Of a stretch of DNA of 64,000 bases, positions 1-64,000 are shown one piece after another. Location of the stretch: assembly GCF_000003815.2 (NCBI RefSeq), contig NC_049995.1:11223248-11287247 (forward strand). Reading direction: 5' to 3'. The notes under the pieces were generated by a model. It was not told where the DNA came from, did no database searches, and was given only the letters and a program-made list of their open reading frames with translations. The DNA comes from Branchiostoma floridae (taxonomy: Eukaryota > Chordata > Leptocardii > Amphioxiformes > Branchiostomatidae). How positions within the stretch are numbered: position 1 is the first letter of the stretch; the number at the start of each line of letters is the position of its first letter. The position numbers and the translations under genes are program-made.

Positions 1-43
1 ATTGATTTCCTCCTTTTTCCATTCCTTCTTCCCTCCCTCCCAG

Positions 44-196
44 GAGCAGCAGCAGGAAGTGAAGAAGCGCTGTAACCAGGCGGAGCCTCACCACGGTGAG
101 TTGTGGTGTGAGCTGTCCAAGGACATCAAGAACTGGCGCACAAAAACTGACGAGCTTCTCCCCATGGTCGCAAACAACATTAAGAACATGTTCTAG
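44..196 (+). CDS. PRPF6: PRPF6 (pre-mRNA processing factor 6), last coding exon
   Basis: Partial gene: only the final exon is in the window. A pyrimidine-rich tract ends in a CAG acceptor at 41-43. The exon opens in phase 0 and encodes 50 residues, starting EQQQEVKKRCNQAEPHHGEL and ending in IKNMF before a TAG at 194-196. This matches the conserved carboxyl end of PRPF6/Prp6, the U5 snRNP TPR/HAT-repeat protein that bridges U5 and U4/U6 in the tri-snRNP (family knowledge: KRCxxAEPxHGELWCxxSKDIxNW and a terminal IKNxF). The reading frame starting at base 2 includes intron sequence and is not all coding. The rest of the gene lies upstream of the window. Confidence 0.93.
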   Translation, partial: EQQQEVKKRCNQAEPHHGELWCELSKDIKNWRTKTDELLPMVANNIKNMF

Positions 197-1240
197 ACTC
201 AAACACAATCGTAATATGTTACTTATTACAAAGTGAATCAACAACTTATTACACAAAGTGAAAAATGAACATAGAATACAGCAAGGGGTATTCTGTATCA
301 CCCTGGGTAGGATTGCTCGACAGCTGGAGGGCGATATGAACCTCAGGAGGGCTGGGACCGAGGGTGATGCAGAATACCCAAGTTTTATTTTATTTATATC
401 ATGCCAACACCAGCAAACTCAAGTTTATTGTAAGATAGAGCAAAAGACGTGTCATCACTGCACATCACGTCAACAATTTTAGTCATCAAATCAAACAAAA
501 GAACCAGGCAAACAGTTGAACAGTTGAGAGCACAAACCTTTGTCATCATTTTCCTTGTAGGAGTTATAAGCTAGATTAGAGGTTATTTTATTTCTTTGGT
601 ATGAATAGCCAGAGTAGAGACTGAAAACTGTATCAACAAGAAAAGACAAAGGTAGTATGTTACATATAGAATACATGAATGGGTTGCCTTTATAGTAGTA
701 TCTTATGCTAGTGCTAATGTAAATGCTAAGATAACACAAAAAGAATGAAGGACCATTTATTCACCTTGTGAGTTTGAGTCACAATTCTCTTACTAATAAT
801 ATATGTAGAAAGTCTACCAGTAGTGATCGAAAATATGGTTTTGTTTAGGCAAGATACAAAATAGTATGACCTTTTCTGTTTTTGAAATAGACACCCTTTT
901 GTGTATGATTTCATATTGTCAATCTTTGATAGTTGCTAGAGAGAGTAGCAAAAATATGATAAATATTACTTGCTTTGATTTACATGTAGAACTGAAGAAT
1001 GAATGTGTGAATGTATTCTTGGTTTGAATGTGTATAAGATAAGACAATAAAAACAAATGTAAAATACTTTGAAAAAAGTGCATTTACTGTACATGTTACC
1101 CTATTGCAAAACATAGTATACAACACACAATTGTCATTGGAGAAATTAAAGTATATCTTGCATACATGAGAAGTTTTAAAGTCTTCATGTACTTCGATGT
1201 GTAGAATTGATTGTGAAATAAAGAGGCGAGCAAAATGTTG
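197..1240 (+). other. PRPF6 3' UTR and poly(A) region
   Basis: AT-rich noncoding sequence downstream of the PRPF6 stop. Two AATAAA signals are present: 1046-1051, and 1217-1222, the latter followed by a GT-rich stretch (tgttgtttgtgc) that suits cleavage near 1235-1245. Small open frames here have no coding character. Confidence 0.6.
1217..1222 (+). terminator. Distal poly(A) signal AATAAA of PRPF6
   Basis: Canonical hexamer followed within 30 bases by a GT-rich downstream element. A proximal AATAAA at 1046-1051 could give a shorter 3' UTR. Confidence 0.55.
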
Positions 1241-1499
1241 TTTGTGCAGAATTTTTGATTATTTTTATTAAGGGGCTCCTCGGTATTTTGCGGAGGGAGG
1301 CGGTCGTCAAGGGGCAGAGTTATTAAAACTTCCTAGGCAAGATATTTTTCCTAGGCCCTTCCTTCCCCCAGTTCAGTCTTTCACAGTCATAAAGAAGGGT
1401 GTCTTATTCACCACGCACTACTTCATGCCCCGAACTGCTTTTGGGGACAGGGTTCGCGGATTTTTTTCGGGGGTCGGTTTCCCTTACTTTCGCGGTCAC

Positions 1500-1774
1500 T
1501 ACGGAAGGTGGTACTTCGGCTACTGTATTTATTGACTAAATCTTGACCGAGCGAGATCGCGACAACTGTTGAATAAGCAGGAGATGATGTTTGACCCATT
1601 GTTTTATACTACTTCCGGGTCAGCTCCGAGTGACTTCCTGTTTGCTGGAAGTTACGAGAGCGTCCAGTAGTCCTGAAAGTTTTTGTCCTTTCAACGCAAA
1701 ATATACCACAACTTCCGCGATTTTAGACAGCCGATTGGCGTTTTCCTGAAAGACAAGGCTTCGGGTTTGTTCAG
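1500..1774 (+). promoter_or_regulatory. Promoter and 5' noncoding exon of zinc-finger gene A
   Basis: This block aligns well with 13260-13503 upstream of zinc-finger gene B, although the intervening sequences differ greatly. Both copies keep an ETS-type motif, ACTTCCGGGT (1611-1620 and 13351-13360), and both end at a splice donor: CAG|GTAAGAGG here (exon ends 1774) and AAG|GTAAGAGG in copy B. I infer a noncoding first exon that splices to the zinc-finger exon about 2.3 kb downstream. No TATA box was seen. The transcription start is not determined. Confidence 0.55.
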
Positions 1775-1946
1775 GTAAGAGGATCTGTTGTATTTTGATT
1801 CGAAAAGCTCTGTAGATTTGATAGAATGTGAAACGTTTTCATGATACATAATTTTTTGAATTTGATGCTGAGTGTATCACTATGTCGGGGTGGTTGGGGG
1901 TCCGTTAAAACTTTCTGCCGTCCGTCTGTTGAGATATCCGTTAGAC

Positions 1947-3352
1947 GCAAGTATACCGAAGTCACGGGTTCCGCACTGGGCGCCCAGTGCGAAATTCGTG
2001 GAGAAACTGGCGTCGGCACTCGGGGCCCAGTACGGAAGAAACTTCCGCACAGGAATTCCAGTGCGGAACGGCTTTGTTCGAGTGCTGAAGACCCGTCAGC
2101 ACTGGAATTCCAGAGCTACACCTTGTCTCGGCACTCGTTTTCCAGTGCCGAACTCCGCCCGGCACTCGGTTTCTAGTGCCGAACTCCGCCCAGCACTCGG
2201 TTTCTAGTGCTGATCTCCGCTCAGCACTCGGTTTCTAGTGCGGATGGGTGGTTCAAAGGTCGTTCAGCACTGGTTACCCAGTGCGGAGGTCTTTGAGCAC
2301 TGGACAACCGAGTGCCGATCTACCTAAGTCACGGGTTCCGCACTGGGATTTCTAGTGCTCGGTGACTTTTCGGCACTAGAGGCCGAGTGCTAAGACCACT
2401 TCGGCACTAGAAGCCGAGTGCTACTATCATTTTAAGACCGTCAGCACTGGGTTTCCAGTGCTCGCGTCCAAATTGTTACTCAAAAATATAGTTGACATGC
2501 AGCAGCGCCTACTCACCTTCGGACGGTCACTTACTCAGTATTTTAAATCAATTTTTCCCTAGTCTTGTCTCTGTCGGAACTCGAAACAGCATGTGTGTAT
2601 CATCCGCTACATCCTACATGTATATGGTGTTATGTATATGATGACCTCATGTCAACAGTGTGTCAGCTTCGTTCCCTTTTTCTAAATTTCACGAAGACAA
2701 AATGCCAATAAATTACAGCTCCCTTTGTCGTGTTTGAGTTGCAGACTACTTTCAATCAATCGTTCGCATGCATCATTTGTTGATGCGTGGCGGCTACGGA
2801 CAGTTTAGACAGTTCTACTTTGGTCACGAAAAAAAAATGTCTAAATAAGAAAGATAATTGATATGTACTGTTCTTTGAAAACCCGACACGGATATTTCCT
2901 CCCATACGCAGCTTTCTCAGGCTCAAGGTGAACGTTTTGTTACACTTCTTTTATGTATTACATTAATTTTATATATGTGTACCTTTAACTGCCCGGAACT
3001 GTAAATAACGTAACGGAGGCAGGCTGTCAGCACTCACGGTTTCAAGTGCGGAATATTTGTCGTCACTGGTTTTCCTGTGCGGAATATTTGTCGTCACTCG
3101 TTTTCTAGTGCGGAATATTTGTCGTCACTCGTTTTCTAGTGCGGAATATTTGTCGTCACTCGTTTTCTAGTGCGGAAGGTAGTCTCAGCACTCGGTTTCT
3201 AGTGGTGAATCGGGGGTTTTCAGTGCTGAAGTCCACTCACCACTGGACACCTAGTGCGAACGTAACGTCGGCACTAGACTTCTAGTGCGGAAGGCCCCTT
3301 CCGCACTAGACACCGAGTGCTGAGAGAGGAACCCGTGACTTCGGTAGTTTTG
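1947..3352. mobile_element. Foldback-type element made of short palindromic units
   Basis: Near-perfect terminal inverted repeats (about 26 bp, outer end GCAA, containing ACCGAAGTCACGGGTTCC) sit at 1947-1972 and 3327-3352. Inside are about 25 imperfect palindromes of 18-20 bases, form GCACTSGNNNNCNAGTGC, spaced about 30 bp apart in two clusters (1973-2465 and 3025-3322). A non-repetitive core lies at 2466-3020. Unit orientation flips, so the element folds on itself. The motif GTCACGGGTTCCGCACTGG recurs internally near 2327. The paralogous locus at about 13655-13670 lacks all of it, so this is an insertion into the intron of zinc-finger gene A. No transposase frame was seen. The superfamily is not assigned. 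Confidence 0.7.
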
Positions 3353-4131
3353 CCCGTTGCAATAGACCATGACTTTGAGGAAATGTACATTTGAAATTGC
3401 CTGTTTTCTACACCAGAGAGGGGGAAACCGCCGGACAAGTTGAGGATTGATTATGCATAATGTCCCTTGATTACGTAAACAACGGGGGCCTGAAAGGGGT
3501 TTTACCAAGGAGCTTTTATCCTTGGATTTACTATGTATTTCTTATCAGGAATTTTGAGGTTATTTGACTCAAAGACAAATGAATACGCTTTAGGTGTTAA
3601 TGTGTATTCTGCTAAGATTATATAGTTCGCTGTGAAAAACCCATACTGGCATGAAGGCACACTTGATAAAGGTTTAAACTTCCCGCCGATCTGGCATCTG
3701 GTATTCATTATGACGTGTTTAAATTTTACGGGGAGGTAATGCAGTGAACTACATCATGAATAGTTTAGGGAGGCATCATTGCTAGAGTGGAGAACAACAA
3801 CATGAATAGTTTAGGGACGAATCATTGCAAATTATTGCGGAGAACTACATCATGAATGGTTTAGGGAAGTTTCATTGAAGTATTATTTTCACAGTACATT
3901 AATGGGGCCAGTCAGTTATAACCAAGGCCATATAATTTGGAACACTCTCGAACAGCACTAGCAAATATGATAAGCAGAGGGTACCTACTGGCTGAGGTTC
4001 AAGCTTCAAGGGCAATATTAAAGATGAACATTACCATCAAGCTTGGGCGCAAATGTACAAGTCATCATAATTATAATTGCATTAATGATTGTTCATCTTG
4101 TCTCCACGGTTGTAGCACCAGATATACAAAG

Positions 4132-5151
4132 ATGGCATCAACAAGTAACGTGCAGACTTTGGATAATGTCAGGAGAAAGGAAAAGAAAGGTTTGCAATGT
4201 AGAAGGGAAGAGAAACCCTACAGGTGTGAGGAGTGCAGCAGGCAGTTCAGTAAGCTGAGTCATCTTAAGGGTCATGTGCGGACTCACACAGGGGAGAAAC
4301 CCTACAGTTGTGAGGAGTGCAGTATGCAGTTCAGTCAAATGTGTGTTCTGAAGACACACATGCGGACTCACACAGGAGAGAAACCGTACAATTGTGAGGA
4401 TTGTAGTATGCAGTTCAGTCAACTGAGTGCCCTGAAGGGTCACATGCGGACTCACACGGGGGAGAAACCCTATATGTGTGGGGAGTGCAGCAAGCAGTTC
4501 AGTCAGCTGGGTAATCTGAAAAGACACATGCGGACACACACTGGGGAGAAATCCTACCAGTGTGAAGAGTGCGGCAGGCAATTCGGTGAGCTGAATAATC
4601 TGAAGAAACACATGCGGACTCTCACGGGGGAGAAACCATTCAGGTGTGAGGAGTGCAGAAAGCTGTTCAATGAACTGGGAAATCTGAAGAGTCACATGCG
4701 GACTCACACAGGGGAGAAACCCTACATGTGTAAGGAGTGCAGCAGACCGTTTAGTGACCCTGGTGCTCTTAAAATGCACATGCTGATACACACCAAGGAG
4801 AAACCCTACAAGTGTGAGGTGTGCAGCAGGCAGTTCCGTCGGCTGGATAATCTGAACACCCACTTGAAAACTCACACGGCTGAGAAACCCTACACGTGTG
4901 AGGAGTGCAGCAGGCAGTTCAGTGAGAAGGGAAATCTGAAAAGACACATACGGACTCACACAGGTGAGAAACCCTACAAGTGTGAGGAGTGCAGCTGGCA
5001 GTTTAGTGAGAAGGGTAATCTGGAAAGACACATACAGACTCATACCGGTGAGAAACCCTACAGGTGTGAGGAGTGTAGCAGGCAGTTCAGTAGGTCGGAA
5101 ATTCTGAAGAACCACATGCGGACTCACCGAGGAGATGCCCTTCAAGTGTAG
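4132..5151 (+). CDS. C2H2 zinc-finger protein A (11 fingers)
   Basis: Likely nuclear DNA-binding protein. From the ATG at 4132 it has 339 residues: a 25-residue linker (MASTSNVQTLDN..., basic) and then 11 tandem C2H2 fingers of the Krueppel type ([28 protein letters not shown]), ending ALQV. Finger 5 has RTLTGE and finger 7 IHTKE linkers, both slightly divergent. The frame is open back to 3937, but I prefer 4132: paralog B has a good acceptor (tctccacag) just before the equivalent ATG at 19786. In copy A the same site reads tctccacgg, so either another acceptor is used or the start is upstream (M at 4024 is also conserved). Right after the stop, an out-of-frame relic of a twelfth finger (CxxFKC then VQFSNLMQTHK) is visible. 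No KRAB, BTB or SCAN domain was seen. Confidence 0.8.
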   Translation: MASTSNVQTLDNVRRKEKKGLQCRREEKPYRCEECSRQFSKLSHLKGHVRTHTGEKPYSCEECSMQFSQMCVLKTHMRTHTGEKPYNCEDCSMQFSQLSALKGHMRTHTGEKPYMCGECSKQFSQLGNLKRHMRTHTGEKSYQCEECGRQFGELNNLKKHMRTLTGEKPFRCEECRKLFNELGNLKSHMRTHTGEKPYMCKECSRPFSDPGALKMHMLIHTKEKPYKCEVCSRQFRRLDNLNTHLKTHTAEKPYTCEECSRQFSEKGNLKRHIRTHTGEKPYKCEECSWQFSEKGNLERHIQTHTGEKPYRCEECSRQFSRSEILKNHMRTHRGDALQV

Positions 5152-5341
5152 GAGTGCCGCAGACATGTACAGTTCAGTAATCTCATGCAAACACACAAGT
5201 AAGCAAGATATGCGAGTGTAGAAGTAATGCAAGAAGAGAGATGCTGGTCTGGCATTGAATTTAAAGGATCTCATGCCAACATACTTTGTAGATTTAAGTT
5301 TTTTCCTTGTTTTAGGTATTGTATTTTCCTTTTTGTAGTTA

Positions 5342-6165
5342 CAGTGGAAGCCGCTTGATTGCACATCCAATTTGCCAGCGAATTCCGTGCAATTATCCGG
5401 CGTGTGCGATAATGTGGAGTTGGTCATTTGGATCGCATCACCACGGTCGGAGGGGCCGAGAGGTGGTATGGGAGGTAGTACAACGCACAGTTTATTTACG
5501 CGTTACAGTAGTGCTGTACCTGTTGTGGACGTCATAAACATGTCTTCACGAAACATCGTACTGCAATGCACTTGAAATCAAAACTAAAAGGAAGTTACTG
5601 TTTACGTTATGTAGCTTCCTGATCACAAAACTAAAGCACTGCACCGCCGAAGGCGAGTGTTATGTCCGTCTGTAGGCCCCGAGTTGCTGTGTTGTTTCCG
5701 ACTGGCTGCCAAGAACATAAAACCACTGCATAAGTATTTCCCCGCGACCCTAATTACGTAATTAGACAATTGGACAGATTTGAACATTTGTTATTGGGTA
5801 TGTCGTAGCAAGTTGTCTGCCAAATCGTAATGCCGGCGGGCGTCTCTTCATGGTGCCGACCCCACAATATCGCCTTCTTTTGATCCCAATAACAATTTCA
5901 CACGTTGTCAGTATAGCGACTTCACAAAGGCCGTTATCGGCTTATTTGTACCGTGTCTGACGATTTGTATCATGCATTTTCAGTCAATTTGCCGACGATG
6001 TTTGACAAATTTTCGTGCAATTATCCGGCGTTGGTGATTTTTTGTCGTGCAGATAAGCGAAGTCACTAACAATGCAGTGAATGGGAGACGGTTTGGGATT
6101 TAGGGATTCCGTGCAATGACCCGAAGTGTGCGTTTATCCGAGGTGCAATTAACTGGCTTCCACTG
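5342..6165. mobile_element. Nonautonomous Tc1/pogo-like TIR element, TA target duplication
   Basis: Ends are CAGTGGAAGCC at the left and GGCTTCCACTG at the right, flanked by TA on both sides (5340-5341, 6166-6167). Just inside each end is a related GCACN/ATTATCCG motif. The paralogous 3' flank of zinc-finger gene B (about 21060-21120) lacks the insertion. About 824 bp with no transposase frame. A second, damaged copy lies at about 55640-56590. TA target and CAG terminus fit the Tc1-mariner/pogo group; the exact family is inferred. Confidence 0.75.
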
Positions 6166-6167
6166 TA

Positions 6168-6862
6168 CTAGTATTGTATATTCTTCTAATTTATACTCTC
6201 TACCTATTGTTTATTTATAAATTATTTGTTAGTAGTTGTTCAGTTAGTTTTTAGTTCTGATAATGATTATCTCTAATGTTTTAATTTAATGATCATGATG
6301 GTTATCTTGTGGATGATAGTGTAGTGCTTTTCTTTGAAGTAATGTTCAAGTTCTTTGCTATTTCATTTCCTACAACATTGTTTCTAAGTTCCTCATGTCA
6401 GAACAAAGCAAAGTTTTCTAACAATAGATTTTGTCTTTGTTAAAGGTCATGTTGTATATACTTTACTCGTCTGTTAAAACCATATCATTTTAGATTGTAT
6501 GGATCTCGTTTCTTTTAAGATTTTAATATGTGTATTGTGTATAGCTGTGATAACAGTAGAATTGTAGAGGTAGACCTACTTCTAGATTTGTGAAGGAAGA
6601 CTGTTTAAGCCACTATAGCTATTATTTAAGCTTCTGTTATTTACACCAATTTACATGTATTGTAGTGTTGGCATTAGAATTACGAAACACTCTAGTTCTG
6701 TAGTTCATATACTAGGTAGATATTTTCTTTTCTTTCGTGTTAAGCTGCATTGGTTTCTTGAGCATTTGTATACAACTAAAATGCAGTAGTATAATCTGAA
6801 TCAATCACAATAACTAGAACAATGTGATATAACAGTCAAGTATCGATAGAACTGTGATATAA
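6168..6862. other. 3' flank of zinc-finger gene A, no gene seen
   Basis: AT-rich sequence paralogous to 21080-21760 downstream of zinc-finger gene B (shared TTATTTAT, TTAGTTTTTAGTTCTGATAA and similar blocks). It is probably old 3' UTR or flank. No coding or repeat structure beyond that was seen. Confidence 0.5.
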
Positions 6863-8083
6863 CTTGTATGCTTAACTGAAATCAAACCCAAGCACGGAGA
6901 GATTCCGGATACTTCAGTACTGCAGCTGAACAACTATGATCTCTTTCTGGGAGACTTAACAGCCCACAATACAAGAGGAACATGCATATATGTCAAAACC
7001 AAACTTAACGCAAAGATTGTTAAACCACCAACAGATTTCCAGGACTGTACATGGGTCACAATCAATGGTAGCAACACAAACAGTATTCTCATCGGAGTCA
7101 TATACAGATCCGGTTCTCCGTCAAGAGCTGTTACCAAAGATACAGAACTACTTGAGCTTATCAGTGGGGCTTCGAGCACGAACTGCACGAATGTGCTTAT
7201 CACAGGTGATTTCAACCATCCAAGTATAATCTGGAGCCCCGAACCTCACATGAAGACAACACATGCGAACAACCCTGACAATCCCACATTTCGATTCATC
7301 GAATGTATAAGAGACAACTATTTATATCAATATGTCACAGAACCCACAAGAATTAGAGAAAACCAGACTCCCACATTGGACGATTTGGTTTTTATAAAAG
7401 AACCAGACATGGTGGAGAGAATCTGTTACGAGGACCCACTGGGTTCAAGCGACCACGTGAAGTTAACTGTTAGATGTAACTTTTGTGTAAATCCCACAAG
7501 ACGTGTAACAAAATCCTGGAGCTACGACAAAGCAAACTACAACAAGATGAGGACAGATATCGACATTGACTGGGATAAAGCACTAAGCAACAAGAAGACA
7601 CAGGAAGCTTTCAGTACTTTCCAGTCTATTCTCACACATGCGGTGCAAGACAATGTCCCATCAAAGCTCATAGACAACTCAAAAAAGAACTTCAAACCTA
7701 AATGGATGACAAAGAAAGCCTTCCGTGCTTCACGAAAGAAATTCCATGCATGGATACGATATTTAAACACTAAAAGCAGTCAGGATTGGGCTGCCTACAA
7801 GTCTGCCCGTAATGCTGCTACACACGAGGCCAGACGTGCAAGGAAGGACTTTGAAAGACGAATCGCCAGAGAAGCAAAAACCAACAATAAAGCCTTTTGG
7901 AGCTATATCAATAGCCGCAGGAAGGTAAAGTCACAGGTTGGCGACCTGAAAAACACACATGGGACTTACACAAGTAACGACCAAGAAAAAGCTGAAATTC
8001 TGAATGATCAGTATTTCAATACGTTCACAAGAGAAGACCTTCAAAACATTCCTGAATTCTTACAAAAGCCATATGAATGTTGA
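6863..8083 (+). pseudogene. CR1-like non-LTR retrotransposon fragment (endonuclease to linker)
   Basis: The frame is open from 6863 to the stop at 8081-8083 without a true start. It begins with LTEIKPKHGEIPD, passes through a VLITGDFNHPSI motif near 7190 and an SSDHVKL motif near 7450, which are hallmarks of the AP-like endonuclease of CR1/L2-type LINEs. It then runs through a basic linker ending NTFTREDLQNIPEF, typical of the stretch just before the reverse transcriptase domain. The N-terminal endonuclease part and the whole reverse transcriptase are missing. The copy is cut at its 3' end just where the 115-bp satellite begins. It is a dead fragment despite its long open frame. Confidence 0.85.
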
Positions 8084-8090
8084 ATATTTT

Positions 8091-9460
8091 ACAGAAATAC
8101 GCAACATTTCATATACGTCTTGACAACATAAAAGCTAAACGGGGGAGGTCTCCCCTAGTTCGCTTAAACTGCGCGGATTCAAAGATTAAACATGTCGTAT
8201 GTTCAACAGAAATACGCAACATTTCATATACGTCTTGGCAACATATAAGCTAAACAAGGTAGGTCTACCCTAGTTCGCTTAAACTGCGCGGATTCAAAGA
8301 TTAAACATGTCGTATGTTTTACAGAAATACGCAACATTTCATATACGTTTTGGCAGCATATAAGCTAAACGGGGGAGGTCTCCCCTAGTTCGCTTAAACT
8401 GCGCGGATTCAAAGATTAAACATGTTGTATGTTTAACAGAAATACGCAACATTTCATATACGCCTTGACAACATAAAAGCTAAACGGGGGAGGTCTCCCC
8501 TAGTTCGCTTAAACTGCGCGGATTCAAAGATTAAACATGTCGTATGTTCAACAGAAATACGCAACATTTCATATACGTCTTGGCAACATATAAGCTAAAC
8601 AAGGTAGGTCTCCCCTAGTTCGCTTAAACTGCGCGGATTCAAAGATTAAACGTGTCGTATGTTCAACAGAAATACGCAACATTTCATATACGTTTTGGCA
8701 GCATATAAGCTAAACGGGGGAGGTCTCCCCTAGTTCGCTTAAACTGCGCGGATTCAAAGATTTAACTTGTTGTATGTTTTACAGAAATACGCAACATTTC
8801 ATATACGTCTTGACAACATAAAAGCTAAACGGGGGAGGTCTCCCCTAGTTCGCTTAAACTGCGCGGATTCAAAGATTAAACTTGTTGTATGTTTTACAGA
8901 AATACGCAACATTTCATATACGTCTTGACAACATAAAAGCTAAACGGGGGAGGTCTCCCCTAGTTCGCTTAAACTGCGCGGATTCAAAGATTAAACATGT
9001 CGTATGTTCAACAGAAATACGCAACATTTCATATACGTCTTGGCAACATATAAGCTAAACAAGGTAGGTCTACCCTAGTTCGCTTAAACTGCGCGGATTC
9101 AAAGATTAAACATGTCGTATGTTTTACAGAAATACGCAACATTTCATATACGTTTTGGCAGCATATAAGCTAAACGGGGGAGGTCTCCCCTAGTTCGCTT
9201 AAACTGCGCGGATTCAAAGATTAAACATGTCGTATGTTCAACAGAAATACGCAACATTTCATATACGTTTTGGCAGCATATAAGCTAAACGGGGGAGGTC
9301 TCCCCTAGTTCGCTTAAACTGTGCGGATTCAAATATTAAACATGTCGTATGTTTTACAGAAATACGCAACATTTCATATACGTTTTGGCAGCATATAAGC
9401 TAAACGGGGGAGGCCTCCCCTAGTTCGCTTAAACTGCGCGGATTCAAAGATTAAACTTGT
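8091..9460. repeat. 115-bp satellite array, 12 units, with higher-order pattern
   Basis: Exact 115-bp period: the ACAGAAATACGCAAC motif starts at 8091, 8206, 8321, 8436, 8551, 8666, 8781, 8896, 9011, 9126, 9241 and 9356. Units fall into three subtypes by their CTTGACAACATAAAAGC, CTTGGCAACATATAAGC or TTTTGGCAGCATATAAGC segment, in the order a b c a b c a a b c c c. Each has a small hairpin (GGGGAGGTCTCCCC, or GGTAGGTCTACC in most subtype b units). The array begins right after the LINE fragment and is split by a SINE. Confidence 0.92.
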
Positions 9461-9977
9461 GATGATGGCTGTTTCTTCGTATCCGAAGATCAATGGTAGG
9501 CAGACAAGGTTGATTAGACGACCAGTCTGCCTGGCCTGCACATGATTTTTTAAGGTGAAGGAGGGGTGTGCACTTCCTTCTCCACCCTCTCGTCTACTGG
9601 CGCACTAAGTCCTACAGGGACAGAACTGTTTTGCCACGTAAGACGGCCCCAGCAGATGCAGGTTTTATTATTTGGAGTTTCCATCTCCTAGGAGGACTTC
9701 CGACCAAGGATGCAAGGGGTTCCTCCTACCCCTGACTCGTGTGTCATGGCGGGTGCGTCATGCCCGAACATGCCCCTATGGCCTGTCACCACAACAAAGG
9801 CCTGCCACTGCCACTAGCCGCAGCTATGTACTCATTTACACCTGAGTTAGGTGAGGAAAGTCGTGTAAAGTGCCTTTCCCAAGGGCACAAGATCGGTGAC
9901 ACGGCAAGCGGATTTGAACCCGGGACCTCTCGGGCCTGAGACCAACGCGCTCCCGATCGTGCCACGCGGTCCCACTT
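9461..9977 (-). mobile_element. tRNA-derived SINE inserted in the satellite
   Basis: Flanked by an 11-bp target duplication, ATTAAACTTGT (9450-9460 and 9978-9988). On the minus strand the element starts with a tRNA-like head: an A box within TGGCACGATCGGGAGCGC and a B box GGTTCAAATCC (complement at 9910-9920). The body continues for about 400 bp. This is the layout of an RNA polymerase III SINE mobilised by LINE machinery. Related pieces occur near 23.2 kb and 53.9-54.2 kb. Confidence 0.85.
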
Positions 9978-9988
9978 ATTAAACTTGT

Positions 9989-10330
9989 ATGTTTTACAGA
10001 AATACCCAACATTTCATATACGTTTTGGCAGCATATAAGCTAAACGGGGGAGGTCTCCCCTAGTTCGCTTAAACTGCGCGGATTCAAAATTTAAACATGT
10101 CGTATGTTCAAATGAAATACGCAACATTTCATATACGGCTTAGCAAATATATTAACGGGGGAGGTCTTCCCTTCTTTGCGTAAATGACGGTTCGAAATAA
10201 ATTATATATATGGCATCCTTCGGTCAATATTGACCATGGTATACGCAACATCTCATATAACGTAAAATAGCGCATATAAGCTAACCGTGAGAGGTTCTCC
10301 CCTGTTCGAATTAAACCTTGCGCACAGAAA
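9989..10330. repeat. Continuation of the 115-bp satellite, degenerating
   Basis: One near-intact subtype c unit follows the SINE. Then come two increasingly diverged units (GGGGGAGGTCTTCCC and GTGAGAGGTTCTCCCC versions of the hairpin) with length changes, marking the decaying edge of the array. Beyond 10330 to about 10800 is AT-rich sequence with a TATTG/TATTTG low-complexity run near 10390 and nothing else recognised. Confidence 0.8.
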
Positions 10331-10854
10331 GTTTGAATACGTCAAATGCTTTCGGAATAGCTAAAAAACACAGAAGATTATTGTATTTGACTTTGTATTG
10401 TATTGTATTTGTATTTGCTGAGGTATAAACATAACATTTTGTACCAGAAAGCGCAATAATTTTCAGTTTTGACTGTTATAAAACAGATGACGCAATGTTT
10501 TATCTAACACCAGACAAAGGCTTATTACATTTGACTTAGCCGGTTAACATGTATTTTGTAACAGATCTAGAGAAACGGTATTTGTCCGTTTTGACAGAAA
10601 ATATTTTTGAGACATTTAAGTTGTCTCTTCGGCATACTAAAATACATGTAAAATTCACGTAAAGAAACACAACAGATTAAGTTAGATTTACAAACGCTGA
10701 AATCTTCCGTAAATGCCAAATGTATGTTTCCGATGCCTTTAATAGATCTTAAAATCTGCTGAAATATTTCTCCGCCTTTAAGGGCTTTATACGTATCTCT
10801 GAAACTTTGCTTAAAAAGGTGTTTTCGTGCTGTGACAGCACGGACGGGACCGCC

Positions 10855-11439
10855 ATGGCGCGGTTTGACCTGAAGAGTAGCTATCATGGCCGCGGTATTG
10901 CGGTGGACATGCGCACTAACCACATCCTGGTGACTAATCCAGACAATAGCGAAGTTCAGGTGTTCCGACCGGACGGCTCCCTGGTGCGGGCAGTCCGGCA
11001 TCCACGGACGGGTGAGATGAGACGCTCATTGTACGTCACCGTGGACGGGGAAGGGAACATTCTTGTGTCTGACTGGGGCCGCGACTCTGTCTACGTGTAT
11101 GACGAGTCCGGCAAGTTCCTGTTCCAGTTCGGAGGGAGTGGAAGTGGTGAAGGTCAGCTGAGCTTTCCTCACGCTATCTGTACACACAGGGCAGGTAACA
11201 TCATCGTGGCGGACTCTGGGAACGAGAGGGTTCAGATCTTTACACGTCACGGCGAGTTTGTCCGTACCGTCCGTACCGGGTCGAAGCCGGAAGGCCTGGC
11301 TGTGGGACCCGAAGGGCAGCTAATTGTGACCAATTATTGGGACGATACTGTGACTATATATCCCAGTTATCATATAGCCAGGCGCCGCGGACCAATCAGA
11401 AAGCCCCGTTCCACGTTGGTTATGACGCCGTACTCATAG
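10855..11439 (+). CDS. NHL-repeat protein, TRIM/NHL-like C-terminal exon
   Basis: Encodes 194 residues from the ATG at 10855 (MARFDLKSSYHGRGIAVD). Four NHL blades are visible: GRGIAVDMRTNHILVTN...VQVF, SLYVTVDGEGNILVSDW...VYVY, FPHAICTHRAGNIIVADSGNERVQIF and PEGLAVGPEGQLIVTNY...VTIY. NHL propellers bind RNA or protein and often end TRIM proteins; amphioxus has many TRIM2/3/56-like genes. No RING, B-box or coiled coil is encoded here. A plausible acceptor (ttttcgtgctgtgacag, ending 10838) lies just upstream in an open frame, so this is probably the last exon of a larger gene, or an isolated exon copy, since only satellite and a LINE lie upstream. The tail after the propeller is basic (ARRRGPIRKPRS). 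It is GC-rich compared with its surroundings. Confidence 0.75.
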   Translation: MARFDLKSSYHGRGIAVDMRTNHILVTNPDNSEVQVFRPDGSLVRAVRHPRTGEMRRSLYVTVDGEGNILVSDWGRDSVYVYDESGKFLFQFGGSGSGEGQLSFPHAICTHRAGNIIVADSGNERVQIFTRHGEFVRTVRTGSKPEGLAVGPEGQLIVTNYWDDTVTIYPSYHIARRRGPIRKPRSTLVMTPYS

Positions 11440-11456
11440 ATTCCGGCCAGGCCGGT

Positions 11457-11526
11457 GTGTATCGCTCATCTGATTGGTCAAAATGAGTCGACACCGGCAC
11501 CAGTGTCGATGCAAGGAGCGATACAC
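11457..11526. repeat. Imperfect hairpin downstream of the NHL exon
   Basis: GTGTATCGCTC (11457-11467) pairs with GAGCGATACAC (11516-11526). Inside it, TCGACAC pairs with GTGTCGA around a 7-base loop. The arms are unequal, so it is a bulged stem. Two ATTGG/CCAAT motifs flank it. Function unknown. Confidence 0.6.
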
Positions 11527-11698
11527 ATTGGCCAATCAAAAGGAGCGAACATATACCAGAGCAGACGGAACAAGTGCAGACTGTAAGGGTAATGGCTCCT
11601 GACATAGATAATAAGTTTTGTTGTTTCTGTTGGAAAAATAATAGAAATTGGGCAAATATAGTCAGATAACACGCCAGAGGAGTTAGCTGGTCGCAAAT

Positions 11699-12487
11699 CA
11701 TACGGACCTCATACGGACTTGAATGTATACGCACGTGTGAATCCTGCTTAATGCGGATGTCGCTTTACTTTTGGTTTGTCCATAAAGGTTGTATGGTGTG
11801 AGCTGTAAAGCTCATACTACATTTGAATGTAAAATTTGTAACGACTATCCAAACAACAGTTTACTGATGAAGGGACACGATGATGACATGTTAACATCAC
11901 CATGGATTATCGGCGGAACAATTAGATACTTAGTACTAAATACAGACCTCTACGTCATATCTACATATCAACAAGTATGTAGTATTAGTGCTTGAGTTGA
12001 ATTGAACTTGCATTAAATTGAATTGTTTTTTGTGAGATGCCATTATCAGTTTTGCACCAGTGAAATTTATGCTTTCTTTGCATGAAAATGATTATGATTT
12101 TTTGTGGTCTAATTTATGATAAGTATATCAACCATAGTTTCAACATCCTACAAAAAGAGGATCCCAAAGAAAACCATAACATTCACATAGGACGTCTAGC
12201 GGACGATTGTTAAAAAAAAACTCCGTACCTTCTGTAGGTATAAATAATGCTATTCTTCAGTAATACATTACCTGTGACGACATAACAAATTTTAAGAAAT
12301 AATTTGAATTTGTTCCTTTTTTCATAATAGTGCTGCCGTTTCATCTCCAAGCAGATGTTGTGAAGTAAAGACGTCGGCAGATCCTTTACGTCGAGATAAC
12401 AAATGTATCTTAACACCTAGCGGATACTGCTGGTACTACAGACATTAGGGGTTCAGTAGAACCCAATTTACAACTAACATATGTCCT
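11699..12487. repeat. 789-bp repeated segment X, copy 1 (uninterrupted)
   Basis: Starts at CATACGGACCTCATACGG and ends at CAACTAACATATGTCCT. The same sequence, well over 90 percent identical by eye, is at 14417-14730 plus 19082-19537, where it is split by a TTAA transposon. No terminal inverted repeats or convincing coding frame were found, so I cannot say whether X is a mobile element or a segmental duplication. Confidence 0.8.
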
Positions 12488-12833
12488 GTGTATGTACGGC
12501 AACGCCCATTCAACATTTTCTTATCATATCCGAATTGTTTGCGTCACTAGCGGGTAAAACTTCGCTGTTCAATCAGAAAACAGCGATCCTGAACAAGTCC
12601 AACGAATACAGAGCAAGAATACAAAGTTGGTATATTTGTTGAATTAGAATGTTTATGTACCATCCAGGCTACAAAAAATATGCCTCGGAAAAATATACGC
12701 TATCTCTGTACTGATAGATCCTGATAGTCTGAGTACCATCATCCATAGTGACCGGTGGCTGAAGAGCAATCGAAAGTTTTGAGCCAACAGCAGCCGAACG
12801 ATGATGATGATGTCACTACGGAGGATGGCACTT
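12488..12833. other. Unassigned intergenic stretch
   Basis: No gene or repeat recognised, except that its right end (TCACTACGGAGGATGGCAC) resembles sequence at about 1497-1515 and 21962-21980 and belongs to the duplicated zinc-finger gene promoter region. Confidence 0.4.
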
Positions 12834-13251
12834 GTACCGGTACAAAACCGTTTTTTTCTTATTGGACCGGTCCAAGAAAACCGGACCTGAAAAAAATTGG
12901 TTGACTTGATGTTGGACCTATTGGAATATGACCAGATAACTGTATATGACTAGGCAGTCACACGTTTCGGGGCTTACCGGTTGAGGAAAATAACAAGAGC
13001 GAAGTAGAGTAGAGTCTATAATCATTACTACCAAGTTTTACAGTCAATCGTACAGAGGTAGTTTAGTAATAGCCTTGTAGGATTTTAAAACGCCAGTGGG
13101 AGTTTTTTGTAGCGAAATGGACCATTGTTTTGAGTATCGTCCATTTACAAGTTTTCACATACTGAATCAGGTTCAGGTCCAAACCTGAACCTAATAACCC
13201 GGACCTGTACCGGACCTGTACCTGAATTTTCTGTACCGGTACCCACCCCTA
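12834..13251 (-). mobile_element. hAT-like MITE (TAGGGGTGGGTACC family), copy 1
   Basis: Right end is the complement of TAGGGGTGGGTACCGGTACAG. The left end keeps only the inner part (TACCGGTAC). The paralogous promoter of gene A is the empty site: GGTACTTCGGCTACTG there, split here into ..GGCACTT and GTACTCGGGCTGCTG, so the target duplication is about 8 bp. Same family as 16619-17029 and 40165-40505. Confidence 0.75.
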
Positions 13252-13259
13252 GTACTCGG

Positions 13260-13503
13260 GCTGCTGTATTCCTTCAATAAATCTTGAGCGGGGAGATCGC
13301 GACAACTGTTGGATAAGCAGGTAGTAATGTTTGACCCATGGTTATAGACTACTTCCGGGTCAGCTTCCTGAGTGACTTTCTGTGACAGCGTCTAGCAGTT
13401 TTGAAAGTTTTCGTTCTTTCAACGGAAAGTACACTACAACATTCTCGATGTAAGACAGCCATCTGGCGTTTTCCTGACAGATAAGGAATTTGGGCTTGTT
13501 AAG
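13260..13503 (+). promoter_or_regulatory. Promoter and 5' noncoding exon of zinc-finger gene B
   Basis: Paralog of 1500-1774, keeping the ETS-like ACTTCCGGGT (13351-13360) and ending in a conserved donor AAG|GTAAGAGG. The inferred first intron then runs about 6.3 kb to the acceptor at 19761-19763 and holds segment X2, the TTAA transposon and a hAT MITE. Confidence 0.55.
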
Positions 13504-14416
13504 GTAAGAGGATCTGTTGTACTATGATTCCAAAAGCTCTGTAGATTTGATAGAAAAAGCGAAACGTTTTCATGAGACATATGTTTTTTGATGCTGCAGC
13601 ACTTTGTCAGTTTATGGGGTCCGATTGAAACTATTTCTACCGTCCGTCGCTGTTGAGATCTTTGAGGGGGAAATACCCCCCCCCCCCCCCCAAATGCCCG
13701 TTTTCCACACCAGAAATGGGGAAAACCGTCGGACATGTAGAGGATATTAAAAATAACGCGTACTGGAATGGGGGTCTTTAAGGGTTTTACTGTGTATACT
13801 TGGGGGGGGGGGGTTGTTGTAAAGACAAGTGAATACGCTTTAAGTGTTTAGAAGTATTCCTGCTAAGATTACAGATATAAAATTAACTGAGAAAAATCCA
13901 TACTGGCATGAAGAGACACTTGATAAGGGTTAAGTATACTCCGAATTCCCCCATCCACCCCTTTTCAGAAACTTCCCGCCATCTGGTGTTCATTATGACG
14001 TGTTTGGTATTTACGGGGAGGTTCAGTAATGAATAGAAAGACATCAGGGATAGTTTAGGGAGGTTTTATTTCTTTGGTGACGTGAAAACTATATCATGCA
14101 TTTAGCTCAGGGAAGTTTCATTGCTAACATAGAGAACAAAATCATGGATGGTAAAGGGCGGTTTCATTGCTAATGTGGAGAATTGCATCATGTATAGTTA
14201 AGGGAAGTTTCATTACTAATTCAGAGGCCGACGTCACGAATGGTTTAGCAAAGTTTCATTGTACATGTTGTATGTCTGCCTGCAAATTTATACGCCTCGA
14301 ACAGTTAGCTCCCCTGGCATGTCATGTGACTATTTTTGTCCAATTTCTGCTATTTTTTCAGCGAATTTTGGGGCCTGGTAGCTATGTAGGGGCTAAGAAC
14401 ACGGTGCTAAGAATTC
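13504..14416. other. Intron of zinc-finger gene B, paralogous to 1775-1946 and 3353-3900
   Basis: Aligns with gene A's intron on both sides of the foldback insertion, e.g. CATACTGGCATGAAG at about 13901 and 3640, and TTCATTATGACGTGTTT at about 13988 and 3704. Poly-C/poly-G runs at about 13679-13692 and 13802-13812 are unique to this copy. At 14299-14373 is a stretch that is the inverse of 11630-11694. Confidence 0.6.
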
Positions 14417-15767
14417 CATACGGACCTCATACGGACTTGGATGTATACGCACGTGTGAATCCTGCTTAATGCGGATGTCGCTTTACTTTTAGTTTGTCCA
14501 TAAAGGTTGTATGCTGTGAGCTGTAAAGCTCATACTATATTTGAATGTAACGACTATCCAAACAGCAGTTTACTGATGAAGGGACACGATGATGACATGT
14601 TAACATCACCATGGATTATCGGCGGAACAATTAGATACTTAGTACTAAATACAGACCTCTACGTCATATCTACATATCAACAAGTATGTAGTATTAGTGC
14701 TTGAGTTGAATTGAACTTGCATTAACTTGATTAAGAGTCATTGCAGGAGAAAACCAGGCAAAACCAGGCAGAGGTCGGAAGATGGGGGTCGGCCAAATCA
14801 ACTCAAACTTTTTATGTGTGATAGGTATGGGGAACTATGAACAGCCATATGATTAAAGCCCTCCAGCTATTTTTCGTTATTGCGTTCTGGGGCCCCCCTC
14901 TGAGACCCTCCAAAATCAAACTATTGATGACTGAAAATTACTGAAATTGCGATGGCTATTCTGATACTTCTGATAAGGATATGACAAAAAGTTTTATATT
15001 CCCATATTTCATGTTTTCTTAAGTTTTACTGACAAAAATTTGAAGATGAAGTATTGAAATCAAGAGGGCGTTACAGGGGGTTACCAGAACCAATGAAAAC
15101 ACGATTTTCAACTCTCTGAATTTCTGTGATATTTAAGAGGCTTGTTCTCCGACAACCAGCAATTTAGATGAATGGTTTTACCTTTACTGTAGAGAGGAAT
15201 ATCTACTAATTGAAAATCAAGCGTCGTCTAATTGGGCCATGTATACCAAGAGCCGTGAGCGGGGGGTCTTTATGGGGATTTTCCAGGTTTTTGACTATGT
15301 TAAAACAGGTAATAACTGCTCACTATGGGCTAATGGACGGCAACTTTTTGGTGTCCCTGTGTAGGATCACTGCTTAATTGTCAAAATTGCTTCAACTAAT
15401 TGCAAGTAATTATTGGGGCTCTGTATGGGGGATATAAGGCTACTTGAAAATGAATTATGCTGGTTTTACCCACATTTGTTGCTCTGTAAGTCCTCAAATA
15501 GTACATAGTACTTACAGAATCATAATGATTATGTATTTACCATGTGGTACTTAATAAAAGAGGCTCTGCATGGGGGTTATCAGGTCTCTACGTACATGAT
15601 ATACTCTAACCGTCATTGCATCAGAACTCTGGCAGAAGCGAGAAGAACTCGGTCAGCAATCTTCTGCGCATACTTTGCATGTGAGATAGGTGGGTTTGGG
15701 AATTATAAATTAAGAGCCATCGAATCAAAAGTCCCATGTTCTTTATAGTATAGAGTTATGGATCCCA

Positions 15768-17400
15768 ATGGCTGCAGTAATTACGACGGGCGATGAAGGC
15801 AAGTATGATGTGGAGTGTTTTGTCCACATTTTCAACAACTGCCGACAGGACTGGTCAGCTGTCTGTGCTATTCTGCAAAGTGTACTTCAGACCTTCAAGT
15901 CCGAGAATCTTTTACTAATACAGGTGTGTTTTGGAGAAAATGCAGGGTGCTATCACTGTTCTCTGCTGATGTTGACTCTGCCAGCGATCGGTCAGAAAAC
16001 TAGCATATCAGTTCTGCGCTTAGACTTCTCAGACCCTCAGGAGGCAAGGACATTTGTGACCGCAAGATAGCATCAATGAAGACTCATAAGACGGTACATC
16101 AATGAAAAACATGATGTCTTGACCGTTGAAGACATGAAAGAAGCGTCGGAGTCCCATGGAGGCATAGAGGACTGTAGAATTGCGGTGGCACAAACAGGTG
16201 AAGCAAACAAAGAGCAGTGCAAGGCAAACATGGGAAGGTGTCAAGTCATAGAACAATTTCTTGTTTGCAACTGATTGAGACATACTAGTACGAGTCTGGA
16301 GAGCCTTTGGTGTTGGGGTTGGAGAAGTGGTGAACTTTGCCACGGTACCACAGATACATGACCTTCCAACCCTGACACATCACCGTTTGGTACCCCACAG
16401 TCACAAACGAGTCACATCACAGCATCAGCAGTTGGTCAAAGTCAGTGTTGTTCTGCTGCCCTGAGCCAGGATATGTGACAGCCTTCAGCTCAGCCAAAAA
16501 GCTAGAAGACGTTGGAGAACACTTTAAAGAACTGGAGCGGGAGTCCAACGTTACATAGTATTACATTGTACAACAAAACAAGCAGTGGGCTCAAGCTGTG
16601 ACTGCAATAGCTCATGGCTAGGGGTGGGTACCAGTACAGAAAATTCAGGTCCAGGTCCAGAGGATCAGGTCCAGGTCCAGTCCTGAACCTGATTCATTAT
16701 GTGAGAACTTGTGAATGGACGATACGCAAAACAATGGTCCATTTTGCTGAAAAAAAATCTGTATTGTGTAGTATTCGACTCCCATTGGTGTTTTATAAAT
16801 CCTACAAGGCTAACTACCTCTGTACGAGTGACTGTAAAAGTTGGTAAAATTACTATAGAGTGTACTCTGCTTCGCTCTTGTTATAACCCCGAAAACGTGT
16901 GGATGCCTGATCATATAATCAGTTCATTTTTCAATCGGTCCAACATCCGGTCCATCGATTTTTTTCAGGTCCGGTTTTTCTGGACCGGTGCAATGAGGAA
17001 AACCGGTATTGTACCGGTATCCAGCCCTACTCATGGCCCTGGCCTATCCTCACAGTCACAAGGAGAAGAATCCGGAAAATGCGGCCAACGGATGTCAGAC
17101 AAGATGAAAACTTAGGCCTATCTGACTGACATTTTCAATCGGGGGCTACGTCTGGGCAGAAAGCTGACGCTGTGCAAGTGGCCCACGAGATGTGCACAGC
17201 ACGTTAGGGAATCTGATGGCAAGCGGTTGTTCCAGCCCAGCGAGTGGCACACAGCCAAGCAGATTACAAGCTATTTTACAAGACTTTCAGCAGCACAAAG
17301 ACAACGAGAAAGCACAGAATCTGTGGTCACTCAGACATGGAAGCAATGGATGAGGAAAGCGAGTGGCATGCAGGCGCTGCGAAAGAAACTGTGTATACTT
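15768..17400 (+). pseudogene. Degenerate transposase of the TTAA element
   Basis: Pieces of one protein are found in all three forward frames. 15768-16070: FNNCRQDWSAVCAIL then CFGENAGCYH and RLDFSDPQ. After a frameshift, GGKDICDRKIASMK. After another, RRYINEKHDVLTVEDMKEA with SHGGIEDCRIAV. Near 16455 there is a C2H2-like piece, CPEPGYVTAFSSAKKLE. After the hAT insertion, RLFQPSEWHTAKQITSYFTR occurs near 17222-17280. The order and motifs (S/E-D/N-N-A-G-C-Y-H, then DFSDPQxGKDxCDR) match a transposase-like family common in invertebrate genomes. At least two frameshifts plus the MITE make it inactive. Confidence 0.7.
16619..17029 (+). mobile_element. hAT-like MITE, copy 2, nested in the TTAA transposon
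   Basis: Perfect 8-bp target duplication CTCATGGC at 16611-16618 and 17030-17037. Ends are TAGGGGTGGGTACC and the complement of TAGGGCTGGATACC. 411 bp, noncoding, with internal GGTCCAGGTCC repeats. It interrupts the transposase relic, so it is younger. Confidence 0.9.
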
Positions 17401-19785
17401 TAATTCTAAGTATTGACTACAGTCATCCTGTCATGTTTGAAGACATAAACTTGTGCAAACTGGCTAAAACCAAAGGTCTCAAATCAATAAAGCTAAAGCA
17501 ACTGAAGTGCATAACAGATCATTTCCATCTACCCATTACAGGTTCTACGACAAGGAAAGTCATACAGGCATTAGAGAACATCCTATCCACATGTAGATGT
17601 GTTGATTTTTTTTTTGTAATTTGACAAAGTTTTGTAACATGATTTTTACAACTGTGTAGAAACTCTGTACCAAACATGTGAATTTTTAGGCCTAGCCACA
17701 ATTGTAATCTCTTACCCTTTGCAGGTAAAAAAATTACATCAGATCCAGCTTATTGTACTAGTCCAAGAAAACTGAAAGTGTGCATTTGTGAATATGCATT
17801 TCAGCAGTGAGTTTGTGTATTTTGCAGACTGTATGATCCCTTGTAATAGGGTTCTATATGTAGGTTTCTCATAGACTTAATGTTTCTAGTCTGTCCTTAT
17901 GGTGATGAATAAATTAACAGTCAGGCATACTAACAAACCATTGGTATACTTTTACACATCGTATTTGGTAATAGCTAAAATTCTTTGTTAGGGTCATGTT
18001 TCTATGTTGTAGATTGCCTATCATAGTATGCGGTCATTCATGTGGCCTGCAGTGCAGTAAATAGTATGTGGAGTATACTGATAACCCCCATGTAGATCCT
18101 TTTAAATTATGTATCACATGGGGAAAGCACACTTTGTAAGGGACTTCTACTAATTGACGTCTTAGAGATACTTAGATGTGTAAAAGCAGCTTAATTTTAT
18201 TTCACATATCCTTATATGCCCCATACAGAGCCCAAATGAATAGCAGTAATTAGTTATAGCTTCTTTTGACGGTTAAAAATTGTTCCTATACAGAGACACA
18301 AATAAATGACATAACTTACCCCATATTGACCACTTACAGAGCAACAAATGTGGGTAAAACCAGCATAATTCATTTTCAAGTAGCCTTATATCCCCCATAC
18401 AGAGCCCCAATAATTACTTGCAATTAGTTGAAGCATTTTTGACAATTAAGCAGTGATCCTACACAGGGACACCAAAAAGTTGCCGTCCATTAGGCCATAG
18501 TGAGCAGTTATTACCTGTTTTAACATAGTCAAAAACCTGGAAAATCCCCATAAAGACCCCCGCTCACGGCTCGTGGTATACATGGCCCAATTAGACGACG
18601 CTTGATTTTCAATTAGTAGATATTCCTCTCTACAGTAAAGGTAAAACCATTCATTTAAATTGCTGGTTGTCGGAGAACAAGCCCCTTAAATATCACAGAA
18701 ATTCAGAGAGTTGAAAATCGTGTTTTCATTGGTTCTGGTAACCCCCTGTAACGCCCTCTTGATTTCAATACTTCATCTTCAAATTTTTGTCAGTAAAACT
18801 TAAGAAAACATGAAATATGGGAATATAAAACTTTTTGTCATATCTTAATCAGAAGTATCAGAATAGCCATCGCAATTTCAGTAATTTTCAGTCATCAATA
18901 GTTTGATTTTGGAGGGTCTCAGAGGGGGGCCACAGAACGCCATAACGAAAAATAGCTGGAGGGTTTTAATCATATGGCTGTCCATAGTTCCCCATACCTA
19001 TCACACATAAAAAGTTTGAGTTGATTTGGCCGACCCCCATCTTCCGACCTCTGCCTGGTTTTCTCCTGCAATGACTCTTAAATTGAATTGTTTTTTGTGA
19101 GTTTTGCACCAGTGAAATTTATGCTTTCTTTGCATGAAAATGATTATGATTTTTTGTGGTCTAATTTATGATAAGTATCAACCATAGTTTCAACATCCTA
19201 CAAAAAGAGGATCCCAAAGAAAACCATAACATTCACATAGGACGTCTAGCGATCGATTGTTAAAAAAAAACTCCGTACCTTCTGTAGGTATAAATAATGC
19301 TATTCTTCAGTAATACATGACCTGTGACGACATAACAAATTTTAAGAAATAAATTGAATTTGTTCCTTTTTTCATAATAGTGCTGCCGTTTCATCTCCAA
19401 GCAGATGTTGTGAAGTAAAGACGTCGGCCGATCCTTTACGTCGAGATAACAAATGTATCTTAACACCTAGCGGATACTGCTGGTACTACAGACATTAGGG
19501 GTTCAGTAGAACCCAATTTACAACTAACATATGTCCTATGTTGTATGTCTGCCTGAAAATTTATGCAGGCAGTTATAACCAAGGCCATATGATTTCTAAC
19601 TCTAAATATCAGTCATCCTATGATTCCCAGAGGGTACCTAATGCATGAGGTTCAAGCCTTCAAGGGTAATATTAAAGATGGACATTAACATCAAGCAGGG
19701 GCGCAAATGTACAAGTCATCATAATTATACTTTCATTCAAGATTGTTTATCTTGTCTCCACAGAAGTTGTACTAGATATACGAGG

Positions 19786-20715
19786 ATGACGTCAACAAGC
19801 AACATGCAGACTTTGGATAATGCCAGGAGAAAGGAAAAGAACGGTTTGCAATGTAGAAGGGAAGAGAAACCTTACAAGTGTGAAGAGTGCAGCAGCCAGT
19901 TCAGATGGCTGAGTGCTCTGAAGACTCACATGCGGGCTCACACAGGGGAGAAACCCTACAGTTGTGAGGAGTGCAATATGCAGTTCAGCCAAATGAGTGC
20001 CCTGAAGACCCACATGCGGACTCACACAGGGGAGAAACCGTACCAGTGTGAGGAATGCAGTATGCAGTTCAGTCAAATGAGTGCTCTGAAGACTCACATG
20101 CGGACTCACACAAGGGAGAAACCCTATAGTTGTGAAGAGTGTAGTGTGCAGTTCAGTCATATGAGTGCTCTGAAGGGTCACATGCACACTCACACTGGGA
20201 AGAAACCATATATGTGTGAGGAGTGCAGCAGGCAGTTCAGTCATCTTGGTAATCTGAAGAGACACATGCGGACTCACACAGGGGAGAAACCCTACAAGTG
20301 TGAGGAATGCAGCAGGCAGTTCAGTCAGCTGGGTCATCTGAAGACCCACATGCGAACTCACACAGGGGAGAAACCTTACAAGTGTGAAGAGTGCAGCAGA
20401 CAATTCAGTGAGCTGGGTCATCTGAAGACCCACATGCGAACTCACACAGGGGAGAAACCTTACAAGTGTGAAGAGTGCAGCAGACAATTCAGTGAGCTGG
20501 GTGTTCTGAAGACTCACATGCGGACTCACACAGGGGAGAAACCATATATGTGTGGGGAGTGCAGGAGGCAGTTTAGTCAGCTGAGTAATCTAAAGAAACA
20601 CATGCAGACTCACACAGGGAAGAAACGCTTCAAGTGTGATGAGTGCAGCAAGCAGTTCAGTGAGCTGTATAATCTAAAGACACACATGCGGACTCACACA
20701 GTGAAGAAATCATAG
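19786..20715 (+). CDS. C2H2 zinc-finger protein B (10 fingers, truncated)
   Basis: Paralog of zinc-finger protein A. 309 residues from the ATG at 19786, just after a good acceptor (cttgtctccacag, ending 19763). Linker MTSTSNMQTLDNARRKEKNG, then 10 C2H2 fingers ([22 protein letters not shown]...). Fingers 6-8 are nearly identical, suggesting internal duplication. It stops at a TAG (20713-20715) in what should be the next KxYxC linker, giving a KKS ending. The frame is open back to 19645, but the upstream part is probably intron. The stop could be a damaging mutation or simply a shorter allele. The remaining fingers are intact, so a shorter DNA-binding protein could still be made. Confidence 0.78.
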   Translation: MTSTSNMQTLDNARRKEKNGLQCRREEKPYKCEECSSQFRWLSALKTHMRAHTGEKPYSCEECNMQFSQMSALKTHMRTHTGEKPYQCEECSMQFSQMSALKTHMRTHTREKPYSCEECSVQFSHMSALKGHMHTHTGKKPYMCEECSRQFSHLGNLKRHMRTHTGEKPYKCEECSRQFSQLGHLKTHMRTHTGEKPYKCEECSRQFSELGHLKTHMRTHTGEKPYKCEECSRQFSELGVLKTHMRTHTGEKPYMCGECRRQFSQLSNLKKHMQTHTGKKRFKCDECSKQFSELYNLKTHMRTHTVKKS

Positions 20716-20898
20716 AAGTGTCAGGAATGCAGCAGGCAGTTCAGTAAGCTGGGTAATCTGAAAAGACACATGCGGACTCATATATCATACAGGTGAGAAA
20801 CTCTACAGGTGTGAAGAGTGCAGCAGGCAGTTCAGTAGGTCAGAAATTCTGAAGGACCACATGCGGACTCACGGAGGAGATGCCCTTCAAGTGTAGGA
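20716..20898 (+). pseudogene. Two relic C2H2 fingers beyond the stop of gene B
   Basis: In frame after the [25 protein letters not shown]. Then a 7-base insertion (ATATCAT near 20780-20790) shifts the frame, and a last finger ([21 protein letters not shown]) follows in another frame, ending GGDALQV as in gene A. These show that copy B once had 12 fingers. Confidence 0.85.
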
Positions 20899-21797
20899 GT
20901 GCCGCAGACATGTACAGTTCAGTGACCATGGTAATCTTAGAAGGCACATACAAACACACAAGTAAGCAAGGTACGTGAGTGTGGAAGTAATGTTACAGGA
21001 GAGATGCTGGTCTGGTAGTGAATTCGAAGGATTTCATGCCAGCACTGAGCATACTTTGTAGATTTACGTTTTTTCTACATTTTATGTATGTATTGTATAC
21101 TCATATTATTGATAATCTCTTCTTATTGTTTAGTCTTGTATTATTTGTAAGTTAGTAGTAGTTAGTTTTTAGTTCTGATAATGATTTTGGCATCTAAAAT
21201 GATCTTGCAGTTCTTTGTTATGAAGATTAGATTTTTCCTCGGAAATGTATCACAATCAATGTATTTGCTAGATGATTTCCTACCTCATTGTTTCTAGTTT
21301 CGGCACATTAGAACTAAGCAAAGTAGATTCTGTCTCATTTTTTAAAGTTTAATTGAATGCCGTTTGTACTTAACTCGTTAAGGTTTATGATATTTTAGAG
21401 ATTTTTTACGTAAAAGCATATTTCAAGCTTTTGGTGTGTGCATAGCTATAATAGCAATAGAAATAATGGAGACAGATGTTTTGCGAAGGAAGAGTTCTTT
21501 CGTTACTATAGCTATTAACTCCTTTGATTGTAGTACCTGTAGTGTTTGTCTTATCACGTATTTGTCTAGTTCTTTTATTTATATAGATAGGTAAGGTTAC
21601 ATCTTTTCATTTTATGGTAAGTTGCATGGGTTTGTTGAGCATTTTATATTACAAGTTACAAATGCAGTCGTCTAGTTCTATTTAATCACAATAAGTAGCA
21701 AAAAAACTTTTGTTATGCATATAACAGCCAAGTATGTATAGAAATATAATGTATGCGGTTCGTTTTGACCTTAGGCCACGTTGATTTGATTATTTGG
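20899..21797. other. 3' flank of zinc-finger gene B
   Basis: Paralogous to 5152-5340 and 6168-6862 (for example CATACTTTGTAGATTTA near 21050). AT-rich, no gene. Ends at the first assembly gap. Confidence 0.5.
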
Positions 21798-21897
21798 NNN
21801 NNNNNNNNNNNNNNNNNNNNNNNNNNNNNNNNNNNNNNNNNNNNNNNNNNNNNNNNNNNNNNNNNNNNNNNNNNNNNNNNNNNNNNNNNNNNNNNNN
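21798..21897. other. Assembly gap (100 N)
   Basis: Exactly 100 N, so the true distance across it is unknown. Confidence 0.99.
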
Positions 21898-23228
21898 GTA
21901 CCTATTAAAAGAAACACAAACTTGTGAACGTGGTTAGCAAGCAAAAGTATTGAGCCAGCAGTCACTACGGAAGATGGTACTCATGAGGATATAGTGACCG
22001 CAGGTGACTACATGCATTATTCTACAGAGAGACAGTTCTTACTAATTATATTGGATGCTTTTAACAGACACAGTGTCACAGGGCTAAAATGTATTACAAA
22101 GTAACCACCATGCTGCGAACTGTTTCAGCTAGTTTCCATATATGGAACTCAGCTGGAGCCTGAACAAGCATATGTCTGATTAAGCATAGGCTATCATGAG
22201 TCAGCTGCAAAAATTAATTTTCCCACACACATCTGGTGACTAGTACTTAGTAATTTGTGAGCCTTTCCTGTGGAAACTGGAGCCATCCCAGGAACAACTG
22301 AATACTGTAGAGCATAAACATTTTCGGTAGTTTTTTTTATTTTTATGGGTTATTGATGTGAACTCCTGACTTCGATTAAGAGTTTCCAATGTACTACAGG
22401 ATTTCACTTGAAACAATACAAAAACCTCCTTTCCTTGTCTAAAAGGCAAAATTAAGTCCCTGCTAAAATAAATGACTTTACAGTAAATGTGAGTGGAGCT
22501 GACAATGCATAGAGGTGGAAATTACGCTTCCATTTGTATGAATGGAAAAAGACATTGTATACACAGATGTTCTTGCTATTATTTCTACTCAGTATACTGT
22601 ATCAGTATTTTAGTATTTTTCTCTTGTCATACAGATCTTGACCTTGTAAGCAATGTAGGTACCCACTGGTTGTATAATAAGAATTCTCCTTCATGCTATA
22701 TTCTACCAACCTGATGAAACTATTTTCGGAAGATCTTGTCCTTCTTGTAATTTTGAAGGGTGCAAGAATTTTGTGTTCTTATGTTATTAAAAAGTCTTAC
22801 AAAATTAAAGAACATTTAGTTTTCTGTAAGGGTCTGAAAATCCAGGGGACAGAAAAAAATTCAGGCTGGCTATAACACTGGCTTTGCATCAAGTTTGACA
22901 GAAAAAGAAATGCACAGTAGTCAGGCTGGGATCTCTCCAAACTGAATATTCCATCTGGTATCCCCATATGGATGTCCCCCCTGTCCATCTAATCATCCTA
23001 ATTGGGTGCCTGCTATGTGGGAGGTGCTGGCATACTTTCATGGGCAGTTACACACGGCACCCTGGGAATTCTGAAGGGGCCAAATCTACTGACCCTGCAT
23101 TTATCTTCAAGCAGATGTCAGGATGAAAAATTGTAACATTTTGTAAGTGACCCATTTTTCTGACACTCCAACAGAGCAGCTGGATTGTCTCCAGCTAAAA
23201 GACAAGGAGACTGTAGAAATAGTCTGCT
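21898..23228. other. Intergenic, no gene recognised
   Basis: Low coding character. The GAGCCAGCAGTCACTACGG stretch near 21952 resembles the promoter region of the zinc-finger genes. The end GGGGACAGAAAAAAATTC...GGCTGGCTATAACACTGG near 22846-22885 resembles the right end of the CAGGGTTGTAGC hAT MITE found at 40792-41153, so a diverged copy may end here. Confidence 0.4.
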
Positions 23229-23298
23229 GGCTCCTGGGATTTGAACCTGGGCCTCTAGTTTACTAACCAAACGCCATAACTGCTTGGCCAAAAGGTCA
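23229..23298 (-). mobile_element. tRNA-like SINE head (relic)
   Basis: On the minus strand: TTGGCCAAGCAGTTATGGCG (A box region), then a B box GGTTCAAATCC (complement at 23237-23247), then CCAGGAGCC. The pairing expected of a real tRNA is poor, and the body appears to continue toward lower coordinates, so a SINE remnant is more likely than a tRNA gene. Confidence 0.6.
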
Positions 23299-24008
23299 GG
23301 ACCAGTTGAACTGGTCAGTTGGTGGCTTGAACCCCACTATTATGCTGCTATGTATTTTTCCATCCCACTCATTTTTGGGAGCCTATGTTGTTAATTTTTG
23401 TCTCATCAATTGCGTAAAGTTCAATTTTTTCGATGAATAATGAAGATTTTTCTCAGCCCCAAAAAATTACCAAAATTTCAACCCACAACAGAAGGGCAGG
23501 TTCTAGAGACAACCATGAAATTTTATAATGCCCCATCTCTCTGACACTAGGTTTACTAGAGGAAATCTACATGTACTACTCTTCAGTAAAAAATTGTATA
23601 TTTATATAATACAAAAAAGTAGTAATGTGTATAATTTACTTATGCACCTATGTACATAGTTAATTCTGCGGGGGGGGGGAGGCAAGTTCATGCTCAACTC
23701 AACTCATAGCTGCTGCTGACCTTGAGACGGTTGAGTAAGACAATGTCTCCTTGTGTTTGGTGGCCTTGAGGTGCAGCAACCACAGACAACTAGGCAGCTG
23801 TCTATTGAATTAAGAAGCTATCACTGTGTATCAGTACATGTGTGTGTACTTTGGGTTTGGCACCTGTCCATGGTACATTACTGCAGCACTGTTTCTGCAC
23901 CAAGAAAAACAGATGTGTGAAAGAAGTACTGGTCTTGGAGAAAAACTGAACAGTTTTTGACTTGGATATTAGAATATCATAAAAATAGCATATAATTTTT
24001 TAGATGTA

Positions 24009-24640
24009 AAACTATGATTTCCCCCACAGTCGGCTATATCTGAAATGGAGTCGTACCGCACTTTTTGCCTCAGAAAACCGGCGCCAAATGTTGTCATACT
24101 TTCACCAGAACAGACTGGTGGTAGAAAATAGTACCCGTAACATTTCGTCAGTGTCACCCACAATCAGCTATATCTGAAATGGAGTTATACCGCACCTTTT
24201 GCCTCAGAAAACCAGCGCCAAATGTTGTAATACTTTTACCAGAACAGACTGGAGGTAGAAAATATTACCCGTAACATTACGTCAGTTTCACCCACAATCA
24301 GCTATATCTGAAATGGAGCAGTACCGCAAGATTTGCCTCAGAAAACTAGTGCCAAATGTTGTCATACTTTCACCATAACCGACTGGTGGTAGAAAATATT
24401 AGTTGTAACATTACGTCAGTGTCACCCACAATCAGCTATATCTGAAATGTAGCGGTACAGCACGTTTTGCCTCAGAAAACCGGCGCCAAATGTTGTCATA
24501 CTTTCACCATAACCGACTGGTGGTAGAAAATATTAGCCGTAACATTACGTCAGTGTCACCCACAATCGGCTATATCTGAAATGTAGCGGTACAGCACGTT
24601 TTGCTTCAGAAAACCAGGGCCAGATGTTATCTTTACCTCG
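24009..24640. repeat. 134-bp tandem repeat, about 4.7 copies
   Basis: The GGCTATATCTGAAATGGAG motif recurs at 24031, 24165, 24299, 24433 and 24567, an exact 134-base spacing. Units share CCTCAGAAAACCGGCGCCAAA and a GTAACATTACGTCAGTGTCACC junction. No open frame spans the array. Confidence 0.9.
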
Positions 24641-24962
24641 GCTCCATTTCCGGCAACCCCATCTGTGAAACAGGAAAGGCCAGATCAATAAAAATTCAAT
24701 CTCAGAACTGAGGGATTGATTTTTACGGGGGAGGTGGTTTATTCATGTTTCAGAACAGAGTGGATTAGGATAGGAAAAGCGGCATGGTTATTTCTTAGCC
24801 CTTGTAATCCAGGTGAATGTAATGATAAGAGTTATGCCGCTATTTTGTATCATGTGAAATATGTTACAAGATGACATAATTTTTATGAATAATCAAGTCC
24901 ACAGACAGAGAACCATACAATTATAGAGCTACATGTACATATACCTACTGCATATAACGCTA

Positions 24963-25180
24963 GTTCACCTTTATCCGCAGGGGACCTTTTATCCGTTTTT
25001 TTTTTTAATTTCAAAACGGTATTTACTTAAAATAGCACATCAAGCCGACGGGTGATAGTTTTAAACTGCAATGTACTGAAGATATTGCAATTTGAAAACA
25101 ACGTCAAGTCGATGTGATATCCCCTAATACCCTGTTTTTAAAGGCAACGGATATAGGTTACCCAATGGATAATGGTGAAC
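24963..25180. mobile_element. GTTCACCTTTATCC MITE, copy 1
   Basis: Palindromic element with ends GTTCACC and GGTGAAC, flanked by TA (24961-24962, 25181-25182). Subterminal TTATCCG and CAACGGATATAGGTTACC are shared with copies at 53957-54158 and 54217-54388. Its core has a second inverted repeat, GTTTTAAACTGCAATxTxxxGATATTGCAATTTGAAAAC. Confidence 0.8.
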
Positions 25181-25367
25181 TACGGTTACAGATTTGTGTA
25201 GGTAAAATTGCAGCTGTAAAGATATTTCAAATATATTCTGATATTTGTTGTTTGCCCAGGGAAAACCGTTAATACATTGATATAAAACCACTGCAAACAT
25301 TTCTTTATTTACAGTATCTGACCAGGTTCTGGCCCTTACATGTTTATAAGATCAGGTAAAATTATAT

Positions 25368-25467
25368 NNNNNNNNNNNNNNNNNNNNNNNNNNNNNNNNN
25401 NNNNNNNNNNNNNNNNNNNNNNNNNNNNNNNNNNNNNNNNNNNNNNNNNNNNNNNNNNNNNNNNNNN
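25368..25467. other. Assembly gap (100 N)
   Basis: 100 N, directly abutting the first copy of an identical 471-bp repeat. Confidence 0.99.
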
Positions 25468-25471
25468 AGGT

Positions 25472-25942
25472 GGGTATCCGCAGGTGATTCAATTTGCAGC
25501 CTCTAAACAATGGGTTCCTATACAAAAAAAGAGGAGAAAGCAACTGTTAGTAACTCAACTATCTGACGTTACTGGCACACAAACATACCCTCATATGAAA
25601 GCCCGACATCTCAGCTATCCGAAAAACCACATTTCAGCATGAATCTAACGGTGAGAACTTCCGGGAAACTGAAAGATTGACCCATGACCTCAAAACCGCA
25701 CCACAACCCAGTGAGGAGGCCATGTGCTAGGACAAAAAAGTCCCAACTTTATACCCCCTGAAAACCACACAAACTCAGCTTTTTGGCCCTAATCACAAAG
25801 TAGAAACCCTCCCCTGTCACACCCACATAAAAACTGCCAGGATTTCTACCCATTTGACCAGGAAAAAAATCTTGAAGTTTTAGGCCCTGAACTATAATCG
25901 ACCACCATCAATTTGCATGGCGGATTGACCTGCGGATCCCCT
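25472..25942. repeat. 471-bp repeat, copy 1
   Basis: Identical as far as I can read, base for base, to 26852-27322 (offset 1380). Ends look like short inverted repeats: GGGTATCCGCAGGT at the left, ACCTGCGGATCCCC at the right, suggesting a MITE. It abuts the gap, so assembly duplication is possible. Confidence 0.85.
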
Positions 25943-26851
25943 TCACAGAGCCCAAGTTCAGATTTTTACAAAAAAAGTTTTATCATACAATGGAGACAGG
26001 GGTTGTCACATATTATCCAAAGTATGAAAGAATTTCAATGATTTATACTCCCCTGGGACTCACTTTTATAACAGGTATCATGGCTGCCATCAGAGTCTGA
26101 AGGGGGGGGGGGGCAGGGCATATATATCAAGAGCTGTTTTCAAGAAACCTGGCATATGTAGGCCAAGAAATGCCAAAAGGTAGTCACTCTGACACACAGA
26201 GACTGCCTCTACAATGACAGAGACCTGAAATTTGGTCATGAAGTGTTGTTTCAGAGGCTTTGTAGGGACTTTCAGAAGGTGTGTGCTGGGCATTTAATAA
26301 AAGTAGGTCAAAGCCAATTTCACTCAATGCACACACCACTTTCTTTATCTTTTGTGCTGAAAATGGCACTGACAGACTCTGGTATGCTGTCATGGTACCT
26401 GCCACATGCTAACATCATGCTAACATCCCCAAAAAGTTAGCAAAACACAAGATAATGGGGCATAGAAACACACCTCCTGTATCCATGAGCTGGACCGCTT
26501 TCGCGGCTCCTCCCCTGGGACGTTGCCAAGTAACGTGGTTCAAGTCCAACCGAACTCTTTTGGACTATTCATAATTCACTTTCGCAATTGCCAATAGAAT
26601 ACAGGTCAAATGGAAGAGTGATAGACTCTAGAGTCCATCCTCCCTCTCAAGTCATTTTACACCAATGGCAATTTCCATTATAAGCAGTGCCCTTTAGCAC
26701 ACCAGTGAACTAAAAACAGCTAAAATATAGGAAATTCTCAACAAATTTAGCATGGCATGTCCCCTGGGACCATATTTCACACATATGGAGGTGTATTCAG
26801 CCCCAAAATAGCTAAAAAGGGGGAGGGCAGGGTGATACCTGGAACACTTCA
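25943..26851. other. Spacer between the 471-bp repeats
   Basis: No gene seen. Contains a poly-G run near 26101-26112 and an RFX-like X-box, GTTGCCAAGTAAC, at 26522-26534 in a GC-richer patch. Confidence 0.4.
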
Positions 26852-27322
26852 GGGTATCCGCAGGTGATTCAATTTGCAGCCTCTAAACAATGGGTTCCTA
26901 TACAAAAAAAGAGGAGAAAGCAACTGTTAGTAACTCAACTATCTGACGTTACTGGCACACAAACATACCCTCATATGAAAGCCCGACATCTCAGCTATCC
27001 GAAAAACCACATTTCAGCATGAATCTAACGGTGAGAACTTCCGGGAAACTGAAAGATTGACCCATGACCTCAAAACCGCACCACAACCCAGTGAGGAGGC
27101 CATGTGCTAGGACAAAAAAGTCCCAACTTTATACCCCCTGAAAACCACACAAACTCAGCTTTTTGGCCCTAATCACAAAGTAGAAACCCTCCCCTGTCAC
27201 ACCCACATAAAAACTGCCAGGATTTCTACCCATTTGACCAGGAAAAAAATCTTGAAGTTTTAGGCCCTGAACTATAATCGACCACCATCAATTTGCATGG
27301 CGGATTGACCTGCGGATCCCCT
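26852..27322. repeat. 471-bp repeat, copy 2
   Basis: Same sequence as 25472-25942 with different flanks (CTTCA before, TCCAGATAGC after). Direct orientation. No target duplication could be recognised. Confidence 0.85.
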
Positions 27323-28256
27323 CCAGATAGCGTTTGCAGGAGGATTGTGTGGCGGTAATAATCATCACTGGAAGCAGGTAAGAACGAGATTTACGTACAA
27401 AAGAACTGTATTATTATGAACTATAGGGGGTAGAGGTCATTTCTATGGCATGTGGGCTACATTAGACAGAAATGTAAGACTTTACGGGGCGACGAAAATG
27501 GGGATGGGGAGGGGGGCATCTTTACCTTCACGGAAACAAAGGAAAATATAATTTGTTTTTGATCCGTTTCTCTTTAAATCCTCTCCAAACAAACAATGAA
27601 GTGACCAGGCAGCTGTCACCATGGTTACTGGAGGTGTAGCAGACAACCTGTGGTGTTCGGTCACATGTATCAAGTATTTATACAGTAAGGACAGAGCTTG
27701 AAGGGCTAGATTATGAAATTCATAATTCATATGTGTTTGTGTAAGATTATAGAGGTCTTGTCTTAACCGGCTAGTCTACCCGCTAAAGGCTACAATTAAA
27801 TCTACCCAAGATACCGCTGGGGTTACTTAGGTCATTGGGAGAGTCTACTGTAAAACGGGTGGCGCTTTAATAAGGGGTGATTTGCTGTAAGCTGTAGCCA
27901 ATCACAAAATGCTCGGAGCTAAAATAACACAGCTGTAAATTTTGTGACGATAAAAAAAACTACGCCCTTCTTGGAAATTAAGTACTTATCGCATCATCTT
28001 TATCACCTGAAAAGTCCTGTCACTATATAGTGAACGTGAGTAGTAACGTTATATTGGAAAAATAATAATTATATTTGTTAATTACAAAAAGACAACAAAC
28101 AGAAAAAGAAAACAACACCTAATGGTAAATAGCTCCTTAGACGACACCATGTAAAGGTAAACGTTATGTGTTTGCTTTCAATTATCTACTTTCGATTCGT
28201 CTATTCAAGGAGGTAAATTTTTAACGTCCTTGGTCTATTTCATTCTATTCCATTAG
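27323..28256 (+). promoter_or_regulatory. 5' region of zinc-finger gene C
   Basis: No protein-coding content. Possible noncoding first exons end at GGAAGCAG|GTAAGA (about 27378) or GTGAAC|GTGAGT (about 28035). A strong acceptor, tttcattctattccattag, ends at 28256, seven bases before the ATG of the zinc-finger frame. Which donor is used cannot be decided from sequence alone. Confidence 0.4.
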
Positions 28257-28263
28257 GTTCGAC

Positions 28264-29250
<987 letters not shown>

Positions 29251-29420
29251 TGAAAAGCCCTACATGTGTGGGGAATGTGGCTGCAGGACAGCTCGGAAGA
29301 CTACCTTGCTGAACATATGAGGATTCATAGAGGTGAAAAACTCAACAAATGTGACCAGTGCGACTATATTCTGCAGCACACAAAAATCTTCTTTGTACAA
29401 CCAACACATTATTGAGGAGT
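29251..29420 (+). pseudogene. Relic fingers 11 and 12 of gene C
   Basis: Just past the [21 protein letters not shown] with a missing base, then an out-of-frame piece matching KCDQCDY...AAHKSSLYNQH. Decayed C-terminal extension of the same alternating array. Confidence 0.8.
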
Positions 29421-30145
29421 GTGATTTAGAACATCTGCAAAAACTCCTTTATCTGCACCGATAGCGTACCAGTGTTATATATCATCTAGCTGTACATTCA
29501 TGATAATCTCTGAATGCGTAATAGCGACAGAAATCATCCACTAGTAGCTGTAATGCCATATGTATATGCAACATTCATTTGAGAAGAAAACTGCACGTCC
29601 TATTCCATTTTTTTTAGAAAAGGGCATCTCAAAGTTACGAACGTGCGTATGCTGTAGTGATGTCGCTTGTTTTCAAAGTTCTAGATCCCTTTTCTTCTTC
29701 TTTCTTATAAGGCGAACGTCTTTTGAATATCCTTTGTCATTTAGTTGTATTGAGTTTGCTGAGAATGACGGTTATGCTGACAGACACTTGAGTCAGATTA
29801 GAGTTTTAAAGATGTCCAGAATAAGACACCCTTCGCGGGAAAGTCGTCTTTGATAGTACGCTGGGAAAATGATCTCTACTTTGAGTGGCCGAGTACATAT
29901 GGAGAAATTGGGGACTACGTGGCGACTTGTCATGTTAAGCGAGATTTTGTCGTATAAATTGTTGTTTCAGTTACCAATGTCTGATATGTAAAAATATAAC
30001 CGATTAGTGAAAATAAGGAAGTTTAATAAAAGTTAGCTTCTGTGAAATGAAATGTAATTTCAGTGAATATCATAACTGATGTATAAGAGCATAACTCATA
30101 AGCGTAAATAAGGAAGTAAAATAAGTACAAAGTCAACTCTATTGA

Positions 30146-30367
<222 letters not shown>

Positions 30368-31355
30368 ATAAAAAATTGTAAAAAGTTTTGATGGTAGAAA
30401 GATCTGACACGGAGTATTGCCAAGATTTTCCATTATTTTGAATTCAGTGCAATGTTGTTCTTTACCATTGTCTAAGCAAGGGCTGAATTTCAGAAATAAC
30501 AAAATCTATATGTTCTCAAGCCGCTGCTACCAACTGTTATCATCTTCATACTACATGTAGTATCGTAAATAAGGGATTTCAGTTTCAAATTTGAACTCAC
30601 AGCTTAGAAATATCATACAAAAATGCCCTAGTTTCAAGGGGCACTCGTGGCTCATGACTTACACAGCTTTCCATTGACAGTTGGCTTGTGTTCCTATAAA
30701 TATGGAGAACTTGTAATCATGGTGCCTTCTTTGTAATCTTGGAGTTAGACCAGACTTACTGATACAGTCTGACCACCAGCCAATGTTTCGCTAACAGGCT
30801 GTTTCCCTATCAGACTCATTACTTTCTTTATTTCCTGTTTAGGGGAAGCAAAAATACCCCATCTTTATGTGCCACCAAACTAAGTAAAAGTCTTTATCTA
30901 TTGTTTCTAGATTTTATAATTATGTCAAAGAGACTATTTGATACTCTATTCTACAGTGTCTTAGCCCTGCCCTGCACCCATGTTAACGGTATGGCAGTCA
31001 GTGACAGACTGTAGCCCGATAGTAGTGAATTTAAAGTATTTCATGCTAACGTCAACATACTTTGTAGATATTAGTACTTTTTTTTTACATTTCGTCGGGG
31101 TATTGTATTGGGTATCTTACCTACTTTGTTGTTCAGGTTCACTGGGAAAATTATCAATATCAATCCTTCTGAGTATTTGTCAGTTGATTTCAGATGTTGC
31201 TAGGTTGCCTATTTATATCGTAGAACCATGCAATTGTATATTGTTAGATTTTGTTACATATCAAATTTGTTTATATTAACCCACACGTTATTTGTTCCTA
31301 ACTTGTTTATTTAGTGTTGAGTATTCTTTAAATAGTAGTGATGTTGTTATAAGTT
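30368..31355. other. Intergenic with a third copy of the zinc-finger 3' flank
   Basis: About 30985-31100 (AGTGAATTTAAAGTATTTCATGC, then CATACTTTGTAGAT) matches the 3' flanks at 5255-5330 and 21020-21090. No coding fingers remain nearby. The rest has no recognisable gene. Confidence 0.5.
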
Positions 31356-31455
31356 NNNNNNNNNNNNNNNNNNNNNNNNNNNNNNNNNNNNNNNNNNNNN
31401 NNNNNNNNNNNNNNNNNNNNNNNNNNNNNNNNNNNNNNNNNNNNNNNNNNNNNNN
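31356..31455. other. Assembly gap (100 N)
   Basis: Exactly 100 N. Confidence 0.99.
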
Positions 31456-31639
31456 ATGACATCTGTGCACATCAATTTTTGGCTGTTTCAATAAAATAAA
31501 ATAAAAACGTTTTCAATTATACTGTAACTTGTACTGAGCAGTTGCATACCATACTCTGTGTGTTCTGTCATATGTTCAACCTTTCTAATTTATAACCACT
31601 TAGATCTTTATAAATCATATATATGGGTTTGACTTCTTT

Positions 31640-32815
31640 TCACTTCTAGAGACCTGGCATACAGGTGAGTTACACTTTCCCGACTTTCATTATTTTAGTA
31701 GCACAAGAACTAAATCTAAAAAAGCTAAGCGTAGCTCTGGTGGTATTGTATTCCTTTTTAAGAAACTTAGTCACCAAGCTTGTCAGCAAAACTGAGGACA
31801 TTCTGTGGGTTAAAATCGACAAAAATCTATTTGACATGGACAAGGACATTTATTTAGCATCAGTATATATTAGTCCGAACAAGTCCACAGTACACGTCAG
31901 CAGGGCATACGGCATTTTTGATGTTCTTGAAGATGAAATAGCTGCCTTTAAAAATCTTGGGGAGGTTATAGGATCGGAGGGGATCTAAATGCCCGCATTG
32001 GTGATTTAAAAGATCATATAGTTGACAATTTTATTGACAGCCATGTACTCCCTGATAACTATGATTTTGACCACCTTTTCCCCCGTAACAGTATGGACAC
32101 GGGCAAGCCCAACCCTTTCGGCAAAAATTTAATTGAACTTTGTATTAACAGTAAATTAAGAATCCTAAACGGCAGGACCCCCGGGGATGTGCTAGGTAAG
32201 CCAACCTGCTACCAACCTAATGGCTCCAGCGTAGTTGATTACGTTCTAGCTAGTGAGACGATCTTACTTCATAAAACCTCGTTCTTCCACGTCCATCCCT
32301 TATCTCCACTTTCAGATCACTGCAAACTGTCCCTTATCTTACAATGTAGTCCAAAACAGTTACCAGACAAAAGTCCCCTGCCTACCCGACCTTATCGCAA
32401 ATTTATATGGAACTCTAATTCTAAAGAAAAATTCTTAGATGCCACCAATAGCACCGTTTTTTTTGCGGACATAAGAAAGTTTTTGGAAAAGACCTACGAC
32501 CTTACGTCAGCTTCAATTGACACAGCATTAAATGATTTTCTTAAACCTTTACAAGAAGCTGGTTATAAATCCCTACGCCTAAGCTTCACCAAAAAAGTGA
32601 AAGCCGAAAACCAAGAAAACGTGGTTCTCAGAAAGCTGTGCAGCTGCCAAGAGGCATTTAAACAACCTTGGTAAGTTGCTCTCAAAAAACCCACGGGACC
32701 CTTTTATAAGAGCTCAACATTTCAAAAAGAAGAAAGAGTATATAAGACTAATTCGTAGAACCAAACAAGCCCACAAAAGTAACTTGTTTCAAAAACTTAA
32801 GGTTCCGGTTCGGAA
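31640..32815 (+). pseudogene. Non-LTR retrotransposon endonuclease relic
   Basis: Pieces in shifting frames: FHYFSSTRTKSKKAKRSSGG, then after a shift near 31790 ILWVKIDKNLF...IYLASVYISPNKS, then after a shift near 31970 GGDLNARIGDL, NGRTPGDVLGKPTCY, SSVVDYVLAS and LSDHCKLSL, the late motifs of an EEP-type LINE endonuclease. A further shift near 32630 leads to LNNLGKLLSKNPRDPF and RAQHFKKKKEYIRLIRRTK, the linker before the reverse transcriptase, which is absent. At least three frameshifts. Distinct from the CR1-like fragment at 6863-8083. Confidence 0.8.
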
Positions 32816-33506
32816 TTTCAAGTGACCAGATGACCAAATGTCCCTAAGAATAAGACGCAAATCAGAGGTTGTCTCCATAGTTTTGGCTCTAGATTTTTCG
32901 GCTATCGCTTTAGAAGTCTATAACATTTTATACTTCTCCAAATGCTTGTTGTTCGTAGCGTTTTATGGTGTCGGAGATTTGATCATGCGGCGAACACTTC
33001 CTGGTATTAGTGCGCGCGATAGCGGTAAAGCGTTTCGTCGCCTGATTACCCAGATCGTGCGTTCTATGTGCGTTTTGGGTGTTTTAGCGCCATCGGAGCT
33101 CGCGGAAACGTATCGGATAACTTTTTTTTTTCCTTTTTACTCCGTATACAGAAGAAGTCTTAACCTTCATTGCCATATCAGTCATTATCCCAGGAAAATT
33201 CATTTTTTCCGTGTAGCGGCCTGTAAAAAATGGCCCCAAATTAGCAATTTTTGGATAAAAAGATTATATTTGTGATGGTTTTTACCAAAAAAAAATATTT
33301 CTACAGAAAATGTCAAATGAGTCTGTCGGTCAGCGACAACAAACCCTTTTCTATTGGAAACATTGAATTATCCGAAAAACGATGTTTTGAGAAGCGCTAG
33401 TGCTTTTCTCAGAGTCAGTCAAATTGGCTACTGAAAACGCTTCCGCGTTCTGGAACATTCTTAGACAACTCAAAAGTGACACGATTGCCTCAGAAAATAT
33501 AATTCC
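32816..33506. other. Unassigned, partly CpG-rich
   Basis: A CpG-rich patch at about 32980-33120 precedes a poly-T run. The frames here have no family resemblance. No repeat identified. Confidence 0.35.
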
Positions 33507-34054
33507 TGCCCGTCGGCCGTCTGCGTCGACCTGGCGCGAAAGACCCGGCCTCTGCAGCCGTCTGAGCGCCTGAGGCGGTGATACCGAGTGTTCACCTGGC
33601 CAGGCCTATGACGTCATCGTGGCCTGGGAACCACGGGAATGTATAATCGCTACATATGGCCAGAAAGAGACATCTATCGCCCAAACTAGGGTGCCTATCA
33701 CGAGCGCCTTGGCCAGGAGCATGGCTGGGGGCACATGGCAGTCGCTAATCGCGTCGCCGCTCTTAAGGGCTCTTAAAAGAACCTCTCCCCATTGCAATGC
33801 ATTGCGCGGGGTTCTTTTACTCCTATTTTTTATATGCCAAGAAAGTGTCGCCGAAGTTTACCACCAAGACATGCCCGTCGGCCGTCTACGTCGACCTGGC
33901 GCGAAAGACCCGGCCTCTGCAGCCGTCTCAGAGCCTGAGGCGGTGATACCGAGTCTTCACCTGGCCAGGCCTATGACGTCATCGTGGCCTGGGAACCACG
34001 GGAATGTATAATCGCAACATATGGCCAGAAAGAGACATCTATCCCCCAAACTAG
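33507..34054. repeat. 183-bp CpG-rich direct repeat (two copies, offset 365)
   Basis: 33507-33689 and 33872-34054 are about 97 percent identical. Each holds a CRE palindrome TGACGTCA (33609-33616, 33974-33981), an E2F-like GGCGCGAAA near its start, and CATATGGCC. The 182-bp spacer is not repeated again. It could be a duplicated regulatory block; no downstream gene start was identified within 1 kb. Confidence 0.75.
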
Positions 34055-34104
34055 TGACAGTGGCGAGAATAACTTACTGTTAAAATGTTCAATTTTTGCG
34101 CAGG

Positions 34105-34192
34105 GGTGACTTGGAACAGTCCAATGTTGCGTGGGAATGGGTATGGCTGAAATATGCTGTATTTGCACCCAAGCAAATGTCGGCCTTTCTAG
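34105..34192 (-). repeat. Inverted copy of the 59.9-kb repeat start
   Basis: The complement reads ACTAGAAAGGCCGACATTTG and continues as at 59889 and 62966. This shows a dispersed element whose start is conserved in three places. Confidence 0.7.
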
Positions 34193-34856
34193 TTTGTAAA
34201 GGATTTCATATTTGACAATCACTGTATGCCTGTTTTGCAGAATCGAGCATGTTTAGTCATATCATATAGTCAGTCTTTTCCATAGTTTTTGCTTAGCTAT
34301 GAGGTCATTGAACTGGCAGTTGCAGTTGCCGTGGCGAAGCTTGGGGCCACTAAGTCTTGTTTTTCTGCTTTATGAAAACTAACATCAATTGCCAATTATA
34401 TTGGTTTGTATGGAGGGACAATGAGATCGTGATTGGCTCAATGAGAACGTACTCAGGATCCATGGCGTAACCACAGCCAAGGTACGGGTTCGTTCAACAA
34501 TGTGTTTCTTTTATGAAAACTTATTAACGCCATATCATTAAGGTGGTTTGAGTGAAGGGACAAAGAGTCTATATGATCTTAGCACGTCTGCATTATTGCT
34601 CATTCTGACCAAGGAGCGCAGCTGCTGCTAGCGTTTCTGCGAATTTCTCGCTGTATTCGACAAAACATTCGCTCTGCCCGGCTCCGCCTTTTTGGTCACC
34701 TTGCCCGGGCAGAATCACCCCCGAACCTATCGTCCTGTTGAGGGACACTCAGGAGCAAGCGGAGCTGAGTGAGTCTCAACATTGCAACAGGTGGGTAACT
34801 CATAACCTGTGGTTCCATCCTTCTCCTCTGCTTTCTGCTTTCTCCATGTGAGCAGT

Positions 34857-34992
34857 CAGATTCACTCACTCATACACTAACTCACACACATACACTTAGA
34901 TACAAATTAACTCATTCACTCACACATACACTCACAGATACACATATTCACGCACTCATTATCACTCACTTGCACACACACATACACACATA
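34857..34992. repeat. CA/CACT-rich microsatellite
   Basis: Irregular run of ACTCAC, ACACAC and ATACAC units about 135 bases long, upstream of the GPCR gene. Confidence 0.85.
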
Positions 34993-35162
34993 GAGAGATG
35001 ATTGACAAAAGATTTCACATCCATGTTTTATTCTCAGACAGTAAAATCATTTTCCTCGTTTCCAGGCTTCACTACTGTAAACAGCAACCCTTCATTGTGT
35101 CATACAGTGCTGCTTTGTAAGCGTCAAAATCGACGGACGACAGAAGAGATCCAATCTTTGCC

Positions 35163-37251
35163 ATGCCTACTGCTGGAGAGTACATTCTTGTTGTCTCCAA
35201 CGGAAGTAAGTTTATATTTCTGCCTTCCGTTTTCCTGTACACTGCGGTGTCATGACATTTTGTTTCCTCCGTTTTTAATTCTTTCTCTGTGGAAAATCTT
35301 TATGAAAGGCACAAAACAAAGAAGACAAATTAGTTTTCAGGGTGCCCCAATTTATGTAATGGCCTATGAGGAACAGTTCTTGGTTCTTTACTTTGAATTC
35401 TATTTGTTACTGATTAATAAAGTAAATTACTACGGTCTAGATTTTAGGTTTGAATTGTTACATTTTCGTCTGCTGATTGAATTCTTCCTGTCCTCTTAGG
35501 TGACGACCATTTTTAAGGGCGGGGTGGAATCACACCCATAGTGATAATTTAATTTCTTCCAAGCCATGCAACCAATACCAATGTTGATGTCTACATTTTG
35601 TAAACATACGAGGTGTTGTGGGAAACTAAAGAAAGAGTTGATGTTGCTGTAATTTGCTTCATATCAAGTTTTAATAAGCGTGGCAACAGCATTTTGTTTC
35701 CTGGTTCCCGACAGGGTGGGCAGTGAAATCACATAGCTTTCAGTCAGAATTTTTTTATTTAGTCTGCTTCCTATTCAAGTTAAGAAAAAACTGCTTGTCC
35801 TATCTGTGTAAATATTCTGTACAAAATTCAAGTTTGACATTAATATTGACCTCACTCATTTCAGATTTCCTTTGGTAAATTGGACAATGTCTATATAAAA
35901 AGGAGAAGATGATCCCTACCTACCTACCATGATTACTTTCAGCACTGAAACAGGAAACGCAAAGTTTTTTTCCCTAGGTCTAACCACTTTTTTCATACTG
36001 ACAATTTAAAATCATCAATTTTGATCTACAGTCACCATTGTCCTAACTGTGGTTGGTGGCCTCCTCACCATACTGACCATCTGGACACGTCCGGCCCTAC
36101 GGAGACTGGTCAACGCTCCCCTGGTCAGTCTCGGATGTGCAGATATCCTTTACGCCACTTTTTACTCCCCCTTATGGATCCATCAAATCCTAAACCCCCA
36201 TTGGGAGCCCCCAACAGCACTGTGCTGGCTTATGGGCTATGCCTCCCCAGTGCTGTGGGGGATATCGCTAGCCCACATGTTGTGTATCGCTCTTCAGCGT
36301 TACTTCAAGATCTGTACCCACAGTACACGTCTGAATTCCACGTCTGCCCTCGTTGTCATGCTCTTGCTCGCATGGTTGGTCCCCATCGTTTCTTTCTTGC
36401 CTCTTTATCTCATTGAGGAAGTCAAGGTCGACCCGAAGTTGAAACGGTGCGCCCTGGGAAATTCTGACAAACTCTGGGCAAAGATTCCCCCAGGCATTTT
36501 GAACTTAATGCTCCCATACGTTGCAGCACTCGTCTTTTACATTCTCATCCAGAATCATGTGAGGAAGAGTAAGAACCGAGTCCAGGCTAATGCACAGGGC
36601 CCTTCTGCCGGTTTGGTAGTGCAGGTCGTACCAGTGGAAATTGATAGCGCCGGTCCTTCTGCAAGCACATGTATCACCAAGATGACTAAGCCTTTAAAAG
36701 ATACAAAGGCTATAAAATGGGTGGGGGATGACAATTCCTCATCTAGCCATGACGGACCAATAGGCAAAGATTGCATAGAGCCAGGTAAAACCAAAGGTAG
36801 CAACCTGGTTGCTACAGTGTCAGGCACAGGTAAACAAGAACAGGGCAAAAAATCCCCATCAAGCGATGAGAAACAAAAAGATAATGGCCACAATGAGCCA
36901 TATAGAGCCAAAGGCATCACCCTAAATGCTGCTACAGTGTCAGATCAGGAAGACAAAGATGAACGACAGCCACACGTTGTCTCGGGTGGCAAGTCACAAA
37001 ACAGTAGCGCCGCCGAAAGGCAGATCACCAAAATGATGATGATACTGTTTGCTGTGTACACCATATGCAATCTGCCAATTTTCCTCATGGGAATGTTCTC
37101 CAGTTATGTACCAGGTGAAGCCTTCACTGTCGGCCACTTGCTGGCCTCAGTGAGCGGCGCCCTGAACCCAATCGTATACGGCGTCATGAACAAAAACATT
37201 CGCCAGGGGTACAAGCATATCTGGGACAGTATTCTCAACTTCATAACGTGA
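35163..37251 (+). CDS. Class A GPCR, GPR84-like (two coding exons)
   Basis: Exon 1 35163-35205 (MPTAGEYILVVSNG plus one base) ends at a consensus donor, A|GTAAGT. Exon 2 36032-37251 begins after a tctacag acceptor with the matching two bases. The join gives 420 residues and completes TM1. Seven membrane helices are visible. TM2 keeps the CAD aspartate (about residue 52). Cysteines at about 79 and 154 can form the TM3-ECL2 bridge. QRY replaces DRY at 103-105. TM6 has CNLP, and TM7 has NPIVY (393-397) followed by NKNIRQGY. The third intracellular loop is about 155 residues, Ser/Lys-rich, as in GPR84 (family knowledge: long ICL3 and NP..YAAMNRQFRQAY). The amino terminus is very short, and no GN motif is seen in TM1. 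A 5' untranslated exon may lie upstream (donor CAACAG|GTGGGT near 34790). The ligand is unknown; GPR84 identity is tentative. Confidence 0.85.
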
Positions 37252-37335
37252 GTTTCTGTCAAATGTTTGCTATTCTATTATCGGCGCACCAAAATCAGAA
37301 AATGACTCGGTAAACTAAGATGCACATATTTGTGC

Positions 37336-38603
37336 CATACAAAAAAGGAAACATCAAATGATATGGAACTTAGATTCCTATCAATTGTCCTGGTGGAAAA
37401 TACAAGTACTAGGTAACAAAATTTGTGGCACGAAAAAGGAAACATCAAATTACATAGAGTTTAGATTCCTATCAATTGTCCTGGAGGAAAGCACATGTAC
37501 TAGGTAACAAAATTTTTGGCACGAAAAAGGAAACATCAAATTACATAGAGTTTAGATTCCTTTTAATTGTCCTGGAGGAAAGTACATGCACTAGGTAACA
37601 AAATTCGTGGCACGAAAAAGGAAACATCAAATTACATAGAGTTTAGATTCTTATCAATTGTTCTGGAGGAAAGCACATGTGCTAGGTAACAAAATTTTTG
37701 GCACCAAAAAGGAAACATCAAATGACATAGAGCTTAGATTCCTTTTAATTGTCCTGGAGGAAAGCACATGCACTAGGTAACAAAATTCGTGGCACGAAAA
37801 AGGAAACATCAAATTACATAGAGTTTAGATTCCTTTTAATTGTCCTGGAGGAAAGTACATGCACTAGGTAACAAAATTCGTGGCACGAAAAAGGAAACAT
37901 CAAATTACATAGAGTTTAGATTCCTTTTAATTGTCCTGGAGGAAAGCACATGTACTAGGTAACAAAATTCGTGGCACGAAAAAGGAAACATCAAATTACA
38001 TAGAGTTTAGATTCTTATCATTTGTCCTGGAGGAAAGCACATGTGCTAGGTAACAAAATTTTTGGCACCAAAAAGTAAACATCAAATGACATAGAGCTTA
38101 GATTCCTTTTAATTGTCCTGGAGGAAAGCACATGCACTAGGTAACAAAATTCGTGGCACGAAAAAGGAAACATCAAATTACATAGAGTTTAGATTCCTTT
38201 TAATTGTCCTGGAGGAAAGTACATGCACTAGGTAACAAAATTCGTGGCACGAAAAAGGAAACATCAAATTACATAGAGTTTAGATTCTTATCAATTGTCC
38301 TGGAGGAAAGCACGTGTAGTAGGTAACAAAATTTGTGGCACGAAAAAGGAAACATCAAATTACATAGAGTTTAGATTCTTATCAATTGTCCTGGAGGAAA
38401 GCACATGTACTAGGTAACAAAATTTGTGGCACGAAAAAGGAAACATCAAATTACATAGAGTTTAGATTCCTATAAATTGTCCTGGAGGAAAGCACATGTA
38501 CTAGGTAACAAAATTTGTGGCACGAAAAAGGAAACATCAAATTACATAGAGTTTAGATTCCTATAAATTGTCCTGGAGGAAAGTACCTGTACTAGGTAAC
38601 AAA
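37336..38603. repeat. 91-bp tandem array, about 14 copies
   Basis: GGCACGAAAAAGGAAACATC recurs every 91 bases (37427, 37518, 37609 and so on). Units differ at a few shared positions (TTCGTGG/TTTTTGG/TTTGTGG, ATGCACTAGG/ATGTACTAGG), giving subtypes. It starts less than 100 bases after the GPCR stop, so it may lie in that gene's 3' UTR. Confidence 0.92.
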
Positions 38604-39544
38604 AGCAAGCAACCAAAATGCAGTAGATCTAAATTTGACCGTCAAAATGATGTTTCACCAAAAACAAACTTCAATTCAACCTTCAACAATCCCCGCATTC
38701 ATGATGTCACACTGCACACGTATGTCTCGATTTTTTAGTTCACTTTTGTCAGAAAGGTTCAATTCTGTTGGTTCTTTCAGGATACCGGACTGCCTGATAG
38801 TATTTCCATGGGCCATGAGTAGAATTGACATTCCTGTATTTGTCTAGCAACCTCGCAGTCAGGTATGATTTGAACCATCTACTATTGCAAAACATTTCAT
38901 CCACATTGTATGCTTTGAGTTATGTCATATAGTGTTGTGATTTAGGGGGTCAAATTTGAATGTAAATGTAGCACTAAATATCACAACACATATGGATCAA
39001 ATAATGGATACTTCAGTGACTTCTATTACATGACAACTACTGAATTTGTTTCAATAATGCATGAATTTTAGGTGATGTGTATGAGAGTTGTATTAAGTCA
39101 CCCTTATCTCGCTAAGGAAAATTATGGTACGGTAAAAATCATTTCTACCTTCAACAATAAAGTGGTTTACCGGCACTCCTACACTGAATCAGTCACTAAA
39201 AATGCAGTCCTAAAACATTTCTAGGATTCGCAAAGTGAACAAGTCGTATCACCATGGTTCATGATGACGCATGGTGATTTTTTCGCTGTCGCTTGGTTCC
39301 CTAGGAGATCGTCATCACAAGAAATACTAGTGAGGAACGCAGGTGCATCAATCATTCATTATATATACAGAACAAATGAAAACCACACAGATTACATTGT
39401 ACACCTCTTCACTTTGATATCAATGGTCACTAACAAGCTATCATAGAGGGGGCTGTACGCTTTAATGATGAACCACTTCACAATCTTAGCTAATTGCTGA
39501 AAGAAAGGAAAGAAAATTGAAGGGCTTCACTGACAATCATCCTA
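38604..39544. other. Intergenic, nothing recognised
   Basis: No gene, array or TIR element could be supported. Confidence 0.4.
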
Positions 39545-40164
39545 CTAAATTTTCTTTGCATGTTGGATATAAGTTGATATTTTACTTTGGATACAGGGCT
39601 TAACTTTGCCTTTTATAACCTCTCTGGAACCCTGACGCCTAACAGGTTCGTAGTGAACTACATACTTAACCCTTTTAAACTTTAGATGTCCATGCACTCT
39701 GATTTCTTGTGTATCGTTTGTAGAATACACTTCGTTTATAAGTCCTTTGGAATTGTTACAAATACTTTACCTTATGCCAACTCTTGTGCAGTAAAGTGTA
39801 TCTATTTGTACATGTAACTGTTGTCAATTATGTCAGAAACAATTTACTTGTTGAATGTATGTTATTATTAATATGCTTTGTAAGTCATGTATGAAATATC
39901 TGTTGTCAAAACTTGTATCTCATGCCAACTCTTGCACGGTAAAGTTTTATCTATTTCTATATATTATCTAATTATAGATATTATCAATTGCGTCAGAAAA
40001 GATTGACTTGTTGGATGTACTTTATTTTCTAAGTACATTGTATGCATAGTAGAATACACTTTGTACGCCATTTAAAATTTTCACAAAATACAATGTACAC
40101 GTTGCCAAAACTTGAATTGAGTATGAACACATGAAAAGTGAAGTTCAACATCAATAATGTCAGT

Positions 40165-40505
40165 AAAGGGGTGGGTACGAGCCGGACTTTATTGTGCAAC
40201 CTTCTGAACGGGTGACACTCAAAGCAATGGGCGGATTTTCTACAATGGAATATAGAGCGCGGAGTATTTGACTCCCACTGGCGTTTCAAAAGCCTGTCTG
40301 CATGCAAAGTATGTATGTACGTTTGACTGTAGAACCTTATCAGAAATGACTAAAAAAAAGTATGCACTCTTCTCAAGCTACTTCGCTGTAATTTTTTTAA
40401 CCGGTAAGTGCCAAAATGTGTAAACCCCTGCCGATATAATCTGGTTATTTTATAGTGGGTCCAAAATTTGGTCCACTGATTTTTTCAGGTACTAGTGCAC
40501 CCTTA
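40165..40505 (+). mobile_element. hAT-like MITE (TAGGGGTGGGTACC family), copy 3
   Basis: Left end AAAGGGGTGGGTACG and internal GACTCCCACTGGCGTTT, GTTTGACTGTA and TTTTTTCAGGT match the copies at 12834 and 16619. Flanks GTCAGTAA and GTTAGAAA are a plausible decayed 8-bp duplication. Confidence 0.7.
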
Positions 40506-40791
40506 GTTAGAAACGATTAGTTGGATGTATCTTATTTTTTTTGCATTTGTACATGTGATACACTTTGTAAGTCATCTAGGCTTTGAGTATATTTTCTTTG
40601 CAAGATTATTACTTGTCAAAACTTGTACATTGTGCCAACTCTTGAATGGTAAATTCCATTCATTAATATATATTATCAATCAGATAAAAATTGACTTGTT
40701 TGCTGCATCTTACTTTCTTGCACATTGTATCATTGTATGTAGAAGTAATTTAGGATTTCCATGAAATAATTGTCATGACTTGTACTTGTGC

Positions 40792-41153
40792 CAGGGTTGT
40801 AGCAAGCAACTGTCATTCAGTCCTTTGAATGAATTTTGCAGCTGGGGACTGAAAAAAGTTTTCCCCATTCCGTCCCCCGGGACAGACAACAATTGATATG
40901 TAAAGATATAAAAAAACTGAAACCCATGTGTTCTTCTTCACCAAATCAGATTACATTGAACAGCTTAGTCTACAAGCAAAATTTGCACCTCAAAATGCAG
41001 GAAATAGTGTTTCAGAGGGTCTTGATTTAAAAATTTTCTGGGAGCCAGACCCCCTAGAAATGACGCACAACGTCACGCCATGCCTTCGGTGCTCGATAGG
41101 ACAAATTCAAAATCAAGGGGACTGAAAATGATTTCAGGCTGGCTACAACCCTG
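40792..41153. mobile_element. hAT-type MITE with CAGGGTTGTAGC ends
   Basis: Perfect 8-bp target duplication ACTTGTGC at 40784-40791 and 41154-41161. Ends CAGGGTTGTAGC and GCTACAACCCTG. 362 bp. Inserted in a unit of the 155-bp array. Confidence 0.92.
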
Positions 41154-41200
41154 ACTTGTGCCAAGTCTCGCATGGTGAAGAATGTGTATCTACAGATATA

Positions 41201-41367
41201 CTGTAAATGCATTTAAGTTCGCGGGGATTTGACGGTAGCGGAAAAAGGGTTGTTTGCTGTAGCACCAGGCACTGTAGTCTCTTACTGCCATCGAAAAATG
41301 TTCGCGGTGAATTGGCAACGTAAAAACCTCGAACATAAAACCACCGCAAAAATTTCTACATTTACAG
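41201..41367. mobile_element. Short MITE with CTGTAAATG ends, TA target
   Basis: Left CTGTAAATGCATTTAAGTTC and right complement CTGTAAATGTAGAAATTTTTGC, TA on both sides (41199-41200, 41368-41369). GTTCGCGG subterminal motif. A decayed right arm of the same family is at about 25282-25318. Confidence 0.85.
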
Positions 41368-41570
41368 TATTGCTATTATCAATTACGATAGAAAAGAATA
41401 CATCTTTGAGTTTCTTTTATCTGCTTCTTCATCTGTGTAAAATACTTGAGTTTTGTCAGGCACACAGAGTTTATACAAACTTGTTGTCAAAACTTGCACA
41501 TTGTGTTGTCAACTCTTGTTTATTTGTGCTTATCCATAGATATAATCGATTATGACATTATAAGCCAATA

Positions 41571-42235
41571 AATCATTCACGGACGTCACTACCACAGCTT
41601 TACAACGACTCTATCATTATCTTTATGACTTAACATCCTGTAGCATGCTACTTTATTGAATGAAATCGCGAAAATCATTCACAAATTCACCCAGCCGAGT
41701 ATGTTTCAGTCTATGAGTACTTTGTGAATGGCCAAACAATTAGGCCTATTCCAAAGGTTGCCCACTTAGATTAGTGCTTACATTGACATCCGACCTTGCA
41801 CTTCGCACATGGATCGCTAGATGTCACTGCTGCATGGTCTGTCTTTGCCCTCAGGGCGCTCAGGCAATCATATACCAGTACAAAGTATTCTATCAACGCG
41901 CTGTTGTAGTTGGTTGCATGTTGATAGACTTCATAACAACACCGTCATCACCTTCGAGTCAATTATTCTTGTATTTCAGACGAAATTATGAAACCGGTCA
42001 AAAATGCGACAGTCTAGAAATGTCGACATCACCAATAGTTTGTTATTTTTCATTGCGTCGTAAATATTGTCATGTAATCAATTCTGGTGTAAAAATTATC
42101 TGTCAATGAGTGCTGCGTCACCCTATAGAATTAAAAATCCAGCGACATTAGAGATATGGCCTAGCGTACAGTTATGTCTTCAATCTAGACGATAACTGTT
42201 CTATTAGAAAGCAAATTGATCGTCAACCTGATTAA
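41571..42235. other. Intergenic, nothing recognised
   Basis: No gene or repeat could be supported. Confidence 0.4.
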
Positions 42236-42692
42236 GGTCTCAGTCAGTTTTTCGCCTATGGGGATTTACATGGTTAAGGACCCCAAAGTGAGGCCGTTCG
42301 ACGACTCAAAACCTATAGCAAGGTGCAGATACAATTTACAAGGATTAAGTATGTTGAAGTTGAGGGTACAACCTACAAAATATCTGAAAATGAGCATAGA
42401 TTTGCCGGCTCGTTTTTCTATAAAAGACACTTTGATTTGACCCCCAGCGGAGGTCATGGAACTGCAGGAGACGAACAGGAAGTGCCGGTAACAGTATCAA
42501 GGCGTAGATCCACGCCGGCCGAAGAAGCAACGTAATCCAAGTTATACAGTATCAATACCGATGTATTCATCTACCATTCACCACAGATTCCACCTCGCTG
42601 TTGTACACGCAAGAATAATTACGGCCTTTGCAAGTACTGCGGGGCACTATTTTCAAACGAACTACTTTTGACAAATACTGTGTTATGAGACC
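42236..42692 (-). mobile_element. P element-like MITE, copy P3 (GGTCTCA ends)
   Basis: My label P, unrelated to Drosophila P. Inverted copy of 60776-61250. Ends GGTCTCAGTCAGT and the complement of GGTCTCATAACACAG, with TTAA immediately on both sides (42232-42235, 42693-42696). More diverged than P1 and P2 are from each other. No credible coding. Confidence 0.8.
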
Positions 42693-43197
42693 TTAAACCA
42701 ACTTGACCTTGGATTTCTTTTCATTCATACAATAAAACTAGTCAAGATATAAAACCGTACCAAGTTTTAGAACAGAAGTCCAAATGGTTCCTGAGATATG
42801 ACCAACTTTGCACTTCGGCGCCTAGCACAGGTGTCGGCCCTGTACAGGGACCATCTGAGGGGCCGCTAATTGGTCTCATTATCTCAAATAATTCAATATT
42901 CTGGTTGACTTTTACTTCTACAAGGAGCTTGCCAGACCACATTCTACCGTTCTGAGTGATTTGGGTTGGGGGGTAGTCTTTTTTAGGGCGTAAAAGGGGG
43001 GGGGGTCGAGCGGGCTTTAGACCGCACTAAGTCCTATACTTAAGCATAGGGAGCGGTCTTGGTGGCCGTTGCCATGGTAACGGCGGGTCTGACGGTAACA
43101 AAAGTGTTATAGTTCAAGTCAGCCGAGGTCAATTCCTAACATATCGGTGTAATTTAATGTGGTTGTCCGTCCCTGGGGAATTCACGCTGTGGATGAA
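42693..43197 (-). repeat. Segment Q, copy Q3
   Basis: Inverted copy of 61251-61759. Starts TTAAACCAACTTGACCTTGG and ends CACGCTGTGGATGAA. Includes a poly-G run and a palindromic RFX-type X-box, GTTGCCATGGTAAC. Here Q has a P element only at one end. Confidence 0.8.
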
Positions 43198-44284
43198 CAC
43201 CTGTTGAACAACCCGAAGCAGATAGCACAGCAGTGGCCTCTTGCGATATTGCTCCAAAGTGCAGCGTCATACTTTTCTATGGGTGATGTAGTACAGTTGC
43301 GCGGCGGCATTTGTCACGAACAACGTGCTTTTATCAATTACTAAAATAAACTCCCTTTCAAGTTTTAACTGTCTAGCAAAACATTACGTAGCTACATGAG
43401 TCTACTAGAAATCAGATCACGGCATCATTACTCTTCTTGACGCTTCGTTTCCTACCGTTAACGTATGGTTGTGCTGAGCGACACAATAAAGACCACACAG
43501 TTGCGCCCTCCAGCGATATATCTGTAACGAGCAACAATAGTACGTTTTGCGTTGACTTTACATATAGATCGGCAGAGGACGCTGCTACATGGTCTGAAAA
43601 ATATTGATTCAAAGAAGACAAGGGTGCTTTTCCTATTTCATTCATTTGTTCGTTCATTTAATGAGCCAATCATTCTTCCCTTGATTCGTTTGTTCGCTCA
43701 TTCATTAATTGATACATTCAAATACAATACAAAAATAGACACTTAGGTTTCCACTAAGTACAATTTATTACATTCCGTGAACAAGGCTGACGGGGTCGGC
43801 TAAAAATTTGGTGTTGGTTACGTAAAGTTAAGTTTTTCCACAATGTCATTTACCAAGTTGAACACTTCATACTACAATTTATTACATACTTCTAATCTTT
43901 CGAAATTGGATGTATTCACATTTGCTTTTTCTACAATAATTAGATTCAGTATAGCATACAATTTACACGAAACGACCATACAATACAATACATAGAGAAA
44001 ATGAGACAAGATTTTACAGATGTATACATTACTTTAAACATGTTATTTGTAATTTTGACCCCAGATCACTATGGGATTAGCGAGTTCCGGTTAAAATCCG
44101 AAGAATTGATTTTTTATTAATGTGTAATGATATGAAATACACAGATTTTCATCACGCAATAAAGTCATACAACAATGACAATACAATATACGATAATGTT
44201 GATGTGAACAAAATGATATGATATCCATGTAATTATTAATGTTCGAGTCTATGCTGTTCCCGGTTATCAGTAGTCCTGTTGAAA
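43198..44284. other. Intergenic, AT-rich, nothing recognised
   Basis: CATTCATT-like low-complexity runs at about 43640-43720 and an AT-rich tract to 44250. No gene seen. Confidence 0.4.
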
Positions 44285-45460
44285 GGCCGCGTGGCCAGGC
44301 CTGTTACAGGCTATCAGTATAAATTGTCCCACGGTCAGGCCTGTTCCAGTCTATCAGCTCCGTTCCAGATTTCCAGTTCCTTTTGAACAGCTGCACGTTC
44401 TGGGCCATGACAAGCTACAAGAACATGTAGCTTCTGGATATGGCCGGCAGTCAGGTCTGTTCCAGTCTATCAGTTTCCTCTGAATAGTCACACAATCAGG
44501 CCTGTTACAGGCATCAGTTCTCAATGATTTATCACACAGTCAAGCCTGTTACAGGCTATGAGGTCCGTCTGAATGATCACACAGCCAGGCCTGTTCCAGG
44601 CTATCAGTTCTCTCTGAATGACCACACAGCCAGGCCTGTTCCAGGCTATCAGTTCCATCTAATTGGTCACACAGTCAGGCCTGTTCCAGGCTATCAGTTC
44701 CCTCTGAATAGCCACACAGTCAGGCCTGTTCCAGGCTATCAGTTCCCTCTGAATGGCCACACAGTCAGGCCTGTTCCAGGCTATCAGTTCCCTCTGAATG
44801 GCCACACAGTCAGGCCTGTTCCAGGCTATCAGTTCCCTCTGAATGGCCACACAGTCAGGCATGTTCCAGGCTATCAGTTCCCTTTTAGTAGCCACACAGT
44901 CAGGTCTGTTCCAGGCTATCAGCTCCGTCTGAATAGGCACACAGCCAGGCCTGTTCCAGGCTATCAGTTCCCTCTGAATGGCCACACAGTCAGACCTGTT
45001 CCAGGCTATCAGTTCCTTCTGAATGGCCACACAGTCAGGCCTGTTCCAGGCTATCAGTTCCTTCTGAATGGCCACACAGTCAGGCCTGTTCCAGGCTATC
45101 AGTTCCTTCTGAATGGCCACACAGTCAGGCCTGTTCCAGGCTATCAGTTCCCTCTGAATGATCACACAGTCAGGCCTGTTCCAGGCTATCAGTTTCCTCT
45201 GAATGACCACACAGTCAGGCCTGTTCCAGGCTATCAGTTCCTTTTGAATGGCCACGTAGTCAGGTCTGTTCCAGGCTATCAGTTCCTTTTGAATGGCCAC
45301 GCAGTCAGGCCTGTTCCAGGCTATCAGTTCCTTCTGAATGGCCACACAGACAGGCCTGTTCCAGGCTATCATATCAGTTCCCTCTAAATGACCACACAGT
45401 CAGGCCTGTTCCAGGCTATCAGTTCCACACACTGTCATGTTCGTTCCAGGATGTCAATTC
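44285..45460. repeat. 45-bp minisatellite, more than 20 copies
   Basis: Unit GGCCACACAGTCAGGCCTG continuing TTCCAGGCTATCAGTTCC with exact 45-base spacing (for example 44671, 44716). Because 45 is divisible by 3, both strands are open: plus frame 44524-45387 repeats VRPVPGYQFPLNGHT about 19 times, and the minus frame 45372-44659 repeats a different 15-mer. No signal peptide, flanking domain or codon bias supports expression, so I call it noncoding with low certainty. Degenerate units extend to about 45700. Confidence 0.85.
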
Positions 45461-45699
45461 TTTAGTAATACCAACATGTTCAGGTTATTTCTGTTCATTA
45501 CGAATGTCCTAGAAGCAAAACGTGTTCCAGGCTATTTGATCATTTTGATTCACCACACAGTCAGGCTTGTTCAATGCCATTTCCGTTTACGTGTGTTACA
45601 TACTATATCGTTTATTTTGAATGGCCACGCTGTCAGTCCTGTTCAAGGCTATTTCAGATCATTGGCCTTACGATATATTCTGTGCCAGGCTATCAGCTT

Positions 45700-47279
45700 C
45701 TTTGGAATGACGTCTACAATAGTGCTTCTGAACATCTCTTGGTTAAATGTATCCGTAAAAGTTGTAAATCTCTATAACATATTCAAACGAATTGTTAATG
45801 TTCAAATATGCAATCTAAGCTTTAGTGAACTGCTAATATTCCAAGTTTACTCTCACCATATGAAGGTTCTGTGAAGTTTTCAAATAATATTGACAGTTTG
45901 TACATGGCACATTGCAGTACAAGTATATTTGTTCTGATGTATAAATGTACATTGATATTGCTACTACACTTGTAGACAAATCGGTACATAAACATGCTAC
46001 AGAAAAGAGGGTAAGAAAATCTGTTAGTGAACATATGAGGGACGACGTTACAGATTTACATTGATGTGTCTACAGAATCCCAGCATATTGATCAAGTCAA
46101 TCAACCAAAATGTGACGGAGTACTGTTATGTTACCAGCCTGGTTTTGAAGCTGTGTTTTTTATCATCAGAAGTGTTAGACCACGATTTTATGCATTAACT
46201 AACGTTACAGCGTTAAAGTTTTATGCATCTGTATTTCATACATTTTTATTCATTCCACTTGAATTCAAGTCGAGCCATTTTCTATAGAAAGAAAAGGCTG
46301 TGCATATAACAGATCATTTTTATGACTAGGGTAAAGACAATAATACATGTACTCTATACATTGATTGTCATGAATGTCCTTGTATTTTGCAAAAGAATCA
46401 CTAGAGGTCGTTGCTAGACCGCGGATTTGTCACGTCACTAGCTATATAGACTCGACCAGTACCATACAGCAGCGGCCTCTAGCGATCTACCTGAAAAGTG
46501 TCTGCACAAGATGGAGCTATCAGCACCAAGGTCAGTACCGCAAATTTACCTTCACGGAACCTTGCGATTTCATTTTATTTTATTTATCTAGGGACATTTG
46601 GTATTTGTTATCTTTCAAATAATTATGTCGTTTTCTGTACATTTAACGCCACTAATAAAAAAAAAAAAGTTGCCGCAGCATGGTCTATATCTGCAAGGTT
46701 CATATCATATATACAAAAAAAAGGAAATTGACAATGTTTTTGGATTGATTCGGCTGTTTTTGGATGCTTCATTTGGTGGATGCAAATTTTGACTGCTTCT
46801 GGGGAAATTTCATCTTCTTTTCCCCCAAATGTAATGTTATAGAGCGTATACGAATGAGCAAATAGTGGCTCAGGGAAATTTGGAGTCTCAATATCATTCA
46901 AAATTATTTCTGCTTTATAGTTTTGATATCAAGATATTACAATCGAACAATGACTTTGATAGCATCAAAAATCCATCTCTTATGCTTTTCCGGATTGTTT
47001 CTCCACTTCTTTTACGTACCATCACCGCTATCATACATGTATGTTACAACAGCTTCTACTTGTAAAATGATCCAAAAATAAGTGAAAATCCATTTTATTT
47101 CCCTTTTATGACTAAGTTCAAATTATTGCATTTTACCAAATATCAGAATTTATGGCTAGTTTCCTAGAGATTAAGACGTTCTTAGTTTGAAATTTACAAT
47201 ATATTGCGTCCATTGACTCATGCAAAAATCGTATTTTTCAAACATGCCATGCTGACTGAATTTGTCATTTTAGATGGAT
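45700..47279. other. Intergenic, nothing recognised
   Basis: AT-rich sequence with a poly-A run near 46658. No supported gene or repeat. Confidence 0.4.
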
Positions 47280-47475
47280 ATGTGCCAAGTGACTCAAATA
47301 TTGTAGTCTGAATCAAGTGACTCAATTCTAGTGGTCTGAGTCAAGTGACTGAAATTTGGTGGTCTGAGTAAAGTGACTCAAATCTGGTAGTATTTGTCAT
47401 ATGTCTAATTCTGGTAGTCTCAGTCAAATGACTTTTCAAGTAGTCGCAGTCAAATCATACAAATTTGGTAGTCAT
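47280..47475. repeat. 28-bp tandem repeat with TGAGTCA/TGACTCA motifs
   Basis: About seven diverged units of GTCTGAGTCAAGTGACTCAA plus ATTTGGTG. The better units carry both orientations of the AP-1 heptamer. It ends in a CATT microsatellite. Confidence 0.75.
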
Positions 47476-47945
47476 TCATTCATTCATTCGTTACTCTAGC
47501 TACCGCTATAATGCTACACAAATGTATTATAATTACTAATGCTAATACTACAAAAGTCACAACAACTATGTTGTAATTGCTACAGGAACAGCTATTAGTA
47601 TTACTACCAGTGTTACTACTAGAACTTAAGTTACATAGTACTACCAGTATTAAACCCACTTTCATCACGTTAGTAACGTGTCTACATTTTTTCGTGGCCA
47701 CCACTAAGCCTTTTTCGATTTTTTTTTCTATAATCATACAATTCCAAGGAATTGAACCATTGTGAGCGTAACGTGCACATGATATACACATGTTTATACA
47801 CAATTAGTATTAAAGTCGACCTTCAATAAATAATCTAGAACATGGGGTCTAGAACAACACCCATACATAGGTTCAGCTTGGAGCTTCTCGTCTCTTGGAC
47901 ATAGAATGGTCAAACGGGAGAATAAAGGGGGTACTGGGTATGAAT

Positions 47946-48110
47946 TTGTTTGTTTGTTTGTTTGTTTGTTTGTTTGCTTGCTTGCTTGCACCTTTATTTA
48001 TTCACGAAAGCTCAAATCGACCTGCAAGCCGCTTTTCATTGAGGTTATAATGGTAGAGGCAAGGGTCGGGCAAAGTATATTACAAGAGTTTACATCGTTT
48101 TAAGTCCATA
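47946..48110 (-). mobile_element. 3' end of a LINE with tetranucleotide tail
   Basis: GTTT and GCTT repeats followed by ACCTTTATTTATTCACG, which on the minus strand is an AATAAA-containing 3' end running into a simple-repeat tail, as in CR1/L2-type LINEs. No coding part can be read. The upstream extent is uncertain. Confidence 0.5.
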
Positions 48111-48463
48111 TGAGTCTTATAAGTCTACAAGTCTATATACACAATGTTTACATACATGGTACAACATACATAATAGGGAGCTGCTACATGAGTCCGTTCA
48201 TTTCAAGTGAGGAAACATCACTACAATATGATATGAATAAAAGTCCCCTCCCTGTACAAATATACCCTGCTACTGAAACAGTGAGGAAATGTATGTGCTA
48301 CTAGACACTACAGGGATGCCAACAATAACAACAATATGTGGCAGTTCTGACTATGCTGTGACTATAGACTCAGGACTGTTGTTTATTCACCAAGGACGCT
48401 CGTGATTATTCAGTGCTGTAATCAACAAGTCTAGACACATTCATACCACATCCTGCTTACGTG

Positions 48464-48567
48464 GCCTGGAGTCCAGCCTTGTTCGCTTTGTTCCGCTCCC
48501 GAAGGTCGCTACTCGCCAACAGCGACCTTTGGGAGCGGAAAAAAACGAAGAAGGCTGAACTGCAGGC
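48464..48567. repeat. Long hairpin (47-bp arms)
   Basis: Left arm from GCCTGGAGTCCAGCCTTG to GAAGGTCGCT pairs, with about 7 mismatches, with the right arm AGCGACCTTTGGGAGCGG to CTGCAGGC, around a 10-base loop (ACTCGCCAAC). It lies 10 bases before the 66-bp minisatellite. Could be a tiny MITE or a hairpin RNA; unknown. Confidence 0.8.
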
Positions 48568-48576
48568 TATGCTAGC

Positions 48577-49014
48577 GTGCGTACTCTAACATTTCGGTGC
48601 ATCTACAGACCACCAGCAAGCTTACAGCCTTACTACTCACCTGTGCGTACTCTAACATTTCGGTGCATCTACAGACCACCAGCAAGCTTACAGCCTTACT
48701 ACTCACCTGTGCGTACTCTAACATTTCGGTGCATCTACAGACCACCAGCAAGCTTACAGCCTTACTACTCACCTGTGCGTACTCTAACATTTCGGTGCAT
48801 CTACAGACCACCAGCAAGCTTACAGCCTTACTACTCACCTGTGCGTACTCTAACATTTCGGTGCATCTACAGACCACCAGCAAGCTTACAGCCTTACTAC
48901 TCACCTGTGCGTACTCTAACATTTCGGTGCATCTACAGACCACCAGCAAGCTTACAGCCTTACTACTCACCTGTGCGTACTCTAACATTTCGGTGCATCT
49001 ACAGACCACCAGCA
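48577..49014. repeat. 66-bp minisatellite, 6.6 identical copies
   Basis: GTGCGTACTCTAACATTTCG recurs at exactly 66-base steps from 48577 to 48973. All units appear identical, and the last is cut after ACCACCAGCAA. Two plus frames and one minus frame stay open because 66 is divisible by 3. No coding evidence. Confidence 0.93.
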
Positions 49015-49460
49015 ATTTGTATTAATTACGGAATATTATTGCAAAAAAATCTAGGTGAGTAAGATAAAGATATCATTTAGAGTAAATGTTTGTAAAAGGT
49101 CCATAGAAGTGTTCAGATTCGACAACTGATAGATGGAATTAAGTGTGAAGCACGGATTTGTTGAAGGCGCCCTAACTTTTTCAATACTTTTGATGACAGG
49201 ATATGAGGTAACATGATGACTTAGGGGATGGGTAAGTGACATAATGGTAATATTCTACAACGTTGGGGTGGTGGTCAAATGATCTTCGTACAACGAAAAG
49301 GTTCTAGTCAACATGTCGAGGAGTCGCGTTCCAAAGATGTTTTCATCTCGGGGGTTTTCTCTTTTAGTTTCTCTCAAATTTGAATGAAAGAACTCTTTTG
49401 GATTCTTTGCGCTTGCTGTTGTGTTAGCATCTCACTGAACCCAAACACAGACTTTTTTCT
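49015..49460 (-). other. 3' flank of the LRR receptor gene
   Basis: Presumed 3' UTR side of the minus-strand gene. No clear AATAAA was found on the minus strand here, so the 3' end is unknown. Confidence 0.35.
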
Positions 49461-52154
49461 TTATATACTATGACGGCGCCCTGTTAGAAATCTTACAAAC
49501 GCCTCAGACGCGACTTCATCAAACGAGTGCATAACCTGACTCCATGACCTGTGAGGAAGGACATCACCACATTTTTGGTATGTGCTTAAGACATCATCAG
49601 CTGATTTTGAGACGAGAACACTCCTGGTTGAGCCATACTCGCCAAACCTTCGGCTCCTTCCTCTACCGGGTACAAGTCTGTTTGCAGGCTCGTAAGCTGT
49701 ACTGCTTTGACTATGAGATCCAGTGCCTCCCCAAGCCACCCCTGCCGCCATCTTTCTGTCCTTTGCCTTTACCGTGGAGGTCATCCGCCAGGTGCCATAG
49801 GCCCCGCTTGCCAGAGGATTTTGCGTCTTGACCGAAAATCTTCCACTGATGACGTCTGTGTTCTTCTGTTGTTTCCCACCTCTATGTAGGTCCAACATGG
49901 ATCTAGACAGCTGGATTCCGTAGTTGGAATGTCCATTTCTTATCCTTCTTACTTCGGGAAGCGCTACCTCCGCTCCTGCTGCGTAGAAAGTAGTGACGTC
50001 CTCGTCTTCGTCTTGAGCATCAAGGTCAGACGGCTGCCACTCCCAGCGTTCAACGTTCTCTTCCTGGACGACGTTTTCATACCTGACGTTAAACGTTAGA
50101 GGCAGGGAGGACGGGCGCCAGTTCGCTTGCCGTGGGGTGTTCTGGTAGTTGTAGTACTCGTCTGGAATCTGCCAGTAGGAATTCTCGTCTGTTGGCAGCG
50201 AGGAGCGCCGATATTGATATCCAGGGTTGTTAAAGTTGAAGTAACCGTCGTCTGGAATTTCCCAATAGGCTGGACCATCAGCGGTTGCACCCCCGTCGTT
50301 GTCATGGTCACCAGTTGGTATCACCCAACGGCTGATAGAGATCACAGACCGGGCTGAATGATCGATTGTGGGTATCTCACCGGAGTTCTCGTGATTCTCC
50401 TCAGTGGTCTGGTCGTCATGACGACGGGGACGCCACTTCTTCACCAGGAAGATGAGAACTACTGCGCTCACAACAATTACCCCCGCGGAGACCGACAGAA
50501 TGATAGTTAATGGCACCTCACGTCGGCCTTGGTTGAGCAGAGGTCGTGTTGTTGTCGGCGTGTCCAGGCGAGTTGGCTTTACGTTGACATAAATTTCCGT
50601 GCTGTTCTTCATCGTCAGATTCACGTCTTTGTTGTCCCCGATATCAGCTGTCTTGTTGCCGACCGTTTTGTTACTCTTCCCTGGTCCATCGACGGCAGAA
50701 CCAGTGTTGTTGGTCCGAACTTGATCTCCGCTAGTCTGACATACGTTAGTGTCCGACTCTTCTGGCCTTGTAACGACGAAGGAAGACCTGAATGTCTCCT
50801 TTCCGCTAAAGAGAACGCACGTCACATTCTTCTGTATCATCTTCTCGCCGCCTGAGACGACCTTATTGATAGGTGAGGCGGGATTGACTATATACGAAAC
50901 CACAAGTGACGTCTTGTCGTTTTTCTTCTCAGTAAAGGCAGAAAGCTGTATGGTAGATTCTTTGTTCCAGGCGAGGTTTACACTGGCCGTTTCTGTGCCC
51001 AACCAAAACCGCTTGCACCAGAAAGTGACGGTTTTCTTGTGTCCCTTGTGGTTCCCTTCCATCACGGCCATGACGACGTACGAAGACCGAGAGGCCTTGC
51101 TTTCCGTTACTTCCTCCTTGCCGTAACTTTGTAGTCCACAGCCAAAGTCATAATTCACCTTGAGCTCCCCCCCTTGTGTCCACGTGTGATCGTAATGTAG
51201 CCACGTGTTCTCTGCGTGCTTATCACGTGTAAAGTGCGTGCAATTGCTAAGACCTGTAACCCTAACCTGTGCCCAAGACAAATCTGACATCACAATGGCT
51301 TCCCATTTAATTGTTTGGTGAAGTCGACCATGCACACCAAACAACTTATTTCCACCAAGACTGTAGTACGTAAAACGATTCTTCTGTAGCCAAATGATAT
51401 CCTTGGGCAGGCATAAGAAATCATTGTATCTCAAGTCCAACATCTTTAGTTTGACAAGGGGCACAAACACGTCCCGTGGGAGACTCTCTAGACGATTGGA
51501 GGCCAGGTTAAGTGTGATCAAATTCGTTAACCCCCGGAACCATTCAGGACTAGCAAACCGTAACAGGTTATGTTCTAGTATCAATCTTCCTAATGACGTA
51601 AGCCCTGCAAAGCTTTTGGGCTCAATGTCTAAGATATTATTGTGTGACAAAGACAGCATAAGCAGTTCATTCGGAGGTTTTAACTCTGTGAACCAATCTT
51701 TCTTGATGTGAGTCAAGTTGTTGTAATCTATGGCCAAAAGCTGCAACCTCAGAAACGCACCAAGACTCTCCGGTTCCAAGTCTGTGATACCTCCTTCAAT
51801 AAGGCTAAGGTATCTTACTCTAGTGATATTACAGGAACCAAGCGCTTGTACTGATAACACTCCAAATGAATGGCCCCTCACAGCTAACAAGGGACTACCT
51901 CTATCGTATGAAACACTGGCCACATGCAAGTCAGCTGAAGGTTCTGTTGGTTCTGTGCACAAGATACACGACCTGTGTAACGGAGAGTCCTTCACGTTTG
52001 CAGGGGGGTTGTATATGTAATGTAGTTGTCTATACCATGATAGATCATCGTAAATGCAGCTCTCAATGTCTGCTACTGTGCAGTTGGGAAAACAGCCTCG
52101 GATCAGGGCAATGCAAGCCGCCAAGGCAAGAACAATTATCACCCGAATCCCCAT
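49461..52154 (-). CDS. LRR single-pass transmembrane receptor, intronless, 897 residues
   Basis: Begins with a signal peptide (MGIRVIIVLALAACIALIRG, 1-20). A cysteine-bearing N-terminal region follows, then about six leucine-rich repeats (113-260; LxxLxLxxNxL pattern, e.g. LITLNLASNRLESL). The next ectodomain segment (290-465) is weakly Ig-like. After it comes a Thr/Asn-rich stalk with several N-x-S/T sites (482-520), one membrane helix (549-571) and a KKWRPRR stop-transfer. The 320-residue tail has repeated RWVIP (609), YWEIPDDGY (630) and YWQIPDEYY (660) motifs plus RYENVV (691), which look like tyrosine-phosphorylation docking sites. No TIR, kinase or death domain. Probably a cell-surface recognition or adhesion receptor of the large amphioxus LRR group. 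Ligand and signalling are unknown. The single open frame spans the whole protein. Confidence 0.88.
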   Translation of the reverse strand: MGIRVIIVLALAACIALIRGCFPNCTVADIESCIYDDLSWYRQLHYIYNPPANVKDSPLHRSCILCTEPTEPSADLHVASVSYDRGSPLLAVRGHSFGVLSVQALGSCNITRVRYLSLIEGGITDLEPESLGAFLRLQLLAIDYNNLTHIKKDWFTELKPPNELLMLSLSHNNILDIEPKSFAGLTSLGRLILEHNLLRFASPEWFRGLTNLITLNLASNRLESLPRDVFVPLVKLKMLDLRYNDFLCLPKDIIWLQKNRFTYYSLGGNKLFGVHGRLHQTIKWEAIVMSDLSWAQVRVTGLSNCTHFTRDKHAENTWLHYDHTWTQGGELKVNYDFGCGLQSYGKEEVTESKASRSSYVVMAVMEGNHKGHKKTVTFWCKRFWLGTETASVNLAWNKESTIQLSAFTEKKNDKTSLVVSYIVNPASPINKVVSGGEKMIQKNVTCVLFSGKETFRSSFVVTRPEESDTNVCQTSGDQVRTNNTGSAVDGPGKSNKTVGNKTADIGDNKDVNLTMKNSTEIYVNVKPTRLDTPTTTRPLLNQGRREVPLTIILSVSAGVIVVSAVVLIFLVKKWRPRRHDDQTTEENHENSGEIPTIDHSARSVISISRWVIPTGDHDNDGGATADGPAYWEIPDDGYFNFNNPGYQYRRSSLPTDENSYWQIPDEYYNYQNTPRQANWRPSSLPLTFNVRYENVVQEENVERWEWQPSDLDAQDEDEDVTTFYAAGAEVALPEVRRIRNGHSNYGIQLSRSMLDLHRGGKQQKNTDVISGRFSVKTQNPLASGAYGTWRMTSTVKAKDRKMAAGVAWGGTGSHSQSSTAYEPANRLVPGRGRSRRFGEYGSTRSVLVSKSADDVLSTYQKCGDVLPHRSWSQVMHSFDEVASEAFVRFLTGRRHSI

Positions 52155-53019
52155 TGATTATAGACAAGGAACTGGTGGTAATATGAAGCATAAAAATATA
52201 AGGCACTGTTCTCTAAACAAACTGACGTATCAGGTGGATGAAAAAAGATAAGAATTAGGCCAAATTAAGCTGCCAGAGGACCTAAGTCTTTTGCAGTCTA
52301 TCCATCTATCAGCTATCCGGCCGGACAGTTCACTCCTAGACCAATAGGCTAGGCTTTTGTTCCTAACTTGGCCAAAGTACCATTTTACTATTCGGCCATC
52401 CCGGAGTCTTGTAGACAAATATAAACATATAAATAAATGGGACACGCGATTTGGCCAACCAGGGTACCAGCGTAACCTGTAGTTACCCGTCTATAGTTTC
52501 TCTGCAAATCGCTAGATAACAAATTTTTGACATGGTTACTTTTGTAAGCTATCGTCGCTTCTTCTTAACCATCTACCACGTTTAGCCACAAACTTTCTAG
52601 CTCTCAACAGCTGTAGGTTTGCACTATCCATGAGTCACAGAAACAATGGAATCTACGCAATCTACTGTTCAATATCCAATAAAACACTACCACTAAGCAA
52701 AAATTGAATAAAATCTCTACAATACGTTATTATCAATTTAGTTGTAAAGGAAAGTTTTAGATAAGTGAAAGCTAGGAAACCTGGTCATCTTGCTCCATGG
52801 CATGAACTCTCGAACGATGACCTGTGCAGAAAGCAAAGTTACGTTGTCACCGATTTGTAGCAGACTGCTTCGGCACTCACTCCGTACACCGTTATATACA
52901 GCCGCGGCACGAGGTCCGGTCTCAAAGTAGTTGTAGTTGGAAAGGATATTGTCTGGAGTTTATACATTAGACCAGGAAAGACCAGCGTCCTCTACACCGG
53001 ATAAATCACCCTGTATCCC
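52155..53019 (-). other. Upstream region of the LRR receptor gene
   Basis: Promoter side of the minus-strand gene. No TATA box close to the start codon was convincing, and no coding sequence was seen. Confidence 0.35.
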
Positions 53020-53170
53020 CTTAAGGTAGTATTAAGTTGTCTGGGAGACGTCCAGCCTTTTGTTACTATTAACTTGCCTGAAAGACGTCCAGTCTTAAGG
53101 TACTGTTAATTTGTCTACGAGACGTCCAGCCTTAAGGTACTGTTAACTTGTCTGGAAGACGTCCAGTCAC
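53020..53170. repeat. 37-bp tandem repeat, about 4 copies
   Basis: GACGTCCAGYCTTAAGGTACTG units with GACGTCC at 53047, 53084, 53121 and 53158, an exact 37-base period. Confidence 0.88.
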
Positions 53171-53914
53171 TTCCCGTATTACCTTCCCCTGGGCCTTCTC
53201 TTCAACAGAAGAGGAACTGTATTTACACCAAAACATGTCACAGAGTGGCTGGGAGAGTATTTAGGACAGAAGTTTGATACATTAGGACAGAAGCTGTCCA
53301 TTCCCTGTAAATTGAGCTCTTTTATCTGAATGTAACGTTATATGACAAAAAAGGTAACGGTATTCCCAGAGAATTTTGAAGCCGTACTGGCAGTGGGTTG
53401 GTATCTACCTTGTCCGTATGTAGGGCACAGTATACAACTTATTCCATGCGAGGCCAATGTGGCAAACAAAAGCCTTATACTGTTCATCATAATTAGCCGT
53501 TCAAACAACGAGGCAATTAGGAAATTGACGTATAAGAAAATAACTGCATGTTTGTCAGATATTTGCATTATTATGTTTTTATTTTATTTTGCATCTCTTA
53601 AGGGACCATGGGATCAGTCTACGCTACTCTAAATTGCTACATCTCGTAGTAAATAACACTAGTTATAATGTACTAAGTATAATATTTGATTTTACATTGT
53701 GAAAATCTGTGTGGTTTAGGGGACAGCTAAATGGGAGCTGATTTAGAAATTTGTCTGTTTGCCTAGCCTCATTGACCTCGTTTTCGATCTATCATGGCCG
53801 CCGTGTGAGAAAGGTGCATTGGAAGGCAGAGACGAACCCTCTCATTCACTGCATTTTACCTCTAAAACAGAAGGCAGGTAATTATTCTTACCCCTGTGTG
53901 GTGTGAGAAAATTT
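53171..53914. other. Intergenic, nothing recognised
   Basis: The open frames here are short and without family resemblance. Confidence 0.4.
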
Positions 53915-54216
53915 GTGTGAAATGCATTTCCCAAGGAGCTAAGATCGGTAACGCCAGTTCACCTTTATCCGTTGAGTTACCTATATCTGTTGTTTTTAAA
54001 AACAAGGTATTTTGGGATATCAAGTCGACGGACGTTACTTTCAAATTGCAATATTTTCAGGATATTGCAGTTTAAAACTATCACCTGTCGACTTGATGTG
54101 CCTACGTACCCCGCATTTAAAAGCAACGGATTTAGGTTACCCAACGAATAAAGGTGAGTTAGTGTTAGCATGACAAGGTTTGAACCGGGGACATCGGAGT
54201 TCTGCGTCTAACGTTA
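53915..54216 (-). mobile_element. SINE relic split by a MITE
   Basis: ATTTCCCAAGGAGCTAAGATCGGTAA (53929-53954) and, after the MITE, GCATGACAAGGTTTGAACC (54168-54186) match, in the same order, the SINE at 9461-9977 (TTTCCCAAGGGCACAAGATC and GGATTTGAACC). The B box complement GTTTGAACC is still readable. Confidence 0.65.
53957..54158. mobile_element. GTTCACCTTTATCC MITE, copy 2 (inside the SINE)
   Basis: Ends GTTCACCTTTATCC and GAATAAAGGTGAG. The central inverted repeat ATCAAGTCGACGG...CTGTCGACTTGAT is well preserved. Same family as 24963-25180. Confidence 0.8.
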
Positions 54217-54388
54217 GTTCACCTTTATCCGCGGTTAACCTATATTCGTTTTTCGTTTTCAAAAACAGGGTATTTAGGAATCAAGTGCAATCTTCTTTGG
54301 AAACATGGAAATTTGAAAACACCGTCCTTCAACCTGATATCCCTACATACCCTGACGAATATAGGTTACCCCGCGAATAAAGGTGAAC
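54217..54388. mobile_element. GTTCACCTTTATCC MITE, copy 3
   Basis: Ends GTTCACCTTTATCCGCGG and CCGCGAATAAAGGTGAAC, only about 60 bp from copy 2. The core inverted repeat has decayed. Confidence 0.8.
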
Positions 54389-54429
54389 TTATGATAACAT
54401 GTTCTAATCACGACTTACGACTCTATATG

Positions 54430-55180
54430 TGACTAGATACCAGCAAAAAAAAACTACATCGAATCAAGGTCAAAGCCACAAGATCGGTCTTCCCGACAGT
54501 TGATCATGTTTTGAACTATAAAATGGTTTGAAGGAAAGTTCTCACTAATGTGTCTGCACTGCACATCGATCGGATATTGCCTTAGGGCACTGAGAAATTG
54601 TCTTTCCACCACCCTTCTCCATAACGGCCTTCCTTCCTTCATTATTTCGGTCAGAAAATGAATTACAAAATGTACTTACACCCTTCACAAGCCGGGCGGA
54701 AAATGTTATTTAGGACAGTAACTTTCCATATTTCACAATAGATGTGGAGTTATTTTACCTGGCTGAAAATATATGCAAATACCATCGACCGTAGTATGAT
54801 AAAATCTTAACATTGATCCACAAGGATCCAGACAACGTCGATTTTAGTTTGAATAGAAAAAATGACATGACGTTTTCAGTTTGTAGCTTTTACACTGAAG
54901 TATGGTACTGGCGTTTTGGCTAAGTTTGATTTATATGTGAATAAGTACCATGTACCAGCAAAAATTTACATCGAAACAGGGTCCAAAACTGCAAGAATTT
55001 GCCTTTGACGCAGTTGATCGTGTTTTGAGTCCACACAACGGCGTGTTGGGAAGTTCCCATTAATAAGTCTGTCTATACAGCATACCGGATAAATCATTCA
55101 ATTTAAAGATTGTCTGGGAGTCACCATTCGTTATTGCGGTTATCCGAGGACTTTTATTCGCCAGACAGGAAAGCTGTAGC
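54430..55180. repeat. Diverged direct duplication (about 515-bp offset)
   Basis: TACCAGCAAAAA..TACATCGAA, GTTGATCATGTTTTGA and following blocks at 54438-54560 recur at 54954-55080 (GTTGATCGTGTTTTGA). About 70 percent alike with indels. Function unknown. Confidence 0.6.
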
Positions 55181-55639
55181 TAATATGATATAACATTCCT
55201 TGACCTCTTTTGTGAATAGTCAACAAGCTGACGTGAGATGGGGTCTAGATAGGGGTCACCACAAAACATTATGTACTGTCCACCATTCTTGATGGTCATG
55301 ATTACCAGGGAGATTTACATATGTTGTATTTACATTGGCGTGATTTAGACAGTGTGTGACACATTTCAATTCATACTTCTAATCTTTTTTTACCAAACCA
55401 GCAAGGTTGCCGTTACAACATGCACATATGTATATGTACTTTCAGTACAAATATAGCAAAACCAGACAACAGGTCATGAAGGAAACCTGATTTGAGTCGC
55501 CAGCTTTCAAAGTATCAATTTGGCATTGGGATATCGATATTTCTGTGTAAATGTACAAAGGGAAATGTGTAATTATCTAACGTTACATTAAATATAGAGG
55601 TGTATCTTTTTTTTTGTATGTTTCTGCGTACCTATTTTC
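55181..55639. other. Intergenic, nothing recognised
   Basis: AT-rich, no gene or repeat supported. Confidence 0.4.
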
Positions 55640-56590
55640 GCAGCAATAACTAAGGAACCTCTGAATGGATTGCAATGATATGATGGCCTTTAATGGGCGT
55701 ATCTTTTTATGGTGCCGACCCTCCCGTGACCTGAACACGGCTCCCCACAACATCGCTTTCCTTTCATACGTATTGCCGGTATTGCGTCTTTTCACAGTCA
55801 GTTATCGGCTTGTTTTAACGAATGAATGAAGGCCTTTATTGCACATTTTTGCCCCACTGGGCTAAGTACAGGTCACACGGTAAGAATCACATATATGTAA
55901 CAATGGAAACAATCATACACATCTATATATGCAGATGTGCGTCTAATCTATTCTATGACATTCGACTTCCTCTCGCTTCTTGGTAATTGTGTAAATGTAG
56001 CCAGCTGTATGGTTGGTTAGACTTGGTTTATCAAAAGCTGTCAGGAATATAAATTTCTCTTTACTGTTCAAGTGTCTAAAGTGGGGATATTTACTAACAC
56101 ATAGTCAAATAAAATGTTCCTATCGCTATCATACAAAGGACAATCCATAGTAAAATGTACTTCATCTTCTACTTTCCCTAAACTACAAAATTGACATATT
56201 CTTTGCTCTAGAGGAGTGTGGTTATGTCTTCCTGATTCGATTCGTAATTTGTGGCAACTGATTCTTAGTTTTGTGATGGTAGATCTGTGTCGTACATTGG
56301 CAATCTTCAGATATTCTTCTTCTTTATAATATTGTTTTAATAGTCTGTATGTTCGTAGTTTGTTTTTTGCAGTCGCAACTCTCGCGTATGTCGAATTTTA
56401 GCTCGCATTTTTAGTCAATATGTAAACGATGTTTTGCAAATGTTTGTGCAATTATCCGGCATTGGTGACTTTTCATCGTGCAGATAAGCGAAGTCAATAA
56501 AAATGGAGTGAATGGGAGCCGGTTTGGAACTTAAGAATTTAGGACTCCGTGCAATTGACCGAAGTGTGCGGTTATCCGAGGTGATAATGA
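55640..56590. mobile_element. Second Tc1/pogo-like element copy, truncated and interrupted
   Basis: Matches the interior of 5342-6165: TTTATGGTGCCGACCC, GTTATCGGCTTGTTT, GTGCAATTATCCGGCATTGG and GCAGATAAGCGAAGTCA. It lacks both CAGTGGAAGCC termini and is split by a LINE tail at about 55821-56395. Confidence 0.75.
55821..56395 (-). mobile_element. LINE 3' end (C-terminal ORF2 and tail)
   Basis: On the minus strand it encodes LRISCHKLRIESGRHNHTPL, then RICQFCSLGKVEDEVHF and CPLYDSDRNILF. This is the classic cysteine/histidine tail after the reverse transcriptase of CR1/L2-like LINEs. It ends at an AATAAAGG-CATTCATT tail (55821-55840). Only the 3' 570 bases are present. Confidence 0.85.
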
Positions 56591-56817
56591 TAGGTGATAA
56601 AGATAAGAATGTCGTAAGCGCAACAACAAAGGAAATTTCAGTGGAAAAGAATTATAATATCAACTTAACTTTTGAATGTTTGCGAATCTTATCCCTCACT
56701 TTTCTTAAATGATTTGCATTTGATTTTGGTATGTAGGTAGTATAGTTGGAGACAGAAGCCTTCACACATCAATCTAGTATCAAGGACAATCAACAATATT
56801 GACGATGTTAAATCAGT

Positions 56818-57290
56818 TTAAGTGTGTACATTTGTTGGGTAATCAGGTAAAAGAGTTTGACCTCCATCTAGCATATACTTCCGGGTGGGCGCTTTGCCAT
56901 TTCCTGTCCGCAAGGTTACTGGTCGTCTTTGGTACCTCCTCAAGTCTTGAGCCACCTGTTGCACCTTGTTGACATAGTGGGCTTGCTTTGCGATCTTTAT
57001 GGAGTGGATGACTTTGTTTCTAAGTCTCTTCCAAACCTGATCGTTCTGCTGGTTGAAGGCCTTCTGGCGTTTCCGTATCAAACACTTTATAGCTGGTGTA
57101 ATCCACGCTTTGTCCGTCAAGTTCATCTTGACACATTTAGTGGGGAAGAAGTGATCTACGTGCCAAGTTAGGGTTTGGTAGAAAGCGTCCATCTTTCCCT
57201 GGGTATCCTGGGCAGTGTACACTTCTTGCCAACTGTGTTTAGTAATCCAAGTCCCAAAAGCTCTGATGTCGGAGTCCTTGAGAGAAATGT
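56818..57290 (-). pseudogene. LINE linker fragment (endonuclease to reverse transcriptase)
   Basis: The minus strand reads ISLKDSDIRAFGTWITKHSW, then FYQTLTWHVDHFFPTKCVKM, LTDKAWITPAIKCLIRKRQK and LRNKVIHSIKIAKQAHYVNK. This is typical of the region between endonuclease and reverse transcriptase in RTE/CR1-like elements. Both flanking domains are missing. Different family from the other LINE pieces here. Confidence 0.8.
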
Positions 57291-57369
57291 CTAAGAAAAG
57301 TGGGACTATCTGTAGTCAGCCCTGTGTAAACATAGTGTCATCTGATTCCCTGTACTGTCCAGCAGGACA

Positions 57370-57720
57370 TTCTTCAATAAAGCTACGTTGAAGAGAAGTT
57401 TTAGAAAAGAAGTTTTCTTAGATCTTATAGATAACACACATGTAGATTGTCTGACTCGAACTATCCTTTGTGTATGAAGAAAAGAGGTTTTCTTTGCCTA
57501 ATAGTAAATTGCAAACGCATCTGTTAGTCGGCTAACTCTAACTATCCTTTGTGTATGAAGAAAAGAAGTTTTCTTTGCCTAATTGACAACATACCCGTTA
57601 GTCTCTTGACTATGAAGAAAAGAAGTTTTCTTTGCCTAATAGATAACGCACCTGTTAGTCGCCTGACTCTAACTATCCTTTGTGTATGAAGTAAAGAAGT
57701 TTTGATTAAGTCGCAAACTG
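57370..57720. repeat. Tandem repeat of about 80-85 bp, 4 diverged copies
   Basis: ATCCTTTGTGTATGAAGAAAAGAAG and TTTTCTTTGCCTAATAG recur at about 57464, 57543, 57608 (shortened) and 57665. An isolated single piece is at about 58225. Confidence 0.8.
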
Positions 57721-58307
57721 TTATGTCACCATTCAATCGCTAAAATGTCATGATCTCAAAAATTTCACTCTTCCTCCCTCTTACCACAAAACTACGGTAA
57801 GTTCATACTAGTACTTTACTGTAATTACACTTTTATTTCTTGACTGCAACACGCACACAGCATGCTGGTGATTCACACATTAAGAAAGAAGGCGCTCAGG
57901 TTCTTTAAGAAACGGTAATTGTGTCTTTTTTTCTACAGATGCAACACGTTATGCGGCCCTAAACTTAAGTATTAGGTACCTACCGCAGACAATAACGTGG
58001 TACCGTTATGATTTTAACTTTTCCTGCTCATTTACACAAGGCAATGACAGTTTATGTACTTATATTTTATGATAAAGTTTCTACGTATGGTAGAATTGTC
58101 AAAAATGGTCGACGGTGAGTATTGTGTAGGAAACAAATTTATCAGACTTATTCGGCGTAATCCAAGTGTACAATCACACAGATTCTTTGCCTCGAAGATA
58201 ACGCAGGCGAATGTTGTCTGACTCTGACTCTTCTTTGTATGAAGAAAAGAAGTGTAAAGCATCATGGTACGGTATGCGGACGTGGTAGACAAACTTGGTA
58301 GACACAT

Positions 58308-58396
58308 ATTGGCTGCCACATCTTGTTTCTCATTGGCTAACGTTTCTGAATATTCATGAGTCAATGTATTTAAATTAGATGGGTCAGTCTATCTCA
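58308..58396 (+). promoter_or_regulatory. Histone-gene-like promoter: two inverted CCAAT boxes, TATA-like box, initiator
   Basis: ATTGGCTG at 58308-58315 and ATTGGCTA at 58332-58339 are inverted CCAAT boxes 24 bp apart. TATTTAAA at 58367-58374 is a TATA-like box. TCACACC with A at 58396, 29 bases downstream, fits an initiator. The predicted 5' UTR is therefore only about 27 bases. Paired CCAAT boxes and a TATA box close to a short leader are common in replication-dependent histone genes (established knowledge). The start site is inferred. Confidence 0.6.
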
Positions 58397-58422
58397 CACC
58401 ATTAGAATTCACCAGAATCGAC

Positions 58423-59223
58423 ATGGGTACTGCGATGATCAACAAGAAAGGCAAGTCCGGTGTAAGCAGCCTTTTTCCTCCAAGGAGGAAAGAAGACTCC
58501 TTGCATGATTACGTGCAAATCCTTGTCCAGCGGTCAAAGAATAACTTTTATAAGGGGATGCTCGATGACCAGCTGAGTTGTCTGCCGGACCACGAAAGGC
58601 CTCGGGTCCCGGTAACGGACGAAGTCTATCACCGATGCGTCACCAAAAGCGTGCGGGTCCGCTGCACCAAGCTGGTGTTTGCCTACGAGTCAACGGAGGA
58701 GTGGGGAACGGTTTTCCGAGACAACGTGCAGAAAAGAAAAGCTGAAGGTGGGTACGGTTCGCTCGAGGCGACCTACAAGGAAGCCGAGCGGCTGTGGAGG
58801 GAACACAGCCCGGCTTACCAGCGGTGCCGCTCCGTGGCCATGCCGGGTATACTTCCCGACGGTCTGAGAAACATCCGACGTACGAGGCGACCGGATGAAA
58901 CGGAAGGTGAATACAGGAGGCGTATTCGGCGAGATGTCACCAATTGCAAGGAGCAAGCCGTGCGAGACCAGCAACGCATCGAAGCATCCGCCATCTTGTG
59001 GCGGGAGGTACGGCCTGCCGTGCACGACCTATTAGAAAAGCTGTCTGAGGAAGGGATGGCTGTGAAGATACTCCAACAGGACGACGTTCGCCGTGAAATA
59101 GCCAGCCACATTGAGAACTATGAACCACCGCAGGACCCCATAGCAGCCACGATTGACCTCATCCTTCTGGAGGTTCAACGGCGTCTCTTCAACAACAACA
59201 ACAACAACGAGGATGCGAGCTGA
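58423..59223 (+). CDS. Unrecognised 266-residue protein with a histone-type mRNA 3' end
   Basis: Intronless frame beginning MGTAMINKKG and ending NNEDAS. I do not recognise a family. Visible features: a basic start; a mixed alpha/beta-like middle (YHRCVTKSVRVRCTKLVFAY, 69-88); a very basic charged segment, RRTRRPDETEGEYRRRIRR (152-170); long predicted helices to about 255; and a run of six asparagines (257-262) encoded by AAC repeats. Four to five cysteines, no signal peptide or membrane helix, so cytosol or nucleus is likely. It is GC-rich compared with its surroundings. Its promoter and 3' end are histone-like, implying S-phase-linked expression, yet no histone fold or Lys/Ala-rich H1-type tail is seen. 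An amphioxus lineage-specific or domesticated gene is possible. No function is claimed. Confidence 0.75.
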   Translation: MGTAMINKKGKSGVSSLFPPRRKEDSLHDYVQILVQRSKNNFYKGMLDDQLSCLPDHERPRVPVTDEVYHRCVTKSVRVRCTKLVFAYESTEEWGTVFRDNVQKRKAEGGYGSLEATYKEAERLWREHSPAYQRCRSVAMPGILPDGLRNIRRTRRPDETEGEYRRRIRRDVTNCKEQAVRDQQRIEASAILWREVRPAVHDLLEKLSEEGMAVKILQQDDVRREIASHIENYEPPQDPIAATIDLILLEVQRRLFNNNNNNEDAS

Positions 59224-59241
59224 GTAGTCTCCATGAAACCC

Positions 59242-59257
59242 GGCCCTTTTCAGGGCC
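59242..59257 (+). terminator. Histone 3' stem-loop (SLBP-type), GGCCCTTTTCAGGGCC
   Basis: A 6-bp stem GGCCCT/AGGGCC with the canonical four-base loop TTTC begins 18 bases after the stop codon. It is followed by ACCCA (59258-59262), the standard 3' flank where histone pre-mRNA is cleaved. About 13 bases on, the purine run AAAAAAGGGG (59270-59279) can serve as the histone downstream element that pairs with U7 snRNA. This matches the histone consensus GGYYCTTYTNAGRRCC-ACCCA. Confidence 0.88.
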
Positions 59258-59312
59258 ACCCAAATCATTAAAAAAGGGGCTGTATCTATCGCAACCACAC
59301 ACAAATTGACAC

Positions 59313-59318
59313 AATAAA
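59313..59318 (+). terminator. Poly(A) signal AATAAA downstream of the stem-loop
   Basis: AATAAA with TTGTTT following. Many histone genes keep such a cryptic backup signal, so this gene may make both stem-loop-ended and polyadenylated mRNA. Confidence 0.55.
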
Positions 59319-59323
59319 GTTGT

Positions 59324-59884
59324 TTACAATAATTTTTTGGTATGTATACCATATACATATATCTCCACTTTCAAATACAAAATAACACAACTTCGAGCTT
59401 CTTGAACCTTATATGACTTATACATTATAGATACATCTAATTACAATCATAATTGAATAACACAACTTTGGTGTCTTGGTTTGAACAAGGAGGTTGAAAC
59501 AGGGGATTTCAACCTCCTTGGTTTGAAGCGTTTGATTTTTTTATACATCAAGTACTACTCACTATGATCTACTGCAAAGGCATCAGCACTCATTACCAGT
59601 GCCAGGGTTCTCCCCAGAATTTTTTAGTATAGTGGAGGGGCTGGCAAAAATAACCCGCACCAACGCGCTGCGCTTTCATGAAAATGGGTTCATTTTGCAA
59701 TGACAGAGGGTGTCAAATACTACAAGTATAATATACTGTTGTGATTCCTTTGTTGTGAAGTGGCAAAACGACTATTGTTTTGATCATTGCTCATTCACAA
59801 GTTTTTGCAGACAATGCTGACTGGAAAAGTGATGCCACTTGGCACAAAAATCTGTGAATTGTCATTAATTCTAGCAAAACTAAC
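59324..59884. other. Intergenic after the orphan gene
   Basis: Contains an inverted repeat, AACAAGGAGGTTGAAA...TTTCAACCTCCTTGGTTT, at about 59484-59525. No gene. Confidence 0.5.
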
Positions 59885-60700
59885 AAAGACTAGAAAGGCC
59901 GACATTTGCTTGAGAGCAAATACAGCATATTTCAGCCATCTCCCTCCCCATGCAACAATAGGCTATTTCAAAATCACCCATTTGAAAAATCACTTTTACT
60001 AATGACGGTTTAACCCAAAAATGAGTCTTACAAAATTCCCCCGTTCAAGAATGGACTCCAGTGCACCCTATGTGAATTTGCACAATAGACCAGTCCAGAA
60101 ATACTCCCACTGAAACCTTGGCCTTTTGAATAAGAAACCAAATCCAAAATTGAATTTAGCAAAAAAGGTCCCAGTGCATAAAAAGGTATAATAGACCAGT
60201 CTAAAAACACTTCCACTAAAATTGAATTTTGAATCATCACCCGTTCAAAACTGAATTTGAAAAAATCCCCCTTCCGTGTGCAAAAAATGGACTCTTCCAT
60301 GTAAAGTAGAGCAGTCCAAAAATACATCCGCTAAAATAGGACTTTGACATAATCACTGAAGTCCAAAAAATGGATTTAAAAAAAAGCCCCCTCTATGCAA
60401 GAATGGACTCTTCCAGAACACCCATGTAAAATTGCAAATTAGACCAGTCCAAAAATAACCCTACTGAAAGACTTTGACAAACTAGAAGTCACCAAAGTCC
60501 AAAATATGAATTTTGAAAAATCCCCCCTCCGTGCGAGAATAGACTCTTCCAGCACACATTCTGTAAAATTGCAAAATAGACCTGTCCAAAAATGCATCCA
60601 CTGAAAGACTTCACCAGTCCAATGATGAATTTAAAAAAAAAACGAACCCCTCCGTGTAAGAATGGACTCTTCCAGATAATACCGGGCTCGCTGATTGGCT
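59885..60700. repeat. Diverged tandem array R, block 1 (about 125-bp units)
   Basis: Starts ACTAGAAAGGCCGACATTTG. Repeated AAATCCCCCCTCCGTGCAAGA and AATGGACTCTTCCAG motifs occur at about 60030, 60265, 60388, 60522 and 60648, with ATAGACCAGTCCAAAAATA between them. Ends in GCTGATTGGCTGCC near 60690. Confidence 0.8.
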
Positions 60701-60775
60701 GCCACCCCCCCTCTTTAGGATATAGATTCAGGCTAAGTGATTGGTTACCTATCTAATTAGATTAAATAGACATAT

Positions 60776-62234
60776 GGTCTCATAACACAGTAATTATCCG
60801 CGACCCCCGTCCCCAAAAGTAGTTCGGGTTAAAATAGTGCATCGCGGTACTTGCAAAGGCCGTATTTATTCTTCCGTGCACGACAGCGAGGTGGAATCTG
60901 TGGTGAATAGTAGAGGAATACATCGGCGTTCATATTGTATAAGTTGGATTACGTCGCTTTTTCGGCCGGCGGGAATTTGCGCCTTGATATGTTACCGGCA
61001 CTTCCTGTTCGCCGCCTGCAGTTCCATGACCTCCGCTGGGGGTCAAATCAAAGTGTCTGTTATAGAAAAACGAGCCGGCAAATCTATGCTCATCTTCAGA
61101 TATTTTGTAGCTTGTACCCTCAACTTCAACATACTAAATTCTTGTGAATTGTATCTGCACCCTACTATAGGTTTTGAGTCGTCGAACCACCTCACTTTGG
61201 GGTCCTTAACCATGTAAATCCCCATACCCGAAAAACTGTGTTCTGAGACCTTCATCCACAGCGTGAATTCCCCAGGGACGGACAAGCACATTAAATTTGA
61301 CCGATATGTTGGTAATTGACCTCGGCTGACTTGAACTGTAACATTTTTGTTACCGTCTGACCCGCCGTTACCATGGCAACGGCCGCCTAGACCGTTCCCT
61401 ATGCTTAAGTATAGGACTTAGTGCGGTCTAAAGCCCGCTCGACTCCCCCCCCCCCTTTTTCCGCCCTAAAAAAGACAAACCCCCAACCCCAATCACTCAG
61501 AACGGTAGAATGTGGTCTGGCAAGCTCCTTATAACAGAAAAAGTCAACCAGAATATCAAGTTTGTTGAGATAATGAGACCAATTGGCGGCCCCTCAGATA
61601 GTCCTTGTACAGTGCCGACACCTGTGCTAGGCGCCAAAGTGCAAAGTTGGCCATATCTCAGGAACCATTTGGATTTCTGCTCTAAAATTTGGTACGGTTT
61701 TGTATCTTGACTAGTTTTATTGTATGAACGTAAAGAAATCCAAGGTCAAGTTGGCTTAAGGTCTCATAACACAGTAATTATCCGCGACCCCCGTCCCCAA
61801 AAGTAGTTCGGGTTAAAATAGTGCATCGCGGTACTTGCAAAGGCCGTATTTATTCTTCCGTGCACGACAGCGAGGTGGAATCTGTGGTGAATAGTAGAGG
61901 AATACATCGGCGTTCATATTGTATAAGTTGGATTACGTCGCTTTTTCGGCCGGCGGGAATTTGTGCCTTGATATGTTACCGGCACTTCCTGTTCGCCGCC
62001 TGCAGTTCCATGACCTCCGCTGGGGGTCAAATCAAAGTGTCTGTTATAGAAAAACGAGCCGGCAAATCTATGCTCATCTTCAGATATTTTGTAGCTTGTA
62101 CCCTCAACTTCAACATACTAAATTCTTGTGAATTGTATCTGCACCCTACTATAGGTTTTGAGTCGTTGAACCACCTCACTTTGGGGTCCTTAACCATGTA
62201 AATCCCCATACCCGAAAAACTGTGTTCTGAGACC
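60776..62234. mobile_element. P-Q-P composite (two MITEs flanking segment Q)
   Basis: P1 60776-61250 and P2 61760-62234 are both 475 bp, same orientation, with only about two differences. Each has GGTCTCATAACACAG at the left and CTGTGTTCTGAGACC at the right. Q (61251-61759) lies between. The composite is bounded by ATAT on both sides (60772-60775 and 62235-62238), a possible 4-bp target duplication. Q and a more diverged P recur, inverted, at 42236-43197. It could be a MITE-pair composite, an LTR-like structure or a tandem duplication; no coding is seen. Confidence 0.75.
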
Positions 62235-62329
62235 ATATATGCCAGTAGGTCCAATCTGCAGCTGGGGGTCAACGACCTTAAGGTCATTGACCCCTCTGGC
62301 TATTGGAAAATGACAAAAAAATCCCCAAA

Positions 62330-62945
62330 TATATCATTTTGACGTAGTCTATGACAAAAATTATACATGTGTCATTTGAATAAATATCTAGTGCACCCTT
62401 TTACCAAAATTTAGGTCATTTGGTTTTAAAACCAGAGCACAATAGCCAAAAGTGTACTTTTTGGTCATAAAATGGCCAAATAATCGCAAAATTGAGCATT
62501 TTATTGTACCGTATGCCTCAAGTGTTATTGAATCCATGTGCGCATATGTCTAGGGCACTCCTATACTAAATTTCAGGTCATCCGGTTCTAAAACCAAGGT
62601 ACAGGAGCCAAAAGTGTCCTTTTTTGGTAAAAAAATGACCAAAAAATCGCAAAAATAAGTATTTCGTTATACTGTACACCAAAACTGATATTGAATCTAT
62701 ATGGGGGACTTATCAAGGCACATCTGTACCAAATTTCAGCTCATTCGATTATAATACCAGGGTACAGGGGGCCCAAATATACAGTTTTGGTCTTAAGATG
62801 ACCAAAAAACCTTAATAAAATCATTTAAGAGACAGATATGGAAAAAATGAAAAAAACGTCCGAGGGTATTGGCCCACTCTACCCTTGTGCCAAATTTCAA
62901 GTCATTCGGTTGAGGAACAAGGGAGATACCGTGTTCTGAAGATTT
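62330..62945. repeat. About 161-bp tandem repeat, 4 diverged copies
   Basis: CCAAATTTCAGGTCATTCGG recurs at about 62407, 62567, 62729 and 62890, followed by GCCAAAAGTGTACTTTTTGG and ATGACCAAAAAATCGCAAAA. It separates the composite from array R block 2. Confidence 0.75.
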
Positions 62946-62965
62946 GACAGGAGAAAGAAAGAACT

Positions 62966-63850
62966 AGAAAGGCCGACATTTGCTTGAGAGCAAATACAGC
63001 ATATTTCAGCCGTCTCCCTCCTCATGTAACAATAGACTGTTCCAAAATCACTCATGTGCAAAAATGGAACACTTCTGCTTAAAATGACGTCTAACTACTA
63101 ATCACACTTATGAGCAAAAATGAATCTTACAAAAACCCCTTCAAGAATGGACTCAAAAAAATAGACGACTCCAAAAACACTTCCGCTAAGAAATGGAATT
63201 TGGAATCATCAGCCGTCCAAAACCATATTTGCAAAAAATCCCCCCTCTGTGCAAGAATCGACTCTTCCTGTTATACCCCTATGTAAAGTGGAGCGATCCA
63301 AAAATATATCAGCTAAAATAGTCAGCGAAGTCCACAAAATGAATTTTAAAAAAATACCCCCTTCGTCGAAGAATGGAATCTCCCAGCTCACCCTGCTTGA
63401 AATTGCACAATAGACAAGTCCAGAAATACTCACAGTACATGGCCTTTGTATAAGAAGCAACCCAGTCCAAAACTGAATTTAAAAAAAAGTCCCCCGTGCA
63501 TGAATGGGCTCTTCCAGATAAAACAAGGCTTGCTGATTGGCTGCCGAATCCTCCTCATGTACAGTCTTCAGGTGGGGGTAAACTTCCATTTAACAAATGG
63601 AATTCGGAATCATCACCCATGTCCAAAACTGATTTTTTTTAAATCCCCCCCTATGTGCAAAAATGGACTGTCCCAGTAGTAGTCTTATGTCAAGTGGATC
63701 AGTGCGAAAACACTTCCGCTAAAAAAAACATTGGCATTATCACCAAAGTCTAAAAGTAAATTTTAAAATACACCCCCTGTCCAACAATGGACTCTTCCAG
63801 CAAAATAAGCTCGCTCATTGGCTGGCCATTAATTGGATTTACCTTGTCCA
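62966..63850. repeat. Tandem array R, block 2
   Basis: Begins with the same ACTAGAAAGGCCGACATTTG start as 59889. Carries the same ATGGACTCTTCCAG, CCCCCTCTGTGCAAGAATC and GCTGATTGGCTGCC units. Blocks 1 and 2 look like two tandem copies of one long repeat, with the composite and the 161-bp repeats in between. Confidence 0.75.
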
Positions 63851-64000
63851 CCAACCACCTGGATGTCTATGGACTAGGTAGGTAGGTAGATAATTGGATC
63901 TACCTGGCACACCTGTGGCCCTGACACACCAGAATGACCTAGAGGTCGTTGACCTCGGCACTCCAACCTTACCTATCCTAAACTCTCCCACAAAAACCTC
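63851..64000. other. Window end, nothing recognised
   Basis: Short GGTAGGTAGGTAGAT run near 63880. No gene. Confidence 0.4.

What the first reader, a model, noticed from the sequence alone, without database searches (positions are those of the whole stretch)
58308..59318. Non-histone orphan gene with a complete histone-type mRNA 3' end and histone-like promoter
Seen: intronless 266-codon frame, two inverted CCAAT boxes, TATTTAAA, very short predicted leader, then 18 bases after the stop a perfect GGCCCTTTTCAGGGCC stem-loop followed by ACCCA and a purine run. Known: this signal is bound by SLBP, is cleaved with U7 snRNP, and is almost confined to replication-dependent histone mRNAs in animals. 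The protein shows no histone fold. Inference: a new S-phase-regulated protein, possibly chromatin- or replication-linked, or a gene that captured a decayed histone gene's ends.
Basis: partly seen in the sequence, partly recalled or inferred. Interest (0 to 1): 0.92.

Follow-up and report, generated by a model that had tools for sequence, protein, structure and literature searches.

The report
Amphioxus non-histone genes with histone-type ends
A lancelet gene that makes a protein unlike any histone carries, just after its stop codon, the RNA hairpin and processing signals that are thought to belong almost only to histone genes, and diverged relatives of the gene in the same genome keep the same hairpin, so this lineage may have put a new protein family under histone-style control.

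Summary
An intronless 266-codon frame (58423-59223) is followed 18 bases later by a perfect histone 3' stem-loop (RF00032, 36.4 bits, gathering 34, E 6.3e-7), ACCCA, and a purine-rich block that can pair with a recalled vertebrate-type U7 5' end. The protein has no detectable histone similarity; its relatives are from Branchiostoma plus one JGI contig. New: of 13 matches in the window's genome, six places (this one included) keep the C-terminus. Five of six have an RF00032 match right after it (29.2-36.4 bits, two above gathering); the sixth has the hairpin with one stem mismatch. Against the copy on C6, 62 of 126 residues and 13 of 30 fourfold sites agree, but 22 of 22 in the stem-loop block. 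No core histone was found in the window or 160 kb sampled nearby. Best reading: a Branchiostoma-specific, non-histone gene family whose mRNAs are cut by the SLBP/U7 machinery, probably with a poly(A) fallback. Transcription, S-phase timing and protein function are untested; 11 of the 13 matches are partial.

The parts
58308..58312 (-). inverted CCAAT (ATTGG) no. 1; lost in the second copy L002
58332..58336 (-). inverted CCAAT (ATTGG) no. 2; kept in L002
58367..58374 (+). TATA-like TATTTAAA; kept in L002; start of transcription inferred about 58396
   Evidence: the start site is inference
58423..59223 (+). intronless coding frame, 266 aa, Branchiostoma-specific family, predicted mostly helical, no known domain
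59242..59257 (+). histone 3' UTR stem-loop, 6-bp stem, UUUC loop (presumed SLBP site)
59258..59262 (+). ACCCA, presumed cleavage site 5 nt after the stem (L002 has it too; L004 and L005 ACCGA, L009 CCCCA, L015 TACTA)
   Evidence: ACCCA as the mammalian major site: PMC6303110 passage
59270..59290 (+). histone downstream element-like block AAAAAAGGGGCTGTATCTATC; GGGCTRTATCTATC shared by window, L002, L004 and L015 (4 of 6; L005 has two extra bases, L009 lacks it)
59313..59318 (+). AATAAA, possible fallback poly(A) signal, 55 nt after the stem; also 53 nt after it in L002, 48 in L004, 42 in L015, only at 100 in L005, none within 200 nt in L009

Best explanation
A Branchiostoma-restricted family of intronless non-histone genes whose mRNAs get their 3' end from the histone pre-mRNA machinery: SLBP binds the stem-loop, U7 snRNP pairs with the purine-rich block, the cleavage factor cuts after ACCCA, and the mRNA ends in the stem-loop without a poly(A) tail; AATAAA 55 nt further on gives a polyadenylated form when that step fails, as in H2A.X. 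Expression would then follow S phase, or the maternal/early-cleavage histone pool. Shown: the signals, their order and spacing, the stem-loop behind diverged paralogues, its identity against near-saturated fourfold sites, and the conserved non-histone protein. Inferred: binding, cleavage, timing. The protein's function is a guess: a helical, overall basic protein (pI 8.7, 12% arginine, but with an acidic last third) needed in proportion to DNA synthesis.
For: RF00032 at 36.4 bits. In the own genome 13 protein matches (a lower bound), of which 6 places, this one included, keep the C-terminus; 5 of 6 have RF00032 directly after it: self 36.4, L002 35.5, L004 33.2, L005 33.2, L009 29.2 bits; the sixth (L015) reads GGCCCTTTTCAGGACC plus AAAAAGGGCTATATCTATC. 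Window versus L004: 62 of 126 aa, fourfold sites 13 of 30, stem-loop block 22 of 22, neighbouring UTR 11 of 22. Pairing with a recalled vertebrate-type U7 5' end -15.3 kcal/mol; 2 of 1000 dinucleotide shuffles and 13 of 4962 random window 28-mers do as well. Relatives in other Branchiostoma species are 49-63% identical, in old subfamilies.
Against: No transcript data. No DNA of other species could be read. Four of the six places with the C-terminus are 5'-truncated fragments; window and L002 belong to one inverted duplication and L004 and L005 to another recent one, so independent lineages are about four, not six. Three of the five Rfam matches lie below the gathering score. L015 agrees with the window in 17 of 22 of the stem-loop block and has a stem mismatch. 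The 26 nt after the block agree 18 of 26 with L004 and 17 of 26 with L009, which lacks the shared motif, so the downstream block is not shown to be kept by count. Folding energy alone is unremarkable. A looser U7 test was weaker, 29 of 1989. The U7 sequence was recalled, and amphioxus U7, SLBP and histone genes could not be compared (tool unanswered).
Confidence: 0.7

Rival explanations
1. The stem-loop is a relic: the family's founder captured the 3' end of a histone gene (or arose on a decayed one) and the mRNAs are now made mainly by ordinary polyadenylation at the AATAAA.
For: AATAAA 42-55 nt after the stem in window, L002, L004 and L015, 4 of 6 places; hairpin decayed in L015.
Against: Stem-loop block 22 of 22 against 13 of 30 fourfold sites between window and L004 argues for upkeep; no core histone relic by tblastn in the window or in 160 kb sampled nearby. 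Poly(A) signals also occur downstream of histone hairpins in ordinary histone genes (PMC1924863, passage).
Confidence: 0.17
2. The family is largely a spreading repeat: fragments with the 3' end are carried by a repetitive element and the hairpin spreads with it; this copy and L002 are hardly expressed.
For: L004, L005 and L009 are truncated and their stretches hold 26, 35 and 20 copies of TCAGCACTGG, part of palindromic arrays; 11 of 13 matches are partial.
Against: Two intact copies here, and full-length proteins annotated in other Branchiostoma species at 55-59% identity (Hypp4550, LOC109483342, LOC109463953) with blocks invariant in the family alignment; no TCAGCACTGG at the window gene (57001-60600), in L002 or in L015. 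The match count is a lower bound, so spread is not measured.
Confidence: 0.1
3. The hairpin is a chance look-alike.
For: A strict hairpin pattern also occurs once elsewhere in the window, 33768-33783 (-), without Rfam support; folding energy alone is unremarkable.
Against: E 6.3e-7, position on the right strand 18 nt after the stop, repeated behind diverged paralogues; in 160 kb of neighbouring sequence the strict pattern occurs once, at the second copy of this gene.
Confidence: 0.01

Closest known systems
Metazoan replication-dependent histone genes (3' stem-loop, Rfam RF00032, with HDE)
   Same: intronless, TATA and CCAAT, short 3' UTR, stem-loop, ACCCA, U7-pairable downstream block
   Different: protein is not a histone and is longer; no core histone found nearby; stem preceded by CCC instead of the consensus AAA, and GGCCCU instead of the consensus GGCUCU (Rfam consensus line)
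H2A.X-type bimorphic mRNA (stem-loop plus downstream poly(A) signal)
   Same: stem-loop followed by a usable-looking AATAAA
   Different: not a histone variant; use of either end is untested (H2AFX as bimorphic: PMC3188798 passage; PMC7807067, start of abstract in the listing)
Branchiostoma uncharacterised proteins C3ZQN4, Hypp4550/4549/3065, LOC109483342, LOC109463953, LOC144887459, Bbelb_242950
   Same: same protein family, 49-94% identity
   Different: the DNA after their frames could not be read here

Membership tests
genes with a histone-type (RF00032/SLBP/U7) mRNA 3' end | 6-bp stem, 4-nt loop stem-loop scoring above Rfam's gathering score just after the stop | tested here: met
   36.4 against 34 bits, 18 nt after the stop; L002 35.5
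genes with a histone-type (RF00032/SLBP/U7) mRNA 3' end | cleavage-site sequence ACCCA 5 nt after the stem | tested here: met
   59258-59262; ACCCA as major site from PMC6303110 passages; the copies other than L002 differ by one or more bases there
genes with a histone-type (RF00032/SLBP/U7) mRNA 3' end | downstream element that pairs with the species' U7 snRNA | tested here: inconclusive
   strong pairing with a recalled vertebrate-type U7 5' end; the genome's own U7 could not be searched
genes with a histone-type (RF00032/SLBP/U7) mRNA 3' end | stem-loop kept across diverged relatives | tested here: met
   5 of 6 places with the C-terminus have an RF00032 match (two above gathering), the sixth has one stem mismatch; within one genome only
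genes with a histone-type (RF00032/SLBP/U7) mRNA 3' end | non-polyadenylated mRNA ending after ACCCA, SLBP bound, S-phase regulated | not testable with these tools
   no RNA data
replication-dependent histones (protein) | recognisable core or linker histone sequence | tested here: not met
   no histone family among Pfam matches up to E 5 or for the 7 members of A2 up to E 1; hhalign to recalled H2A, H2B, H3, H4 at 0.1-0.2% probability, no better than one shuffled control each; H1 only through Pfam
replication-dependent histones (protein) | histone fold in three dimensions | tested here: inconclusive
   model mean pLDDT 68, pTM 0.42, all-helical; no clear PDB match

The most novel reading that the evidence does not exclude
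Cephalochordates have a family of non-histone proteins entrained to the histone mRNA cycle: the first animal non-histone regulon of SLBP and U7 snRNP, old enough to predate the family's subfamilies and kept by selection, perhaps supplying a DNA- or chromatin-linked protein in step with replication.
Probability: 0.5. Interest if true: 0.9.

Novelty: new variant of a known kind. Interest (0 to 1): 0.75.

Why it matters
[quoted passage not shown] Non-histone poly(A)-minus mRNAs as such have been reported (PMC3188798, passages); the histone signal on them is the point here. A conserved non-histone family with the full signal would show that the system can be recruited, would give a natural test of which elements suffice for cell-cycle coupling, and would point to proteins needed in proportion to DNA synthesis. 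It would also mean that poly(A)-selected RNA-seq may miss such genes.

Full report
What is there. The listed relatives of the two window proteins that I searched are from Branchiostoma or, in one case, an unnamed JGI contig, and the nearest relative of the studied protein is C3ZQN4 of B. floridae at 94%; B. floridae is my inference. The frame 58423-59223 (+) has 266 codons and no intron, GC3 of 65% against 37-38% GC in the flanks. Eighteen bases after the stop stands GGCCCTTTTCAGGGCC, then ACCCA, AAATCATT, AAAAAAGGGGCTGTATCTATC and, 55 nt beyond the stem, AATAAA. Rfam calls RF00032 at 36.4 bits (gathering 34), E 6.3e-7, and nothing else in the window reaches a gathering score. The hairpin folds as drawn, but by energy alone it is not special: 5 of 200 shuffles of 59221-59262 and 44 of 200 of 59237-59283 fold as well.

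The downstream block. Pairing of the 28 nt after the presumed cleavage site with the first 18 nt of a human-like U7 RNA (recalled) gives -15.3 kcal/mol; 2 of 1000 dinucleotide shuffles and 13 of 4962 random window 28-mers do as well. A first, looser test on 43 nt gave 29 of 1989. Both used a vertebrate sequence, because the genome's own U7 could not be searched. That U7 pairs through CUCUUU with an AAAGAG core is from PMC7026596 (passages).

The protein. No Pfam family above its cut-off, no PHROG, no PDB sequence at E up to 1 (the profile's one match up to E 10, a MarR-type regulator, is at E 0.21). hhalign to recalled H2A, H2B, H3 and H4 is at the level of one shuffled control each. It is basic overall (pI 8.7, 12% arginine) with an acidic last third. 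Twelve relatives at E up to 0.1: C3ZQN4, Hypp4550, Hypp4549, Hypp3065, Hypp712, LOC109483342, LOC109463953, Bbelb_242950, Bbelb_173680, Bbelb_210100, LOC144887459 and JGI protein P0002; several are partial or chimeric models. Only the 7993 candidates sharing most words were scored, so more distant relatives may have been missed. The tree of ten rows (midpoint-rooted; the three shortest relatives left out) puts the window with C3ZQN4 (100/99) and separates its side from LOC109463953/Hypp3065 and LOC109483342/Hypp4550/Hypp4549 (100/100), and B. belcheri and B. lanceolatum stand in both of these two groups: duplications older than those species. A core (WG..FR....K.K.EGG.G.LEA..K.AERLWRE.SP.Y) is invariant in the 7 rows of alignment A2 and less so with fragments added. 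The better model is all-helical with pLDDT 68 and matches no known fold clearly.

Paralogues in the genome: the decisive result. The protein has 13 matches, a lower bound. Six places keep the C-terminus: self; L002 (C17:11595502-11596296, minus strand, 99%, no stop inside); L004 (C6) and L005 (C1), 5'-truncated copies of the P0002 type (98% and 88% to P0002, about 45% to this protein), each with one TGA inside the match, by eye their own earlier stop; L009 (C19), a short end of the LOC144887459 type (20 of 20 residues); and L007/L015 (C221), a fragment nearest LOC109463953 (65%). Rfam finds RF00032 directly after the coding end in five of six: 36.4, 35.5, 33.2, 33.2 and 29.2 bits; two of these pass the gathering score. 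L015 was not called up to E 5, but reads GGCCCTTTTCAGGACC, one stem mismatch, followed by AAAAAGGGCTATATCTATC. The other seven matches end before the C-terminus; stretches around all seven were scanned and have no RF00032 match (L003, L006, L008; L010-L014, L016, L019).

Is it kept by selection? Window versus L004: 62 of 126 residues identical, shared fourfold sites 13 of 30 identical, the 22-nt block CCC-hairpin-ACC 22 of 22, the UTR before it 11 of 22, the 26 nt after it 18 of 26. The block agrees 22 of 22 in L002 and L005, 21 of 22 in L009 and 17 of 22 in L015. The 26 nt after the block agree 17 of 26 with L009 too, which lacks the shared GGGCTRTATCTATC motif, so by count the downstream block is not shown to be kept; the motif is shared by window, L002, L004 and L015 (4 of 6). 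The flanks diverge, so a recent conversion of the whole end is unlikely, though a very short conversion cannot be excluded. I chose the segments after seeing the alignment. Window and L002 belong to one inverted duplication that reaches from about window 41275 to 59390, matching pieces of 500 bases or more at mostly 93-99% (88-90% within the 44.5-45.4 kb minisatellite; it could be a second haplotype in the assembly), and L004/L005 to another; there are thus about four lineages, not six.

Mechanism. Known for histones: SLBP binds the hairpin, U7 snRNP pairs with the downstream element and the cut falls between the two (PMC7026596, passages), with the major cleavage 5 nt after the stem at ACCCA (PMC6303110, passages). 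All those sites are here in order; ACCCA itself is kept in L002 but varies in the other copies. AATAAA follows the stem by 42-55 nt in window, L002, L004 and L015 (4 of 6), which suggests a two-ended gene like H2AFX, a known bimorphic transcript (PMC3188798, passages), although poly(A) signals also lie downstream of ordinary histone hairpins (PMC1924863, passage). Inferred: that the same machinery acts here, hence replication coupling. C3ZQN4's row lists uniref and eukprot but neither ncbi nor nr as sources, which would fit a gene missed by poly(A) RNA-seq, but that is weak.

Capture or ancient trait? No core histone by tblastn in the window (best E 2.4) nor at E up to 1 in 160 kb sampled around the two C17 copies, where the strict hairpin pattern occurs once, at L002's gene. 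Because the hairpin stands behind diverged subtypes, with a degraded trace in the LOC109463953 type, it was most likely present in the ancestor of the family. How the ancestor got it is open.

Limits. No RNA data, no DNA of other species, no amphioxus histone, U7 or SLBP comparison (tool unanswered, and later), and 11 of the 13 matches are partial. The promoter resemblance is modest: one of two CCAAT boxes is not kept in L002.

Verdict. The signal is of a known kind; its host is new as far as my searches of the held papers reach (listings and passages only).

Noticed in passing
window 33768-33783 (-): Hairpin GGTTCTTTTAAGAGCC resembling the histone stem-loop, by eye part of a larger palindrome, not followed by ACCCA and without an Rfam match up to E 10.
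   Followed up: partly
window 59480-59530: Strong inverted repeat just downstream of the gene (59478-59535 folds at -25.4 kcal/mol, z -4.9, 0 of 200 shuffles as good).
   Followed up: no
window 41275-59390 and C17 about 11.595-11.627 Mb: Inverted duplication (or misplaced haplotype) of about 18 kb, pieces mostly 93-99% identical, ending just past this gene.
   Followed up: partly
L004 900-1100, L005 1200-1500, L009 3020-3200 (-): Arrays of TCAGCACTGGAAATCCAGTGCTGA-type palindromes at or near the truncation points of three gene fragments (20-35 copies of TCAGCACTGG per stretch); perhaps a repeat that captures gene ends.
   Followed up: partly
window 57416-57703 and 58183-58253: Diverged repeats of about 56 nt upstream of the gene, the last one about 55 nt before the first CCAAT box.
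   Followed up: no
window 44524-45387: Coding-length minisatellite of 45-bp units (HTVRPVPGYQFPLNG repeated), open on both strands.
   Followed up: no
window 49461-52154 (-): 897-aa leucine-rich-repeat-like frame whose three listed relatives, all Branchiostoma, are only 37-54% identical.
   Followed up: partly
window 3967-5151, 19645-20715, 28264-28950: Three zinc-finger (C2H2-like, recognised by eye) frames in one window.
   Followed up: no
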